Assembly (NCBI RefSeq): GCF_006443685.1
Contig: NZ_VFYP01000001.1
Location: 496,001-560,000 of the forward strand
DNA: 64,000 nucleotides
Origin: Rhizobium glycinendophyticum
Lineage (GTDB): Bacteria; Pseudomonadota; Alphaproteobacteria; Rhizobiales; Rhizobiaceae
Direction: 5' to 3'
Part shown: positions 1 to 64,000 of the stretch, piece by piece
Layout of the letters: every line of letters starts with the position of its first letter
Position numbering within the stretch: position 1 is the first letter of the stretch
Translations under genes and position numbers: made by a program
Notes under the pieces: generated by a model
The model's input: only the letters and a program-made list of their open reading frames with translations
What the model was told of the DNA's origin: nothing
Databases searched by the model: none

Positions 1-565
1 TCAGGATGCCGATGCCGAAGCCGAGTGCCAGAATAGGGATCACGCTCAGATAGATCTTCGATTTCTTGAAGCGCATCTTGAAGGGCAGTCGATGCACCCA
101 GTTGTGCTGGCCGGGACGCTTCAACGGTGCCGTCTCGTTGCGCGCTGCGCGCCTGAGCGCCCGCAGGCTTTCTGCCAGCATCAGCCCGCCGATCGTGCCA
201 AGAAACACGACGTAAAGCAGCGAGATAATCAGGTCCAACTGGCCGAGGCGGCGCAGCCAGGAGAAGATCCCGACACCGACACTGGCGCCGGCAAGACCGC
301 CGATCAAAAGCACCGTGCCAAGCTTCATGTCGAGCGAGCCACGGCGGAAATGTGTGATGGCGCCGGACACCGACGAGGCGACGACCTGGTTTGCGCCGGT
401 CGCAACCGCAACGACGGGAGGGATATTGTAGAAGATCAGGAGCGGCGTGATCAGGAAGCCGCCGCCGACCCCGAACATGCCCGAGAGAAAGCCAACAGCC
501 GCACCCATGCCGAGGATGATGAAGATATTGACCGACAACTCGGCGATCGGCAGATAGATCGTCAC
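1..565 (-). CDS. TSUP (TauE/SafE) family membrane permease, 3' end outside window
   Basis: Reading the minus strand from a GTG at 565 gives a hydrophobic protein whose N-terminal part has the glycine-rich signature of the TSUP family (GFLSGMFGVGGGFLITPLL, about residues 20-38), followed by a NQVVASSVSGA segment and more membrane helices. Family members move sulfite, sulfoacetate or other small organic anions across the inner membrane; the substrate cannot be told from sequence. About 188 residues are visible and the C-terminus lies beyond base 1. The GTG start is preceded by GAGGTCCTGAC, a usable ribosome site; I see no better ATG nearby. The gene is convergent with nothing visible and lies downstream of podJ on the same strand, about 200 bp apart. 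Confidence 0.85.
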   Translation of the reverse strand, partial: MTIYLPIAELSVNIFIILGMGAAVGFLSGMFGVGGGFLITPLLIFYNIPPVVAVATGANQVVASSVSGAITHFRRGSLDMKLGTVLLIGGLAGASVGVGIFSWLRRLGQLDLIISLLYVVFLGTIGGLMLAESLRALRRAARNETAPLKRPGQHNWVHRLPFKMRFKKSKIYLSVIPILALGFGIGIL

Positions 566-770
566 GTCAGGACCTCAAATGCGATTATCCGCGCCTGAGG
601 CGCGGATCTCGTGCGGACCTGTTCGGCCCCTGTTTTTGGATCAGTTCAGATTGACCAAGTCCTTGATCGGACTTGATCCCTCGGCATTTCCTTCTTGCGC
701 CCGCATATCCCGCGAGTCAATTCAGCATCCCTGCATAGGCAGGGATTTTAGGCCTTTTGTGACAACGCGA

Positions 771-3700
771 TCACTTGTTGCGGGCAAGCAGTTCCTTGAC
801 CAGCTTGTCGCTGACCTGACCATTCGGCTCTTCGCCAATCGAACTCTGGAAAGCCTTGATCGCAGTCACCGTCTTGGCGCCCATGACACCATCCGGATTG
901 CCCGCATCGAATCCGTTCTTGTTGAGGATCGCCTGGATGTTTCGGATCGCCTTCTTCATGTCGATGCTGGCGGTCTTCAACCCCTTGCCGGCCCATTCGT
1001 CCGGCGTATTGGCGGAGTTGGCATCCGGGTCGAGCGGGGTTGCCTTCCACAAATCAACCTCGGAGCGGGCGCGCTCCAGCTGATCCGGTTTCATCGCATT
1101 GGCGACTTCGTCACGCTTCTGCGCAGCATCCTTGTCGCCACCCTTGGCTGCAATCGCGAACCACTTGTAGGACTGGACGAGATCGGGTGCAGCACCATTG
1201 CCGCGCGCATAGAGAATGGCGAGGTTGAACTGGCTGTCGGAGACGCCGCGTTCAGCGGCCTTCCCAAACCATTCCACCGCCTTAGCATAATCCTGTGCGC
1301 CATCCTTGCCGGAGGCGTAGATGACGGCGAGGTTGTGCATGGCGCTGGCATTACCGGAAGCCGCTGCCATCTCGTAATAGCGCTTGGCCTCCTTGATGTC
1401 TGGTGCGAGACCGGTGCCCTTCTCCAGGAAGTTTGCCAGACGGTATTGCGCAAGCGCAAAGCCCTTGTCGGCTGAGAGCTTGTACCATTTTGCCGCCTCG
1501 GCAAAATTGTTCGCCACGCCGCGGCCCTCAGTGTAGCGCGCACCAATTTCAAAGAGCGCCAGCGGATCGCCATCCTTGGCCGCGATCGACAGCGATGGAG
1601 GCGTGATCTCGGCCGGCACGACGATCTCGGCGGCCGGAGCCGGCGGGGTGGCTGCGGCAACGGTGGCCGGTGCAGCGGGCGCTTGCGCAGCAACAGGGTT
1701 CGCAGCGGCAACCGGGGCTACACTGTTGTCGAGGGTCTGGGCCGGACCGGCTTCAACCGGTGCCATCAGCGCGTTTACCGGTGCTACTGCCGGAGCGGCA
1801 GCCGAAGCCGTGACGGGCTCGGCCGGCGGGGGTGTAAGCGTCGGTCCGGCATCGCCGGGTGCCTGTGCCGCGATTGGTGGCCCGGCACTGTCTGCGACGG
1901 CGGTCGCGCCGTCAGCCGTCGGCTGGTCATCATCCGCTGCGGCGGGCACAACCTGGCTTACACTGTCGGGGTTGGTCGACGCGGGTGGTGTCGCGAGCGT
2001 ATTTTCTTCGGGTGCTGTTTCTTCAACGACGGCTGGTGCTTCGCTCTTGGTCAGCGTGTTGATCAGCGGCATGGCCATGGCGGCAAGCAGGATCGCGCCG
2101 ACGGCCATCAGGATCGGCCGGCGATAGCGGGCAAACAGCGACGACTGTCCAGGTTCGGCGGCAATCTTCACCTTTGCATTGGCCTTGCCGGCAGATTTGC
2201 CGGCGATCGCCTTGGCTGCGGGGCTCGCCTTTTGCGTCTTGTTCATTTCCATAGCAGCGGCCTGTGCAGCGCGACGGGCAGCGGCGATATAGTCGGTGCG
2301 GTCACCGGTTTCGGTTTCCGAAGCGGCGGACTTGGAGGCTTGCTGGCTGGCGCGCACGCGCTCGAGGATCTTGCGCACGTCGGGAGCGCCCGAACCGGGT
2401 TCCAGCAGTTCATTGGCTTCGTCCGGCGGCAGGACGTCGACCGGGTCGATGGACGGGGCTGGCTCAATGACCTCGCGGCCTTCCATCTTCGCGGCCAGAG
2501 CTGCCTTCGGAACCTTCTTGCTCGGCATCAGCTTCTTGCCGAGCCCGGCGAGCAGGCTGGGCTTGGATGCCTTCTTTTCGCGGGCGGCATCGATGACGGG
2601 CATGGCCGTCATTGTCTGGGCGAAATCGTCTGCGGCCGCCAGAAGTTCTTCATCCACCGGGTGGCTAGGGGCAGGAGCTGGCATTTCAGGCGGCTTCACG
2701 CTCGCCGAGGCTGGCATCGGCTCGACGGGACGTGACGGCTGTACCGCGGCGATCGGAGCCTGAGCGAACATCGGTGCCGAATCCTGCCGCTGGGAGGATT
2801 CGTGCAATTCGTCCAGCCGGCCGGCGATCTGTACCAGCGTATCGTGAAGGGCTTCGAAGGTGCGGTGGGTCCGCTCTTCGGAATGACGCGAATAGTCCTC
2901 AAGCTGCTTCAGGTGCTCGGAAAGAGCCGTCAGCGCCGAAAGATCGGCAGGCTGCGCCGCGCCGCTCAGGAGATTGCGCTGGGTGAAGTTTGCCATCACC
3001 GTTTCAGCCGCCTGGCGAGCTGCCTCGATGATATATTCGTCGCTGGTCGCAACATAGTCTTCCAGCGCCGAAATGCGGCCCGCCACTTCCGGATCGGCGG
3101 AGGGCTGGCTGATCAGGGCGGAGAGATGGGCGATCTGCTCTTCGAGACCGCGAAGGCTGGCGCTTTCGGAGCCTGGAACGCTCGAACTGGTTTCCTCCAG
3201 TCGGTCGACGACGGCATTCAACCGATCTTCAAGGTTCCGAAGCGCGGTGTCGTCGATCACGGCGGCCGCATGCGGCGCATCCAGATCTTCAATGCGACGC
3301 GCAAGAATCTCCAGGCGGTCGGCCAGGCGATCGTTGACGGCGCCGCTGTCGAGCGCATCGATCTTTCGCGAGATATCGGCGAGATAGCCGGTCAATTCCG
3401 GTGCCGGGACAGACGCCTGGCCCCGCTCCAGCATATAGGACAGCTGGTCCAGTCGTTCTTCAAGGCGTACCGCACCCTGTTCGGCGGAGAGCTGCTCGAT
3501 GCGGACGGTCAGCAATTCCAGCCGTTCGGCCAGTTCCTGCGAGACATCTGTTTCGGGTGTGCGGCGCTCGGAAAGCGTCTCGATCTGCCGAGCGAGCCCG
3601 ACCAGGCGATCTTCCAGCCGGTGGAACGTGGCCGGATCATTTGCCGGTCCGCTGGCGCGGCTATTGGCGGCAATGGCACGGGTGATTTCGTCGAGGCGCA

Positions 3701-4646
3701 GGTCGAGCCCGGCGAATTGCTCCATTACCATGCGCTCGTTCGGGTCGATATGCGCGCCGATGTGCTCAAGCGCGCTGGCGACGGTCATCAGCTTGTCTTC
3801 GAGCGCCCGAATGGTGCGGCTGTCGCCCATGCTTCCGAGCTGGGCCTTGATGTCGTCAAGGCGATCGGCAAGCCGAATGATCTCATCGCGCATGGCGCTG
3901 GTGTCCAGCTCATCGAGGCGCACCTCGACATCGCTCCAGCGTTGTTCCATGCGCTGCACGGTCTCTTCGCGGGCAAGCCCGTCCATGAGGGAGCGCAGAG
4001 CGTTAAAGTCCTGCCGCAAGCCATCCGTCCCGGGAGTATGGGCGGAATCGAGATGTTGGATGCTGTCGGCTAGGCGTGCGAGATCGGCGCGCAAATCGTC
4101 CTGCGGACGCTGCTGTTCGGCAATGGCGCGAATCGCGCGCATCTCGCTGCGCAGCCCGGCGATCTCGCGGGAGATTGTTTCTGTCACGTCCTGACGCAAG
4201 TCCTGGCGCAGGCCGTTGAGCGGCTCGCCCATGTCACGGGTTTTAGGAGCGGTAGCGGCTGGAAGGGATACGCTTGCTCGCGCTTCGCTGCGGGTGCTGA
4301 AGCCGGGGCGAGGCTCGGCCAGCGGCGGGGTCCCGACGGGTACGCGCGTGGGCTGCTCATCACCACGGCTGTAGAGGCTGCCACGGTCGACGCCGCGGCT
4401 GCGGCTTTCTTCAAGGGCCTTCTGGCGCTCGCGAATCTCGGCGAGCGGGTCCGAACGTCGCGGCGATTCCTCGGGCCGGCTGCGCGGCAGCGGGCGGGCG
4501 GGTGCCTCGGCTGCGGCGGTCGCTCTTGCGCCCGATTGATTCATCAGGCCCTCGATCCTTGCTTCCAGCCCTTCGATGGTGCGGCTCAGCGCATCCAGCG
4601 AGGACGGGCTGCCGGGGCGCGGAGAGGGGGATCGAGATCCGTTCAT
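771..4646 (-). CDS. podJ: PodJ-like polar organising protein (coiled coil, one TM, Sel1 repeats, PG-binding domain)
   Basis: A 1291-residue protein with the layout of PodJ, a cell-pole organiser that in Caulobacter and Agrobacterium recruits polar growth, division and signalling proteins. Residues 1 to about 600 are charged and coiled-coil rich; a proline/alanine/lysine-rich linker follows; one membrane segment lies near residues 842-864 (RRPILMAVGAILLAAMAM). Beyond an Ala/Pro-rich periplasmic stretch, three to four Sel1/TPR-like repeats (about residues 1024-1165, e.g. GARYTEGRGVANNFAEAAKWY) lead to a C-terminal peptidoglycan-binding domain ending at LVKELLARNK. So the coiled coil should face the cytoplasm and the repeats the periplasm. 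It is transcribed away from the fatty-acid operon, with a 399-bp shared upstream region. Length and domain order fit the long PodJ of Rhizobiaceae; the gene symbol rests on architecture. Confidence 0.85.
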   Translation of the reverse strand: MNGSRSPSPRPGSPSSLDALSRTIEGLEARIEGLMNQSGARATAAAEAPARPLPRSRPEESPRRSDPLAEIRERQKALEESRSRGVDRGSLYSRGDEQPTRVPVGTPPLAEPRPGFSTRSEARASVSLPAATAPKTRDMGEPLNGLRQDLRQDVTETISREIAGLRSEMRAIRAIAEQQRPQDDLRADLARLADSIQHLDSAHTPGTDGLRQDFNALRSLMDGLAREETVQRMEQRWSDVEVRLDELDTSAMRDEIIRLADRLDDIKAQLGSMGDSRTIRALEDKLMTVASALEHIGAHIDPNERMVMEQFAGLDLRLDEITRAIAANSRASGPANDPATFHRLEDRLVGLARQIETLSERRTPETDVSQELAERLELLTVRIEQLSAEQGAVRLEERLDQLSYMLERGQASVPAPELTGYLADISRKIDALDSGAVNDRLADRLEILARRIEDLDAPHAAAVIDDTALRNLEDRLNAVVDRLEETSSSVPGSESASLRGLEEQIAHLSALISQPSADPEVAGRISALEDYVATSDEYIIEAARQAAETVMANFTQRNLLSGAAQPADLSALTALSEHLKQLEDYSRHSEERTHRTFEALHDTLVQIAGRLDELHESSQRQDSAPMFAQAPIAAVQPSRPVEPMPASASVKPPEMPAPAPSHPVDEELLAAADDFAQTMTAMPVIDAAREKKASKPSLLAGLGKKLMPSKKVPKAALAAKMEGREVIEPAPSIDPVDVLPPDEANELLEPGSGAPDVRKILERVRASQQASKSAASETETGDRTDYIAAARRAAQAAAMEMNKTQKASPAAKAIAGKSAGKANAKVKIAAEPGQSSLFARYRRPILMAVGAILLAAMAMPLINTLTKSEAPAVVEETAPEENTLATPPASTNPDSVSQVVPAAADDDQPTADGATAVADSAGPPIAAQAPGDAGPTLTPPPAEPVTASAAAPAVAPVNALMAPVEAGPAQTLDNSVAPVAAANPVAAQAPAAPATVAAATPPAPAAEIVVPAEITPPSLSIAAKDGDPLALFEIGARYTEGRGVANNFAEAAKWYKLSADKGFALAQYRLANFLEKGTGLAPDIKEAKRYYEMAAASGNASAMHNLAVIYASGKDGAQDYAKAVEWFGKAAERGVSDSQFNLAILYARGNGAAPDLVQSYKWFAIAAKGGDKDAAQKRDEVANAMKPDQLERARSEVDLWKATPLDPDANSANTPDEWAGKGLKTASIDMKKAIRNIQAILNKNGFDAGNPDGVMGAKTVTAIKAFQSSIGEEPNGQVSDKLVKELLARNK

Positions 4647-5045
4647 GGTTCTGCTCGCTTCATGATGCGGGGAGGGACGTGCTCACCCCGATGCGTCCGA
4701 GGCCGCCGATCCGGCTGTCCAATCCCCTCGTCCTGGCCCAGGTGCTGGGTGAGGTGACGGGAATCGGCTTGGGATCATCGGCTTTCAAACGCAACCTTTC
4801 ATGAAACATGGTAAACAAGCCGTTAAGTCCGGTTAAGAAATGCGCAAACCCAGGTAAGTTCAGCTATGCCTGAAATGCTCCGCACAAGTCGGATCGGACA
4901 GACTGCGCGGGGAGGCGTGGCGGTCCGAACTCACGCGAAAAACGGGCTCCATGTAAATTTTGACGTTTACGCGCACGTCAATTATTTGTATAAGCCAGAT
5001 CAGTCCGATCCCGTCGGAACCGAAGTCTTTGGAGGAAGATGACCG
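4647..5045. other. Divergent intergenic region between podJ and the beta-oxidation operon
   Basis: This 399-bp gap holds the promoters of two divergent transcription units. The half next to podJ is GC-rich with no obvious gene. The half next to the acyl-CoA dehydrogenase contains the palindrome annotated separately at 4960-4981 and a GGAGGA ribosome site just before the start at 5046. I see no RNA gene. Confidence 0.6.
4960..4981. promoter_or_regulatory. Palindromic operator-like site upstream of the beta-oxidation operon
   Basis: Perfect 7-bp inverted arms TTGACGT (4960-4966) and ACGTCAA (4975-4981) flank an 8-bp centre, 64 bp before the acyl-CoA dehydrogenase start. The ACGT-containing arms within an A/T-rich setting resemble operators of fatty-acid or branched-chain acyl-CoA regulators in proteobacteria (for example MerR-type LiuR sites), but the regulator is not in this window and the assignment is inference. 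Confidence 0.5.
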
Positions 5046-6839
5046 ATGCCTGTCTACAAGGCCCCCGTAAACGACACGCTTTTCATTCTCAACGACGTCC
5101 TTGGTCTCGAGCGGTACAACAACCTGCCCGGCTTCGAGGACGCGACACCTGACATGATCGAGGCGATCGTTGGAGAGGCCGCCAAGCTCGCAGAAGAGCA
5201 GCTTTTCCCGCTCAATCTCTCCGGCGATCAGGAAGGCTGCGTTCGTTCGGATGATGGATCGGTCAGAACACCTAAGGGCTTCAAACAGGCCTATGACGCC
5301 TACTGTCAGGGGGGGTGGCTGGGCCTCTCGATCCCGGCCGAATACGGCGGCCAGGGTCTGCCTTACGTGCTGCATTCCGCCGTCGGCGAATACATGTCGT
5401 CGGCCAACATGGCGTTGATGATGTATCCGGGCCTGACCCAGGGCGCGATCGCCGCGATCCTCGTTCATGGTTCCGACGAGCAGAAGCAGAAATATCTGCC
5501 CAAGATGGTCGAGGGTGTCTGGACCGGCACCATGAATCTCACCGAACCGCATTGCGGCACCGACCTCGGCCTCTTGCGCACCAAGGCGGTTCCGAATGGC
5601 GACGGCACTTACAAGATCTCGGGCCAGAAGATCTTCATCTCGGCCGGCGAACACGACATGTCGGACAACATCATCCACCTGGTGCTTGCCCGCATCGAAG
5701 GTGCGCCTGAAGGCACCAAGGGTATATCGCTCTTCATCGTGCCGAAGTTTATGGTCGGCGACGACGGCTCCGTCGGCGCACGCAATGGCGTCACCTGCGG
5801 TGCTATCGAGCACAAGATGGGCATCCACGGCAACGCCACCTGTGTGATGAACTATGACGAGGCGACGGGTTATCTGATCGGCGCCGAGAACAAGGGCTTG
5901 GCTGCCATGTTCGTCATGATGAACGAGGCCCGGCTTGGAGTCGGTCTGCAGGGCCTGTCGATCTCCGAAATCGCCTATCAGAACGCTGCCAACTATGCCC
6001 GCGAACGCATCCAGGGTCGCTCTCTCTCCGGTGCCAAGGCGCCGGAAAAGAAGGCCGACCCGATCATCGTGCATCCGGACATCCGCCGCGCTCTGCTGAC
6101 CATCAAGTCCTTCAACGAAGCCGGCCGTGCTTTCACGCTCTGGACCGCCTTGAAGTCCGACATCGCGCATCGCTCGGGCGATGCCGCTGAAAAGCAGCTT
6201 GCCGACGACGTTCTCGGCCTGATGACCCCCATCCTCAAGGGTGTCCTGACCGACAAGGGCTTCGACCATGCGGTTATGGCCCAGCAGGTTTATGGCGGCC
6301 ACGGTTACATCGAAGAATGGGGCATGAGCCAGTATGTCCGCGATGCCCGCATCGCGATGATCTACGAAGGCGCTAACGGCATCCAGGCGCTCGACCTCGT
6401 CGGCCGCAAGCTCGGACTGAACGGCGGTCGGGCGGTCATGGCGCTGTTCAAGGAAATCGGCGATTTCTGCGAGGAGCATCGCAACGACGAGAAGATGGCC
6501 TTCTTCACCAAGGGCCTGAAGAAGGGCTTGAACGACCTGCAGGCTTCCACCATGTGGTTCATGCAGAATGCGATGGCCAAGCCCGACAATGCCGGCGCCG
6601 GCTCGACCGACTACATGCACCTCTTCGGTCTTGTTGTCCTCGGCTACATGTGGGCGAAGATGGCGAAGGCCGCCAACGACAACCTCGCCTCCGGTTCGGG
6701 TGATGCCGATTACTACAAGAACAAGCTGTTGACCGGCCGCTTCTACATGGAGAAGGTCATGCCGGAGACGGCGCTGCGCAAGGCCCGCATCGAGACCGGC
6801 GCCGACAGCTTGATGGAAATGGCCGCGGAAGCGTTTTGA
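5046..6839 (+). CDS. Acyl-CoA dehydrogenase (long form with extra C-terminal domain)
   Basis: A 597-residue FAD-dependent acyl-CoA dehydrogenase, catalysing the first, double-bond-forming step of beta-oxidation. Visible family motifs include the flavin/substrate region [20 protein letters not shown] (about residues 160-180), [20 protein letters not shown] and the [19 protein letters not shown] segment that carries the active-site glutamate. It is longer than the usual 380-residue enzyme because of a C-terminal extension (ending [11 protein letters not shown]) typical of the subgroup carrying the acyl-CoA dehydrogenase C-terminal-like domain. The ATG at 5046 follows GGAGGAAGATGACCG, a strong ribosome site. 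It heads an operon with a thiolase and a FadB/FadJ-like enzyme; the 198-bp gap to the thiolase is filled with hairpin repeats. Chain-length preference is unknown. The long minus-strand frame opposite it is a shadow. Confidence 0.93.
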
Positions 6840-6853
6840 TTGCGCGACCTGCT

Positions 6854-6945
6854 CCCTCCCCCTTGTGGGGAGGGATGGGGAGGGGCCTTGTAAGGATAAC
6901 CCCCTCCCCGTCGCTGCGCTCCGACCCTCCCCATAAGGGGAGGGT
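6854..6945. repeat. GC-rich intergenic palindromic repeat (three hairpins)
   Basis: Three successive near-perfect hairpins: CCCTCCCC/GGGGAGGG (6854-6874), GGGGAGGGG/CCCCTCCCC (6877-6909) and ACCCTCCCC/GGGGAGGGT (6924-6945). The run of related arms and lack of a T tract argue against a simple terminator. It resembles the short mosaic palindromic elements scattered between genes in Rhizobiaceae genomes. Inside an operon it could stabilise mRNA ends or attenuate transcription. Confidence 0.75.
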
Positions 6946-7037
6946 TGACCCGAGGATGCGGCCCCGCCTTGCCCAGAGAACGGCAGGCAGAGGACAGTAA
7001 AATTCCGGCGCCCCTACGCGCCCAAGGGAGAGAGACG

Positions 7038-8246
7038 ATGACTGAAGTCTTCATTTACGACCACGTGCGCACGCCCCGCGGGCGCGGCAAGAAGGACGGA
7101 TCGTTGCACGAAGTGCCGACGCCGCGCCTGGCCGCCAAGACGCTGGAAGCGCTTCGCGACCGCAATGGCCTCGACACGTCGACCGTCGACGACATCATCT
7201 TCGGTTGCGTGGACCCGGTCATGGAAGCCGGCGCCGTGATCCCGAAGGCGGCTGCCTTCGAGGCCGGCTATGATTTCTCTGCCCCTGGTATCCAGATCTC
7301 GCGCTTCTGCGCCTCCGGCCTAGACGCAATCAACCTTGCTGCAGGCAAGGTTCTCGCCGGCTCCGACGACATCGTCATCGCAGGCGGTGTAGAAAGCATG
7401 TCCCGCGTCGGAATGGGCATGTCCGGCGGCGCCTGGTACATGGACCCCTCGGTCAATTTCCCGGGCTATTTCATGCCACAGGGCGTCTCCGCCGACCTAA
7501 TCGCCACCAAATATGGCTTCACCCGTGATGACGTCGATGCCTATGCCGTCGAGAGCCAGAAGCGCGCCGCCGCCTCCTGGGCGGCCGGCAACTTCGACAA
7601 GTCGGTGATCCCGGTGAAAGACGGCAACGGCCTCGTCATCCTGGATCGCGACGAACACATGCGTCCCGGTACCGACATGCAGTCGCTGGCGAGCCTCAAC
7701 CCCTCCTTCCAGATGCCGGGCGAAATGGGCGGCTTCGAAGCCGTCGCCATCCAGGCACACCCGGAAATCGAGCGCATCAACTACATCCACCATGCCGGCA
7801 ATTCCTCCGGCATCGTCGATGGCGCTGCTGCCGTTCTCGTCGGCTCCAAGGCGGGTGGTGAGGCCATGGGCCTGAAGCCCCGCGCCCGCATTCGCGCCTT
7901 CACCAATATCGGCTCCGATCCGGCCCTGATGCTGACCGGCCCGGTCGATGTGACGGAAAAGCTCCTGAAGCGCACCGGCATGAAGATTTCCGACTTCGAC
8001 CTGTTCGAACTGAACGAAGCCTTCGCCGCCGTCGTCCTGCGCTTCATGCAGCATTTCCAAGTCGACCATTCCAAGATGAACGTCGCCGGCGGCGCAATCG
8101 CCATGGGCCATCCGCTTGGTGCCACCGGCGCGATGATCCTCGGCACGGTGCTCGACGAACTGGAACGTCGCGATCTGAATACGGCCCTCGTCACCCTGTG
8201 CATCGGCGCCGGCATGGGCACGGCCACCGTCATCGAACGCGTCTGA
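7038..8246 (+). CDS. fadA: Acetyl-CoA C-acyltransferase (thiolase)
   Basis: A 402-residue thiolase that cleaves 3-ketoacyl-CoA to acetyl-CoA plus a shortened acyl-CoA, the last step of beta-oxidation. The nucleophilic cysteine is Cys91 in ISRFCASGLDAINLAAGKV; the second half has GGAIAMGHPLGATGA with the active-site histidine and LCIGAGMGTATVIE with the second cysteine. The start is the ATG at 7038, because it follows GGGAGAGAGACG and gives the usual N-terminus (MTEVFIYDHVRTPRGRGKKD); an upstream in-frame ATG at 6945 falls inside the hairpin repeat and would add 31 unlikely residues. It is followed after 20 bp by the multifunctional hydratase/dehydrogenase, with which it probably forms a trifunctional-type complex. 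The symbol reflects the role, not proven orthology. Confidence 0.92.
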   Translation: MTEVFIYDHVRTPRGRGKKDGSLHEVPTPRLAAKTLEALRDRNGLDTSTVDDIIFGCVDPVMEAGAVIPKAAAFEAGYDFSAPGIQISRFCASGLDAINLAAGKVLAGSDDIVIAGGVESMSRVGMGMSGGAWYMDPSVNFPGYFMPQGVSADLIATKYGFTRDDVDAYAVESQKRAAASWAAGNFDKSVIPVKDGNGLVILDRDEHMRPGTDMQSLASLNPSFQMPGEMGGFEAVAIQAHPEIERINYIHHAGNSSGIVDGAAAVLVGSKAGGEAMGLKPRARIRAFTNIGSDPALMLTGPVDVTEKLLKRTGMKISDFDLFELNEAFAAVVLRFMQHFQVDHSKMNVAGGAIAMGHPLGATGAMILGTVLDELERRDLNTALVTLCIGAGMGTATVIERV

Positions 8247-8266
8247 TTTCCCGGGAGGAGTAAGAT

Positions 8267-10480
8267 ATGACTTACAAGAACTTCACCATCGAGACCGACG
8301 CAGACGGCATTGCCCTCGTGACCTGGGACATGCCTGACAAGTCGATGAACGTCTTCACCGTGGAAGTGATGGACGAGATCGAGAAGATTGTCGATCAGAC
8401 CTGCGTCGATGACGGCATCAAGGGCGTCGTCTTCACCTCCGGCAAGTCCTCCTTCTCCGGTGGCGCCGATCTCACCATGATCAAGGGCATGTTCTCCATG
8501 CTCGAAGAGGAAAAGGCCAAGGACCCGGCCGCCGCTGTCCAGAAGCTCTTCGACGCCGCCGGCCGCATGACCTGGCTGTGGCGCAAGATCGAAACCTGCG
8601 GCAAGCCGTGGGTCTCGGCGATCAATGGCACCTGCATGGGTGGCGCGACCGAGCTGTCGCTCGCCTGCCATGGCCGCGTGGCGTCGAACGCGAAGTCGGT
8701 CAAGATCGGCCTGCCGGAAGTCAAGGTCGGTATCTTCCCCGGCGCCGGTGGCACGCAGCGCGTGGCACGTCTCGCCAACACGCAGGATGCCCTCCAGATG
8801 ATGACCACGGGCCAGACGCTGTCGGCTGCCCGCGCCAAGGCGATGAACCTCGTGCACCAGGTCGTCGAACCCGGCGAACTGATTAATGCTGCAAAGCAGA
8901 TGATCAAGGATGGTCTGAAGCCGGTTGCTCCCTGGGACGAGAAGGGCTTCAAGGTTCCAGGCGGCGGCATCTGGACCCCGGCCGCAGCCCAGCTCTGGCC
9001 CGCTGCTTCCGCCATCCTGCGCCGCGAAACTGCCGGCAACTACCCGGCAGCGCTCGCGATCCTGAAATGCGTCTACGAAGGGCTGCAGGTGCCCTTTGAT
9101 ACGGGCCTGAAGATCGAGCAGCGCTACTTCACCGAGATCGTCCAGACCACCGAAGCCTATTCAATGATCCGCTCGCTCTTCGTCTCGATGCAGGAGCTGA
9201 ACAAGGGCGCCCGTCGCCCGGCCGGTCAGCCGAAGTCGGAGATCAAGAAGGTCGGCGTCGTCGGGGCCGGTTTCATGGGCGCCTCGATCGCTTATGTGAC
9301 GGCCGCAGCCGGCATCAATGTCGTGCTGATTGACCGTGACATGGAAGCAGCGACGAAGGGCAAGACCCATTCGGAAGGCCTCGTTGCCGGCGCCGTCGGC
9401 AAGGGCAAACTGACCAAGGACGAGGGCGACAAGCTTCTCTCCCTGATCACGCCGTCGGATGACTACAGCACGCTTTCCGATGCCGATCTTGTCATTGAAG
9501 CCGTGTTCGAAGACCGCGACGTCAAGAAGGCCGTGATCGAGAAGGTCGAGGCCGTGCTGCCGGAAGGCGCGATTTTCGCCTCCAACACCTCGACCCTGCC
9601 GATCACCGGTCTCGCCAAGAACTCCAAGCGCCCTGTCAATTTCATCGGCATCCACTTCTTCTCGCCGGTCGAGAAGATGATGCTGACGGAAGTCATCCTC
9701 GGCAAGGAAACCGGCGACAAGGCGCTGGCCGTGGCCCTCGACTATGTCGCTGCGATCAAGAAGACCCCGATCGTCGTCAACGACACCCGTGGCTTCTTCG
9801 TCAACCGCTGCGTCTTGCGCTACATGGCTGAGAGCTACAACATGCTCATCGAAGGCGTGCCTCCTGTCATGATCGAGAATGCCGCGAAATTCGCCGGCAT
9901 GCCGGTCGGTCCGCTCGCCTTGAACGACGAGGTTGCAATCGATCTTTCCTACAAGATCCTGAAGGCCACTGTTGCCGACCTCGGCGAGAAGGCGATCGAC
10001 CCGCGCCACATGGAACTGGTCGCCCGCATGGTTGAAAAGGAAGAACGCTTCGGCCGCAAGAACGGCAAGGGCTTCTACGACTATCCGGCAAAGCCCGCAA
10101 AGAAGCATGTCTGGCCGGGCCTGAAGGATCTCTATCCGCAGCAGAAGCCGGACGCCGTCAACGTCAAGACCCTGCAGGAACGCTTCCTCGCCACCATCGC
10201 GCTCGAAGCCGCCCGCACCGTCGAGGAAGGCATCGTCACCGACCCGCGCGAAGCTGATGTCGGCTCGATCCTCGGCTTCGGCTTTGCGCCCTACACCGGC
10301 GGTGCCCTGTCCTATATCGACGGCATGGGCGTGAAGACCTTCGTGGAACTCTGCGAGCGTCTCGCGAAGGACTACGGCGCGCACTTCACCCCGACGCCGC
10401 TCTTGAAGGACATGGCTGCGAAGGGCGAGACCTTCTACGGACGGTTTGACCCCTATGGCGATGCGGCCAAGGCTGCCTGA
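8267..10480 (+). CDS. fadJ: Multifunctional enoyl-CoA hydratase / 3-hydroxyacyl-CoA dehydrogenase
   Basis: A 737-residue fusion catalysing the two middle steps of beta-oxidation. The N-terminal crotonase part (about 1-300) shows FSGGADL, the GGATELSLA glutamate and LPEVKVGIFPGAGGTQRVARL with the second glutamate. The NAD-binding Rossmann motif VGVVGAGFMGASIAY begins near residue 327, followed by ASNTSTLPIT and the IGIHFFSPVEKMMLTEVI active-site segment, and a two-part C-terminal dehydrogenase domain (GFFVNRC; GFAPYTGGALSYID). A good ribosome site (GGGAGGAG) precedes the ATG. It ends the operon and is followed by a strong terminator. FadB and FadJ types are hard to separate by eye, so the symbol is tentative. 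Confidence 0.92.
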   Translation: MTYKNFTIETDADGIALVTWDMPDKSMNVFTVEVMDEIEKIVDQTCVDDGIKGVVFTSGKSSFSGGADLTMIKGMFSMLEEEKAKDPAAAVQKLFDAAGRMTWLWRKIETCGKPWVSAINGTCMGGATELSLACHGRVASNAKSVKIGLPEVKVGIFPGAGGTQRVARLANTQDALQMMTTGQTLSAARAKAMNLVHQVVEPGELINAAKQMIKDGLKPVAPWDEKGFKVPGGGIWTPAAAQLWPAASAILRRETAGNYPAALAILKCVYEGLQVPFDTGLKIEQRYFTEIVQTTEAYSMIRSLFVSMQELNKGARRPAGQPKSEIKKVGVVGAGFMGASIAYVTAAAGINVVLIDRDMEAATKGKTHSEGLVAGAVGKGKLTKDEGDKLLSLITPSDDYSTLSDADLVIEAVFEDRDVKKAVIEKVEAVLPEGAIFASNTSTLPITGLAKNSKRPVNFIGIHFFSPVEKMMLTEVILGKETGDKALAVALDYVAAIKKTPIVVNDTRGFFVNRCVLRYMAESYNMLIEGVPPVMIENAAKFAGMPVGPLALNDEVAIDLSYKILKATVADLGEKAIDPRHMELVARMVEKEERFGRKNGKGFYDYPAKPAKKHVWPGLKDLYPQQKPDAVNVKTLQERFLATIALEAARTVEEGIVTDPREADVGSILGFGFAPYTGGALSYIDGMGVKTFVELCERLAKDYGAHFTPTPLLKDMAAKGETFYGRFDPYGDAAKAA

Positions 10481-10502
10481 AGCAAGTGTCTATCGATATT
10501 GA

Positions 10503-10529
10503 GAAAAGGCGGCTTTCGGCCGCCTTTTC
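10503..10529 (+). terminator. Rho-independent terminator after the beta-oxidation operon
   Basis: An 11-bp stem GAAAAGGCGGC (10503-10513) / GCCGCCTTTTC (10519-10529) with a 5-base loop, starting 23 bp after the stop codon of the hydratase/dehydrogenase gene. The A and T tracts at its base let it work in both directions, so it also serves the converging glycerophosphodiesterase gene. Confidence 0.85.
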
Positions 10530-10548
10530 CGTTTCTGCAGCAAAGAGT

Positions 10549-11580
10549 TCAGTTCGTCAGCTCATAAGGCCGCCGCAGGCCCTGTGCGTCGAGCCATGCG
10601 ATGACCGCCTCCGGCTCGTCTGTCTGAATGATCGTCACACCACGCTCGACGAAGAAGCCCCAGACATCCTGCGGGCGTCCCGTGGACAGTGCGAGATAGT
10701 CACCGCGTCCGCCGGCCACCATGCCTTCCGGCCGGTCGGTGATCGCATAAGTGTTGATCCACAAATGGGTGTTGTTGCGGATCGCTGCAGCCCGCGACAG
10801 CGGTGAAAGCAGGGGGCCGCCATCCGGCGTGACCGGCAAGCTTGCATCGCGGTGCCAATGGATCAGTTCGGCCGCTGGCGCAGAGAGTGCCGATTGTGTC
10901 CGGTCGACAAAGGCCGTCTCGGTCACGGCGTCGTCGGCCAGGATCGGCATGAACGCGATCTCGGGGCCGATCGCGCGGCGGATGTCGCGGGCAAGCTGCA
11001 GCCGCTCCGGGTTCCAGATCGCCATCTTGAGGAGCACACCACCCGTCATGTCGAGCCGTCGCGCAAGGTCGGCGACCTCGACCAGAGCCTCGGGCTCCAG
11101 CTTGTTGTCGACGTTGATCATGATCCGGCCGCGCGCATGCAGCATGGCCTCTTCCAGTGTGAAGACATGTTCGTCGGTGACTTCGCGCGCACCTTCGACA
11201 ATCAGGCGACAGGTCCTCAAGTCCGCCAGATCGCGCTCGGCAACCTTGCCCTTGCAGGTCGTCGTCCGGTCCAGCGTTTCGTCATGCATGATCACGAGTG
11301 CGCCGTCGCGGCTGCGGCGAACGTCGAGTTCAACCATTTCGACGCCGATCGCGGAGGCATGGTCGATGGCGGCGAAGGAGTTTTCCGCCCGCATCGGTTT
11401 GCCTTTCTCCTTCCAGCCGGCCCGATGCGCCACCACCATCACATGATCCCGAAACAGGTTGGCATGGGTCAGCCGCTCGTGGATCAGGGCTGCATGCATC
11501 GGAGCCGGGATCCGCGCAAGGCTCGCGGCACCCGCGACAAGCGCAAAGAACAGGCTGACAAAAAGCATGGCAAGGCGCAT
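10549..11580 (-). CDS. Glycerophosphodiester phosphodiesterase family protein, exported
   Basis: A 343-residue protein of the GDPD family, which hydrolyses glycerophosphodiesters to glycerol-3-phosphate plus alcohol. Motifs: VVAHRAGWKE with the first catalytic histidine, AENSFAAIDHA with a metal-binding glutamate, VEMVELDVRRSRDGALVIMHD with E, D and the second histidine, then RTTTCKGKV. The N-terminus MRLAMLFVSLFFALVAGAAS is a signal peptide or anchor, so it acts in the periplasm. I chose the ATG at 11580 because it follows GGAGACCCGCC and directly begins the signal peptide; in-frame ATGs upstream to 11769 would put 63 low-complexity residues before it. The histidine motif reads HRA rather than the usual HRG. 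Variants of this class may act on other phosphodiesters. Confidence 0.85.
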   Translation of the reverse strand: MRLAMLFVSLFFALVAGAASLARIPAPMHAALIHERLTHANLFRDHVMVVAHRAGWKEKGKPMRAENSFAAIDHASAIGVEMVELDVRRSRDGALVIMHDETLDRTTTCKGKVAERDLADLRTCRLIVEGAREVTDEHVFTLEEAMLHARGRIMINVDNKLEPEALVEVADLARRLDMTGGVLLKMAIWNPERLQLARDIRRAIGPEIAFMPILADDAVTETAFVDRTQSALSAPAAELIHWHRDASLPVTPDGGPLLSPLSRAAAIRNNTHLWINTYAITDRPEGMVAGGRGDYLALSTGRPQDVWGFFVERGVTIIQTDEPEAVIAWLDAQGLRRPYELTN

Positions 11581-11749
11581 GGCGGGTCTCCCTCGTCCGT
11601 GGATCGCGTTCTGCGGCGATAGGTGCTTCGCGTGAAACGGCCATGACGTTTTTCTGAAACCTCTGTGACGGGGCCTAAGGGAACAGGAAACCATGATGGC
11701 CCGTTGAATGCTCAAATGGGCAGCCGGGCATGAGGGGCAGGAGACAAGC

Positions 11750-13465
11750 ATGACGATATCGCACGCCATTCCGGAAGGTTATCGAACCATCGATGTGGAT
11801 CTCCCGGTCAATGCAATGCTGCACCTGTGGCTGAAGGCGGTCACACCGGCCGAGCCCGGATCCGTGTCCCTCTACAGCGTCAATGGCAAGTTCGGCGAGG
11901 TTCAGGCGGTCAATGCCGAGGAAAACTCCTTCCGCATCTATCATGTCTTCGGCGGCGGCACCGTGACGCTCGCTTACGATACGGCGGTCACCTCTGTCTC
12001 AGTCGCCTATTGGTTCACCCCGTCCGACGTCCTAGAAACGGGCATCACCGTCATCCACACCAACCCAGCGAATGAACCACCCGACTTGCCGAATGGCTAT
12101 CACTTCCGTCCGCCCTTCGGCTGGATGAACGATCCCAATGGTTTTGGCCGCTTTGGTGGAAGGCCGCATCTGTTTTACCAGCATTACTCGCATGGCCGCA
12201 TCTGGAACAATATGCACTGGGGCCATGCCGTCTCGCCCGACTACTTGCGCTGGCGCCACCTCCCGGTCTTCCTGTTTCCCTCAGAGGAATTGACCGTCCG
12301 GCCGGATAAGCGCGGCGGCGCCTTTTCGGGTTCGGCCATCGCTCGACCCGACGGGCCAGGCATCCGCGTCTTCTTCACCGAAAAGATCGCTGACCGGATT
12401 CCGGAACAGGAAATCCAACTGACGGCAACCTCGACCGATCTTTTTAGCGCCGGCGCTGCCGAAGTTCTCTTGCCGCACAGGCCGGATGGAGAGGGGCTGA
12501 CCTTCGATTTTCGCGATCCCTATGTCTTTCGTGGTCCGGATGGGCTCTGGAAGATGCTACTCGGCAGCCAGAGCGCCGAGGGTGGCGTGGTGCTGCTGTA
12601 CGAGACCACTGACAACACCGCCGCAGACGGATGGACCTATCTCGGTAAGCTTTACACTGAGACGCGTTATCAGACCTCGGCACTCGAATGCCCATGCCTT
12701 CTGCCGGTCGATGGCGACGCACGGGACCCCGCAACGCGCTGGGCGCTCATCTATGGCCTGATGAATGGCGAGGACAAGGAAACCGGGCGCCGCAACCTGA
12801 CCATGATCGATATAGGCTGGTTTGACGGGCGGAGTTTCGCCAAGGAATTCGGGCGTGAACTGGATTTCGGCACCGATAACTATGCCTTTCAGGCCTTCGT
12901 CGATGGCGGCACACCGGTCGGCATTGGCTGGCTCGGCAATTGGGCCGACACAGGCCCGACGGTCGATTTTCCCTCGGCCATGAGCCTGCCCCGGACGCTG
13001 GTTCTGGACGGTGGCGAACTGCTGACCCCGCCCATTGGGGCAGCGGAAAGCCTGAGAGCCCGGATGATCGACCGCACGCGGCTGGTGGCAGGGCAATCGG
13101 TACAACTGCCGCACGGCGCTGCTGAAGTGGTCTTCGAGCTGGACCAGCCCGGCGCGGAATTCCGGCTGGAATTTGATCACCCCGAGATGCGCCTGGCGCT
13201 CGCCCAGCATGCGGAAGGTCTGGAAATCCTGCACGGCTTTCTCGACCGGCCGGAAGAGCCGCCAGGGCCGCGCTATATTGCAAAGGCCGCTGGGGTGAAA
13301 CGTATCAGGGTCTTCCTCGACTACGGCTCGCTTGAGGTCTTCGCCGATGGTGGGCGTTTGGCCGGCACAAAACGCATCGCAGGTTTTGAGCCAGTGCGGG
13401 GATTACGGCTCGTCGCGACCCAGGGGACCGTCACGCAGGCGACGGTGTGGTCGCTGCGGTTATAG
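11750..13465 (+). CDS. Glycoside hydrolase family 32 fructosidase (sucrose/fructan hydrolase)
   Basis: A 571-residue GH32 enzyme, hydrolysing beta-fructofuranosidic bonds in sucrose, levan or inulin. All three catalytic-site motifs are present: WMNDPNGF with nucleophile Asp128, RDPYVF with Asp256, and ECPCLLP with acid/base Glu313. The five-bladed propeller is followed by the usual C-terminal beta-sandwich (LEVFADGG). An extra N-terminal beta-rich domain of about 110 residues precedes the first motif. No signal peptide is visible, so a cytoplasmic role on imported sucrose or oligofructan is likely. The ATG at 11750 follows GGCAGGAGACAAGC; an earlier in-frame ATG at 11708 lacks a good site. 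No sugar transporter or regulator lies next to it. Confidence 0.9.
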   Translation: MTISHAIPEGYRTIDVDLPVNAMLHLWLKAVTPAEPGSVSLYSVNGKFGEVQAVNAEENSFRIYHVFGGGTVTLAYDTAVTSVSVAYWFTPSDVLETGITVIHTNPANEPPDLPNGYHFRPPFGWMNDPNGFGRFGGRPHLFYQHYSHGRIWNNMHWGHAVSPDYLRWRHLPVFLFPSEELTVRPDKRGGAFSGSAIARPDGPGIRVFFTEKIADRIPEQEIQLTATSTDLFSAGAAEVLLPHRPDGEGLTFDFRDPYVFRGPDGLWKMLLGSQSAEGGVVLLYETTDNTAADGWTYLGKLYTETRYQTSALECPCLLPVDGDARDPATRWALIYGLMNGEDKETGRRNLTMIDIGWFDGRSFAKEFGRELDFGTDNYAFQAFVDGGTPVGIGWLGNWADTGPTVDFPSAMSLPRTLVLDGGELLTPPIGAAESLRARMIDRTRLVAGQSVQLPHGAAEVVFELDQPGAEFRLEFDHPEMRLALAQHAEGLEILHGFLDRPEEPPGPRYIAKAAGVKRIRVFLDYGSLEVFADGGRLAGTKRIAGFEPVRGLRLVATQGTVTQATVWSLRL

Positions 13466-13491
13466 GAGCATTCTCGGCCGGGGCGAAGCGT

Positions 13492-14952
13492 CTACGCATG
13501 CCCGGCGAGATCGGTTTCACCCTCAATGATCGAACTTTGTTTGGCGACCGGAGCACTTGCGCCGCGCACCCGGACGACCGTGACGGAGCATGGGGCAGAT
13601 GCCGCCACCTCACCGGAGACGCTGCCCATCAATGAGCGCAGCGTCGAGTTGGCCCTTGCGCCCATCACCACATGATCGACATTGTTGTCGCGTGCGAATG
13701 TGAGGATCGCCTGGGCCGGCGAGACGGCCTCCAGCACGTGGTAGGTTATGTCCGCCTCGTCCGCGCCAAGCGGCGCTGCCCAATGCTTTAGCGCAGCAAG
13801 CCGCATCACATGTTTGCTGTTGCCCTCGGCGTCTAGGTCGTCATCGAGCGCAAGACGGGCGATCTTCAGCACGTTGACGCAGGCGATGCGGGCATGCGGC
13901 GAATTGCGGATGATCCTCTTTGCCGTCTCCCGCAATGCCTCGGCCAATTCCTGGCTCGCCGCATTCAGATCGATGGCCACCATCACGATGGGCGCAGAAG
14001 CGAGAAGGGCGGTCGCCCCTTTCGGCTTGATCAACTCGATCGGATCGGGGTTCAGCATGCGCTTCACCACCTGACGCCAGCCGTCCCGGCTGGTCTTTTC
14101 CGCGCGGGCCGTGAGGCGGACACCGTAGAGATTGCCGAGATCGAGGGCGAGTTGGGCCGCCGTCTGGTAACGACGCGCAGGGTTGACCTCCAGGCAGCGC
14201 AGGATGATCTCCTGGCACGCCTTGGAGACCATCGGATTGAGCTCGCGGGGCGGGGGCGGATCCCACCAGAGCCGCTTCTTCAGGCCGTTCATCCTCTGCG
14301 GGTCGCCGAAGGGCCGACGCCCAGTCGAGAAGAAATACATCAATACGCCGAGCGCGAAGAGATCGGAGCGAAAATCGGACCGCACGCCGAGGATCTGTTC
14401 GGGCGCCATATAGGGCGCCGTGCCATAGGGCAGGCGAAACTCCTCGTCCATCAGATCCGGAAGCTCGAGATGGCGGGCGAGGCCATAATCGACAAGCACG
14501 GCCTCACCGGTATCGCGAAAGAGGATGTTGGACGGCTTGATGTCGAGATGGACGACTTTCTGGCGATGAAGGTCGGTAAGTGCGGTCGCGATCTTCGCGG
14601 CGGTCTCGACGACCTCCGGCTGGGAACACGGCAGTCGCTCCAGCATGGGATAGAGCGACTTGCCGGGCAGTCGTTCAACAACAATGTAAGGTTGGCGCGA
14701 AAAGTCGCCGCGCGCCACAAAGCGCGGCACGTGCGGGCCGCTGATCCGCGGAAGGATCATCAACTCCATCTCGAAGCCGACGATGGTGGCGGGGTCGGTC
14801 CCGGAGCCGATCCGCGGAACCTTCATCAGGAGGGGGCCGGTATGGTCCGGATGGGTCACCTCATAGAGCTTGGCCATGCCGCCGGTATGGGCGAGCTTGC
14901 CGAGCGTGAAGCCGTCGATAACGTCGCCCTCGTCGATCCGTGTGCGTGCCAT
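13492..14952 (-). CDS. Ser/Thr protein kinase fused to a universal stress protein domain
   Basis: A 486-residue soluble protein with an N-terminal eukaryotic-type kinase domain and a C-terminal UspA domain. Kinase motifs include the glycine-rich start (KLAHTGGMAKLYEV), the catalytic loop HLDIKPSNILF (Asp137, Lys139, Asn142), the metal-binding Asp155 in VDYG (DYG instead of DFG) and YMAPEQ. The UspA part (about residues 315-470) begins IVMVAIDLNAAS and has VMGARANSTLRSLMGSVS near the end, the nucleotide-binding glycine/serine motif of ATP-binding Usp proteins. It probably couples nucleotide or stress sensing to phosphorylation. It lies 42 bp downstream of a metallophosphoesterase on the same strand, probably co-transcribed. 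No membrane segment is present. Confidence 0.9.
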   Translation of the reverse strand: MARTRIDEGDVIDGFTLGKLAHTGGMAKLYEVTHPDHTGPLLMKVPRIGSGTDPATIVGFEMELMILPRISGPHVPRFVARGDFSRQPYIVVERLPGKSLYPMLERLPCSQPEVVETAAKIATALTDLHRQKVVHLDIKPSNILFRDTGEAVLVDYGLARHLELPDLMDEEFRLPYGTAPYMAPEQILGVRSDFRSDLFALGVLMYFFSTGRRPFGDPQRMNGLKKRLWWDPPPPRELNPMVSKACQEIILRCLEVNPARRYQTAAQLALDLGNLYGVRLTARAEKTSRDGWRQVVKRMLNPDPIELIKPKGATALLASAPIVMVAIDLNAASQELAEALRETAKRIIRNSPHARIACVNVLKIARLALDDDLDAEGNSKHVMRLAALKHWAAPLGADEADITYHVLEAVSPAQAILTFARDNNVDHVVMGARANSTLRSLMGSVSGEVAASAPCSVTVVRVRGASAPVAKQSSIIEGETDLAGHA

Positions 14953-14994
14953 GCGATTCCCCGTCCCCCGGCCCCGAGCCTTGCCCGTCCTGCG

Positions 14995-15735
14995 TCAGCG
15001 TCCCCTGTAAAGTCTGAGCGCCAGCCCTTCCGGCAATGAGGCGGCACGGATCGCGTTTGCCGCGCCGTCTATGTCATAGGCGGTCCAGCGGAAGGAGAGC
15101 TCACAGTCCTGCGTGTCGTAAAGGGCCCAGGCCGCCGCCGGATTGCCATCGCGGGGCTGACCGACCGAACCCATCACGGCAAGCCAGCGTCGCGGCGGAC
15201 CGACAGGAATACCGATGTCGGACGATGGAACGAAGGTCGTGACCTTGCCGCCCAGACCCTGCCCGTAAAGTGCCGGCGCATGCACATGTCCGCAGAAGCT
15301 GAGCCGCGCACTGCAACCTTTGAAGTGGGCATCAGCGTCGCTGCGGTCATGCACATAGGTAAACCGGCCAGGCGCGGAACCTTCGGCGTGCACATAGAGC
15401 CGATCCTCATCGGTGGCGGAAACCGGCAGACGCGCTAGAAATTCGCGATGCGACGGCTCGAGCGTAACGCGCGTCCAGTCGATTGCGATCCCGGCAGACG
15501 CGTTCATGGCATAGGAGGGATCGCTGATCGCCTGGTCATGATTGCCGCGCACGGCAATCGCGCCTTCAGCAACCATGGCCATGCAGGTTTCGACGCACCA
15601 CTTCGGATCACCGCCATAGCCGACGATGTCGCCAAGTATGACGAAGCGTTCCGCACCCCGCGCCCTTGCATGTGCAAGCACGGTCTCGAAGGCCTGTCGG
15701 TTGCCATGGATGTCGGACAAAATAGCGATTTTCAT
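14995..15735 (-). CDS. Calcineurin-like metallophosphoesterase
   Basis: A 246-residue phosphoesterase with all metal-ligand motifs of the family: SDIHGN at residues 7-12, GDIVGYGGDP near 35, GNHD near 65, a lone histidine region and GHVH near 145. Such proteins hydrolyse phosphoproteins, cyclic nucleotides or dinucleotides. Its position directly before the kinase-UspA gene on the same strand suggests a kinase/phosphatase pair, but phosphoprotein activity is inference; YfcE-like phosphodiesterase activity is equally possible. The ATG at 15735 gives the usual MKIAILSDIHGN start. Confidence 0.85.
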   Translation of the reverse strand: MKIAILSDIHGNRQAFETVLAHARARGAERFVILGDIVGYGGDPKWCVETCMAMVAEGAIAVRGNHDQAISDPSYAMNASAGIAIDWTRVTLEPSHREFLARLPVSATDEDRLYVHAEGSAPGRFTYVHDRSDADAHFKGCSARLSFCGHVHAPALYGQGLGGKVTTFVPSSDIGIPVGPPRRWLAVMGSVGQPRDGNPAAAWALYDTQDCELSFRWTAYDIDGAANAIRAASLPEGLALRLYRGR

Positions 15736-15884
15736 GCCTTCGTCAGCCCTCCCTGCTGCGTCGGATCAACCCAACATAGTGAGCTTTACGGCCCTCCGCT
15801 ATTCTCCGGAAGACGAAGGTCAGATGGACGTCAGGAGTGACGGCGAACGGGACTATGCTCGCCTTTAGCGGCAAAAGCGGTAGC

Positions 15885-18800
15885 CTATTCCGCCGCCGCT
15901 CGGCGTTGCGAGGAGACTTGCGTCATGAAGGCCCGGAGAGCAGCGGGGCGTACCGGCTTGTGCTGCAGCGTGATCGAATGACGTTCGGCTTCCGCCCGGA
16001 CTTCCGCTGAACGATCGGCAGTGATCAGCAGTGCCGGCATGTCCGCCTTGGTTAGCGCGCGCAATCGCAGGATTGCCCCTATGCCGCTGCCATCGCCAAG
16101 ATGATAGTCGGCGATGACCAGATCGGGTGCGGGACTGTTTTCCAGCAGTGTGTCCATCTCGGCGATCGAGCCGGCGCAGGTGACCTCGCAGCCCCAGCCG
16201 GAGATCAGCAATTGCATGCCCTCAAGGATCTTCGGCTCGTTGTCGATACAAAGCACGCGGAAGCCCTGCAGCGACGGTGTGTTGCGGCTTTCGGGCGCCA
16301 GTTTAACCACGCCGTCGGATGCCGGTTTCGCCACGTCCAGCGGCATGACCACCTTGAAGGTTGTACCCTTGCCGGGCTTGGACGCCAGTTCCACCGGATG
16401 GTGCAGCACCCGCGCAATGCGGTCGACAATCGACAGTCCAAGGCCAAGCCCGGACGCCGTCCGCATGCCTTCTTCCAGCCGGGCAAATTCCTTGAACACC
16501 GTGCGGAACTTGGAGGAGGGGATGCCGATGCCGGAATCCGTCACCTGGATCACCACCTTGTCGCCCTGACGCCGCGCCCCGACCACAATACGTCCGGCCG
16601 GCGTGTATTTGATGGCATTGGACACCAGATTCTGGATCAACCGGCGCAAGAGGGTCGGGTCTGACCGCACCGAGAATTTCGTCGGCATCACCACGAGCTT
16701 CAGGTTCTTCTCGCGCGCCATGGGCGCAAAGTCCGTTTCAATTTTCTGCAAAAGACTATTGAGCGGCACGGTGGAAAAACGCGGCTTCATTGCGCCGGTA
16801 TCGAGCCTGGAGATGTCGAGAACCGCACCGAGAATGCTTTCAACCGATTCCAGCGCTGAATCGATGTTCTCAACCAACGCGCTGTCTTCGGAGTCTCCAA
16901 GGCGTTCGACCAGAGACGACGAATAGAGTCGAGCCGCATTCAGCGGCTGCAGAATGTCGTGTCCGGCTGCGGCGAAGAAACGGGTCTTGCCGATATTCGC
17001 TTCATCGGCCGCTGCCCGCGCCTCGGCCAGAGCATGATTGACCCGGGTAAGCTCTGCGGTGCGCTCGCTGACCCGTTGCTCCAGCGTCTCGTTTGCCTGT
17101 TTCAGCGCCTGATCGGCTTCGACCCGGGCGGTAATGTCACTGAACGTCGCGACCAATCCCTGGTCTGGCATGAGGTTGCAGCGCACTTCGATGATCCTCT
17201 TGCCCCCGGACAGCACCATCTGGAACGGATGGTCGAACTGATGAAATCCATGGATGACGGCCGCCACATTGGTGGCAGCCACGTCGCCGCGCTGGGCGAG
17301 GATGGCAATCATGTCGGCAAGGGGAAAGCCGACTTGGCCAACATGCTCCGGCAGATCGAGAAGGATACGGAAACGACGGTTCCAGATGGTCAGTCGATCG
17401 GATGCGTCGAAGACCGCGATGCCCTGCTCCATCTGCGCAAGCGCCGTCTGCAGCATGTCCTGATTGTATTGGAGGGCTTCCGATGCCTGATCGAGTAGCC
17501 ACACGGTGTCGGCCGACGGGTCCTCGGCCTTCTGCAGGATGAGCGACAACACCAGACGGGCCGAGGACGAGCCGATCGCGCTGCCGAGAAGCTGTTCGGA
17601 GAAATGGATGAAGGCCATGTCGGCGGGGCTGTCATCCGCCAGCTTCCGGCCTGCCGCCTGTTCGTAAGACCGGAAGGAGCGCTCCATTCTCTCATTGCCG
17701 AGATAGCGGGCGATCGCGGCCTTCAGATCGCCGACCGCGACGCTGGTCTTCCAGCCGCGTGTGGCAAAGTTGGAGCGAGGCTGCCGCTTGATGAAGATCG
17801 CCGACTGGATACGCTCGACCGGGCGCGGATTGCGGCTCAGCGATCCGACGACGAAGGCGAGCGTGTTGATCAACAGGCTGAAGATCGTCGCATTGACCAG
17901 CGGGTCGGCATATTGTGTCTCGAACATCGAGAGGCCCGGCAGCAGAAAACCCAGCATGCTGGACGCGATCCAGGAATGATCGGTGGCACCGAGGCTGGGC
18001 AGGAAGAGCAAATAGGCCCAGACGAGAAAGCCGGTTGTCAGGCCGGCAATCGCGCCGCGTGCATTGGCTCGTCTCCAGATCAACCCGCCGAACATCGCCG
18101 GCGCGATCTGGGCGATGGCGGCGAAGGAGAGAAGCCCGATCTTGGCAAGTCCTGTCGTATTGTCGGCCGAGCGGAAATAGACATAGCCGAGCAGCAGCAC
18201 GCCGAAGATGGCGGTCCGGCGGATATGGAGGAGCGTCTTTGCAAAATCCTCGCGCTGGCTCGGTCGGCCGAGCAGACGCTGGCGCAGGAAGATCGGCAGC
18301 ACCATGTCATTGGAAATCATGATGGCAAGCGCGACGGAGGCGACGATGACCATCGCGGTCGCCGCCGAGAAGCCACCGATAAAAGTGATCAGAGTCACCA
18401 GCCCGTTGCCCGCTTCAAGCGGCAGCGACAGCACGTAAAGATCGGCATCACCTCCGCCCCCGAACGTCAGCACACCGCCGATCGCGGCCGGCAGGACGAA
18501 GATGTTGATGGCAATCAGGTAAATCGGCATCAGGATGCCCGCGAGTTTCAGCTCGCGCGGCGTGCGGTTCTCGACCACGGTCACATGGAACTGCCGTGGC
18601 AGCATGATGATGGCAAACGCCGAGAGCAGGATCAGCAGGATCCAGCGGCTGGCCGGCGTCTGGTGCGACAGGGCTGCCATGACGGCAGGGCTCTCGGTCG
18701 CTTTCTGCCAGAGATCCGCCGGTCCGTCGTAGAGCGTGAACACCACGAAAATGCCGAGCGTCCAGAATGCGACCAGCTTGACCACCGACTCCATTGCAAT

Positions 18801-19391
18801 CGCCAGGATCAGGCCGTCCTGGTGTTCGGTTGCATCCGTGTGCCGCGTGCCGAAGACCACGGCGAAGCAGGCAAGGAGAAAGGCGACGATCAGCGGCAGA
18901 TCGATGAAGTAGAGATTGCCCGTGCCGATCCCATAGGCCGAGGGGTCCATGACGGCGGCGACCGAACTGGACACGGCCTTAAGCTGGAGCGCGATATAGG
19001 GGATGATCCCGACAAGGTAGATGATCGTGACCAATAGCCCGACAATGGGGTTCTTGCCGTAACGGGCAGCAACGAAGTCTGCGCCCGAGGTGATCTTTTC
19101 GGTCTTGGCAAGATTGATGATGCGCCGAAGGATCGGCATTCCGAGCGTATACATCAGGATAGGCCCGATATAGATCGCCATGAATTCCAGCCCATGCTCG
19201 GCTGCAAGCCCCACGCCGCCGAAATAGGTCCAGGAGGTGCAGTAAACGGCAAGGCTCAGCGCGTAGACCATCGGTCGACCGCCGGCCGGAACGCCGGTGA
19301 TCTTCGATTTGCGGTCGCCATAGCTCGCCACCGCAAACAAGAACAGCAGATAGCCAAGCGCCGCGACAACGATGATCCAGCCAGGAAGCAC
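15885..19391 (-). CDS. Hybrid sensor histidine kinase with N-terminal sodium/solute symporter-like domain
   Basis: A 1168-residue multidomain protein: about 13 transmembrane helices of the SSS/PutP transporter fold (residues 1 to about 500), a linker, a PAS domain (about 645-760, with GIAVFDASDRLTIWNRRF), a short coiled coil, a HisKA domain with phospho-acceptor His811 (AAAGHDILQPLNAARLYSS), an HATPase (NLVSNAIKYTPAGRI; GIGIPSSKF; GLGLGLSIV) and a C-terminal receiver with Asp1095 (VIADYHLGDGSG). The layout matches the CbrA-like family, in which the transporter-like part senses or moves a solute. No separate response regulator gene is next to it, so output passes through the receiver or an unlinked partner. 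It is divergent from mscL. The long plus-strand frame opposite is a shadow. Confidence 0.93.
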   Translation of the reverse strand: MLPGWIIVVAALGYLLFLFAVASYGDRKSKITGVPAGGRPMVYALSLAVYCTSWTYFGGVGLAAEHGLEFMAIYIGPILMYTLGMPILRRIINLAKTEKITSGADFVAARYGKNPIVGLLVTIIYLVGIIPYIALQLKAVSSSVAAVMDPSAYGIGTGNLYFIDLPLIVAFLLACFAVVFGTRHTDATEHQDGLILAIAMESVVKLVAFWTLGIFVVFTLYDGPADLWQKATESPAVMAALSHQTPASRWILLILLSAFAIIMLPRQFHVTVVENRTPRELKLAGILMPIYLIAINIFVLPAAIGGVLTFGGGGDADLYVLSLPLEAGNGLVTLITFIGGFSAATAMVIVASVALAIMISNDMVLPIFLRQRLLGRPSQREDFAKTLLHIRRTAIFGVLLLGYVYFRSADNTTGLAKIGLLSFAAIAQIAPAMFGGLIWRRANARGAIAGLTTGFLVWAYLLFLPSLGATDHSWIASSMLGFLLPGLSMFETQYADPLVNATIFSLLINTLAFVVGSLSRNPRPVERIQSAIFIKRQPRSNFATRGWKTSVAVGDLKAAIARYLGNERMERSFRSYEQAAGRKLADDSPADMAFIHFSEQLLGSAIGSSSARLVLSLILQKAEDPSADTVWLLDQASEALQYNQDMLQTALAQMEQGIAVFDASDRLTIWNRRFRILLDLPEHVGQVGFPLADMIAILAQRGDVAATNVAAVIHGFHQFDHPFQMVLSGGKRIIEVRCNLMPDQGLVATFSDITARVEADQALKQANETLEQRVSERTAELTRVNHALAEARAAADEANIGKTRFFAAAGHDILQPLNAARLYSSSLVERLGDSEDSALVENIDSALESVESILGAVLDISRLDTGAMKPRFSTVPLNSLLQKIETDFAPMAREKNLKLVVMPTKFSVRSDPTLLRRLIQNLVSNAIKYTPAGRIVVGARRQGDKVVIQVTDSGIGIPSSKFRTVFKEFARLEEGMRTASGLGLGLSIVDRIARVLHHPVELASKPGKGTTFKVVMPLDVAKPASDGVVKLAPESRNTPSLQGFRVLCIDNEPKILEGMQLLISGWGCEVTCAGSIAEMDTLLENSPAPDLVIADYHLGDGSGIGAILRLRALTKADMPALLITADRSAEVRAEAERHSITLQHKPVRPAALRAFMTQVSSQRRAAAE

Positions 19392-19590
19392 GCTTTCCTC
19401 CTCATCGCACCCCTAGGGAACTCTAGGGGATGTCTGCGTATTTTAAAATCGCTCGGCGTCTTGATCTTAAGTCGAAGAGAATCCGGCGCGAAGCGAAAAT
19501 CACCATTTCCGAATGAATTGATTTTCGTTAACGATAACAGGCAGGCACTGCCCGGGACGGCGGTGGACAGCATGACAAAGGAGCAGGGGT

Positions 19591-20016
19591 ATGCTGAACG
19601 AATTCAAGTCATTCATTGCACGTGGCAACGTCATGGACCTCGCGGTCGGCGTCATCATCGGGGGGGCCTTCGGCCTGATCGTCAATTCGCTGGTTCAGGA
19701 CATTGTCATGCCTTTGGTCGGCGTGGTGTTCGGTGGCTTCGATTTTTCCAACTACTTCCTGCCCCTGAGCAGCAAGGTCACGGCGACATCGCTTGCCGCC
19801 GCCCGCGAACAGGGTGCCGTCTTCGCCTATGGCAACTTCATCACTGTGGTCATCAATTTCCTGATCCTTGCCTGGATTATCTTCCTGATGGTCAAGGGCG
19901 TGAACACGCTGCGTAAGTCGCTGGAAAGGGAAGAGCAGAAGGCAACGGAGGCAGCGCCGCCCCCGGCCGACATCCAGCTGCTGACCGAGATCCGAGACCT
20001 GTTGAAAACCCGTTGA
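19591..20016 (+). CDS. mscL: Large-conductance mechanosensitive channel
   Basis: A 141-residue protein matching MscL, the homopentameric inner-membrane valve that opens under membrane tension in osmotic downshock. The N-terminal amphipathic helix and TM1 are textbook ([41 protein letters not shown]), the periplasmic loop contains [10 protein letters not shown], and TM2 runs through [20 protein letters not shown], followed by the charged cytoplasmic helix ending [24 protein letters not shown] ribosome site precedes the ATG. It stands alone, divergent from the histidine kinase gene. Confidence 0.97.
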
Positions 20017-20154
20017 CGGCTTTGGCTGCGGTCATCCTGGCATGCCGCCGCAGCCATCCATCAGCCGTATCGATCCCTTCCTAACGGAAAATCATGGGAT
20101 TTTCCGTGGCGCATCAGCTAGACAGGGCACTCACAACGAAGGAGAGCCCACCGC

Positions 20155-21324
20155 ATGTCTTTGCTGGAAAGCCTGAGCCCGCGCGCCCTCGCAGCCCCTG
20201 AAAGCGGGATTGTCGAGATCCTGAATTACGCGCGCGGTCGCGATGGCCTGTTGCCGCTCTGGGTTGGCGAGGGCGATTTGCCGACCCCGGATTTCATTAA
20301 TCGGGCGGCAAGCGATGCTCTTCTCGCCGGCGAGACCTTCTACACCTGGCAGCGCGGTATTCCAGAACTCCGTGAGGCCCTGTCGCGCTATTACCAGCGC
20401 CACTTTTCCGTTGATCTTTCAGCCGAGCATTTTTATGCGACCGGCTCAGGCATGCAGGCGATTGCGCTGGCCGTTCAGGCGCTGACCTCGCCCGGCGACG
20501 AGATGATCTATCTATCGCCCTGCTGGCCGAACATAGTGGCTGCCATCGATCTGGCCGGCGGCAAGTCGGTCGGCCTGCCGCTGACATTTGCCGATGGCCG
20601 CTGGATGCTGGATCTTGACCGGCTTGAAAAGACGATCACGCCGAAGACTCGCGCGCTCTTCATCAACACCCCGTCGAACCCGACCGGCTGGACCGCGACA
20701 CGGGATGAGCTGAAGGCGATTCTGGAGATCGCCCGGCGCCATGGCATCTGGATACTCGCCGACGAAATCTATGCGCTTTACTACTACGGAACCGCGACGC
20801 GCGCGCCCTCCTTTCTCGATGTGATGGAAGAGGGCGACCGGGTGATCTTCGCCAATTCTTTCTCCAAGAATTGGTCGATGACCGGTTGGCGCGTCGGCTG
20901 GATCGTGGCACCGCCGGAACTCGGACAGGTGTTGGAGAATCTCATTCAGTATTCGACCTCCGGGGTCGCCCAATTCATGCAGCGCGGCGCTGTGGTGGCG
21001 CTCGACGACGGTGACGATTTCGTCCGCGAGAACATCGCCCGCGCGACAAAGTCCCGCGATATCTTCTGCGACACGCTCACTGCGACCAACCGTGTCGAGA
21101 CCTTGAAGCCGGAAGGTGCGCTATACGCTTTCCTCAAGATCGACGGCATCACCGACAGCCGTCAGGCGGCCCTCGACATCGTTGACAAGACCGGGGTCGG
21201 TCTCGCGCCGGGAACCGCTTTCGGTGAGGGCGGCCTGCCATTTCTGCGTGCCTGCTTCCTGCGCAATCCCGCGCAGATCGAGGACGCAGCCCAGCGGCTC
21301 GCCGGTTTCATTCGGGCGCTTTGA
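20155..21324 (+). CDS. Class I/II PLP-dependent aminotransferase
   Basis: A 389-residue fold-type I aminotransferase. PLP-binding features: NTPSNPTGWTATRDEL, the ADEIYALYYYG aspartate/tyrosine, and the Schiff-base lysine Lys238 in NSFSKNWSMTGWRVGWIVAP, with a C-terminal FLRACFLRNP arginine for the alpha-carboxylate. This pattern fits the aspartate/aromatic or broad-specificity group; substrate cannot be fixed by eye. The ATG at 20155 follows AAGGAGAGCCCACCGC. It is a single gene between mscL and galE on the same strand, with ordinary spacing on both sides. Confidence 0.88.
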   Translation: MSLLESLSPRALAAPESGIVEILNYARGRDGLLPLWVGEGDLPTPDFINRAASDALLAGETFYTWQRGIPELREALSRYYQRHFSVDLSAEHFYATGSGMQAIALAVQALTSPGDEMIYLSPCWPNIVAAIDLAGGKSVGLPLTFADGRWMLDLDRLEKTITPKTRALFINTPSNPTGWTATRDELKAILEIARRHGIWILADEIYALYYYGTATRAPSFLDVMEEGDRVIFANSFSKNWSMTGWRVGWIVAPPELGQVLENLIQYSTSGVAQFMQRGAVVALDDGDDFVRENIARATKSRDIFCDTLTATNRVETLKPEGALYAFLKIDGITDSRQAALDIVDKTGVGLAPGTAFGEGGLPFLRACFLRNPAQIEDAAQRLAGFIRAL

Positions 21325-21499
21325 TCTCCGGCAGAGGATGCTGTCGGGATTGGATAAAATGCGAGCGAATCTGTTGATCCAATCTTTAGCAAAACTCCTA
21401 AAATGCAATCGCTTTCAATCGCTTAGGGGCGGTTGATAAGCAGTCGGAAAGGTCGTTCGTGTTCCTGTCTTCCCAATAAGAAACTGCGGGAAGAAAATC

Positions 21500-22528
21500 A
21501 TGGCGATCTTGGTCACGGGCGGAGCCGGTTACATTGGCAGCCACATGGTCTGGGCTTTGCTCGAAGCGGGCGAAGACGTCGTGGTCGTTGATCGACTCTC
21601 GACCGGTTTCCGCTGGGCCGTTGCGCCGCAGGCGCGTTTCTATCTGGGTGACATCGGCAAGCCTTCAGTCCTGAAGCACGTCTTCGCGGAGAACGACATC
21701 GAGGCGATTATCCATTTTGCCGGATCGATCGTCGTGCCGGACTCGATTGCGGATCCTCTCGGCTATTACGAAAACAACACCGGCAATACCCATCGCCTGT
21801 TGACCGCTGCTGTAAAGGCGGGGATCGACAAGGTCATCTTTTCCTCGACAGCAGCCGTCTATGGCACCCCTGAGAACGCACGGCCCATCCGCGAAGATGC
21901 GCCGCTGCGCCCGGAAACACCCTATGGCCAGTCGAAGCTGATGAGCGAATTGATGCTCCGGGACACCGCGCGGGCCCATGGCCTGAACTACGTCGCGCTG
22001 CGCTATTTCAACGTAGCCGGTGCCGATGTGAAAGGCCGCGCCGGCAATTCGGCAGTCGGCGCCACCCATCTTCTCAAGGTCGCCTGCGAGGCAGCTCTTG
22101 GCCGCCGCAAGTCCATGTCGGTCTTCGGCACGGATTACGAGACGCCCGACGGTACCGGTGTGCGCGACTACATCCACGTCAACGATCTCGTTGACGCGCA
22201 TCTGCGGGCGCTTTGCTACCTACGCAAGGGTGGCGGCCCTTTGGTCGCCAATTGCGGTTATGGCCGTGGCTATTCCGTGCTCGATATCATCGAAGCGGTG
22301 CGCCGAGCGACCAATCAGACTTTCACCGTCGACTATGTCGACCGCCGTCCGGGCGACGCTGGTCTGGTGGTCGCCGATTCAACGCTCGCACGCACCGTCC
22401 TCGACTGGCAGCCTCGGCACGACGACCTGGACGTGATCGTCGCAACGGCGCTCGCTTGGGAGCGGCATCTCGAGTCGATGGCAGCTCCCGACATCAAGGA
22501 TCTGCGCCGGCTCGCCATTGGCTTCTGA
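21500..22528 (+). CDS. galE: UDP-glucose 4-epimerase
   Basis: A 342-residue extended short-chain dehydrogenase/reductase that interconverts UDP-glucose and UDP-galactose, supplying galactose for surface polysaccharides (called ExoB in rhizobia). Motifs: GGAGYIGSHM NAD-binding loop, FAGSIVVPDS, the catalytic SSTAAVYG serine and YGQSK tyrosine/lysine pair (about residues 121-152), RYFNVAGAD, and DYIHVNDLVDAHLRAL. The length is normal for the family. It follows GAAAATC at a modest ribosome site. Upstream, two direct copies of AATCGCTT (about 21408-21424) may be regulatory but I cannot assign them. Confidence 0.92.
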   Translation: MAILVTGGAGYIGSHMVWALLEAGEDVVVVDRLSTGFRWAVAPQARFYLGDIGKPSVLKHVFAENDIEAIIHFAGSIVVPDSIADPLGYYENNTGNTHRLLTAAVKAGIDKVIFSSTAAVYGTPENARPIREDAPLRPETPYGQSKLMSELMLRDTARAHGLNYVALRYFNVAGADVKGRAGNSAVGATHLLKVACEAALGRRKSMSVFGTDYETPDGTGVRDYIHVNDLVDAHLRALCYLRKGGGPLVANCGYGRGYSVLDIIEAVRRATNQTFTVDYVDRRPGDAGLVVADSTLARTVLDWQPRHDDLDVIVATALAWERHLESMAAPDIKDLRRLAIGF

Positions 22529-22611
22529 TCCCAGCTCCGCACGGCTGGTGCACCGAGCAGTCGCTTTCTGAAGCCGGCCACCTGAAACCGCGGCGAGTGC
22601 CGCCCCCTTTT

Positions 22612-22625
22612 TTGATTTGAATCAA
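22612..22625 (+). promoter_or_regulatory. FNR/FixK-type anaerobox upstream of the HlyD/RbbA operon
   Basis: TTGAT-N4-ATCAA, an exact match to the FNR/FixK consensus, 88 bp before the chosen start of the HlyD-family gene. In rhizobia this box marks genes turned on under low oxygen by FnrN or FixK. Placement fits activator binding upstream of the operon promoter. Confidence 0.7.
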
Positions 22626-22713
22626 GATCATTGCTGCGCTGCAGTCGTAACACTTCATGCAGGAACATGGCCGTTGCCGCGGCCATGTCTGCTGTATGGC
22701 GCGGAGAGATGAG

Positions 22714-23784
22714 ATGGCAAAGCGACAGGGCGGCCTGCTGGCCGCAGTGCTGCTCCTCCTGGTGGCGGGCGGTGCCTATTACGGTTGGAAAACCTATGCG
22801 GGCGACGGCCTCCCGGAACATATCGCCAGCGGCAATGGCCGCATCGAGGCTGTCGAAGTTGACATCTCGGCAAAAAGCGGCGGCCGGGTGAAGGAAATTC
22901 TTGTCGGCGAAGGCGACTTCGTCACGGCAGGCCAGGTTCTGGCAGAGATGGACACGGACCAATTGCAGGCGGGCCTTCGTCAAGCGGAGGCCGAGCGACG
23001 TCGGGCAGAGATCGGCGTCGAAACTGCAAAGAGCCTGGTGGCGCAGCGCGAAGCCGAACGCGCGGCGGCGCTCGCAACCGTCGACCAGCGCAACGCGCAA
23101 CTCGACGCGGCCACGATCAAGCTCGCGCGGGCCGAACGGATGATCGAGAGCAACACCACGAGCCAGCAAACCGTCGACGACGACCGGGCCAATGCCGCAA
23201 GCGCGAAGGCGGCACTGGCTGCAGCCAGAGCACAGGTTGCTGCTTCCGATGCCGCGATCGGCGCGGCCAAGGCCCAGATCGTTGATGCCGAAGCGGCAAT
23301 CGACGTGGCGACGGCCGCGATCGAAAAGGTCAATGCCGATATTGCCGATAGTACACTGCGCGCGCCCCGCGACGGCCGTGTCCAATACCGCGTGGCGCAG
23401 CCGGGGGAGGTTCTGGCCGCCGGTGGCCGCGTCTTGAACATGGTAGACCTCGCCGATGTCTACATGTCCTTCTTCCTTCCCACCCTGCAGGTTGGGCAGA
23501 TCGCGCTTGGCAGCGAAGCCCGGATCGTTCTCGACGCCGTTCCAAATTACACAATCCCCGCTGAGGTCAGCTTCGTGGCCGATGTTGCACAGTTCACGCC
23601 GAAGACGGTGGAAACCGAGGAGGAGCGTCAGAAGCTGATGTTCAGGGTCAAGGCGGCGATCCCGAAGGAACTGCTGAAAAAATACATTCATCAGGTGAAG
23701 ACCGGGCTCCCCGGTGTGGCCTATGTCAATCTTGATCCCAAGGCTCCCTGGCCTGACAGCCTGACCCGCACCCTGGTGAAGTGA
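22714..23784 (+). CDS. HlyD-family periplasmic adaptor protein of an ABC exporter
   Basis: A 356-residue membrane-fusion protein: an N-terminal membrane anchor ([20 protein letters not shown]), a biotinyl-lipoyl-like half ([20 protein letters not shown]), a long alpha-helical hairpin rich in Ala/Glu/Gln (about residues 90-210), the second lipoyl half ([20 protein letters not shown]) and a beta-barrel domain. It links an inner-membrane exporter to the outer membrane. I chose the ATG at 22714, which follows GGAGAGATGAG; in-frame ATGs at 22657 and 22696 would add residues before the anchor. Its stop is 1 bp from the start of the ATPase/permease gene, so they are co-translated. An FNR-type box lies upstream. 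Confidence 0.9.
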
Positions 23785-23785
23785 C

Positions 23786-26569
23786 ATGAACACTTCCGCC
23801 CGCGACAATCCATCGCCGGCTCCGGTGGTGCGCATGGAAGGGGTTAGCCTCAGCTATGGCAAGACGCGAGCACTGAGATCGATCTCGCTGGATCTCCCGG
23901 CGGGCGTCATGGTCGGCCTCATTGGCCCAGATGGTGTCGGCAAGTCCAGCTTGCTCTCGCTCGTTGCAGGAGCGCGTGCCATCCAGGAGGGACGGGTCGA
24001 GGTGCTGGGAGGCAACATGGCCAATTCCCGTCATCGCCGTCTGAGTTGCCCGCGCATCGCCTACATGCCGCAGGGTCTGGGCAAGAACCTCTACCCGACC
24101 CTGTCCGTCTACGAGAACATCGAGTTCTTCGGACGCATCTTCGGTCAGGACCGGGTCGAGCGGGAGAGACGCATCCGCACCCTCCTGCAGGCGACCGGAC
24201 TTTCGCCTTTCGCGGACCGGCCGGCCGGTAAGCTTTCCGGCGGCATGAAGCAGAAGCTGGGGCTCTGCTGCGCGCTTATTCATGATCCAGACCTGCTGAT
24301 CCTCGACGAGCCCACGACGGGTGTGGATCCTCTGTCACGGCGTCAGTTCTGGCAGCTCATCGGCGAGATCCGCACAAGGCGACCCGGCATGAGCGTGATC
24401 GTCGCCACGGCCTACATGGAAGAGGCGGCGAGCTTCGACTGGCTGGTTGCAATGGATGAAGGCTCGGTACTTGCCGCCGGATCGCCGACGGACCTGCTCG
24501 AGACGACGGGGACCGACAACCTCGACTCGGCCTTCATCGCGCTCCTGCCGGAGGAAAAGCGCCGGCAGCACAGGACGCTGGCGATCCCGGCAAGGACCGA
24601 TGGCGCGGCAGCGGAAACCGCGATACGGGCCGAAGGGCTTACCATGCGCTTTGGCGATTTCACCGCTGTCGACCGGGTGAGTTTCGACATCCCGCGCGGC
24701 GAAATCTTCGGTTTTCTCGGATCGAACGGCTGCGGCAAGACGACGACGATGAAAATGCTGACGGGCCTGCTTGCGGCAAGCGAAGGCAAGGCGGAGGTTT
24801 TCGGCCGCGCGATCGACCCGAAGGACATCGATCTGCGACGCCGCGTCGGCTATATGAGCCAGGCCTTCTCGCTTTATGGCGAGCTGACGGTGCGGCAGAA
24901 CCTCGAACTGCATGGCCGTCTCTTCAGCATGGCGGAAGCCGAAATTGCTCCGCGTATCGAGGAACTTACCACGCGCTTCGGCTTGTCGACAGCACTTGAC
25001 GACCTGCCCGACAGCCTGCCGCTTGGCATGCGCCAGAGATTGTCTCTCGCCGTCGCCCTGATCCACAAGCCGGACATCCTGATCCTCGATGAGCCCACCT
25101 CAGGCGTCGATCCGGTTGCCCGCGATGACTTCTGGCAACTGCTGGCCGACCTGTCGCGGCGCGACAATGTCACGATCTTCGTCTCGACCCATTTCATGAA
25201 CGAGGCGGAGCTCTGCGACCGGATTTCGCTGATGCATGCGGGCCGCGTGCTGGTGACGGATACGCCCCAAGCGATCGTGGCGAGCCGGGCGGCATCGAGC
25301 CTGGACGAAGCCTTCATCAGTTATCTTGAAGAGGCGATCGGCGTAACCGCACCGTCGGCTCCTATTGCAGATGAGCACGAGCCCGAGCTTCCCAACCCGG
25401 CACCCTCTCCGGTTCAGATCCGACCGCGACAGCGCGCATTCATCGACCGTCGCCGTCTCTTGGCTTTCAGCCGCCGCGAAGCGCTGGAACTGCGCCGTGA
25501 CCCGATCCGTGCGACGCTTGCCATGGTGGGAAGCCTCATTCTGATGTTCGTCATCGGTTATGGCATCAATCTCGACGTCGAGAATCTGACTTTTGCCGCC
25601 CTCGACCGCGACGACACGGTCTTGAGCCGCGAATACATCGCCGAAATCTCCGGCTCTCGCTATTTTATCGAGCGACCGCCGATCACCGACTATGTCGATC
25701 TCGATCGCCGAATGCGCTCCGGCGAGATCAGTCTCGCGATCGAAATCCCCTCGGGCTTCGGAGCGAATTTGCAGCGGGGAGGGGAGCCGGTCGAGATTGG
25801 CGCCTGGATCGACGGCGCGATGCCGATGCGCGCGGAAACCGTATCGGGTTACGTGCAGGGCATGCATGCAGGCTGGCTAACGCGCAAGGCGCGGGAGCTT
25901 TATGGCGATGCGGCAGCATCGGGCCGCTTCGGTCTGGAGCTGCGCTATCGGTACAATCCGGGGGTGGAAAGTCTGGTTTCCATGGTACCTGCTGTCATCC
26001 CGCTGCTCCTGATGCTGATCCCGGCGATGCTTTCGGTACTCAGTGTGGTGCGCGAAAAGGAACTCGGCTCGATCACCAATTTCTACGTAACACCCGTGAC
26101 CCGGCTCGAATTTCTGCTCGGCAAGCAGATCCCCTATCTTGCGATCGCCTGCCTCAATTTCCTGATGCTCACGGCCTTCGCCGTTTTTGCCTTCCGGGTG
26201 CCCCTGACCGGCAACTTCTGGGCGTTGGCTCTCGGTGCATTCCTGTATGTCTTTGCCTCCACGGCGCTCGGCCTGCTCTTGTCGAGCTTCATGAAGAGCC
26301 AGATCGCCGCAATCTTCGGCACCACGTTGATCACCATCATCCCGGCCGTACAGTTCTCCGGAATGATGTCGCCGGTTTCGGCGCTCCAGGGGGCCGGTGC
26401 CTTGATTGGCCAGATCTATCCCGCAAGCCACTTCGTCACGATCTCCCGTGGTGTCTTCTCGAAAGCGCTGGGCTTTGCAGATCTCGCGACGCCGCTTGTC
26501 GCGCTCGCGATCGTCGGTCCCGTACTCTTGACGACCGGCACCCTTCTTCTCAAGAAGCAGGCGGAGTGA
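23786..26569 (+). CDS. RbbA-like ABC exporter: two ATPase domains fused to a permease
   Basis: A 927-residue protein with two ABC ATPase domains and a C-terminal permease. Domain 1 (about 10-240): Walker [10 protein letters not shown], signature [12 protein letters not shown], Walker [13 protein letters not shown]. Domain 2 (about 280-500): Walker [10 protein letters not shown], a degenerate signature [12 protein letters not shown], Walker [13 protein letters not shown]. From about 560 there is a membrane anchor, a large periplasmic domain and five C-terminal helices (ABC-2 type; [21 protein letters not shown] loop). The architecture matches RbbA/YhiH of E. coli, once reported as ribosome-associated, with partners HlyD-like YhiI and YhhJ. 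The cargo is unknown. It overlaps nothing and is followed 3 bp later by the partner permease gene. Confidence 0.9.
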
Positions 26570-26572
26570 GCG

Positions 26573-27685
26573 ATGCGACTGGCGACAATCTTCCAGCTTG
26601 GCATCAAGGAACTGCGGGGCCTCGTCCGCGACCCTGCACTCCTGATGCTGATCGTCTATGCCTTCACCCTGAATATCTATACCGCCGCAACGGCCGAACC
26701 GGAAACGCTGAACAAGGCCGCCATTGCAATTGTCGACGAGGATCGTTCGCCAGCCTCGGAGCGCATCATCGCGGCCTTTTATCCACCCTATTTCCTGCCG
26801 CCGAAGCTGATCACCCCGGCTGAGATAGATCCGCGCATGAATTCAGGTCTGGACACCTTCGTGCTGGATATTCCCCCGAGTTTCCAGCGAGACCTCCTGG
26901 CCGGAAAGGCCCCACAGATCCAGCTGAACATCGACGCGACGCAGATGACTCAGGCTTTTACCGGCGGCGGTTACATCCAGCAGATCGTCACCACCGAACT
27001 GAACGGGTTTCTCGATCGTGGCCGCGACGCCACCACGGTGCCGGCGAATCTGGTGCTGCGTTCGCGATTCAATCCCGAACTCGACAAGAGCTGGTTCGGC
27101 TCGATCAACGAGGTCATCTCGGCAGTGACCATGCTGTCGATCATCCTGACCGGTGCCGCCCTGATCCGCGAGCGTGAACACGGCACGATCGAGCACCTGC
27201 TTGTCATGCCGGTCAGCGCCGCTGAGATCATGCTGAGCAAGATCTGGTCCATGGCTCTCGTCGTGCTTCTGGCAACGATCTTCTCGCTTTTCGTCGTTGT
27301 CGAAGGGGCACTGCAGGTGCCGCTGCACGGTTCGATCCTGCTGTTCATTTTGGGAGCGGGCCTGCAGCTCGTCGCCGCCACCTGCATGGGCATCTTCCTC
27401 GCCACCGTCGCCGGCTCCATGCCGCAGTTCGGTTTGCTGCTGATGCTGGTCCTCCTGCCGCTGCAGATCCTGTCCGGCGGTATGACGCCGAGGGAAAGCA
27501 TGCCGGAGGTGATCCAGTGGATCATGACGCTGGCGCCTAACACCCATTTTGTCATCCTGGCGCAGGCAGTTCTGTTCCGGGATGCCGGGATAGCGGTTGT
27601 CTGGCCACAGCTCCTGGCGCTTGTGGCAATCTCAAGCGTGTTCTTCGCCCTCTCCCTGCAGCGGTTTCGCGCCTTCTTGCGTTAA
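26573..27685 (+). CDS. ABC-2 type permease, YhhJ-like partner of the RbbA-like exporter
   Basis: A 370-residue ABC-2 permease: one N-terminal helix (LLMLIVYAFTLNIYTAATA), a periplasmic domain of about 150 residues and five C-terminal helices, with the cytoplasmic IREREHGTIEHLLVMPV coupling helix and PLQILSGGMTPRESMPE. It pairs with the permease half of the upstream protein to make the membrane channel. Start 26573 is 3 bp after the previous stop. The operon ends at a bidirectional terminator shared with katG. Confidence 0.9.
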   Translation: MRLATIFQLGIKELRGLVRDPALLMLIVYAFTLNIYTAATAEPETLNKAAIAIVDEDRSPASERIIAAFYPPYFLPPKLITPAEIDPRMNSGLDTFVLDIPPSFQRDLLAGKAPQIQLNIDATQMTQAFTGGGYIQQIVTTELNGFLDRGRDATTVPANLVLRSRFNPELDKSWFGSINEVISAVTMLSIILTGAALIREREHGTIEHLLVMPVSAAEIMLSKIWSMALVVLLATIFSLFVVVEGALQVPLHGSILLFILGAGLQLVAATCMGIFLATVAGSMPQFGLLLMLVLLPLQILSGGMTPRESMPEVIQWIMTLAPNTHFVILAQAVLFRDAGIAVVWPQLLALVAISSVFFALSLQRFRAFLR

Positions 27686-27712
27686 ACGTCTAGCCGGTCA
27701 TCCGGAACGCAA

Positions 27713-27744
27713 AAAGCCGGAGACGCGGCGGCATCTCCGGCTTT
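27713..27744. terminator. Bidirectional Rho-independent terminator between the exporter operon and katG
   Basis: Perfect 11-bp stem AAAGCCGGAGA (27713-27723) / TCTCCGGCTTT (27734-27744) with a 10-base loop, in the gap between two convergent genes. The A run before and T run after the stem suit termination in both directions. Confidence 0.85.
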
Positions 27745-27790
27745 CGCGGATGCCGGCACCCCGTGAGGCGTGCCGGCCCGTAAGATCGCA

Positions 27791-30207
<2,417 letters not shown>

Positions 30208-31119
30208 ATGATCAATTTCACCCTCCGGCAGCTGCGCTATTTCGATGCACTCGCCCGCCATGGCCATTTTGGCCGCGCTGCTGAAGCGTGCTCGATCTCG
30301 CAGCCGGCGCTGTCCGTTCAGATCAAGGAACTGGAAGACACGCTGGGTGCCGAACTCTTCGAGCGCGCCGCTCGGCAGCTAAGGCTTTCGGCTTTCGGCG
30401 AGGAATTCCTGCTCCGCGTTCGCGATATCCTCCGCTCGGTGGACGAACTAGGTGATCTGGCGCGTGCCCATCGCAGTCAACTGGTCGGCCGTCTGCGCAT
30501 CGGGGTCATCCCGACGGTTGCCCCCTATCTTCTGCCCGCGATGATCTCCAGCCTCACCCGTGCCAATGCTGACCTCGACATCCATGTCCGCGAGACCGTC
30601 ACGCCGAAGCTGATACAGGAGTTGGCTGACGGGCGGCTCGATACGGCCATCGTCGCGCTTCCGGTGTCCGAACCGTCGATGGAGGAAATCCCGCTCTTCG
30701 AGGAGAGCTTTGTGCTGGTCCGGCCACTGGAGGATCAAGCAAAGCCGGTGCCGAGCAAGGATACTTTGCGCGAAATGCGCCTGCTTCTGCTCGAAGAGGG
30801 ACATTGTTTTCGCGAGCAGGCGCTCTCCTTCTGCGACATGGGCTCGGTGCGCCCGCGCGAAATCCTCGACGGCAGTTCGCTCACGACCCTTGTTCAGATG
30901 GTAGGGGCCGGCATCGGCGTCACGCTCATCCCGGAGATCGCCATGTCCGTCGAGACCCGCTCGGCCGCTGTCTCCATCGCTCGCTTCCAGGAGCCGCAGC
31001 CGTCGCGCACGATCGGCATGATCTGGCGCAAGACGAGCCCTATCGCCCGGCAATTGACCGAGGTCGCGGACGTCGTGCGCGAGGCGGCCGGCCAGTTGCG
31101 CGCGACAGCGGCGGCTTAA
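30208..31119 (+). CDS. oxyR: Hydrogen-peroxide-inducible LysR-type activator
   Basis: A 303-residue LysR-family regulator. The N-terminal winged helix (TLRQLRYFDALARHGHFGRA, SISQPALSVQIKELEDTLG) is followed by the sensing domain in which Cys200 and Cys209 sit in EEGHCFREQALSFC, the exact spacing of the redox pair Cys199/Cys208 of E. coli OxyR. Peroxide should join these cysteines and switch on target genes. Being divergent from katG fits the usual OxyR-KatG unit in Rhizobiaceae. The conserved MVGAGIGVTLIPEIA segment also matches OxyR. It converges with the GntR-family gene, its stop overlapping the neighbour's by 4 bp. Confidence 0.95.
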   Translation: MINFTLRQLRYFDALARHGHFGRAAEACSISQPALSVQIKELEDTLGAELFERAARQLRLSAFGEEFLLRVRDILRSVDELGDLARAHRSQLVGRLRIGVIPTVAPYLLPAMISSLTRANADLDIHVRETVTPKLIQELADGRLDTAIVALPVSEPSMEEIPLFEESFVLVRPLEDQAKPVPSKDTLREMRLLLLEEGHCFREQALSFCDMGSVRPREILDGSSLTTLVQMVGAGIGVTLIPEIAMSVETRSAAVSIARFQEPQPSRTIGMIWRKTSPIARQLTEVADVVREAAGQLRATAAA

Positions 31120-31814
31120 GGCTCAAGCCCGGCGCAGCGCGCCGTGTTGCGGATATGCATTTCCATTTCCAGCTTCGCCCTTTGGCCGTCATTGTCCCGC
31201 AGGGCGGCAATAATCTTGCGGTGTTCGCGGATCGATTCGCGCATGCGCTCCGGATCGGTGATTGGAATCGGCTGGCGCTGCGTTTCCGTCACCTGGTCTC
31301 GTACAGTCTGGTAAAGCGCCTTGAGCATGGCGTTGGAGCAGGCCGAGACGATCGTCCCGTGAAAGTCGAGGTCGGCCTCGACATTGGCGAGCAGGTCCTG
31401 GCTTGCCCAGCACTCTTCCATGGTGCGCGTCGCCTGCTCCATCCGGTCGAGTTGCAATTGCGTCAGCCGCCCGGCGGCCAGCCGTGCGATCTCGCCCTCC
31501 AGCAGGATGCGGGTCTGAAACACGTCGAAGACGGAATAGCTGTCGGAATAACGCCAAGGTGCCATGTGACCCGGCGTGCCGCTGGCAGTTTGGGTGGGCT
31601 TGACGACGAAGGTGCCGCGTCCGGCTTCCGTTTTCAGCAGCCCCAAGGTTTCCAGCGTCAGCAGGGCCTCGCGCAAAGAGGCGCGGCTGATGCCGAACTT
31701 CTGTGAGAACTCCCGCTGTGACGGAATTTTCTCGCCGGCCTTCAACTGGCCGGACTGGATCATGGTCTGGATCTCGCGTGCCACCGACTGTGGAACAAGC
31801 GTCTTGTTGAACAT
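31116..31814 (-). CDS. GntR-family (FadR subfamily) transcriptional regulator
   Basis: A 232-residue regulator with an N-terminal winged helix (LVPQSVAREIQTMIQSGQLK; IPSQREFSQKFGISRASLRE) and an all-helical FCD effector domain (ILLEGEIARLAAGRLTQLQL; LDFHGTIVSACSNAML; EHRKIIAALRDNDG), whose Asp/His residues can bind a metal and organic acid ligand. The ATG at 31814 follows AAAAGGAATCGC and gives the normal start MFNKTLVPQSV; in-frame codons up to 32048 would run through the operator region and overlap the divergent transporter gene. It is divergent from an ABC importer/hydrolase operon and most likely represses it through the palindrome at 31903-31933. Confidence 0.9.
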   Translation of the reverse strand: MFNKTLVPQSVAREIQTMIQSGQLKAGEKIPSQREFSQKFGISRASLREALLTLETLGLLKTEAGRGTFVVKPTQTASGTPGHMAPWRYSDSYSVFDVFQTRILLEGEIARLAAGRLTQLQLDRMEQATRTMEECWASQDLLANVEADLDFHGTIVSACSNAMLKALYQTVRDQVTETQRQPIPITDPERMRESIREHRKIIAALRDNDGQRAKLEMEMHIRNTARCAGLEP

Positions 31815-31902
31815 GCGATTCCTTTTCCGACCCCGTGCCCGTTGGCGCGGACATTCTATTTTTTCACAAGCCACCTTGCCAAGCGGAAAGGAGCATGCTT
31901 GT

Positions 31903-31933
31903 TTGGCCTGACTGGTCTGACCAGTTAGACCAA
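31903..31933. promoter_or_regulatory. 31-bp FadR-subfamily operator between the regulator and the ABC importer operon
   Basis: Arms of 15 bp, TTGGCCTGACTGGTC (31903-31917) and GACCAGTTAGACCAA (31919-31933), match at 13 of 15 positions around base 31918. The core TGGTCTGACCA fits the FadR-subfamily consensus TNGTNNNACNA exactly. It lies 89 bp from the regulator start and 41 bp from the substrate-binding protein start, so it can control both divergent promoters. Confidence 0.8.
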
Positions 31934-31973
31934 ATGTAGATTGAGTCATGTTCAAAAAACAAGGGGAACTCTC

Positions 31974-32771
31974 ATGACACGCGAATCCACCATTAAGACC
32001 ACGCTGCTCGCCGGCCTCTTCGGCGTCTTCGCCACCGCCGCTGCTCATTCCGCAGATCTCACCGTCGGCGCCAATATCGGCAACGTGCCCTGGGAATTCG
32101 AAGATGCCAGCGGCAAAGTTTCAGGCTTCGAAGTCGACCTCGTCAACGAGATCGCCAAGCGCCTCGGCAAGACGGTCGAGTTCGTCAATACGCCGTTCAA
32201 CGGCCTGTTCCCGGCCGTTCAATCCGGCCGCATCAACATGGCGATCTCCTCGATCACCATCACTGAGAAGCGCCTGGAATCTGTCACCTTCGCCCAGCCC
32301 TATTATGACAGTGACCAGTCCCTGACGGTGACTGCGGCATCCGGCATCACAGGTCTCAAAGACATGGCCGGCAAGGTCGTCGGCGTCGACACCGGCTCGA
32401 CCGGCGACATGTGGGCCGATGCGCACAAGGGCGAATACAAGCTCGGCGAAATCCGCCGCTTTGAAGGCCTGCAGCCCGCTATGCTCGACCTCGTGGCGGG
32501 CCGCGTAGACGGCTACATTTCCGACATCCCGGCGCTCCTGTATTACGTCAAGGACAAGCCGGAGCTGAAGGTCGTCGAGCGCATCCCGACCGGTGAGAAA
32601 TACTCGATCATGTTCAACAAGAACGATCCGCTCGCAACGGAGGTCAATGCCGTCATCACCACGCTGAAGGGTGAGGGCTTCATCGCCAAGCTGCATGAGA
32701 CCTGGTTCGGCGCCAAGGCTGAAGACACGACCTCGACGGTTGCCGTCCTCGATATGCCCAAGGGCAAGTAA
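31974..32771 (+). CDS. ABC transporter substrate-binding protein, polar amino acid type (family 3)
   Basis: A 265-residue periplasmic binding protein with a Sec signal peptide ([20 protein letters not shown]). The mature part follows the family-3 pattern: [96 protein letters not shown]. Ligands of this family are amino acids or related small charged or polar molecules. The ATG at 31974 follows AAGGGGAACTCTC; the in-frame ATG at 31941 is inside the promoter region. It starts an operon with permease and ATPase genes. Confidence 0.92.
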
Positions 32772-32833
32772 CGCTCGAAACGCGACCGGCGGGGCGCTTG
32801 TGTCCCGCCGGCTTGCCACGGGGACAAGGCGGC

Positions 32834-33504
32834 ATGACACTTCTCAATACCTTCTTCAATTTGCAGGTGATGATCGACAGCCTGCCGCAGCTCTTGTGGG
32901 GGCTGGTCGTCACGCTGGAAATCGGCATTACAAGTATTCTGGTCGGCCTGGTCGGTGGTCTCTTCCTCGCTGTCACGCGGCTCTACGCCCCAGGCTTCAT
33001 CAAGGTCGTCATCCGCATCTACATCGACATTTTTCGCTCAATCCCGCTCTTGGTGCTGCTGATCGTCGTCTATTATGCGCTGCCCTTTGTCGGCATCCGT
33101 CTCTCGCCTTTCCTCTCCGCCGTCACAGCACTTTCGCTGGTCTCGGCTGCCTATACCGCCGAAATCTTCCGCGCCGGCATCGAGGCGATCCCGCACGGCC
33201 AGTTCGAAGCCTCGGCCGCGCTCGGCCTGTCCAACAAGGATACGATGGTCGACGTGATCCTGCCCCAGGCGATCCGCATCGTCATTCCGCCGCTCACCAA
33301 CAACTGCATCAATGTCATGAAAGACACGGCGCTCGCCTCGGTTGTTGCCATGCCGGATCTGCTGAAGCAGGCGACACAGGCCCAGGCACTCGCGGCCAAT
33401 CCGACGCCGCTGATCGGGGCGGCACTCATCTACATCGCGCTCCTCTGGCCTATGGTCGCCATCGTCGCCCGCCTGGAGAAGCATTTCAGCCGGGGGAAAC
33501 GCTG

Positions 33505-33505
<1 letters not shown>
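32834..33505 (+). CDS. ABC transporter permease, polar amino acid type
   Basis: A 223-residue inner-membrane permease of the HisM/GlnP family with about five helices. Typical segments: [58 protein letters not shown] and the EAA coupling loop [20 protein letters not shown]. One permease gene suggests a homodimer. The ATG at 32834 is chosen because it begins the hydrophobic protein; an ATG at 32798 would overlap little else but lacks a better site. Its stop codon overlaps the ATPase start (TGATG). Confidence 0.92.
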
Positions 33506-34248
<743 letters not shown>

Positions 34249-34277
34249 ACAAGAACAAAATCCGGAGGACGCCAAGA

Positions 34278-35543
34278 ATGGCCACCGCTTCAACGCTCAA
34301 TCTCGACTATGTCCGCAGCCAGTTTCCCGGCCTCGACCGCGGCTGGACCTTTTTCGACAATGCCGGCGGGTCGCAGATCGTGAAGGGCGCCGTCGAGCGG
34401 ATCAACACGTTCCTCTACGAGAAGAATGTCCAGATCGGCGGCTCTTACGAGGTGTCCCAGGCCGCAGCAGCTGCTCTTTACGAGGCTCGCACTGCAGCCA
34501 TGCACCTCGTCAATGCCAGCCGTCCGGAAGAAATCGTCTTCGGCAACTCGACGACCGCGCTCATCCAGAACCTTGCCCGGGCCATGCACGGCCAGCTTTC
34601 CGCTGGCGATGAAATCATCATCACCGTGGCGGATCATGAATCGAACATCGGCCCATGGGACCGCCTGCAGGAACGCGGCGTGATTTTGAAGATCTGGCCG
34701 CTCGACAAGAAAACTCTGACCCTGGAACTCGTCGATCTCGAGCCTCTGATGAGCGCGCGCACAAAACTCGTCTGCGTCACCCATTGCTCGAACATCCTCG
34801 GCTCGATCAACCCGATCCGTGAGATCGCCGACTTCGTCCATGCTCGGGGCGCCAAGATCTGCGTCGATGCCGTGGCCTATGCGCCGCACCGCGCCGTCGA
34901 CGTGCAGGCCTTCGACGTCGATTATTACGTCTTCAGCCTCTACAAGACCTACGGCCCGCACTACGCCCTGATGTATGGTCGGTATGATCTGCTGCTCGAA
35001 CTCGATACGCTCTACCACTACTTTTACGGCAAGGACAAAGTCCCGGGCAAACTTGAGCCTGGCAATCCCAATTATGAACTGGCCTACTCGACCTGCGGGA
35101 TTGTCGATTACCTCACGACACTTGGCGAGCAGGTCGGCGAAACCGGCGGCACGCGCGCCAAGATCGAGGCCGCTTATGGTGCGATCACCGTGCAGGAAAA
35201 CGCCTTGACTGAGCGTCTTCTCACCTATCTCCGCTCGCGCAACGACTGCCGCATCATCGGACAGGCCGTGAACCGGGACAGCCAGCGTGTGCCGACGATC
35301 GCCTTCCGTTTCGACGGCCGCGAGGCGGCCGACCTCTGCAAGGCGATGGATGCGGAGAAGATCGCCATGCGCTTTGGCGATTTCCATTCGCGCCGGCTTG
35401 CCGAATATCTCGGCCTGACCGACCATGGCGGCATGCTGCGCGTCTCGATGGTGCATTACAACACGATCGAGGAATTGGATCGCTTTACATCGGCCCTCGA
35501 CCGGATCCTCGCCGGCGAGGCCGGGCTGGCCAAGGCGAGCTGA
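34278..35543 (+). CDS. Class-V aminotransferase-fold (cysteine desulfurase-like) enzyme
   Basis: A 421-residue fold-type I PLP enzyme of the cysteine desulfurase-like group. Motifs: TFFDNAGGSQIV at the start, EIVFGNSTTALIQNLAR, VADHESNIGPWDRL, THCSNILGSINPI, CVDAVAYAPHRAVDVQ and the PLP lysine Lys223 in FSLYKTYGPHYALMYG. The family includes desulfurases, racemases and lyases, so the name does not prove desulfurase activity. It sits 29 bp after the ABC ATPase gene and 25 bp before a dihydropyrimidinase-like gene, so it is part of an uptake-and-breakdown operon. No Fe-S cluster assembly genes are nearby, which argues against a role in cluster building. Confidence 0.85.
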   Translation: MATASTLNLDYVRSQFPGLDRGWTFFDNAGGSQIVKGAVERINTFLYEKNVQIGGSYEVSQAAAAALYEARTAAMHLVNASRPEEIVFGNSTTALIQNLARAMHGQLSAGDEIIITVADHESNIGPWDRLQERGVILKIWPLDKKTLTLELVDLEPLMSARTKLVCVTHCSNILGSINPIREIADFVHARGAKICVDAVAYAPHRAVDVQAFDVDYYVFSLYKTYGPHYALMYGRYDLLLELDTLYHYFYGKDKVPGKLEPGNPNYELAYSTCGIVDYLTTLGEQVGETGGTRAKIEAAYGAITVQENALTERLLTYLRSRNDCRIIGQAVNRDSQRVPTIAFRFDGREAADLCKAMDAEKIAMRFGDFHSRRLAEYLGLTDHGGMLRVSMVHYNTIEELDRFTSALDRILAGEAGLAKAS

Positions 35544-35568
35544 AAACGTCAACGAGAAGGATAAAGGC

Positions 35569-36987
35569 ATGCGCTTCGATACGGTGATCCGCAACGGGAC
35601 GGTGGTGACGGCCAGTGACACCTTTGTCAGCGACGTCGGCATCAAGGACGGTCGTATAGCAGCGCTGGCGCTTGGCCTCACCGATACCGACGAGGTCATC
35701 GACGCAAGCGGTCTTTTCGTTCTTCCCGGCGGTATCGACAGCCATGTGCATCTCGATCAGCCCTCCGGTGACGGTATCGTCATGGCGGATGATTTCGAGA
35801 GCGGCACGCGCTCCGCCGCGATCGGTGGCAACAGCACTGTGCTGGCTTTCTGCATGCAGGAGAAGGGTCAGTCGCTGCGCGAAGCCTTGAAGGTCTATCA
35901 CGAGAAGGCCGAAGGAAAATGCCATGTCGATGTTTCCTTCCACCTCGTCATTACCGATCCGACGGCGGAAGTGCTTGGCCAGGAACTGCCAGCGCTGGTG
36001 GAGGATGGTTATACGTCGTTGAAGATCTTCATGACTTATGAGGGGCTTCGTCTGCACGACGACGAGATCCTGGCAACGCTCGATACCGCAAGGCGCACCG
36101 GCGCTCTGGTCATGGTCCATTGCGAAAATGAGGATGCGATCCGTTACCTGATCGGCCGGCACGAGGAGGAGGGCAAGTTCGCGCCGAAATTCCACGCCAC
36201 GACCAGGCCGGTGGCCGCCGAGCGCGAGGCGACACATCGGGCGCTGTCGCTCGCCGAAATCGTCGATGTGCCGATTGTGATCGTCCATGTATCGAACCGT
36301 GAGGCGATGGAAGAAATCCGCCGCGCCCGCCAGCGCGGCCAGAAGATCGCCGGTGAAACCTGCCCGCAATATCTGATGCTGACGGCCGACGACCTCGATC
36401 TGGAAGGCTTGGAGGGGGCGAAATTCGTCTGCTCGCCGCCACCGCGCGATAAGGCAAGCCAGGATGCTTGTTGGGAAGGAATCGAACAGGGCGTCTTCGA
36501 CCTCTTCTCCTCTGACCACTGCCCGTTCCGATTTGATGATCCGCAAGGCAAGCTGCACGAAAAGGGCAAGCGCCACTTCCGCTGGATCCCGAACGGTATC
36601 CCGGGGGTAGCCACGCGCCTGCCGATCCTGTTTTCCGAAGGCGTGATGAAGGGCCGGATCGACATCAACCGCTTCGTGGCGATTACTTCCACCAACCACG
36701 CCAAGCTCTATGGCATGTATCCGCAAAAGGGCACGATTGCGATCGGAGCCGATGCCGACATCGCACTCTGGGACCCGGACAAGCGGATGACGCTGACCAA
36801 TGATCTGCTGCAACACGGGGCAGATTATACGCCTTATGAAGGGCTGGAGGTGCGCGGCTGGCCGGTGCGCCTGCTGGTGCGGGGCAAAGCGGTTACTGAA
36901 GACCAAGATCTCCTCTCCTCTGTGCCATCTGGTCGCTACCAGGCTCGGCAGCGAAGCAATCTTGTCGAGGCGCATCTGCGGAGCTGA
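35569..36987 (+). CDS. Dihydropyrimidinase-like cyclic amidohydrolase
   Basis: A 472-residue amidohydrolase-superfamily enzyme of the dihydropyrimidinase/hydantoinase group, which opens cyclic amide rings such as dihydrouracil or hydantoins. The two-zinc site is complete: His59 and His61 in GIDSHVHLDQP, the carboxylated lysine Lys152 in TSLKIFMTY, then MVHCENEDA, IVHVSNREA and SSDHCPF with the metal-binding aspartate. The start at 35569 follows GAAGGATAAAGGC; a longer frame from 35425 overlaps the upstream gene and is rejected. No dihydropyrimidine dehydrogenase (preA/preT) or beta-ureidopropionase is in the window, so the substrate may be a hydantoin-like or other ring rather than uracil. 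Confidence 0.88.
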   Translation: MRFDTVIRNGTVVTASDTFVSDVGIKDGRIAALALGLTDTDEVIDASGLFVLPGGIDSHVHLDQPSGDGIVMADDFESGTRSAAIGGNSTVLAFCMQEKGQSLREALKVYHEKAEGKCHVDVSFHLVITDPTAEVLGQELPALVEDGYTSLKIFMTYEGLRLHDDEILATLDTARRTGALVMVHCENEDAIRYLIGRHEEEGKFAPKFHATTRPVAAEREATHRALSLAEIVDVPIVIVHVSNREAMEEIRRARQRGQKIAGETCPQYLMLTADDLDLEGLEGAKFVCSPPPRDKASQDACWEGIEQGVFDLFSSDHCPFRFDDPQGKLHEKGKRHFRWIPNGIPGVATRLPILFSEGVMKGRIDINRFVAITSTNHAKLYGMYPQKGTIAIGADADIALWDPDKRMTLTNDLLQHGADYTPYEGLEVRGWPVRLLVRGKAVTEDQDLLSSVPSGRYQARQRSNLVEAHLRS

Positions 36988-37105
36988 GGGCAACGGCTAT
37001 GTCTGAGGATGTGGCCACAAGCCGTCAAGGTGCGATCTGGCCTCTGGATTAAGCCGCGCAAATAGGCTTCTGTTCGGGCCGCCACCCTCCCGAAAGGCTC
37101 ATCTT

Positions 37106-38278
37106 ATGCGCGATAGCACCCAATGCGTTCTGACACCCTCGGTATCCCAAGAAGGGTTTGATCCCTTGGGTGTCGCCGTCCACCGTGGCTCAACCATCGT
37201 CTTCAAGGATGCGGCATCCTATGCGGCCCGCGGTGAGCGCGGCCATGAGGGTTACAGCTACGGGCTCTACGGAACGCCGACGACCCGGACGCTCGAAGCC
37301 AAGCTGACCGCACTCGAGCAGGGTGCCTGGACTTTCCTCGCACCGTCCGGTCAGGCCGCCAACATCCTCGCGATCCTGCCCTTCCTCTCTGCAGGAGACC
37401 ATGTCCTGATGGTCGACAGCGTCTATCCGCCGATGCGGGATTTTGCCGAAACGGATCTGCGGCGACTGGGCGTGGAGGTGGATTACGTGAATCCGCTCGA
37501 CCCGCAAGACGTAGCCGCCAAGATCAGGCCCACCACCCGCATGATCTGGTGCGAGAGTCCGGGATCGACGACGATGGAGGTGATCGATCTGCCGCAGATC
37601 GCGCAGATTGCCCATGCCCATGGCGCACTGGTCGGGCTCGACAACACCTGGGCGACCCCGCTCAACTACAAGCCGCTTTGCCACGGTGCCGATATCGTCA
37701 CCGAAGCTCTGACCAAATTTGTCTCCGGCCATTCGGATGTGCTCATGGGGTCGATCACTGTGGTCGATGAACGGCTGATTGCGCCGATCCGATCGCAGAT
37801 GGGCCGCTTCGGTATCGGCGTATCGCCGGACGACGCTTCCTTGGTCCTGCGCGGCTTCGAAACGCTCGGCCTGCGTCTTCGCCATTCGGAGCGGGTGGCT
37901 CTGGAGTTTGCCCATCGACTCGGCGACCATCCGCTGGTCGATCGCGTGCTGCATCCAGCACTTGAGACCTCACCGGGGCATGGGATCTGGCAGCGAGATT
38001 TCCTCGGGTCGAGCGGCGTCTTCGGCGTTGTCTTCAATCAGGCCGCATCCGCCGGGGTCGCCACCGCGCTCGATGCCTTCAGCCTCTTTGCCATCGGAGC
38101 ATCCTGGGGTGGCACCCGCAGCCTGGTTGCCCCCATGCCGGTCGCAAGGCATCGAAGCGTCACCCCCTGGACCGGTCCGGATGTCGTCCTGCGGCTCAGC
38201 ATCGGCCTGGAAGATGAGGCCGAACTCTGGACCGACATCGAGCGGTTCCTGCAGGCGCTGGAACAGCAGCAGAGATAA
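37106..38278 (+). CDS. Cys/Met metabolism PLP-dependent enzyme (cystathionine beta-lyase-like)
   Basis: A 390-residue enzyme of the transsulfuration family (cystathionine lyases and synthases, methionine gamma-lyase). Motifs: YSYGLYGTPTTRTLEAKL, FLAPSGQAANILAILPFL, CESPGSTTMEVIDLPQI, GLDNTWATPLNYKPLCHGAD with the PLP aspartate, and Lys204 in ALTKFVSGHSDVLMGS. It fits the MetC type (C-S bond cleavage of cystathionine or cysteine derivatives). It follows the dihydropyrimidinase-like gene on the same strand after 118 bp, so co-transcription is possible but unproven. The gene ends 77 bp before the left repeat of the integrative element. Confidence 0.88.
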   Translation: MRDSTQCVLTPSVSQEGFDPLGVAVHRGSTIVFKDAASYAARGERGHEGYSYGLYGTPTTRTLEAKLTALEQGAWTFLAPSGQAANILAILPFLSAGDHVLMVDSVYPPMRDFAETDLRRLGVEVDYVNPLDPQDVAAKIRPTTRMIWCESPGSTTMEVIDLPQIAQIAHAHGALVGLDNTWATPLNYKPLCHGADIVTEALTKFVSGHSDVLMGSITVVDERLIAPIRSQMGRFGIGVSPDDASLVLRGFETLGLRLRHSERVALEFAHRLGDHPLVDRVLHPALETSPGHGIWQRDFLGSSGVFGVVFNQAASAGVATALDAFSLFAIGASWGGTRSLVAPMPVARHRSVTPWTGPDVVLRLSIGLEDEAELWTDIERFLQALEQQQR

Positions 38279-38355
38279 GGCGATGATCCCGCGCGGCTTT
38301 TACTGCGCTGTCATGACAACCGCGACAGATTTTTTATGACGTGGTCATTGGGGAA

Positions 38356-38380
38356 AATGGTGCTGCTAGAGAGATTTGAA
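38356..38380. repeat. Left attachment-site repeat
   Basis: 25 bp identical to 48724-48748, starting AATGGTGCTGCTAGAGAG and ending ATTTGAA. It copies the 3' end of tRNA-Thr (T-arm, acceptor stem, CCA) and lacks the rest of the tRNA. It marks the element's left boundary. Confidence 0.92.
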
Positions 38381-38444
38381 GGTGACGGCAGATTTCGAGA
38401 AAGCCCATAAATGCTGGGGTTCACAGCCTATCGACACTCTTGCG

Positions 38445-38468
38445 ATGTAACATGTCACTGTAACAGTT
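38445..38468. repeat. Left integrase arm-type sites (paired TGTAACA)
   Basis: Two direct TGTAACA copies at 38445-38451 and 38458-38464, 13 bp apart, the second inside CACTGTAACAGTTT (38455-38468). The same pair with the same 13-bp spacing and the same 14-mer occurs near the right end, so these are probable integrase arm sites. Confidence 0.65.
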
Positions 38469-38526
38469 TCAACTGTCTTGGATTGAGCTTACACTTGTTG
38501 GTACTCAACCGAACGTGGAACTTTGA

Positions 38527-39276
38527 ATGAGAAATCCTGACTGGTACCGCGATGAACTCATACTCGCGCTTGAACTCTATCTTCAAAGCCCTGCAAACCC
38601 ACCAGGCAAAACTAGCAAGAAGGTAGTCGAGCTTTCCCAACTGCTTAACCGCCTCGGGCATGCGCTGGGTATTCGAGCGAGTGAGGACTTCAGAAATCCG
38701 AACGGCGTTTACATGAAGATGATGAACTTCCGCCGCTTCGATCCCGAGTATGTCCGTTCGGGGAAGGTTGGTCTGAGGCGGGGCAACCGGCTTGATGAGA
38801 TTGTCTGGAATGAATTCTCAGGAAGGCCCGACCACCTCATGGCGACCGCGCTAGCGATACGGAAAGCTGTCGAAGGGGCGCCAGACACGGTTTTGCCAGA
38901 GCCATCTGAAGAAGAGGAGGGGTTTTTTGAAGCGTCGGAAGGGAAGATCTTGACGCGCATACATAGGACGCGGGAACGAAACAGGACGATAGTGGATAAG
39001 GTGAAGGCGAGAGCGCTGAAAGCGGAAGGAACGCTGAGGTGCCAAGCTTGCAACTTCGATTTCGCCGAGAGGTACGGTGCACACGGTGAAGGCTTTATCG
39101 AGGCCCACCACATTCGTCCAATCCACACCCTGCCCGACGATGCTAAGACCAACCTGAGTGACTTTGCGCTGCTATGTTCCAACTGCCATAGGATCATTCA
39201 TCGATCACGCCCCTGGCTAACCTTAGAGCAATTGCAGGCCATCCTTGCACTGAGAAAAGCTGTCGCTGCGGGATAG
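38527..39276 (+). CDS. HNH endonuclease, McrA-like (putative modification-dependent restriction)
   Basis: A 249-residue protein. The C-terminal HNH domain is complete: CQACNFDFAERYG, EAHHIRPI with the catalytic HH pair, ALLCSNCHRIIHR, with two CxxC zinc pairs. The N-terminal part (RNPDWYRDELILALELYL; FRNPNGVYMKMMNFRRFDP) is a conserved module often found in proteins annotated as 5-methylcytosine-specific McrA-like restriction enzymes, so a defence role against modified phage DNA is likely but inferred. No methylase gene is next to it, consistent with type IV. It occupies the cargo position beside the left repeat. The ATG at 38527 has only a weak ribosome site. Confidence 0.8.
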   Translation: MRNPDWYRDELILALELYLQSPANPPGKTSKKVVELSQLLNRLGHALGIRASEDFRNPNGVYMKMMNFRRFDPEYVRSGKVGLRRGNRLDEIVWNEFSGRPDHLMATALAIRKAVEGAPDTVLPEPSEEEEGFFEASEGKILTRIHRTRERNRTIVDKVKARALKAEGTLRCQACNFDFAERYGAHGEGFIEAHHIRPIHTLPDDAKTNLSDFALLCSNCHRIIHRSRPWLTLEQLQAILALRKAVAAG

Positions 39277-39440
39277 GATAGTGATCAGGCGGTTAGTGCC
39301 GAAAATGCTCTGCGGCATAGACGACTATGAGTCCGGGGGTGGCTGATTAGGTTAGATGCCACTACGATTATCTGATGCTGCTTCACACCGAATGGTGGAG
39401 TGTGATAGCCGTGCTTTGCAAGTTGAGCGGAGGTTGGGTC

Positions 39441-40136
39441 GTGACGTCAAGCAAAACTAAGGTCACAACTTTAACGGTGGGGGCTTTGTTGGCGATCGGC
39501 TTCGGTCTTGATGCTGCCGCTCAGTCAGCCTCGGCTGGGCCCTATGACTCCGAGCGAGCATATCTCGACGCTCGATATGCAAATACCATTTTCGTCGGAC
39601 CGAACGCTGCCGTCGGCTTGATCAGAGGAGTCGAGCTTAACGTAAGTGATCAAGTCAATGATGGTTGTTGGACCAACGTTGACTCGATTAAGGCCCGAAT
39701 TCGCGCAGAATTAGAGCGTTCTAACGTCGCGGTGTACGTCGAACCCATTGCCTTCGCTCACGCCTTCTATCCCAGAGTGGATTTTACAGCCGTAGGCTTT
39801 AAGCTGCCTAACGACGTCTGTGTGGTGTCGGTCTCAATGTCCTTGAATTATCCATCAAGCGTGGAACTTGGCAGCCTCGCGAACACGGACAAGATCGTGA
39901 GTGTGAGGGCATTACATGAGATTTGGGATCGAGCATCTGTTTTGACCAAAGTTAGCAGTGCCAACGAGTCCCTGATGCAGTGGACACAGGCGGCCATTGA
40001 TACGCTTGTTGCCGACATCTCCCAGGCAAAGCGCGATCCCGATGTGGTGAGTGCTCGGGCAGTCTGGCCAGACAGGCCAATGCAAACGCAAAAGGAGTAT
40101 GAGCAAGAACTCGAGAGCGTTCTCCAAAAACAATAA
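39441..40136 (+). CDS. Secreted protein of unknown function
   Basis: A 231-residue protein starting with GTG at 39441 after a strong GCGGAGGTTGGGTC site; an ATG at 39375 gives 22 extra residues without a good site. Residues 8-30 form a signal peptide (TTLTVGALLAIGFGLDAAAQ), then a soluble domain with predicted beta/alpha character and two cysteines (DGCWTN; NDVCVVS) that could form a disulfide. I do not recognise a family. It stands between the HNH nuclease and the serine recombinase, on the same strand as the nuclease. Export suggests an envelope or periplasmic role, unusual for a small island. Confidence 0.65.
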   Translation: MTSSKTKVTTLTVGALLAIGFGLDAAAQSASAGPYDSERAYLDARYANTIFVGPNAAVGLIRGVELNVSDQVNDGCWTNVDSIKARIRAELERSNVAVYVEPIAFAHAFYPRVDFTAVGFKLPNDVCVVSVSMSLNYPSSVELGSLANTDKIVSVRALHEIWDRASVLTKVSSANESLMQWTQAAIDTLVADISQAKRDPDVVSARAVWPDRPMQTQKEYEQELESVLQKQ

Positions 40137-40410
40137 GCTGCATTTGATCCCTCTTGCAGTCTTGCGCTTGAAAGACCTGGACACTCAGGTGAGGCTAAGA
40201 TTGATCGTCTCCCTTTCTGTTACCTCGGCGGTGGGCCAAAGATGTGTCATAGCCGCGATGCAAGCGATGGTGACTATAAAGGTTCCTGTGGTGGTCATGG
40301 CGGGTTCGTTGCGGGTGATCTGCGGGGTTCGCAGCGGGATAGGAGAGGGTTTAGGCGGGAGGTGGAAAAATGTGGAAGGACAGACGAGAGCAACATTGCC
40401 CACGGGTCCC

Positions 40411-40980
40411 TCAGGGTGTCTTTGTGGCCTTCGCTTCGTCCAACACCTTCTGAACTGCTGACTTGCTGAACCCTACCTCCGCCGCGATCTTGCGGACACT
40501 GACGCCTTCGGCGCTCAACTGAATGATTTCCGCTTTGATGCCTGGGGTGATCTGGGCAGGTCTCCCTCCGGTTCTGCCTTCGGCCTTGGCTTTGGCTATG
40601 CCTTCAAGCTGCCGCTCCTTCCGAAGCGCTGTCTCAAACTCTGCGATGCTTGCGAGGATGCCGAAGACCAGTTTCCCGGTTCGGGTGGTGGTGTCCAGCG
40701 TAGCGTCGTCCAGTACACGGAAGCCTACTCCCTTCTGGTTCAAGCCCTCTACGATCTGGTGAAGGTGCGAGGCAGAACGGGCAAGGCGATCCAGCTTGGT
40801 TACAAGCAGCACGTCGCCTTCGCGGACAAACCGAAGGCACTCCTCCAGGGCAGGGCGGTCCTTGTCCAGGCCCGACTGCTTCTCACTGAACAGCTTCTCC
40901 GCACCCGCTGCCGTGAGGCGGTCAATTTGGGTTGCGTGATCCTGCCCGGTTGAACTCACTCTCGCGTATCCTACGATCAT
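40411..40980 (-). CDS. Small serine recombinase (resolvase/invertase family)
   Basis: A 189-residue resolvase. The catalytic domain has YARVSSTGQD with nucleophile Ser9, LLVTKLDRLARSASHL with the active-site arginines, and GILASIAEFETALRKER leading to the E helix; the C-terminal helix-turn-helix is GVSVRKIAAEVGFSKSAVQKVL. It recombines DNA at res or inversion sites. The upstream region 40986-41080 has res-like repeats. It may resolve dimers of an excised circular form or be left from a transposon; I found no transposase or inverted terminal repeats. Confidence 0.92.
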   Translation of the reverse strand: MIVGYARVSSTGQDHATQIDRLTAAGAEKLFSEKQSGLDKDRPALEECLRFVREGDVLLVTKLDRLARSASHLHQIVEGLNQKGVGFRVLDDATLDTTTRTGKLVFGILASIAEFETALRKERQLEGIAKAKAEGRTGGRPAQITPGIKAEIIQLSAEGVSVRKIAAEVGFSKSAVQKVLDEAKATKTP

Positions 40981-40985
40981 CTGCC

Positions 40986-41080
40986 GTCCACTTTCCTTTT
41001 AAGCTGTTGTGGACATAGGCTTAGTGGACGCTAAATGGACAGTCAAGTGGGCGGTGTCCCGATTGTAAACATTGTGGACA
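40986..41080. promoter_or_regulatory. Candidate res region upstream of the serine recombinase
   Basis: Two inverted repeats with GTGGAC/TGTCC ends: GTCCAC...GTGGAC at 40986-41014 and TGTCC...GGACA (26 bp) at 41055-41080, with further GTGGAC and ATGGAC copies between (about 41023-41040). Small resolvases bind subsites of this form next to their own genes. Subsite limits are my estimate. Confidence 0.5.
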
Positions 41081-41186
41081 GTGCGGCTCTGTGGCGATCC
41101 CCGGTATCTCTCTGTAAACCAGTCTGTGGCCCCCAACTTGCCGGGTGCGCTGCCCGTGGCTAGGGTCGTGTCTTGGAGGTGTCGGA

Positions 41187-41399
41187 ATGACAACAGGCTG
41201 GACTAAGGAAGAGGTGGAGGCGGAACTCCGCCGACGGTCCGACGCAAAGCGGGAATTTGACCGCAACTGGCAGGACGCCGCGAGGAAAGCGGAGTTGGCC
41301 AACGCGGACGCTAACTGCATTCACTGCGGAAGACCATTTAGAATGGCCTTGGCAGCTGGAGGTGAATGGGGTTTCTGCGACGAATGCGCCGGTGACTGA
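41187..41399 (+). CDS. Small zinc-ribbon-like protein
   Basis: A 70-residue protein with a charged helix (WTKEEVEAELRRRSDAKREF) followed by two CxxC knuckles, CIHCGRPF and FCDECAGD, that probably bind one zinc. The ATG at 41187 is chosen over 41145 because it follows TTGGAGGTGTCGGA. Function unknown. It is divergent from the serine recombinase. Confidence 0.6.
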   Translation: MTTGWTKEEVEAELRRRSDAKREFDRNWQDAARKAELANADANCIHCGRPFRMALAAGGEWGFCDECAGD

Positions 41400-41487
41400 G
41401 AGGAAGTCGCCCGGCTACCGCTCAATCGCGCCGGGATAGGGCACAGGCCGGACCCCACCCCACCACCGGGGGGTTTTGAGCGAGGTG

Positions 41488-41506
41488 GAGTATACGTAAT
41501 ATGCTC
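41488..41506. promoter_or_regulatory. Imperfect copy of the XRE-GrlR operator
   Basis: GAGTAT-N7-ATGCTC, resembling the perfect TGAGTAT-N6-ATACTCA palindrome before the XRE-GrlR gene but with one arm mismatch and a one-base longer centre. It lies in the gap after the zinc-ribbon gene, before the SHOCT gene. Weak evidence. Confidence 0.3.
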
Positions 41507-41566
41507 ACACAATTTTTGTAAAAAAGGTCGCGGGGCCCCTCAGGGACTTCTGCCGGACCTGCGTGG

Positions 41567-41791
41567 TTACCCGAGTATCCGCCGCTTCTCTACGTCATAT
41601 TCCGCTGCGGTGATTTCACCGTCAGCCTTCAACTTGGCGAGCTTCTCCAGCTTCTCGACATTCGACAATCCTCCGATCTGCGCTGCGCCGTCTTGGCTGG
41701 CTTTGCGCCGGGGCTTGCGGAAGAGGAGGTATAGCGGGAGGAAAAGGATCAGGAAGACAACTATCCAGTGCCAAATCGAAAAGCTTCCCAC
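41567..41791 (-). CDS. Small membrane protein with C-terminal SHOCT motif
   Basis: A 74-residue protein with one transmembrane helix (WHWIVVFLILFLPLYLLF) and a C-terminal SHOCT motif (EKLEKLAKLKADGEITAAEY), a short helical module of unknown role. The GTG at 41791 is preferred because it follows GGAGGAGGAAGACC; an ATG at 41836 would add 15 residues. No function can be assigned. Confidence 0.65.
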   Translation of the reverse strand: MGSFSIWHWIVVFLILFLPLYLLFRKPRRKASQDGAAQIGGLSNVEKLEKLAKLKADGEITAAEYDVEKRRILG

Positions 41792-42247
41792 GGTCTTCCT
41801 CCTCCAGTCTCGTCCTGATTGAGTTACTGCAACCATCGGTCAATGACAATGGCGAGCGAGTCTATGAGGGCTTGTGTTGTGAGGCGGCTCTTCCTGATGC
41901 CGTCGAGGCCTTCCATGCGCCTCCAGCAACTCGGATGACCTGGGGCACCCGCCGCAACAGAACGCTCCCCACGAGGCTCTACGGAGTCAGGAGAGTCGGG
42001 GCTGTAGAAGCGTTAACAAGCCAGCCCAAGAATGAGCTTCGCTGCGTTACCCAAGACACCGCCTAAATCGCTGAGAGTTCCTCAAGGGAATTCCGAGCGC
42101 TGGCACAGGCGGCAATCCCTGCGTTACCGAAGCGACTGATTTCTCTGCGGTATCGTAGGTTTAATGTGTTCGACAATGGCCGTTTCGTGTGAATTGTAGG
42201 AGGTCCCTGCCGCGATCCTGCGGCGTTCCAAGAGGAGAACAAGGGAC
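41792..42247. other. Gene-poor gap in the element
   Basis: About 450 bp between the SHOCT gene and the next plus-strand gene. A 64-codon frame (41872-42066) lacks a ribosome site and looks non-coding. The last 100 bp should hold the promoter of the 42248 gene. A TTCCTCAAGGGAA palindrome is at about 42076-42088. Confidence 0.5.
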
Positions 42248-42556
42248 ATGCACACGCTCACCAATGCTGCCACTGTGACCACGCTGGAGAACCTCTGGGG
42301 TGTCATCTACTTCGAAGAGGATGGCACGGTCCTCTGTACGGACTTCCTTGACGCAACCGACTACTCCGACGCTGCGGAGCAAGCCTTAGAAGAGGCTGAC
42401 GGCGGCGAATTCCAGTTGGTCGAAGGTCTCGATATCGTAGGACTCTTGGTACCCGCTGGGAACCGTGAGCTATTCGGTCCTTCGATCTACTCGCTCCTGA
42501 TCGACCTGCTCGGCAAGGACAAGGCGGAGGAGGGCGCTTGCGATGCCACGGCGTAA
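42248..42556 (+). CDS. Small acidic protein of unknown function
   Basis: A 102-residue acidic protein (LWGVIYFEEDGTVLCTDFLD; TDYSDAAEQALEEADGGEFQ) after a good AAGAGGAGAACAAGGGAC site. No recognised domain, signal peptide or membrane segment. Its 3' end overlaps the start of the next gene by 14 bp, so the two are probably co-translated. Confidence 0.6.
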   Translation: MHTLTNAATVTTLENLWGVIYFEEDGTVLCTDFLDATDYSDAAEQALEEADGGEFQLVEGLDIVGLLVPAGNRELFGPSIYSLLIDLLGKDKAEEGACDATA

Positions 42557-42806
42557 GCATGACCCAAGGACAGTTTACACGGTTGTCTTTTACGACGAGG
42601 CCGGGGAGGTGGTGCTTTCTGAAACCCGGAAGGCCTACGGGCCAGAAGACGTCAGCTTCTACGCCTATCACAACATGCCTCTTGGGGCTGTGAGGTACGA
42701 GGCGTTTGACGAGGTGCTGGAGGTTCTGCAGATGACCCACGACATGACGGTGTCGCTGCGGACCCTCTTGAAGCAACACGGGGTTCCCTCGGTGTTCTCG
42801 CCGTGA
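42543..42806 (+). CDS. Small protein of unknown function, coupled to the upstream gene
   Basis: An 87-residue protein (TVYTVVFYDEAGEVVLSETR; FDEVLEVLQMTHDMTVSLRT) with a GGAGGAGGGCG ribosome site inside the preceding gene. It has an alternating beta/alpha appearance but no family I know. A GC-rich hairpin repeat follows 44 bp after its stop. Confidence 0.6.
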   Translation: MPRRKHDPRTVYTVVFYDEAGEVVLSETRKAYGPEDVSFYAYHNMPLGAVRYEAFDEVLEVLQMTHDMTVSLRTLLKQHGVPSVFSP

Positions 42807-42850
42807 CCCGCTGACATCCCCCCCTGAAGTGGAGGTGTCTTGCGGGACCT

Positions 42851-42874
42851 GCCGGGGGCCGATGATCCCCCGGC
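42851..42874. repeat. Hairpin repeat copy 1 (GCCGGGGG / CCCCCGGC)
   Basis: Perfect 8-bp stem GCCGGGGG (42851-42858) and CCCCCGGC (42867-42874) with loop CCGATGAT. Nearly the same sequence, with the same loop and the GACCTG upstream, recurs at 43642-43666. Each copy lies just after a gene, so it may end or protect transcripts; there is no T tract. Confidence 0.75.
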
Positions 42875-42945
42875 TGCGAATGCGTCAGCACCCGCCTATT
42901 CCGCCATCCTACGGTGAACCGCGAGGGAGTGTTGCAGTCGCACAT

Positions 42946-42965
42946 TGAGTATGTTAATATACTCA
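42946..42965. promoter_or_regulatory. Palindromic operator of the XRE-GrlR regulator
   Basis: Perfect arms TGAGTAT (42946-42952) and ATACTCA (42959-42965) around GTTAAT, 36 bp before the regulator start, with a third half-site TGAGTAT at 43002-43008 overlapping the start codon region. This is the typical arrangement of an autoregulated phage-type repressor. Confidence 0.7.
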
Positions 42966-43000
42966 TACGATGCAGTTCATTGAGGGATATAAGCTTCAAT

Positions 43001-43576
43001 ATGAGTATCACAAGTGCAGGACTCCGGTCTGCAATTTCTGAGTTAGGGCTTACCCAAGCAGAATTTGCGCGTCTCTTGGACGTTTCGATTGGAGCCGTAG
43101 CCCAATGGCTTTCTGGAGCCCGGAGTATTCCGGGGCCAGTTGAGGCCTACCTGAACCTACTCCTGAGGCTACCCAAGAGTCTTCAGGAGGACGAAACCCG
43201 ACGTGTCCGAAAGGAGAGCTTCCAAATGGACGGAATGTATCTGATTTTCTTCGAGGGCTCGGCTGGCAATGGTGCCGCCACGCTCACGTTTAGCAACGGT
43301 CTTGTCTTCGGCTTCGATGAAGCTGGCGGCATATACGACGGAACTTATCGGCCGAGCGCGACGCCTGGTGCGATGGACGTTGTCGTGAATGTGCAGATGA
43401 AGGCGAACCAGTTCACTGTAGCTGGCGGTGTCTCGCACCCGTTCGACTGGTCAATGCAGGTTGTCGCAGTGGTCCCGATCGGTGTTGAAGAGACGACGAT
43501 CATCGCAAATACGAACCTCGGGCAGCCGGTAAGAGCCAAGGTCAAGTACATGCGCCGTCTGCCCCATGCGGCTTGA
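43001..43576 (+). CDS. XRE-family HTH protein fused to a GrlR-like domain
   Basis: A 191-residue protein. Residues 1-60 form an XRE/Cro-type helix-turn-helix (LTQAEFARLLDVSIGAVAQW LSGARSIPG). After a linker, residues 78-190 look like the GrlR fold: MDGMYLIFFEGSAGNGA, FDEAGGIYDGTYRPS, with the D-G-x-Y and Y-x-G-x-Y pattern of that small beta-barrel family, whose E. coli member binds and blocks a transcription activator. The fusion would be a DNA-binding regulator with a ligand- or protein-binding barrel. The ATG at 43001 is preferred over 42914, which lies before the operator. Palindromic sites next to the start suggest autorepression. Confidence 0.7.
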   Translation: MSITSAGLRSAISELGLTQAEFARLLDVSIGAVAQWLSGARSIPGPVEAYLNLLLRLPKSLQEDETRRVRKESFQMDGMYLIFFEGSAGNGAATLTFSNGLVFGFDEAGGIYDGTYRPSATPGAMDVVVNVQMKANQFTVAGGVSHPFDWSMQVVAVVPIGVEETTIIANTNLGQPVRAKVKYMRRLPHAA

Positions 43577-43641
43577 GCTTGCGAGCACTGAGGATGATGC
43601 GGCGCGATCCACCATGCCGTCTCAAGCAAAGTAAAGACCTG

Positions 43642-43666
43642 TCGGGGGGCCGATGATCCCCCGGCA
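43642..43666. repeat. Hairpin repeat copy 2
   Basis: Second copy of the 42851 hairpin: same loop CCGATGAT and right arm CCCCCGGC, left arm with one substitution and one extra G. It lies 66 bp after the XRE-GrlR gene. Confidence 0.7.
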
Positions 43667-43782
43667 ATCCTCTCGGGGAACGCTGGGTTCAGCGCCCCAC
43701 CTGTCTCCACACCCTGCCTTGCTCCCGACTGTCGGTCTCTGATAAGGCCGCTGCTGGGGACCACTTTGGAGGGTATAGGTTC

Positions 43783-44046
43783 ATGTTCTTCACTCGCATC
43801 GGCAAGGTGATTGCTCACCTCGTCTTCTGGCTCAGTGCTTTCCGGGTCGCCACCTGCCTCTTCGTCATATTTGGCCCTCTTAGTCTGGACGAGCGGCAGG
43901 CTTTCGTTAGGGCTTACATCGGCAGCGGCGGTCTTGAAGGGCTAGGTGATAAGCTCGATACTGCTGCAATAGCGCTAGCCGTAGGTGTGGCCCTCGGGGT
44001 CCTCTGCGAGATCAGCGCAAGGACCAGCAGGGGCGACAGGGCCTAA
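43783..44046 (+). CDS. Small membrane protein of unknown function
   Basis: An 87-residue protein with two hydrophobic helices (VIAHLVFWLSAFRVATCLFV; TAAIALAVGVALGVLCEISA) and short polar ends. A GGAGGGTATAGGTTC site precedes the ATG. Its leader contains GGCCGCTGCTGG, related to the motif repeated at 45.9-46.2 kb. No family recognised. Confidence 0.55.
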   Translation: MFFTRIGKVIAHLVFWLSAFRVATCLFVIFGPLSLDERQAFVRAYIGSGGLEGLGDKLDTAAIALAVGVALGVLCEISARTSRGDRA

Positions 44047-44101
44047 GCTGTCTCCCGCTCCGGCGGTCATTTTTCCGGGTGTTGCCTTCTTGTGTATAGG
44101 C

Positions 44102-44749
44102 CTACTGTGCAACACACCGCGAGGTGTCCCTCGTGGGTTCCCGGTGGCGTTCTCGAAGTGCCTTGGCATTGGCAATCTGCTCACTCCTGATCCTCATGAA
44201 CCTTGTGACCAACTGGCGTGACAGGCTGAGGGCTTGCGCCATCTGGTCGTGAGTGAGGTGTGGGAAGTGATCGGCAACCCAGTGGATTTCCTGCTTTCCA
44301 CACATGGGACCGCTGCGGCACTTCTGGAATTCCCGCAAGGCTTCTCGGGCTTCCTTGGCTGGACCTGAGGTCTTCTCCTCCACCGCCTTCTTTGCAGCCT
44401 CCCAGCGTTCCGCAATCCATCGGACACCTTCGGCTGAGACAACATCGAACGGCATATCGTCAGACTTGCGCTTGTTGCGCTTGCCGTACCCCTTGGCGAT
44501 CACCCAATCTCGGATGCGGTTACGGGCATTCCTGCCGCTGCCTTCGATCTGGAGAAAGTTCATCTGGTGGAGGACAGTAGCGAGTTGCCTCCTGCCGATC
44601 TTAAAGACTTCGCTCAGTTCCTCCATGGTGATCCAGTGGCCTTGGTCGATGGAAACCATCTCCCCTGTCTTCCTGTCGAGGATTTCGGAGGTGTACTGCA
44701 TGCCCATTCCGGGGCGGATGGTTGGGGCGATGGCTGCGGTAGTGATCAT
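44102..44749 (-). CDS. Putative DNA-binding protein with two HTH-like segments
   Basis: A 215-residue basic protein. Two stretches look like helix-turn-helix units: WITMEELSEVFKIGRRQLAT near residue 40 and LTHDQMAQALSLSRQLVTRF near residue 165. Between them lies a Lys/Arg/Glu-rich region. It may be a regulator or replication/antirepressor-type protein of the element. Its start overlaps the stop of the upstream gene (ATGA), showing translational coupling. No exact family recognised. Confidence 0.6.
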   Translation of the reverse strand: MITTAAIAPTIRPGMGMQYTSEILDRKTGEMVSIDQGHWITMEELSEVFKIGRRQLATVLHQMNFLQIEGSGRNARNRIRDWVIAKGYGKRNKRKSDDMPFDVVSAEGVRWIAERWEAAKKAVEEKTSGPAKEAREALREFQKCRSGPMCGKQEIHWVADHFPHLTHDQMAQALSLSRQLVTRFMRIRSEQIANAKALRERHREPTRDTSRCVAQ

Positions 44750-45195
44750 GCTGCTGCCCTCACTGCCATTTCCCTTGCTGCCGTCGATGCAATTTTCTGC
44801 GGCTGGCTCTCCGGTGTGTCGCTGGTTACCTCCGCAACCTCCTGCTCTCCCTTGCCCTTGACGGGGCCAAGGTATGGCCGGTGCCTCTCGACATGGACAG
44901 AACGGGTCTCGCTCTCCACTGCGTCCAGCCCTGCCCAGACGCCTAGGGTGCGGTCGCGCTTGAAGACAGGAATGAAGCCGTCACGGTCCAAGGCCTTGCG
45001 GATGACATGGGCGCGGGTCTCAGGGTCCAAGCCGTGGGCGAGGAGTTCCCGGCAGAGAACCGGCAGGGGACTTTTGGTGGTGCTGCGGTTGCGCCGTCCA
45101 GTCAGGTCAACGGTCTTGCCGCTCTCGACATGGCGAGCCGTGAAGGAGCCGACGAGTTCGATGGTTGCGACGGGGTGGAGGGTGGTGATGGTCAT
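44746..45195 (-). CDS. Protein of unknown function, first gene of a two-gene element operon
   Basis: A 149-residue basic protein (LHPVATIELVGSFTARHVES; GLDPETRAHVIRKALDRDGF) with a polar C-terminal tail. Its 3' end overlaps the HTH-protein gene. The ribosome site (GGAAAAGG) is moderate. Three 17-bp palindromes lie about 350-430 bp upstream. No domain recognised. Confidence 0.55.
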   Translation of the reverse strand: MTITTLHPVATIELVGSFTARHVESGKTVDLTGRRNRSTTKSPLPVLCRELLAHGLDPETRAHVIRKALDRDGFIPVFKRDRTLGVWAGLDAVESETRSVHVERHRPYLGPVKGKGEQEVAEVTSDTPESQPQKIASTAAREMAVRAAA

Positions 45196-45540
45196 GCTGC
45201 TGGTTACCTTTTCCAGTTCGGGGGAGGGGCGGGGTGTGGCCGGGCCGCTGGGGATCGATCGGACACGCTACGGCCTCCGCCGGTCACCTCGGGGTGTCGT
45301 CGGGAGGTCTTGGCGGGGCTGTGGTGATCGTCGTGGCTGGTTTGCGGGTGAAGTAGGGTGCTACGATGCCTCTCCTTGACTCACAGAAGCCCGTGGAGAG
45401 TGTTCAGGGGTCCCGGAGGCGCGACGGTAGCGGAAGTGACCGGAAGGCTCTCAGCGAGTCGCTGTGGGACTCGATGGTATAGGTCGGGGTGGAGACAAGG
45501 GAGGGGGAGGTCTCGGAAGGACATCCCAGAGGAGCCATGG

Positions 45541-45568
45541 GATACCCTGAGGGAACCTTGAGGTTATC
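45541..45568. promoter_or_regulatory. Two overlapping 17-bp palindromes
   Basis: GATACCCTGAGGGAACC (45541-45557) and, sharing six bases, GGAACCTTGAGGTTATC (45552-45568). Both fit the consensus of the third copy at 45612-45628, suggesting repressor or initiator binding sites. Confidence 0.65.
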
Positions 45569-45611
45569 TCTAGGTACTACTCCTACTTTGTCTTTTAATA
45601 AACATTGCAGA

Positions 45612-45628
45612 GGTACCCTAAGGGTATC
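45612..45628. promoter_or_regulatory. 17-bp palindrome, third copy
   Basis: GGTACCCTAAGGGTATC, inverted with respect to 45541-45557 and at the edge of an A/T-rich tract (45590-45655). Its CCCTNAGGG core recurs at 40408, 41536 and 46548. Confidence 0.65.
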
Positions 45629-45791
45629 TTATATATAACTTAGATTTATATCTCTAAGACGCGCACACGTGAATACTGTCTCCTGCTGTCACTGTCAATA
45701 CCATTGGTTGTGTTTTTTGTTATCACTCTTTTTCGCTTCTGCTCCTTCCGTTCCGGCTGTCCAATTCGGTCTGTCGTTGAGCTTCGTCTTC

Positions 45792-46360
45792 TCTGAATGA
45801 AGGGGTAATTCCTGAGCCGTGGAAGTCCTTTGTCTCCTCTGAATGGAGTGGTAATAATTTATCGTTTTATTTCAGTGTGTTGAAGTGATTGCGAATATGC
45901 GTTGTCAGGGCCGCTGCCGGTGTCCCGTGCGGTGCCCAGTCCGATCCCCCGGAGGGTCCCGCGATGACCGCTCGGATCGCTTCGATTTTCTTGGTCTCTC
46001 TGTATGCAGGTCTAATTGCCGCCCTCGGTTGTCCGCGAGGGTCGCCGGGATGTCAGCCGGGTTCCGGCCAGGGCCGCTGTCGAGACTGCTGCGGGTCCTG
46101 CCGAGTTAGGGGGAGATGCCCCCAAATTCCCGAAGGCTTGGTAGTCCTCTGTATGAGGGGTCAATCATTGCGCATCGGCCTCACCTTCCGATTAATTTCC
46201 ACGCTGGAAACAATTCCAAGGCCGCTGCCGGTGACCTACTCCCCGCTTTGAAACCTGCATTCTTTCTGTTGCCGTCGAGGCCGTTCATGCGGGTTCCCAC
46301 TGCGGCATGGCCGGTGATCCCGGAGGGCGCTTCGTAGTACTATATGGGCGGGTAATTGTG
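45792..46360. repeat. Degenerate tandem repeats of about 150 bp
   Basis: Motif CTCTGWATGNRGGGGTAAT recurs near 45792, 45838, 45998, 46147 and (diverged) 46340. In three units it is followed 71-74 bp later by GGCCGCTG (about 45909, 46072, 46219). The constant internal distance shows a real repeat unit; spacing between units varies from about 150 to 190 bp. Confidence 0.6.
45964..46251 (+). CDS. Possible small secreted cysteine-rich protein
   Basis: A 95-residue frame from an ATG with a good GGAGGGTCCCGCG ribosome site. The first 23 residues resemble a signal peptide (MTARIASIFLVSLYAGLIAA LGC) and the next 35 are rich in Cys and Gly. It lies inside the degenerate repeats, so the apparent frame may be chance. 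I report it only as a candidate. Confidence 0.25.
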   Translation: MTARIASIFLVSLYAGLIAALGCPRGSPGCQPGSGQGRCRDCCGSCRVRGRCPQIPEGLVVLCMRGQSLRIGLTFRLISTLETIPRPLPVTYSPL

Positions 46361-46678
46361 CGGCCCGTCACATGAGCTTTGTTGCATTCTTGGGCTGGTG
46401 AATGAAGCGGAGCTAATGGAATGCGAACGGCTGGTGAACCGGAGGGGAACGCATGGTTCATGCTAAGGCGTCTGAGAGGCTCGCTGACGCGCATAAGTTG
46501 CTTTCTGGTATCTTCTGCCAAGAAGCGCGAGATGGCTCTCAGTGAGTCCCTGAGGGCACCTGAGGCCGCTTCGGTTCTTCGTGAACGGATAAGGAACAAT
46601 CTTTAGACTGCTTCTAATATTTGCTTTTCGTGCTATGATGGTTTTGTGGAGGTGAGTCGCAACCAAATGAGGTGAATG

Positions 46679-46978
46679 ATGAATACGTTCTTCGGCGGAC
46701 TGCTCGACATTGGAAAAGACGAGCTTGTTTGGGCTAAGGCACGGCCAGCCGGATTGCTCGGCGTAACTGGAGAGTGGGCGTATGATGCCTACGGAAACCT
46801 GATCAAAAAGTCGGAGCGCGGGAACCGAAACTCTCCCTATGGCTGGGAGTGCGATCACTACCCGGTGCCGAAGTCCCAAGGTGGTTCGGACCACGTGGAT
46901 AACCTCCGTCCGCTCCACTGGAGGGCCAACGCGAGACATGGTGGCCTCCTCGGTGCAATCTACGGTCTTGGGAGATAG
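46679..46978 (+). CDS. Small HNH-type protein
   Basis: A 99-residue protein with a compact HNH-like core, ECDHYPVPKSQGGSDHVDNL followed by RPLHWRANARHG, i.e. the D-H, N and H residues of the nuclease fold without the zinc cysteines. Two ATGs stand in tandem (46676, 46679); the second has better spacing from GAGG at 46669-46672. Related proteins are small standalone nucleases of phages and islands. It lies before the convergent integrase. Confidence 0.7.
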   Translation: MNTFFGGLLDIGKDELVWAKARPAGLLGVTGEWAYDAYGNLIKKSERGNRNSPYGWECDHYPVPKSQGGSDHVDNLRPLHWRANARHGGLLGAIYGLGR

Positions 46979-47058
46979 GCATTAGGACGGTAGCCGAGCG
47001 GTTCACCCTTGTGAAGCAACTGGAAAGCGTCGGCACTGGACCACCGTTGAGGCAACCT

Positions 47059-48639
47059 TTAACCCTCTTCGGTCACTTCGTATCGCGGCAGTTTACAGAT
47101 TTCGCGGTACAGGGCCTTCATCGTCGCCTCGCCGTAGCCCGTGCTTGCGGTTCCGTCTTTATGGCCTTGAATGCGGTCGATGTATTCCCGTGGAATGTCT
47201 ACATCACGTGAGATGGTTTTAACCCGGTGTCTCCAGCCATGATTTGGCTGGGTACGCGGATCAATATTCGCGTTCTCCTTGACCCATTTGCCAACCGTGC
47301 CGCGCATGCTTGCCGCAGTCGTGTGACCGTTACTCTTCTTGCGGGAATTTTCGGAGTAGAACAGGGGCCCGGGCGGCTGCGCCTCGACCATCTCCAGAAA
47401 ACCTTGTTCAATTAAGTGGGGGTGTAACGGAACGATGCGGTATTCGCCGTTCTTCACAGATCCGTCTTCGGGGGTGATCCTGATGCACGGTATACCATAC
47501 TCAGTGGTCACGTCTCTTTTTCTGAGCTGCGTGATTTCGCCACCTCTGGCTCCAGTGTAAGCGCAAATCCACGGCACCCAACGGAAAGCCCGTCGGGTGT
47601 GCGGTTGTGTTCTGCCGGGAGCCGACGGCGCTGCGAGGGCGCAGGAGAGTATTCGTGCGGCTTCCGCGTCTGTGAAGCCCTGTTCGCGCTCGATAATCTT
47701 CTTCGGCACCTTGACCTTCGTCACCGCTGTGGGGTCAGCCGTGACAAGTGCTTTGGAAATGCCTCGGCGATAGAGTGTCCTGATGCATGCTAGATACTTC
47801 CCAGCCACAGTTTTCGCAGTCAGTTGTCGTTCGTGCCTCAAATGGTCGCAGAACGAAGCAACGTCGAAAGCCGTCACGCGCTCAGCTTCATCATGGCCCA
47901 GATATTCAACAAACGTCTGGATCTGCTGCCTGTTCATCGCTACGGTCTTAGCCGCGCCGCCGTCGGCTTCATGATCTCGCCTCCACGCTTCGAAGAGGCC
48001 CGTAATCGTCTGCTGAGTCCTGATGCTGCCCTTGAGGGATCGGACGTCAACGGTGGGTGTTTCTACTACCTCTCCCTGCTGCCGCTGCTTCTTCGCCTCC
48101 GAAGCTTTGATGGCCGCCGCCAGTAGCGCTTGGCTGAGGACAGCCCAGCTAGGGGACCCCTCGCGAAGCCTCCAGTTAACCTTGAGGGTCTTCGTGATCT
48201 CCGCGAAAATGGCTGGGACAAAGCCGGGGATGGTTCCACGGGAGTACGCCTCTCTTGCCGCTCCTTCGACTGCTGTTATGTCGGATGAGTATAGGTGGAA
48301 GTCCTCCTCCAGAAAGCCTTTCAGTCGCTCGCTCTCGTCCTCCGCTAGAATCTTGGCGTGGTAGACATTAGCGACCATTTTGACCTGCTCCTCGGTCAAG
48401 TCCTCCAGCAAGGGGCCGTTTAGTCTAGTGATCTCTTCGCGATGCGCCTGAAACAGCGCGTCTACTCGCACAGCTTCGATCCGAACCAATCGCAGCGCCT
48501 CTCGCGGGTCCCTCGTCTTGAGTGAGAAGGTTTCCTCGGTCTTGCTGTATGTCGCCCGGATATCTTCGGGGACGGAAGCGCGGTGATAAAAGACGTTTCC
48601 ACGCTTCATCAGTCGGGGGTGTTTTGGCATATCGTTCAT
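47059..48639 (-). CDS. int: Tyrosine recombinase (site-specific integrase)
   Basis: A 526-residue phage-type integrase. The N-terminus RLMKRGNVFYHRASVPEDIR is the domain typical of this rhizobial/phage group, a SAM-like core-binding domain follows, and the catalytic domain has CAYTGARGGEITQLRKRDV with the first arginine, HGWRHRVKTISRDVDI with the HxxR pair and GYGEATMKALYREICKLP near the C-terminal tyrosine. It inserts the element into tRNA-Thr. The ATG at 48639 is preferred to 48681, which would run through the arm-site repeats. Those repeats begin 7 bp upstream, so the integrase may repress itself. Confidence 0.93.
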   Translation of the reverse strand: MNDMPKHPRLMKRGNVFYHRASVPEDIRATYSKTEETFSLKTRDPREALRLVRIEAVRVDALFQAHREEITRLNGPLLEDLTEEQVKMVANVYHAKILAEDESERLKGFLEEDFHLYSSDITAVEGAAREAYSRGTIPGFVPAIFAEITKTLKVNWRLREGSPSWAVLSQALLAAAIKASEAKKQRQQGEVVETPTVDVRSLKGSIRTQQTITGLFEAWRRDHEADGGAAKTVAMNRQQIQTFVEYLGHDEAERVTAFDVASFCDHLRHERQLTAKTVAGKYLACIRTLYRRGISKALVTADPTAVTKVKVPKKIIEREQGFTDAEAARILSCALAAPSAPGRTQPHTRRAFRWVPWICAYTGARGGEITQLRKRDVTTEYGIPCIRITPEDGSVKNGEYRIVPLHPHLIEQGFLEMVEAQPPGPLFYSENSRKKSNGHTTAASMRGTVGKWVKENANIDPRTQPNHGWRHRVKTISRDVDIPREYIDRIQGHKDGTASTGYGEATMKALYREICKLPRYEVTEEG

Positions 48640-48645
48640 GCCCCC

Positions 48646-48669
48646 CACTGTAACAGTTTGCTGTAACAG
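48646..48669. repeat. Right integrase arm-type sites (paired TGTAACA)
   Basis: TGTAACA at 48649-48655 and 48662-48668, again 13 bp apart, the first within CACTGTAACAGTTT (48646-48659), identical to the left-end 14-mer. It lies between the integrase start and the right repeat. Confidence 0.65.
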
Positions 48670-48723
48670 GTGAAGCCGCAACGCCTTGATATGCAGGTAT
48701 GTATCTGAGTTTTCACGGGAAGT

Positions 48724-48748
48724 AATGGTGCTGCTAGAGAGATTTGAA
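48724..48748. repeat. Right attachment-site repeat, inside tRNA-Thr
   Basis: Same 25 bp as 38356-38380. Here it forms the true 3' end of the intact tRNA-Thr gene, so insertion preserved tRNA function. Confidence 0.92.
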
Positions 48749-48800
48749 CTCTCGGCCTCTCCCTTACCAAGGGAGTGCTCTACCCCTGAGCTATAGCAGC
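48726..48800 (-). tRNA. tRNA-Thr (anticodon GGT)
   Basis: A complete 75-nt cloverleaf on the minus strand: acceptor GCTGCTA/TAGCAGC, D-arm GCTC...GAGC, anticodon stem CTCCC/GGGAG with loop TTGGTAA (anticodon GGT), T-arm GAGAG TTCAAAT CTCTC, discriminator A and encoded CCA (48726-48728). It is the integration target of the element. Confidence 0.97.
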
Positions 48801-48953
48801 ATCTGGCGGGCGAAGCGTAGTGTCGCCCGGAACGAGGGGCCTATTGCCATAGACTTTCCGGCAGTGCAAGCCGGAAAGCGAATTGTGCTGAAGTTTTCGG
48901 AGGATGTTCCTGGGGTCTTTTGCGCGAAGGCGCTTTGCGTTATCACGCGGTCC

Positions 48954-49250
48954 ATGACAGACCCATTGGAAAACAAGGCGACGGCGGCGAAAGCCGGTCT
49001 CTCGGAGGCCGAGGCTCTTGGGGCATCGGGAAGTGGAAAACCTAAGCTGAGTGCGGCCGAAGAGCAGCGCCGGCTGCGGGTGGCCGTGAAGCTCCGTGAG
49101 AATCTTGCGCGCCGCAAGCAGCAGGCACGCGCTCGCAGGGCCGGGGAAGCCGAGGATGGCGAAGGCTTGCCTGCCGCAAATTTGTCCAATCCGGATGCGA
49201 CTGCGATTGAGGATGGAACCACCGATCGTCGAGCCCCCTCGGGCGAATGA
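48954..49250 (+). CDS. Small charged protein of unknown function before murA
   Basis: A 98-residue, Ala/Glu/Arg-rich, low-complexity protein (KLSAAEEQRRLRVAVKLREN, LARRKQQARARRAGEAEDGE). No fold signature. The ATG at 48954 is my choice; a longer frame begins inside the tRNA gene. Small proteins of this kind lie before murA in rhizobia, but I cannot give a function. Confidence 0.6.
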   Translation: MTDPLENKATAAKAGLSEAEALGASGSGKPKLSAAEEQRRLRVAVKLRENLARRKQQARARRAGEAEDGEGLPAANLSNPDATAIEDGTTDRRAPSGE

Positions 49251-49376
49251 ACCATGTTCCGCAGGCTCGATTGAACCTGAAATGCTTTTCGTCTAAACAG
49301 CCAGCCTCGCCAGACTGGCTGACCCCTTACATCTCATCAGGAAAGGCGGGCCCTTTCGCCCGTATCGCAGGCTCAT

Positions 49377-50669
49377 ATGGATCGCATCAGGATAGTCGGT
49401 GGCAATGCGTTGAACGGGATCATCCCGATCTCGGGTGCGAAAAACGCAGCGCTCCCCCTGATGATCGCCTCGCTCCTGACGTCGGACACGCTGACGCTCG
49501 AAAACGTGCCGCATCTCGCCGACGTTGAAGGCCTTATCCGCATTCTCGGCAATCATGGCGTCGATATTGCCGTGAATGGCCGCCGCGAGCACCAGGACGG
49601 CTCCTATTCTCGTACCGTGCACTTCACCTGCCGCACCGTGGCCGATACGACTGCACCCTATGAACTGGTTTCGAAGATGCGCGCCAGCTTCTGGGTCATC
49701 GGCCCGCTGCTCGCCCGCGAAGGCCAGGCTCGCGTGTCTCTGCCAGGCGGCTGCGCCATCGGCACGCGTCCCGTCGATCTCTTCATAGAAGGTCTGACGG
49801 CACTCGGCGCCGAGATGGAGATCGACGGCGGTTATATCAATGCCAAGGCGCCGAAGGGCGGCCTGATCGGTGCGCGTTATACCTTCCCGAAGGTCTCAGT
49901 TGGCGCGACCCATGTCATGCTCATGGCGGCTTCGCTGGCGAACGGCACCACCGTCATCGGCAATGCCGCCCGCGAGCCTGAGGTCGTGGATCTGGCCAAC
50001 TGCCTGATTGCCATGGGTGCCAAGATTTCAGGCGCCGGCACGTCCACCATCACCATTGAGGGTGTGCCGAGCCTCTCCGGTGCCCGCCACCGCGTGCTGC
50101 CCGATCGCATCGAGACTGGCACCTATGCCATGGCGGTCGCCATGACCGGCGGCGATGTGACGCTCTCGGGCACCGACATCACCCTTCTCGACACCGCGGT
50201 CGAGGCGATCCGTCGCGCTGGTGCCGAAGTCTCGGCCGTCGAAGGCGGCATCCGTGTCATCGGCCATGGCGATCAAATCCGCCCGGTCGATATCGTCACC
50301 GAACCCTTTCCCGGTTTTCCGACCGACCTGCAGGCGCAGTTTATGGGTCTGATGACCCGCGCCAACGGCATTTCGCATGTCACCGAGACGATCTTCGAGA
50401 ACCGTTTCATGCATGTGCAGGAACTGGCCCGTCTCGGCGCCAAGATCACGCTGTCTGGCCAGACGGCCCGTATCGAAGGCGTCACCCGTCTGCGCGGCGC
50501 CCCGGTCATGGCGACTGACCTGCGCGCCTCCGTCTCCCTCGTCATCGCCGGTCTCGCGGCCGAAGGCGAAACCATGGTGTCCCGCGTCTATCACCTCGAT
50601 CGTGGCTTCGAGTGGCTGGAAGAAAAGCTTACCCGCTGCGGCGCCATCGTCGAGCGCATCAGCGACTGA
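49377..50669 (+). CDS. murA: UDP-N-acetylglucosamine 1-carboxyvinyltransferase
   Basis: A 430-residue enzyme adding enolpyruvate to UDP-GlcNAc, the first committed step of peptidoglycan synthesis and the target of fosfomycin. Features: [20 protein letters not shown] with [12 protein letters not shown], the catalytic Cys126 in [15 protein letters not shown] (so fosfomycin-sensitive type), [27 protein letters not shown] and the C-terminal [13 protein letters not shown]. Normal length. It begins the conserved cell-wall/histidine block to the right of the element. Confidence 0.96.
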
Positions 50670-50830
50670 TCTCGCGCCGTCTGAGACAGCGTGAACGGCG
50701 GTAGCGGGACTAAAAGTCTTTTTGTCCCGTTGCCACTGGACAAGCGGCAACCTATGTCCAAAACATGAAATCCGTCAGGCATGGGATGGATGCGAGATGA
50801 CAGGGCCGCAAGGCAGGACGGACAGGTGAC

Positions 50831-51268
50831 ATGGCAGACGTGAAGCTTCTGGCACTCGACGCGGATGATCTGGCGATCGTGTCCGCCCATATGCAGGATG
50901 CGGTTTTCAAGGTTGCCGACCTCTCCTTTTCGCCGCGCTCCGGTCTGTTTTCGCTGGTGGCCAACCGCTTCGTTTGGGAAAAGGTGCAACGCAGCGCAAA
51001 AAGCTTTGAACGTTGCCGCGCAGCGCTCAGCTTCAAGCGCGTCGGCGCCGTGCGCTCGATCGGCTTCGATCGGAGAAAGACCGAGGAGGTCCTGAGCCTT
51101 CTCGCCATCCGCTTCACGGCGAAGGGTGAGGGGCCCGACGGCGTGGTGGAACTGGTGCTGGCCGGCGGCGGCATGATCGCACTCGACGTCGAATGCATCG
51201 AAGCGCAGCTCGCCGATACGGGCGGCGCCTGGGAAACGACGTCACGACCGGCCCACGAGGCCGATTGA
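50831..51268 (+). CDS. DUF2948 family protein
   Basis: A 145-residue conserved alphaproteobacterial protein (KLLALDADDLAIVSAHMQDA; RSGLFSLVANRFVWEK), matching DUF2948, usually found between murA and hisD as here. Function unknown; no membrane segment or catalytic motif is visible. The ATG follows ACAGGTGAC. Confidence 0.85.
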   Translation: MADVKLLALDADDLAIVSAHMQDAVFKVADLSFSPRSGLFSLVANRFVWEKVQRSAKSFERCRAALSFKRVGAVRSIGFDRRKTEEVLSLLAIRFTAKGEGPDGVVELVLAGGGMIALDVECIEAQLADTGGAWETTSRPAHEAD

Positions 51269-51328
51269 GACAGCTGGCCCGGCGTATCGACAGGGCAAAC
51301 AGTAGGGAATGCGAGAAGGACTGGGGAC

Positions 51329-52627
51329 GTGGCAATCTGGCTCAATCAGACATCGGGAGACTTCGAGGCGCGTTTTGCTGCCTTCCTGACGACCAAGCGT
51401 GAAGTCTCCGACGACGTCAACGACGCCGTCCGCAAGATCATCGATGATGTGCGCGACCGTGGCGATGTCGCACTCGCCGACTATTCGAAACGCTTCGACG
51501 GCATTGATTTCGCACAGGTCTCCATGCGCGTCACCGAGGCCGAGATCGATGCGGCGGTGGCTGCCACCTCGCCGGAGCTGATGGACGCGTTGAAGCTTGC
51601 GGCCGACCGCATCGAGCGCCATCATGCCCGCCAGATGCCAAAAGACGATATCTACGAGGATGCGATCGGCGTTGGCCTCGGCTCGCGCTGGACGGCAATC
51701 GATGCGGTCGGGCTCTATGTGCCCGGTGGTACGGCCAGCTATCCGAGCTCGGTGCTGATGAATGCCCTTCCGGCCAAGGTGGCAGGTGTTCCGCGCGTGG
51801 TCATGGTCGTTCCAGCAACCGGCGGTGCCATTAACCCGACGGTGCTGGCGGCGGCGAGGATCGCGGGTGTCACCGAGATCTACCGCCTGGGGGGCGCTCA
51901 GGCCGTGGCCGCACTCGCCTATGGCACGGAGACCATCGCGCCTGTTGCGAAGATCGTCGGCCCGGGAAATGCGTATGTCGCGGCTGCCAAGCGCCAGGTC
52001 TTCGGCACCGTCGGCATCGACATGATCGCCGGGCCATCGGAAGTGCTTGTGATTGCCGACAAGGACAATGATCCGGACTGGCTCGCCGCGGACCTGCTGG
52101 CCCAGGCCGAACATGATCCCGGTGCCCAGTCAATCGTGATCACTGACGACGAGGCGCTCGGCAAGGCCGTGGAAGCTGCCGTCGAGCGTCAATTGAAGAC
52201 GCTGCCACGTGCTGAAACGGCCTCAGCCAGCTGGCGCGATTATGGCGCCATCATTCTGGTCGACCGGCTGGAAGAGTCTATCCCGCTTGCCAACCGCATT
52301 GCTGCCGAACATCTCGAACTCGCTGTCGATGATCCCGAGCCGCTGATCTCTGGCATCCGCAATGCTGGGGCCATCTTCGTCGGGCGCCATACGCCGGAGG
52401 TGATCGGCGATTATGTCGGTGGCTCCAATCACGTCCTTCCGACAGCACGCTCGGCGAGATTTTCCTCGGGGCTGGGTGTTCTGGATTACGTGAAGCGCAC
52501 CTCTATCCTCAGGCTCGGCCCGGACCAGTTGCGCGAGCTCGGCCCCGCAGCCATCGCGCTCGCGAAGTCAGAGGGGCTTGAAGCCCATGCCCGCTCCGTC
52601 GCGATCCGCCTCAATCTCGGGGACTAG
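51329..52627 (+). CDS. hisD: Histidinol dehydrogenase
   Basis: A 432-residue zinc enzyme that oxidises L-histidinol to L-histidine with two NAD. Motifs: [69 protein letters not shown] and the metal/catalytic segment AEHLEL with [19 protein letters not shown]. The start codon in this frame is GTG at 51329 after GGGGAC; an upstream ATG is not available in frame. It is followed after 2 bp by the UPF0262 gene, probably co-transcribed. Confidence 0.95.
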
Positions 52628-52629
52628 AG

Positions 52630-53103
52630 ATGGCGGCGGGCGATTTCCGGCTCTCAGATGTCGTGCTGGACGAGACCATCGGGCGGTCGACACCCGATGT
52701 CGAGCATGAGCGGGCAGTCGCCATCTTCGACCTGATCGAGGAAAATTCTTTCGAACCGGTTGGCCATGCCGGCGGACCCTACAAGCTTTTCCTCTCGCTG
52801 ATGGACCGGAAGCTGGTCTTCTCCATCAAGACGGAGGCGGGCGAGGATGTCGCCGTGCACATCCTGTCGCTGACCCCGTTGCAGCGGATCATCAAGGACT
52901 ACTTCATGATCTGCGAAAGCTATTACGAGGCGATCCGCTCTTCGACGCCGTCACAGATCGAAGCGATCGACATGGGCCGCCGCGGCATCCACAATGACGG
53001 CTCCCAGACGCTGATGGACAGGTTGTCGGGCAAGATCAAGCTTGATTTCGATACCGCCCGCCGTCTCTTCACCTTGGTCTGCGTGCTCTATTGGCGGGGC
53101 TAG
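52630..53103 (+). CDS. UPF0262 family protein
   Basis: A 157-residue protein matching UPF0262 ([57 protein letters not shown]), a conserved alphaproteobacterial family of unknown function always close to hisD. It begins 2 bp after hisD and is followed by the phosphatase gene within 5 bp. Confidence 0.9.
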
Positions 53104-53108
53104 GTCCG

Positions 53109-53570
53109 ATGCAGGATGGCGGGACTGGAAGCCGCCGGACATCGCGCCCGGGGGCGATCCTCTTCATGTGCGGGCAAAATGTCATCCGCAGCCCCATGGC
53201 CGAAGCGATTGCCAGACAGGCCCTGCCATCCGGTACCTGGATCGCGTCCGCCGGCGTCAAAAAGGGTGAGCGCGATCCCTTCGTCGATGCGGTACTGGAT
53301 GAAATCGGACTTTCACTTGGCCGCCGTCAGCCGCAGACGCTCGAAGACATGGCCGACGACTTCTTTGATCTCGTCGTGACCCTGACGCCGGAAGCCCATC
53401 ATGCCGCACTCGAATTGACCCGGCATTCCGCCATCGACGTGGAATACTGGCCGATGCCGGATCCCACCGTAGAAACCGGCAGCCGCGATCAGCGGCTATC
53501 CGCCTACCGCGACGTTCGCGACCGCCTGACGAAATTGATCCAGGAAAGGCTCGTGCTGGCGCCGGAATAG
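53109..53570 (+). CDS. Low-molecular-weight phosphotyrosine-phosphatase family protein
   Basis: A 153-residue member of the LMW-PTP/arsenate reductase family. The P-loop is [19 protein letters not shown], i.e. Cys-x5-Arg-Ser, and the general-acid aspartate is in WPMPDPTVE. It could dephosphorylate tyrosine-phosphorylated proteins or act on small phosphoesters; lacking the extra cysteines of arsenate reductases, arsenate use is less likely. The ATG at 53109 follows the UPF0262 stop by 5 bp. Confidence 0.85.
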
Positions 53571-53713
53571 CGGCGTTTTCGCACTGCGTGAAACAATTTC
53601 CGAAAGCCGAATCTACAAGGTTCACAAATGCCGGGCGATTGTGTAGTTTCCGCCCACATTTTAAGGGGCCCTCCGCGCGCCCCGCTTTAAACCCCAGGAA
53701 AGACAATCGTTCT

Positions 53714-53932
53714 ATGGCCAAAGAAGAAGTCCTCGAATTCCCCGGTGTCGTCACCGAACTGCTGCCCAACGCGACGTTCCGCGTGAAGCTCGAAAACGAG
53801 CACGAGATCATCGCCCACACCGCAGGCCGCATGCGCAAGAACCGCATCCGCGTTCTCGCCGGAGACAAGGTCTTGGTCGAGATGACCCCTTACGACCTGA
53901 CCAAGGGCCGCATCACCTACCGCTTCAAGTGA
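53714..53932 (+). CDS. infA: Translation initiation factor IF-1
   Basis: A 72-residue OB-fold protein identical in layout to IF-1 ([60 protein letters not shown]). It binds the 30S A site with IF-2 and IF-3. The ATG at 53714 gives the exact family start; upstream in-frame codons are not conserved sequence. It is followed by maf and yacG, the usual rhizobial order. Confidence 0.98.
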
Positions 53933-53960
53933 GCGCCGCCGAGAACGGCCGCGAGGGGTC

Positions 53961-54581
53961 ATGGAACTCAGACAGAAGCTGATCTTGGCCTCCGGGTCGC
54001 CGCGCCGTGTCGATCTGCTCAAGCAGGCTGGCATCGAGCCCGCGCGCCTGATGCCGATGGACCTCGACGAAACGCCGAAGAAATCTGAGCACCCGCGTTC
54101 GCTTGCGCGCCGTCTTTCCGCCGACAAGGCGAAGGCGGCCTATCAGCAGATCCGGAAGGATCTCGCCTGGAACAACAGCTATGTGCTGGCGGCGGATACG
54201 GTCGTCGCCGTTGGCCGGCGAATTCTGCCCAAGGCGGATCTCGTTCAGGAGGCGTCCTCAGCCCTGCATTTGCTGTCCGGTCGCAGCCACTGGGTGTTCA
54301 CCGGTGTCTGCCTGATTGCACCTGATGGCACGGTGCGCCAGAAAATCGTCGAGACGAAGGTCCGCTTCAAGCGGCTTTCGGGCTATGACATCGAATGCTA
54401 CCTCGCTTCAGGCGAATGGCGCGGCAAGGCCGGCGCCTATGGCATCCAGGGTATAGCGGGTAGCTTCGTACAGAAACTCGTCGGCTCCTATACCAATGTC
54501 GTCGGCCTGCCGCTCTTCGAGACGCTGCAGATGCTCCAGGGCGAAGGCTACGACGTCCATACCGGCTGGACGGAGGGCTGA
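53961..54581 (+). CDS. maf: Maf-family nucleoside triphosphate pyrophosphatase
   Basis: A 206-residue house-cleaning enzyme that hydrolyses non-canonical nucleotides. Motifs: [51 protein letters not shown] and the [20 protein letters not shown] signature near the C-terminus. It lies 28 bp after infA and 3 bp before yacG. Confidence 0.93.
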
Positions 54582-54584
54582 CGG

Positions 54585-54797
54585 ATGCATGACGACCAGA
54601 ACCCGCGGGTGGCCAAGGTGGAGCCGCTGCGCAAGGCCCTGCCTTGCCCCGAGTGCAAACGCCCCTCGACGCGCGAGAATTATCCCTTCTGCTCGGACCG
54701 CTGCCGTAACCTCGATCTCTCCCGCTGGCTGAATGGCGCTTATGCCATCCCGGTTGCCGACGACGAATCCAAGGCCGACGACGAGAGCTACAACTGA
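54585..54797 (+). CDS. yacG: DNA gyrase inhibitor YacG
   Basis: A 70-residue zinc protein with the family core CPECKRPSTRENYPFCSDRC RNLDLSRWL: four zinc cysteines in C-x2-C...C-x3-C form. E. coli YacG binds GyrB and blocks DNA binding. It starts 3 bp after maf and is co-transcribed with it. Confidence 0.92.
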   Translation: MHDDQNPRVAKVEPLRKALPCPECKRPSTRENYPFCSDRCRNLDLSRWLNGAYAIPVADDESKADDESYN

Positions 54798-54993
54798 AGG
54801 CTCTTGCCGGCTCAATGCCTGCCATGCGATCCTGTTGTTCGGATTGGCTTTTCCGCGATTTTCACATCTTCTTCAAAAAAGTGCGGCAAGCGGCTGGACA
54901 TGGCCGAACAAGATGTTATAACCCCGCTCGCTCCCGGGGACATACCCCGGCGGTTTCGAGAGAAACCGGCAGGTTTTGCTTAAAAGCCGAGAT

Positions 54994-55069
54994 GCCCGGA
55001 TAGCTCAGTTGGTAGAGCAGCGGATTGAAAATCCGCGTGTCGGTGGTTCAAATCCGCCTCCGGGCACCA
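54994..55069 (+). tRNA. tRNA-Phe (anticodon GAA)
   Basis: A complete 76-nt cloverleaf: acceptor GCCCGGA/TCCGGGC, anticodon stem GCGGA/TCCGC with loop TTGAAAA, T-loop TTCAAAT, CCA encoded at 55067-55069. It follows yacG in the conserved block. Confidence 0.97.
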
Positions 55070-55380
55070 TTTTCTTAAGAACGATTTTCGTTCCCGTCGG
55101 TTTTTTCCGCCGAATTTCCCTGTCCGTCTCCACCGCGCCCTTGGCTGCGTTAATACCTGTCGTTGAGTGGTTCTCCTTCCGCCTGCGACTAACGGAGAAT
55201 GTACGACCCTCCGCAGATTGGTTACTTCTAGACAATTGTCTATTCCGCCTTGGGACAAGGATGGGCGGGATCGACCTGGAGGAAGCGTCGTTCGTTCGGG
55301 CGACGTCACCGTTGCGCGAGATCTGTTTTTTGAAAACGGAACGGGCCGAGCGTGGGGCAGAATTCACGGAGGAGGAAATA
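55070..55380. other. Upstream region of the MFS transporter gene
   Basis: About 310 bp after tRNA-Phe. A frame open into the transporter runs through it from inside the tRNA but has no plausible start; GGAGG at 55371-55375 marks the real one. Otherwise I see no gene. Confidence 0.6.
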
Positions 55381-57165
55381 ATGGCAACTACGGAAATGAA
55401 CGTTGGGGATCGTTCGCGCCCCATGACTGCGGAGGAACGAAAGGTCATCATGGCCTCGTCCGCCGGCACAGTCTTCGAATGGTACGACTTTTATCTCTAC
55501 GGCTCGCTCGCCGCGATCATCGGCGCGCAGTTCTTTACGGCGTTTCCGGAAGCCACCCGCAACGTCTTTGCGCTTCTGGCCTTCGCCGCCGGCTTCATCG
55601 TACGCCCCTTCGGCGCGCTGGTCTTTGGTGCGCTGGGCGATCTGATCGGCCGCAAATACACCTTCCTCATGACGATCTTGATCATGGGCGGTTCGACATT
55701 CCTCGTCGGCATGCTCCCGGGCTACAGCTCATGGGGAGCCGCGGCCCCGATCATCCTGATCATCCTGCGCATGCTGCAGGGCCTGGCGCTCGGTGGTGAA
55801 TATGGCGGTGCCGCAGTGTATGTGGCGGAACACGCGCCGGCCAACCAGCGCGGCTATTTCACGGCCTTCATCCAGACGACGGCAACCCTGGGCCTGCTGC
55901 TCTCGCTGGTCGTCATCCTGTCGGTCCAGAGCTATGTCAACAGCCACTGGGACCCGACGCCGGTTCTCGACGCAGCCGGCGCTGCGGTGATGAACCCGGA
56001 TGGAACGGCCAAGATGATCAAGGCCTTCGATCTCTGGGGCTGGCGCATTCCGTTCCTGGGTTCAGTCGTCCTGCTGCTGATCTCGCTCTATATCCGCCTG
56101 CAGATGAATGAATCGCCCGCCTTCAAGAAGATGAAGGAAGAGGGTGCTGCCTCGAAGGCGCCGCTGCGCGAAGCTTTCGGCACCTGGAAGAACGGCAAGA
56201 TCGCCCTGATCGCGCTGTTCGGCCTCGTCGCCGGCCAGGCCGTCGTCTGGTATTCGGGTCAGTTCTACGCCCTGTTCTTCCTCCAGAACGTCATCAAGGT
56301 CGACAGCTTCACTGCCAACGTTCTTGTAGCGTGGTCGCTGATTCTCGGCACCGGTGGTTTCTTGTTCTTCGGCTCGCTCTCCGACCGCATCGGCCGCAAG
56401 CCGATCATCCTGGCGGGTTGCCTGATTGCGGCGCTGACCTACAACTTCGTCTTCCCGCTGCTGACCAAGACCGCCAACCCGGCACTCTATGCCGCGCACC
56501 AGACCCCGGTCACGGTGACGGCTGCTCCCGGCGACTGCTCGTTCCAGTTCAACCCGACGGGCACGGCCAAGTTCACCTCGTCCTGCGACATCGCCAAGTC
56601 GACGCTCGCCAAGACCTCGGTGAACTACGAGACGATCGAAGATCCGGCAGCGACCGCCGCGCAGATCAAGATCGGCGACACGGTCATCGCATCCTATGAC
56701 GCTTCGGCGCTGACCGGCGACGACGTCAAGGCCGTCCCGGCGGCCTTCACCAAGTCGGTCAACGATGCCCTGACGGCTGCCGGCTATCCGCTGGTCGCCG
56801 ACAACAACCCGACCGTTGCCAAGGCGTCGAACTTCTTCGACATCTTCACTGGCCAGAAGATCGGCGTCATCCTGATCCTAACCTATCTCATCATCCTGGT
56901 GACGATGGTTTACGGTCCGATTGCCGCCATGCTGGTCGAACTCTACCCGACCCGCATCCGCTATTCCGGCCTGTCCCTGCCTTATCATATTGGCAACGGC
57001 TGGTTCGGCGGCTTGCTTCCGGCGACCGCATTCGCGATCTCGGCCCAGACCGGCAACGTCTATGGCGGTCTCTGGTACGCGATCATCATTGCCGGGGCGA
57101 CCGTCGTCATCGGTGCCCTGCTGGTCCCCGGCAACACGCATAAGAAGGATATCTTCAAGGACTGA
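55381..57165 (+). CDS. MFS transporter, metabolite:H+ symporter (MHS) type, with enlarged loop
   Basis: A 594-residue permease of the MHS group, whose members import small organic acids, proline or betaine with protons. Signature regions: GTVFEWYDFYLYGSLAAIIG in TM1, RPFGALVFGALGDLIGRKYT between TM2 and TM3, RMLQGLALGGEYGGAAVYVA in TM4, and SLSDRIGRKPIILAGCL. It is about 150 residues longer than usual because of a hydrophilic insertion (about residues 370-485) between late helices, containing two cysteines (GDCSFQF; SSCDIAK). Start at 55381 after GGAGGAAATA. Hairpins follow the stop. Confidence 0.88.
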   Translation: MATTEMNVGDRSRPMTAEERKVIMASSAGTVFEWYDFYLYGSLAAIIGAQFFTAFPEATRNVFALLAFAAGFIVRPFGALVFGALGDLIGRKYTFLMTILIMGGSTFLVGMLPGYSSWGAAAPIILIILRMLQGLALGGEYGGAAVYVAEHAPANQRGYFTAFIQTTATLGLLLSLVVILSVQSYVNSHWDPTPVLDAAGAAVMNPDGTAKMIKAFDLWGWRIPFLGSVVLLLISLYIRLQMNESPAFKKMKEEGAASKAPLREAFGTWKNGKIALIALFGLVAGQAVVWYSGQFYALFFLQNVIKVDSFTANVLVAWSLILGTGGFLFFGSLSDRIGRKPIILAGCLIAALTYNFVFPLLTKTANPALYAAHQTPVTVTAAPGDCSFQFNPTGTAKFTSSCDIAKSTLAKTSVNYETIEDPAATAAQIKIGDTVIASYDASALTGDDVKAVPAAFTKSVNDALTAAGYPLVADNNPTVAKASNFFDIFTGQKIGVILILTYLIILVTMVYGPIAAMLVELYPTRIRYSGLSLPYHIGNGWFGGLLPATAFAISAQTGNVYGGLWYAIIIAGATVVIGALLVPGNTHKKDIFKD

Positions 57166-57192
57166 TCACCTTGAAGAAAATGAGTGAGTGTG

Positions 57193-57218
57193 GACAGGTC
57201 GGCTTTGCCGGCCTGTTC
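57193..57218 (+). terminator. Terminator-like hairpin after the MFS gene
   Basis: GACAGGTCGGC (57193-57203) and GCCGGCCTGTTC (57207-57218) pair around a TTT loop with one G-T pair, 28 bp after the stop. The T tract is short. Confidence 0.55.
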
Positions 57219-57329
57219 TATGTCGGGGAGTGTGCTCTGCGATTTGTGGAAATGCTGCAGACGCCATGCTGGCTGCTGAACCTTCGCTGATACCCGCACG
57301 AACCGCCGGCGCATGTGGTCTCGGAAGAG

Positions 57330-57349
57330 AAAGGGATTCCGATCCCTTT
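57330..57349. terminator. Hairpin with A/T flanks
   Basis: AAAGGGAT (57330-57337) and ATCCCTTT (57342-57349) with loop TCCG, between the MFS gene and the convergent small membrane protein gene; probably a bidirectional terminator. Confidence 0.5.
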
Positions 57350-57440
57350 TCACGTCGTGGGCTTGGATCGAGGTAGTCTCGTTCCGACGACGAGGTGAGA
57401 GACTTGCCTCACCGAATGCGCCCTTGTGACGTCTTTCCTG

Positions 57441-57716
57441 TCAACGACGTATTTTGCGAGCGATGCTCCAACCCGCCAGCATCACGCCAAGGATCAATCC
57501 ATTGCTGACGATCCCGAGGCCGATGGCTTCGAAACGGTTGACGGTCGCTGCCGCAGCGGTTGTCAGCGGAATGAGGATGGCGATGAAGACCACGCCCATG
57601 GCGAGCGGCATCCAGAGGCCCATATTCGCCCTAGTCCGCAATGCGGTCAGCAACAGGAAGAAAATCAACCCGATCCGAAACGGATCCGTCAGTTGAGAAA
57701 GGACGGTGTCCCCCAT
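57441..57716 (-). CDS. Small conserved-type membrane protein
   Basis: A 91-residue protein with three hydrophobic segments (DPFRIGLIFFLLLTALRTRA; GVVFIAILIPLTTAAAAT; GLGIVSNGLILGVMLAGWSI) and a basic C-terminus. No family recognised. It is convergent with the MFS gene and appears monocistronic. Confidence 0.65.
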   Translation of the reverse strand: MGDTVLSQLTDPFRIGLIFFLLLTALRTRANMGLWMPLAMGVVFIAILIPLTTAAAATVNRFEAIGLGIVSNGLILGVMLAGWSIARKIRR

Positions 57717-57910
57717 GGCTGGCCCCTCAGCTATTGTATTCGTCGATCAAGACAGACCATTGCCTCCGTCCTGACGCGTGGCAGACTATGGGGTTGGCTG
57801 GGATGCGTCTAGACTGGAACGCGGAATAACCTGCCACCGCTCTCAAAGACGTAGACGCGACCGCTGCTGTCCTGAAAGCCCGGTTCCCCATGCGGTTCAG
57901 GGCCGGCCCA

Positions 57911-58222
57911 TCACTCGCACTGCCCGGCCGGTATGTCGAGCGTGTAGGATGTCTTGCCCGGTCCATTGGGTAGAACGGGAACGAGGTAGACCTTGAGGTC
58001 GCAGTCCTGTGTCCGGATCGTCCATTCTGCGGCACCGTCCTTACGCGTGCCGGTATTGCTGATTGCGCCGATCGGCTGCTGCCGCAGCATGTCCGCCAGT
58101 TTCGGGTCGCCGAGAATCGCGCCGATCCGCTCGATGCTGTCATAGTAGCCGGATAATGCGGCCTCGGACGGACCGCCAAAACCTGTTGCGAAGAGTGCGG
58201 CGATCAAGAACAGGCGTTTCAT
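57911..58222 (-). CDS. Small secreted protein of unknown function
   Basis: A 103-residue protein with a signal peptide (MKRLFLIAALFATGFGGPSEA) and a short mature domain with two cysteines (TQDCDLKVYLVPVLP; PAGQCE). The ATG at 58222 begins the signal peptide and follows GGGAGACGCC; the in-frame codon at 58312 is rejected. No recognised family. Confidence 0.7.
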   Translation of the reverse strand: MKRLFLIAALFATGFGGPSEAALSGYYDSIERIGAILGDPKLADMLRQQPIGAISNTGTRKDGAAEWTIRTQDCDLKVYLVPVLPNGPGKTSYTLDIPAGQCE

Positions 58223-58425
58223 GGGCGTCTCCCGAAATGCGGCCGCAAGGTTCCATGGGCAAGTCCCTTTGGCAAGCGGTCTCCTGTATGCGAAAGGCGA
58301 CCCGGCTCGCATTAACCCAGTCCGTAAAGATTGGATTCAGCATTTGCACGTAAAGCTTTGTTAGCCATTCCCGGAGTTCCTGGGCGTATGCTCCTGCGCC
58401 CGGCCAACCTGCGAGTCACTGTGTC

Positions 58426-59520
58426 ATGCGTTTCAAGGCTCTTCCGTCGCTCCTCGCCCTTTCGCTGGTTCTGTCCGGCTGCACGGCGCGGACCAGCCCC
58501 GTCGATGCCTTGCGGTTGAAACCCCAGCCGGCTGCGCAAGTCGCTCAGGCCCCGGCGCCCGTCCCGGCAGTCGCTGTCGACGAGCAGACCGGCGCAATCG
58601 CTCCGGCCCATCCCGAAGCATTGGCTTGGGCCGGTGACACGCCAAGCCAGGCGCATTTCGAGGCGCCGTCCGTGACGGCCGGGATGACGGTTCCGGACCA
58701 GCGCCCTGTGGCCATGCTCATGCCGCCGGTTCCGCCGGCCTCCTCCCTGCCGCCCACCATGGCGCCCGATGAAGAGCAGCCCCCGAGTGCAGGTGGCCGC
58801 CATCGGGTTTATAGCCAGCGTTTCCGCGACGCCAAGCCGATGAACTTCGGCAAGTTCAAGCCGAAACACCACGCCGTACACGGCGTCGACGTTTCCCGTT
58901 GGCAGGGCGATATCGATTGGGTAAAGCTGAGGAGCCAGGGAGCCAACTTCGCCTACATCAAGGCGACGGATGGGGGAGATCACACCGATCCCATGTTCCG
59001 CACCAATTGGCGCAAAGCAAAAGAAGCGGGCCTGAAGCGCGGTGCCTATCACTTCTTTTACTGGTGTCGCGTGGCGAGCGAACAGGCTGACTGGTTCATC
59101 CGTAACGTCCCGCACGATCCAGACGCACTCCCGCCGGTGATTGACGTCGAATACAACGGCGAGTCGAGCTGCCGCTTCCGCCTGTCGCCCGAAAAGGCGC
59201 GGGAGAAGATGCAGGTCTTCATGGACCGCTTGGAGCGCTATTACGGCAAGCGCCCCGTCATCTATACAGCTCCGGATTTCTACAAGGACAATCTGGATGG
59301 CTATTTCCTCGACTATCCCTTCTGGCTGCGCTCGGTCGCCGCCCATCCGTCCAAGACCTATCCGGGCCGCAAGTGGGTGTTTTGGCAGTATTCCGGTTCA
59401 GGTCTGTCCCAGGGGGTGAATGGCAAGATAGACCTCAACGTCTTCCGCGGATCGGTTGCGGACTGGCAGAATTGGGTGTCTGGCTCGAAGAGCTGGAACA
59501 GAGTGGCTGGGCTACGTTAA
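58426..59520 (+). CDS. GH25 family lysozyme, lipoprotein
   Basis: A 364-residue protein. The N-terminus MRFKALPSLLALSLVLSGC is a lipoprotein signal with lipobox LSGC, so it is anchored in the envelope. A Pro/Ala-rich linker of about 100 residues follows, then a GH25 muramidase domain (about 145-350): HGVDVSRWQGDIDW with the first catalytic aspartate, FAYIKATDGGDHTD, RGAYHFFYWCR, and PPVIDVEYNGESS with the second acidic residues, ending with WQYSGSGLSQGVNGKIDLNV. It should cleave glycan strands of peptidoglycan. It is a single gene. Confidence 0.9.
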   Translation: MRFKALPSLLALSLVLSGCTARTSPVDALRLKPQPAAQVAQAPAPVPAVAVDEQTGAIAPAHPEALAWAGDTPSQAHFEAPSVTAGMTVPDQRPVAMLMPPVPPASSLPPTMAPDEEQPPSAGGRHRVYSQRFRDAKPMNFGKFKPKHHAVHGVDVSRWQGDIDWVKLRSQGANFAYIKATDGGDHTDPMFRTNWRKAKEAGLKRGAYHFFYWCRVASEQADWFIRNVPHDPDALPPVIDVEYNGESSCRFRLSPEKAREKMQVFMDRLERYYGKRPVIYTAPDFYKDNLDGYFLDYPFWLRSVAAHPSKTYPGRKWVFWQYSGSGLSQGVNGKIDLNVFRGSVADWQNWVSGSKSWNRVAGLR

Positions 59521-59550
59521 GCCTCCTCTGGGGCGTGGCGTTTCAAGTCG

Positions 59551-59736
59551 CTAGAAGCCTACCCCCGGCTCACCCACCGGAGGTTCCGGATTTTCGTCCG
59601 GATTGGGGGTCGGCCACTCGTCGGGCAGCAGATCCGGAGCCGGCTCCTCGATCTCCGGCACCCAGGTCGGTGCAGGCATGGGCGGCTGTTCGGTCGGGGG
59701 CGTTTGGCCTGGCGTGGTGCCATCGATGATCGACAT
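59551..59736 (-). CDS. Small proline-rich protein
   Basis: A 61-residue, Pro/Glu-rich, presumably disordered protein (DGTTPGQTPPTEQPPMPAPT WVPEIEEPAPD). The ATG at 59736 follows GCAAGGAGAACAGTC, a clear ribosome site, so it is probably real. No function is apparent. Confidence 0.55.
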   Translation of the reverse strand: MSIIDGTTPGQTPPTEQPPMPAPTWVPEIEEPAPDLLPDEWPTPNPDENPEPPVGEPGVGF

Positions 59737-59850
59737 GACTGTTCTCCTTGCATGATCTCCCGCGATGCCTGCCATCGCGATGACTAGGACAATCCATGCC
59801 GGCGACTGAAGGTTCCTTTCCTCTCGTGACCATAGGCTTTGGTTTCATCA

Positions 59851-59875
59851 GGAACCTTTCCTGGAACCTGCCGTT
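59851..59875 (+). promoter_or_regulatory. Sigma-EcfG-type promoter of treZ
   Basis: GGAAC (59851-59855), 16-bp spacer, CGTT (59872-59875): an exact match to the alphaproteobacterial general stress promoter, 35 bp before the treZ start. Confidence 0.75.
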
Positions 59876-59909
59876 CGGTGCATTCAACACTGCACGGAAG
59901 GTGGATGCG

Positions 59910-61766
59910 ATGGACGCGATGGAGCAAAAGGCCTCTCGGCAGATGGGCAAGGGTTCGGACCTCGAATACCGAGTATTCCCGAAGTCCTGGGGGGCCGAAT
60001 ACACCGCCGCTGGTGAAGTCCGTTTTCGCCTGTGGGCGCCGTCGCTGGATAAGCTGACGCTGCGTCTGGACGGGGACGAGGTCGCCATGTCGCCCGCTGC
60101 CGACGGCTGGTTTGAACTGCTTGCAACCAATGTAGCGCCCGGGACACCCTATGCCTATGTTCTGCCCGATGGGCTTGCGGTACCGGATCCGGCAGGCCGG
60201 GCCCTGGAATCGGATGTTCACGGCTCCTCCCTGATCGTCGACCCCACCGCATATCGTTGGCGCAACACCGAATGGAAGGGGCGCCCCTGGAGCGAGGCAG
60301 TCATTTACGAACTGCATATCGGCACGTTTACCGAAGAAGGAACCTTCGCGGCTGCCGCGGAAAAGCTGGAGGAATTGGCGGCCACGGGCATTACCGTGGT
60401 CGAGATGATGCCCGTTGCGGCATTCGGCGGCACACGTGGCTGGGGCTATGATGGCGTCCTCTTCTACACCCCGCACCCGGCCTATGGCACGCCTGATGAC
60501 ATGAAGGCTTTCATCGACCGAGCCCATGAGTTGGGGCTGATGGTGATGCTTGACGTCGTTTACAATCACTTCGGCATCGACGGGAATTACCTCACGGTTT
60601 ACGCGCCGGAAGTCATGCATACCGAGGGGACGCCCTGGGGGCCGACGATTGATTTCGCTCGCAAGCCATGCCGCGACTTCGTTATCGAGAACGCTCTCTA
60701 CTGGCTTGAGGAGTTCAATCTCGACGGTCTGCGTCTCGATGCCGCCGATCAGATCAAGGACGAGACGTCTGAGGTCCACATTCTGGAAGAGCTTGCCCTA
60801 GTCGCGCGCGAGGCCTTGATGGGCCGACACGTTCATCTTGTCCTGGAAGATGGCCGCAGTATCACCCGCTTTCATGAACGAAATGAAGACAATGCCGTGC
60901 GCCTTTATGACGGCGTCTGGAACGATGGCTTTCACCATCTGGTTCACGCCTGGGCGACCGGCGAGCATGGAGGGCACTACAAACCCTTCGCAAACGATTT
61001 CTGGCGGCGGATCGGCAGGAGCCTTGCAACCGGTTTTGCCCTGCAGGGCGAGACCATAGAAGGGGAGGGAGACAAGATCTTTGGCGAGCCGAGCGGTCAC
61101 CTGCCACCGGTAACCTTCGTCAACTTCGTCCAGAACCACGATCAGGTCGGCAATCGCGCGCGCGGTGACCGGCTCTGGATACAGGTTGATGATGATTTGC
61201 GAAATCGTCTCATGGCCATGCTTCTGTTGTCCCCGCAGATCCCGCTGGTGTTCATGGGCGACGAATTTGCCAGCCACTCCCGCTTCTACTTCTTCAGCGA
61301 CTATCCGAAGGAACTGCAGCAGAACACGCCGGAGGATCGGCTGAAACAGGCGCGTGACTTCGGCTCTGGTGACGACGTAACCCTGGATGAAGTGGCGGAC
61401 CCCAACGATCCAGAGACCTTCAGGATTTCGAAGATGGACTGGGAAGAGGCGCAGTCGCCGCGGTCACGAAAGGCGCGCGATTTTTTTGCCGAGCTGTTGG
61501 GAAAACGCCGCGAACATCTGATGCCGCTGCTGATCGATATCGGCGGCGGTATTGGTCATGTGCTGCAGGCGGAGCAGGGCATCCTTGCGATCGACTGGCA
61601 GTTGGGAGAGGTTCGCTGGCAGTTCCGTGCCAACTTCACCGATGCCCCCGTCATGGTGCCTCCGGTCAGAGGGACAACAGTTCATGTGTCTTCCGCCGCC
61701 GCCGAAAGCGATATGCGCGACCTGGGCGAACTGGCGGCGCAAAGCCTGATTTTCGTCCAGAGCTGA
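59910..61766 (+). CDS. treZ: Malto-oligosyltrehalose trehalohydrolase
   Basis: A 618-residue GH13 enzyme that releases trehalose from maltooligosyl-trehalose. An N-terminal CBM48-like domain (VRFRLWAPSLDKLTLRLDGD) precedes the TIM barrel: DVVYNHFGIDGNYL, the nucleophile segment GLRLDAADQI, the acid/base glutamate in HLVLEDGRS and VQNHDQVGNRARGDR with the third acidic residue. The usual partner treY is not in the window. I take ATG 59910, which follows GGAAGGTGGATGCG and the stress promoter; the frame stays open upstream to 59796, before the promoter. Trehalose is a stress protectant, in line with general stress control. Confidence 0.88.
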   Translation: MDAMEQKASRQMGKGSDLEYRVFPKSWGAEYTAAGEVRFRLWAPSLDKLTLRLDGDEVAMSPAADGWFELLATNVAPGTPYAYVLPDGLAVPDPAGRALESDVHGSSLIVDPTAYRWRNTEWKGRPWSEAVIYELHIGTFTEEGTFAAAAEKLEELAATGITVVEMMPVAAFGGTRGWGYDGVLFYTPHPAYGTPDDMKAFIDRAHELGLMVMLDVVYNHFGIDGNYLTVYAPEVMHTEGTPWGPTIDFARKPCRDFVIENALYWLEEFNLDGLRLDAADQIKDETSEVHILEELALVAREALMGRHVHLVLEDGRSITRFHERNEDNAVRLYDGVWNDGFHHLVHAWATGEHGGHYKPFANDFWRRIGRSLATGFALQGETIEGEGDKIFGEPSGHLPPVTFVNFVQNHDQVGNRARGDRLWIQVDDDLRNRLMAMLLLSPQIPLVFMGDEFASHSRFYFFSDYPKELQQNTPEDRLKQARDFGSGDDVTLDEVADPNDPETFRISKMDWEEAQSPRSRKARDFFAELLGKRREHLMPLLIDIGGGIGHVLQAEQGILAIDWQLGEVRWQFRANFTDAPVMVPPVRGTTVHVSSAAAESDMRDLGELAAQSLIFVQS

Positions 61767-61792
61767 GATTCGATCTTTTTTGGGCCTGATGG

Positions 61793-61817
61793 GGAACCAA
61801 ACGTCCCAATCGTCGTT
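61793..61817 (+). promoter_or_regulatory. Sigma-EcfG-type promoter of the DUF2188-like gene
   Basis: GGAAC (61793-61797), 16-bp spacer, CGTT (61814-61817): a second exact match, 28 bp before the start at 61845. Confidence 0.75.
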
Positions 61818-61844
61818 TGGGATGAGATCAGGAGGAGTGCGGCC

Positions 61845-62114
61845 ATGAGTGAGACCTATTGCGACATCATCCCCCACGCTGACGGCTGGGTTTATGTTTT
61901 CGAGGGACGGCATTCCGCCGTCTATCCGAGCTATAGGCTGGCGGCGGAAGCCGCGCGGACCTGCTCAGAGCAGGTAGCCGGCAACCGGCGCAAGTTTGTT
62001 CTGCGCCAGCAAGATCTGCGCGGACGCATGCATGAGGTCCAAGGACGCTCGGACGTCTGGTCACCAGCCGGACGCGCGTCATCAATGCAGGTCAGTGGAG
62101 CCGGGCAGGCTTAG
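61845..62114 (+). CDS. DUF2188-like small protein
   Basis: An 89-residue protein whose first 55 residues (CDIIPHADGWVYVFEGRHSA VYPSYRLAAEAAR) resemble DUF2188, a small beta-alpha family common in stress-inducible genes; the tail is basic. The ATG follows AGGAGGAGTGCGGCC. It follows treZ by 78 bp but has its own stress promoter. Confidence 0.75.
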   Translation: MSETYCDIIPHADGWVYVFEGRHSAVYPSYRLAAEAARTCSEQVAGNRRKFVLRQQDLRGRMHEVQGRSDVWSPAGRASSMQVSGAGQA

Positions 62115-62223
62115 CCCTGCCGCTTCAGAAACTGCCAAGCGCGTGGGATCAGACAGTCAAAGTCATCCAGGGATATATCGGCGGCGGCGCGCGGCGTCGT
62201 CGCCTTTGCTTATATGCGCCTGG

Positions 62224-62499
62224 TCATGGCTCGCCCGGCGACTGCATCTGCACCGTCACCTTGTCCACGCCCGAAACGGCCAGCGCCACTTCGACCGCCC
62301 GGTCGATTTCTCTGCGCGAACCGATGCGGCCACCGAGAACGATCTCGCCTCCTTTGGCCACGACCGTCAATTCGGTGGCGTCGAGCCCGTGCGAGATTGC
62401 GATCGCTTCCGCCACTCGTTGCTCAAGCGCGGCGGCTGCGGGAAATTCTTCCGTGATGACCGGATCCGCCTCGTGGAACTGCTGTGGTTTGAAAACCAT
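62224..62499 (-). CDS. BON-domain protein
   Basis: A 91-residue protein consisting of a short N-terminus and one BON domain (LEQRVAEAIAISHGLDATEL, GGEIVLGGRIGSRREIDRAV, VSGVDKVTVQM), a phospholipid- or envelope-associated module often induced by osmotic stress. No signal peptide is visible. The ATG at 62499 follows AACAGGAGACAAG; a longer frame to 62679 overlaps the neighbouring kinase gene and is rejected. Confidence 0.85.
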   Translation of the reverse strand: MVFKPQQFHEADPVITEEFPAAAALEQRVAEAIAISHGLDATELTVVAKGGEIVLGGRIGSRREIDRAVEVALAVSGVDKVTVQMQSPGEP

Positions 62500-62529
62500 G
62501 TCTTGTCTCCTGTTGTTGCTGGAAGAGAA

Positions 62530-62554
62530 AACGCCGCAGCCAGCCTTTGGTTCG
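62530..62554 (-). promoter_or_regulatory. Probable sigma-EcfG-type promoter of the BON gene
   Basis: Reading the minus strand: CGAAC, 16-bp spacer, CGTT; one mismatch in the -35 (C for G). It lies 31 bp before the BON gene start. Confidence 0.5.
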
Positions 62555-62633
62555 CCTTCTGCAAGGCAGGCCCATATCTTCGCGCAAGGGTAGCCGGAAT
62601 ATCTGGAACCTACGGTGCAGCAGGGAGCAGGCC

Positions 62634-64000
62634 ATGAAGCGACTGAGACGCTTCCTGCGCAACCTCTTCCCCACCGCATCGATCGGGACTTACCTGACGA
62701 TCATGGTGGCGCTGTCGACCCTGCCTCTGCTGGGCTTCGCCGCCTTCCTCCTGCTCGAGCTCGAGCGGTCGCAATTCCAGGCTCTTAAAGTCAATGCAGG
62801 GCGCGACGCCCAAACCATCGGTCGCAGCATTGAACGCAAGATCTCTGACATGGAAACCACCCTCACGCTCGTTGCCAATTCCCCTGAATTGCGCGAGGGC
62901 GATCTCGAAGCTTTCTACAAACGTGTCGGAGCGAGCCTCAAGGGAAGTTCGATGTATGTCTTGCTGGTCCGCCGCGACGGCGAGCAGCTTGTCAACACGC
63001 GTATGCCGTGGGGTGCCCCTCTGCGTCCCATGTCCAACATAGCTTCGCTGCAGGACGCGCTGCGGTCTGGAAAGTCCACCCTCTCGGGTGTGTTCTTTGG
63101 CGCCACCAGCCAACGCTGGGTCGTCAACTTGACTATGCCGGTGAGTGCTGCGAATCCGGCAGGCGTCGCCGCGGTGGTTCTCACCCAGGATGCAGCAAGT
63201 CTGGCAAGTCACACCTCGCGGGAGAATCTACCTCCGCGCTGGTCTGCTGCGCTTCTCGACGACAAGGGCAAGGTGATCGTCGCAAGTGGTGTCGAAGACA
63301 GGCCGCCGGGACAAGCCTTTCCTGCCTCATGGCTGGAACTAATGTTCGGCGGAAACAACAACACGGTCTTCTATCAGGATGGAGAGCAATATCTTCTGGG
63401 TTATGCCCAGGTGACGGACTGGCCTTGGCGAATTGCAGTATGGGGACCGGTTTCCAGTGCGCAGCAAACCTTTGTGACCGCCTGGAAAAGCCTGCTCCTC
63501 GGCAGTCTCGTCATCCTCGCGCTCAGCCTCGCCGTTGCGCTCATCGCTGCACATCAGCTTCGTGCCTCGATCCGCACCATTGCCTGCATGGCCGATCGGA
63601 TCGGACAAGGCGATATTGTTTCACCGGAACGCACCCGGATTCTGGAGGCAAATAATGTGGCGGTCGCGCTGTCGAACGCCTCGTTTGATCGAGCGGAGGC
63701 GGAAGAGCGCATTCATTTCATCCTCCAGGAACTGGTCCACCGGACGAAGAACATCCTCTCGCTGGTTCAGGCGATGATGCGGCAACTTGCGCGCGGCGCA
63801 GACAGTGTCGAAGACTTTCAGCGAGCAGTGAGCGGCAGACTGGCTGGACTTGCCCAGTCGATCGAAGCGCTTGCCCGACGGGAGTGGGGCGGCATCCCGC
63901 TGGCAACGCTCGTCGACCTGCAAATGGCAACGGTTGTTGGTTCGGACGATCGTGTCGATCGGGGCGGACCTGATCTTCTTGTCAATGCCAGCGCAGTCCA
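62634..64000 (+). CDS. HWE/HisKA_2-type sensor histidine kinase, 3' end outside window
   Basis: About 455 residues are visible. A first membrane segment (SIGTYLTIMVALSTLPLLGF) and a second near residue 285 ([20 protein letters not shown]) flank a periplasmic dCache-like sensor domain; a HAMP-like linker follows, then the dimerisation/phospho-acceptor segment ELVHRTKNILSLVQAMMRQL, with the H-R-x-K-N form of HWE/HisKA_2 kinases instead of classical HisKA. The ATPase domain lies beyond the window. The ATG at 62634 follows GGGAGCAGGCC. Such kinases often feed PhyR in the general stress pathway, fitting the stress genes beside it, but the partner is not shown. Confidence 0.88.
   Translation, partial: MKRLRRFLRNLFPTASIGTYLTIMVALSTLPLLGFAAFLLLELERSQFQALKVNAGRDAQTIGRSIERKISDMETTLTLVANSPELREGDLEAFYKRVGASLKGSSMYVLLVRRDGEQLVNTRMPWGAPLRPMSNIASLQDALRSGKSTLSGVFFGATSQRWVVNLTMPVSAANPAGVAAVVLTQDAASLASHTSRENLPPRWSAALLDDKGKVIVASGVEDRPPGQAFPASWLELMFGGNNNTVFYQDGEQYLLGYAQVTDWPWRIAVWGPVSSAQQTFVTAWKSLLLGSLVILALSLAVALIAAHQLRASIRTIACMADRIGQGDIVSPERTRILEANNVAVALSNASFDRAEAEERIHFILQELVHRTKNILSLVQAMMRQLARGADSVEDFQRAVSGRLAGLAQSIEALARREWGGIPLATLVDLQMATVVGSDDRVDRGGPDLLVNASAV

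Follow-up and report, generated by a model that had tools for sequence, protein, structure and literature searches.

Why islands seated in tRNA genes persist is debated, and for many of them we know of no means of movement. Phage satellites of the P4, PICI and PICMI types, whose size range is similar to that of the island described here, carry an integrase and depend on a helper, and their hallmark genes include AlpA, primase and small terminase, among others. Members of the Tn3 family carry a small serine recombinase with an HTH and an adjacent three-part res site.

A hot spot for islands has been published at tRNA-Thr(GGU)010 of Sinorhizobium meliloti where, in the parts of that report drawn on here, the prophages are mostly RR1-A-like (PMC11476347). 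We analysed a 10,368-bp island in a 64,000-nucleotide stretch of Rhizobium glycinendophyticum DNA, the whole of which is called the window. The island matches those at gene 010 in tRNA isotype, 3′-end direct repeats and the use of tyrosine integrases, and some of the S. meliloti islands likewise lack phage genes beyond the integrase; it resides in a different organism, and the portion of window DNA tested (38381–46380) has no phage match (PMC11476347, as far as the parts drawn on extend). The word ‘resolvase’ has no occurrence in the main text of that paper (PMC11476347). The Pseudomonas ‘phage defense elements’ I23, I44 and I55 are also similar in that a tyrosine integrase, direct repeats, an RNA-gene site and defence cargo occur together without genes for autonomous transfer, but they lie downstream of tmRNA and carry AlpA, whereas the present island occupies tRNA-Thr, lacks AlpA and has a serine recombinase (PMC12595487, in the parts used here). 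Transduction of I55 has been demonstrated (same parts of PMC12595487).

The island shares its size range and an integrase with P4, PICI and PICMI satellites, but their hallmark genes (AlpA, primase and small terminase) are absent from the ORFs scanned here (those of at least 50 aa, with many overlapping ORFs excluded). Its serine recombinase, res189, resembles Tn3-family resolvases in having an HTH and a neighbouring three-part site, but no transposase family is present in the scanned ORFs and the host element is a tRNA-integrating island. As in integrative mobilizable elements, there is an integrase and no conjugation apparatus, but neither of two relaxase families (MobA/MobL, PF03389, and PF03432) nor an origin-of-transfer match was found in the island. 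The island is probably a variant on a known theme; the S. meliloti report already describes tRNA-Thr(GGU) as a hot spot (PMC11476347). The original prediction that its content matches no known element was too strong, because many Rhizobiales and Rhodobacterales share the integrase family, the tRNA target and the serine recombinase. We consider that this is probably a complete defence-type island, non-self-transmissible and helper-dependent, whose second recombinase resolves dimers.

Borders and occupancy of the tRNA-Thr site

The features that define the two ends are as follows.

38356–38380, no strand: distal copy of the 25-bp attachment core (exact repeat; homology to the G039 copy ends at 38353)
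38446–38466, no strand: left inner (arm-type) repeat, TGTAACA-N6-TGTAACA (also found at the left end of L127, the G039 copy)
47059–48681, minus: tyrosine integrase (Pfam DUF6538, SAM-like and Phage_integrase matches)
48649–48669, no strand: right inner (arm-type) repeat, TGTAACA-N6-TGTAACA (motif search and related loci)
48724–48748, no strand: attachment core overlapping the tRNA-Thr 3′ end (exact repeat and tRNA call)
48726–48800, minus: intact tRNA-Thr(GGT) (ARAGORN; Rfam tRNA, 74.4 bits)

The two copies of the direct repeat AATGGTGCTGCTAGAGAGATTTGAA match perfectly over 25 bp and cannot be extended further, and the distance between their starts (38356–38380 and 48724–48748) gives the island size of 10,368 bp. 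At both borders the repeat has the same sequence as the 3′ end of the tRNA, and ARAGORN calls the tRNA-Thr(GGT) intact at 48726–48800 on the minus strand. When a 22-base part of the core was searched for across 4.84 Mb of genome, allowing two mismatches at most, the two island ends were its only sites; the reversed pattern, used as a control, had no occurrences. The G+C content is 0.567 inside the island versus 0.616 outside. These data confirm the direct repeats and tRNA 3′-end identity of the original prediction, but not its circle junction of 48723 to 38381, which would lose the core; the correct junction joins 48723 to 38356, or 48748 to 38381.

The predicted neighbouring tyrosine integrase is present, adjoining the core on the tRNA-Thr side, and so are the predicted inner repeats. 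TGTAACA pairs with a spacing of 13 bp start at 38446/38459 and 48649/48662, which places them 65 and 55 bp inward of the island ends; the search found five motif copies in the 64 kb, and the pairs account for four of them. At the right end, L138, L140 and L150 have an identical or similar pair, and L137 and L160 a single exact copy. Among the distal ends examined of four other complete elements, one has the arm motif and three do not.

Comparison of related genomes, as had been proposed, revealed both an empty site and a second insertion with the same left border. The empty site, in G031, has a single core (L166:1049–1074) followed by roughly 780 bp and then by a 7.4-kb backbone stretch that aligns colinearly with window positions 31091–23641 (79%); the layout in G005 is the same. 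The roughly 780 bp retained in G031 are missing from the window, and a 7-kb block of the window (31.1–38.3 kb) is missing at the G031 site, so the flanks are not matched base for base. The second insertion, in G039, has 91% homology to window positions 38353–38719 that ends at the core, and the backbone resumes 71 bp further; the same left end is thereby joined at the core to conserved backbone. At the same tRNA site, G009 and G003 carry different elements and, on the metC side, a second copy of the core; a relative in G054 carries the same inner genes but adjoins tRNA-Leu and has no relative of the island integrase. The possibility that the two repeats had never been adjacent is countered by the empty site and the shared left border, an outcome that favours the predicted element. 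Sequence comparison shows an island inserted at the 3′ end of tRNA-Thr(GGT) that leaves the tRNA intact, has a copy of the 25-bp core on either side and is missing from the corresponding site of a relative.

The two recombinases and the res-like site

The island integrase belongs to a broad alphaproteobacterial family that is frequently located at the same tRNA. Searches against plasmids returned 46 records, 3 of them with coverage of at least 80%, and searches against phage records returned two matches, both weak and partial. No mention of DUF6538 was found in the literature searched. The second recombinase and the site beside it are as follows.

40411–40980, minus: res189, small serine recombinase of the resolvase/invertase type with a C-terminal HTH (PF00239, 3.4e-43; PHROG DNA invertase, 2.7e-62)
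40981–41085, minus: res-like site, with half-sites at −99, −80, −60, −49, −34 and −11 from the res189 start

Of 50 loci, 26 have a serine recombinase on the island side of the integrase and none has one on the chromosome side, counts obtained with a profile built in part from proteins of the same loci, which are themselves mutually related. No description of this pairing in rhizobial tRNA islands was found among literature titles and abstract openings. res189 has both the serine recombinase catalytic domain and the HTH seen in Tn3-type resolvases, and the adjoining DNA holds six half-sites of the GTCCA/TGGAC type in a three-part arrangement, of which the −80 half-site is a variant (GGGAC). Five exact half-sites are present, compared with a shuffle mean of 0.25, and this number was reached by none of 2,000 shuffles. 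The site is unique within the window, and its layout is kept in all seven aligned elements, with individual half-sites varying. In the genome, its outer part has one full match and one match with two mismatches, and the reversed control pattern also has one. By resemblance plus conservation, 40981–41085 is likely to be a res site and is a candidate crossover site.

res189 might instead act as an invertase or a cassette-exchange enzyme, as could be suspected from its top PHROG name, DNA invertase, and from the cargo insertion carrying the gene HTH220, which is bracketed by 21-bp repeats and is missing from related islands. This role is unlikely, given that six half-sites in three parts beside the gene are arranged like Tn3-type res sites, that the outer part has a single full genome match and that the cassette repeats are, by eye, unlike the res-like site.

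Regulators, control region and cargo

The remaining features of the island are listed here in positional order.

38527–39276, plus: HNH249, HNH nuclease of a McrA-annotated HNH restriction family (PF01844, 6.3e-7; PADLOC HNH PDLC04132, 1e-13, residues 4–133)
39375–40136, plus: secr253, protein with a hydrophobic N-terminal stretch (no family match)
41145–41399, plus: small CxxC...CxxC protein (87% relative in L022)
41567–41836, minus: small membrane-type protein with a SHOCT domain (PF09851, 2.2e-7)
42248–42556, plus: o102, small protein (relatives in L021, L022, L122, L129 and L130)
42543–42806, plus: o87, small protein (relatives in L021, L122, L129 and L130, 84–91%)
42844–42874, no strand: first hairpin-repeat copy, preceding the HTH220 insertion
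42914–43576, plus: HTH220, HTH regulator carrying an additional C-terminal segment (PF01381, 2.6e-5)
43636–43665, no strand: hairpin repeat, second copy
43783–44046, plus: tm87, small hydrophobic protein (93% in L122, 52% in L021 and L129)
44102–44749, minus: rep215, DNA-binding regulator with an N-terminal KilAC-like winged helix and a C-terminal HTH
44746–45195, minus: o149, small conserved partner protein (60 homologues)
45196–46660, plus: conserved non-coding control region with an AT-rich stretch and five copies of a motif of about 30 bp
46676–46978, plus: HNH100, short HNH-like protein (PF01844, 0.0027, below the cut-off)

Including rep215 itself, 20 members of its family were found, 9 of which match ANT/KilAC (best E 0.0077), and rep215 matches viral antirepressors in structure (best E 4.2e-3). 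o149 occurs in 7 of 63 genomes of the genus, its own included, and in G003 and G044 an o149 relative lies about 1.5 kb or less from an integrase relative. Upstream of this pair, long stretches of the non-coding region are conserved in four elements. The motif copies score from 45779, 45825, 45986, 46135 and 46326, and a profile built from the copies of relatives alone recovers all five at 25.0–33.8 bits, compared with 11.9 bits for the next best position in the window and 17.3 bits for the best of five mononucleotide shuffles. Searches for the motif with fixed spacing, which perform poorly because the spacing between copies varies, gave zero and two matches. An Rfam scan of 38–49.5 kb with E values up to 0.5 returned the tRNA and one sub-threshold match on the opposite strand only; hence the 1.4-kb non-coding region is explained by no known RNA family.

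The same genes could belong to an unnamed alphaproteobacterial element family that alternates between the chromosome and a self-replicating circle, wherein rep215 and o149 would be a new initiator or partition pair acting on the repeat array at 45.78–46.36 kb, the resolvase and res would prevent the circle from persisting as multimers, and the choice of tRNA would fall to a tyrosine integrase that can be exchanged. We regard this as quite improbable.

Among the cargo genes, HNH249 has 1,646 homologues, and many of the 120 listed are named 5-methylcytosine-specific restriction enzyme or protein; an EVE domain is found in two of four scanned relatives, one match being slightly below the cut-off. 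HNH249 is thus probably a defence nuclease. Related islands carry restriction-modification, KAP-NTPase and OLD/GajA-like genes. The C-terminal part of secr253 has relatives at 91% (L021) and 97% (L130), both truncated by contig ends. HTH220 has no relative in the other loci searched, and its insertion is seen in this element only. Integrase apart, 4 of the 12 element proteins scanned have no Pfam match at E 0.1.

Routes of transfer and island persistence

The analysis supports the prediction of a complete integrative element at tRNA-Thr in which neither phage-structural nor conjugation genes are recognised. Such an element could be a phage satellite in the strict sense, of an undescribed family resembling P4, PICI or PICMI, that is induced by, replicated with and packaged by a helper phage. 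Its size, tRNA site, integrase and defence-type cargo fit, as do the KilAC/antirepressor-like rep215 and the Rha regulators of the related islands L179 and L044, and jumbo-phage transduction is documented for a comparable class of islands (PMC12595487, in the parts used here). However, AlpA (PF05930) has no match in the whole genome in a search whose control was positive in E. coli; rep215, o149 and the integrase have no relatives in viral contigs; rep215 matches no phage or plasmid record; and the same holds for island DNA 38381–46380. Among the scanned ORFs, no primase or capsid gene was recognised, the match to small-terminase PHROGs is weak and confined to the HTH part of res189, and no structural phage or conjugation family was found barring weak HTH-only matches. 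A single partial match of terminase type (6.4e-19) in the host genome is of little weight, as 11 of 14 control genomes are also positive in this search, and the ORF starts near it do not suggest a prophage. The label ‘phage satellite’ in the original prediction is therefore weakened to a tentative possibility, on the unlikely side. Its other label, ‘small defence island’, is supported at the level of sequence, as a probable assignment, by the restriction-annotated family of HNH249 and the defence-type genes of related islands.

It is very improbable that the island is an integrative mobilizable element that uses the conjugation of a host plasmid through an origin-of-transfer mimic, with no relaxase of its own. 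The 1.4-kb non-coding region would be a natural location for such a site, and three MobA/MobL relaxase genes reside on other contigs of 14, 151 and 255 kb, but the longest word common to the island and the 7.5–8 kb around these genes is 14 bases, a chance-level match, and shuffled islands share words of 12 to 16 bases with shorter, 3.6-kb relaxase stretches. Decay of a former prophage or satellite into an immobile island retained for its cargo is scarcely more plausible. About 1.4 kb without recognisable genes, the short HNH100, which has no relatives in the loci searched, and the distal arm motif missing from several related islands could all reflect decay, but the ends, arm motifs, integrase and resolvase frames and res-like site are intact, the last being conserved in relatives, and the non-coding region is conserved across four elements rather than drifting.

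For a helper-dependent defence-type island, family knowledge suggests that the DUF6538-type integrase would bind the core together with the TGTAACA arm-motif pairs and excise the island as a circle. As the anatomy of the locus suggests, res189 would act on the adjacent three-part site to convert circle dimers or tandem copies to monomers, while KilAC-like rep215 and o149 may control excision and maintenance via the conserved non-coding region. The cargo, mainly the HNH nuclease, would restrict invading DNA as payment for carriage, and transfer between cells would require a helper, for which a phage is the most likely candidate and a conjugative plasmid a less likely one.

That a tyrosine integrase and a serine recombinase recur together suggests that the life cycle of these islands may include a multi-copy or circular phase. 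With its intact ends, conserved resolvase and likely site, and short list of cargo genes, this defined island offers a small rhizobial test system for island persistence.

Ends of the island and its insertion site

The window is part of a contig of 3.0 Mb; the genome, placed in the Rhizobiaceae, has 4.84 Mb. The features at the borders of the island, together with a gene block on its left side, are as follows.

38356–38380 and 48724–48748: 25-bp repeat (the core), exact and maximal, starts 10,368 bp apart (repeat search)
48726–48800, minus strand: intact tRNA-Thr(GGT) (tRNA search)
31.1–38.3 kb: regulator, ABC transporter, aminotransferase, dihydropyrimidinase-like and metC-like genes (named from translations), between the conserved backbone and the left core

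The direct 25-bp repeats that the original prediction had placed around the element at the tRNA-Thr 3′ end were thus recovered as an exact and maximal pair. Repeated exact direct 20-mers occur at three places in the window, namely the core, the hairpin repeats flanking the HTH220 gene and a single pair at 24642 and 35365. In a whole-genome search, a 22-base part of the core has two occurrences only, at up to two mismatches. The predicted matching inner repeats were also found: paired copies of TGTAACA, 13 bp apart, lie 65 and 55 bp inward of the element ends and make up four of the five occurrences in 64 kb. One or two copies at the same distance are present in 5 of 29 other tRNA-flank loci (L137, L138, L140, L150 and L160) and absent from the other 24, many of which lack such an integrase. 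Among the distal ends of four other complete elements, one (L124) carries TGTAACA and three carry none.

Related genomes were compared for empty or occupied tRNA-Thr sites. The locus of comparison genome G031 runs from murA through a tRNA-Thr with a single core (L166:1049–1074) and about 780 bp into a 7.4-kb backbone colinear with window positions 31091 down to 23641 (79% identity), and is the tRNA-Thr site lacking the element. G005 (L167) has the same layout. G039 has the left end of a copy: on contig L127, 367 bp from the element's left side (91% identity to 38353–38719, TGTAACA pair included) run up to the core, and 71 bp past the core the same backbone resumes (31086 downward, 79%). These two independent arrangements therefore place the left border. 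Neither G031 nor the G039 junction has the 31.1–38.3-kb block, which is a variable block of its own.

Other elements occupy the same tRNA in G009 and G003, and each of them has its second core copy towards metC. About 8 kb separates this second copy from metC in both genomes (L124, G009:C1, 11252–19454; L126, G003:C58); 6.3 kb of the region is common to the two (85% identity), and the stretch is possibly an older insertion. In G006, G010 and G017 the core region recurs as a second, partial copy.

Integrase family and the serine recombinase

At E 0.001 or better, the integrase (47059–48681, minus strand) has matches in 51 of 100 related genomes, its own included, many of them distant. Relatives are encoded at 72 loci among the genome contigs; the tRNA closest to the expected integrase start is tRNA-Thr(GGT) at 29 of these, a serine, tyrosine, leucine or other tRNA at 30, and no tRNA was found at 13. 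In a published survey that covered 27 S. meliloti strains, tRNA-Thr(GGU)010 is among the three hot spots named, and the insertion site itself is therefore already known (PMC11476347).

Of the 72 integrase loci, 50 have flanks of 9 kb or more in both directions, the other 22 being excluded for short flanks. In a profile search of these 50, a serine recombinase gene lay no farther than about 10 kb away on the element side in 26, versus 0 of 50 on the chromosome side; the profile was built from 17 proteins drawn partly from the counted loci themselves. The member in the window is res189 (40411–40980, minus strand). Directly upstream of it are six half-sites of the GTCCA/TGGAC type, at −99, −80 (a variant), −60, −49, −34 and −11, in a layout that resembles the res site of Tn3-type resolvases; this is a putative res site. 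The layout is kept in all seven aligned elements; L025 and L026 show it shifted by 3 bases, and several have single half-sites varied. The window has five exact half-sites against a shuffle mean of 0.25, and in each of the seven elements none of 2,000 shuffles reached the observed number. Elsewhere in the window, no stretch of 105 bp reaches four exact half-sites. The outer part of the res-like site (40981–41085) has one full and one two-mismatch genomic match, compared with one match for the reversed control.

Modules, cargo and regulators

The inner genes recur apart from this integrase. In G054, res189, SHOCT, o102, o87, tm87 and the regulator rep215 recur at 84–97% and o149 at 55%, and a genome search found no relative of the window integrase. 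That island (L122, G054:C27, about 4000–17400) adjoins tRNA-Leu(CAG), and a 481-aa open reading frame was taken as its integrase from position alone. Within the window element, the HTH220 gene is flanked on each side by a copy of a hairpin repeat of about 30 bp (42844–43665). In L021, L129 and L130 the gene is missing at this spot and the hairpin is present once; L122 also has one hairpin, with another insertion, of roughly 1.6 kb, on its upstream side. The secr253 gene, flanked by 30-bp direct repeats (39263–39292 and 40329–40358, 83% identical), likewise looks as if it were separately inserted.

HNH249 belongs to a large family, and many of its listed homologues are annotated as restriction enzymes, either 5-methylcytosine-specific or of the HNH type. 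Its N-terminal part matches a PADLOC HNH model (1e-13), and two of four relatives scanned have an EVE domain, one slightly below cut-off. Four of the 12 element proteins scanned besides the integrase had no Pfam match at E 0.1. Related islands carry the following genes.

L026: type I methylase and specificity subunits
L122: KAP NTPase, PDC-S20 match
L061: OLD/GajA-like ATPase
L025: IetA-like AAA protein
L021: DUF4062
L024: HATPase protein

Several scanned proteins of L032 and L021 had no PADLOC match. RNase HI, absent from the window, is present in some related islands (7 of 50 on the element side versus 2 of 50 on the other, a small excess). Separately, L179 (G003:C58, 13091–16966) and L044 (11545–15735) share a very large protein of 1,291 and 1,396 aa, one cluster; the L179 protein, the one scanned, had no Pfam match at E 0.01.

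In a database of 5.8 billion proteins, the rep215 search, which depends on shared 5-residue words, gave 20 members, rep215 among them. All 20 have a Pfam match to a C-terminal HTH (E up to 5) and nine to the phage KilAC domain (best E 0.0077); the rep215 model resembles viral antirepressors, with weak statistics. Its partner o149 has 60 homologues; of 63 genomes in the genus, 7 encode it, its own among them. In G003 and G044 the distance from o149 to an integrase relative is about 1.5 kb at most. The roughly 1.4 kb between o149 and HNH100 contains no convincing gene. Long stretches of it are conserved across four elements, and five copies of a motif of about 30 bp (45779–46360) are kept in relatives; we infer a control or replication region. 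Of three G039 contigs, two end and one begins inside the rep215 gene (L129, L130 and L128), which suggests that two related islands in one genome break the assembly at rep215.

Route between cells

The claim that the element has no recognisable phage or conjugation genes stands as far as relaxases PF03389 and PF03432 and AlpA, none of which was found in the element; the host does have three MobA/MobL genes, all on other contigs, whose surroundings share only words of chance length with the element. Relatives of rep215, o149 and the integrase were absent from the viral contigs searched. Pseudomonas has an island class that shares its outline with the window element, and a jumbo phage transduces one member of it (PMC12595487); a review proposes that helper-dependent ‘hitchers’ may explain many islands of unknown mobility (PMC11389934). 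Helper-dependent transfer is therefore the favoured route, as a hypothesis.

The island is real, complete and of a rather ordinary kind. A few features deserve tests: the conserved resolvase together with the site it probably uses, the rare pair of regulators rep215/o149 and the repeat array.
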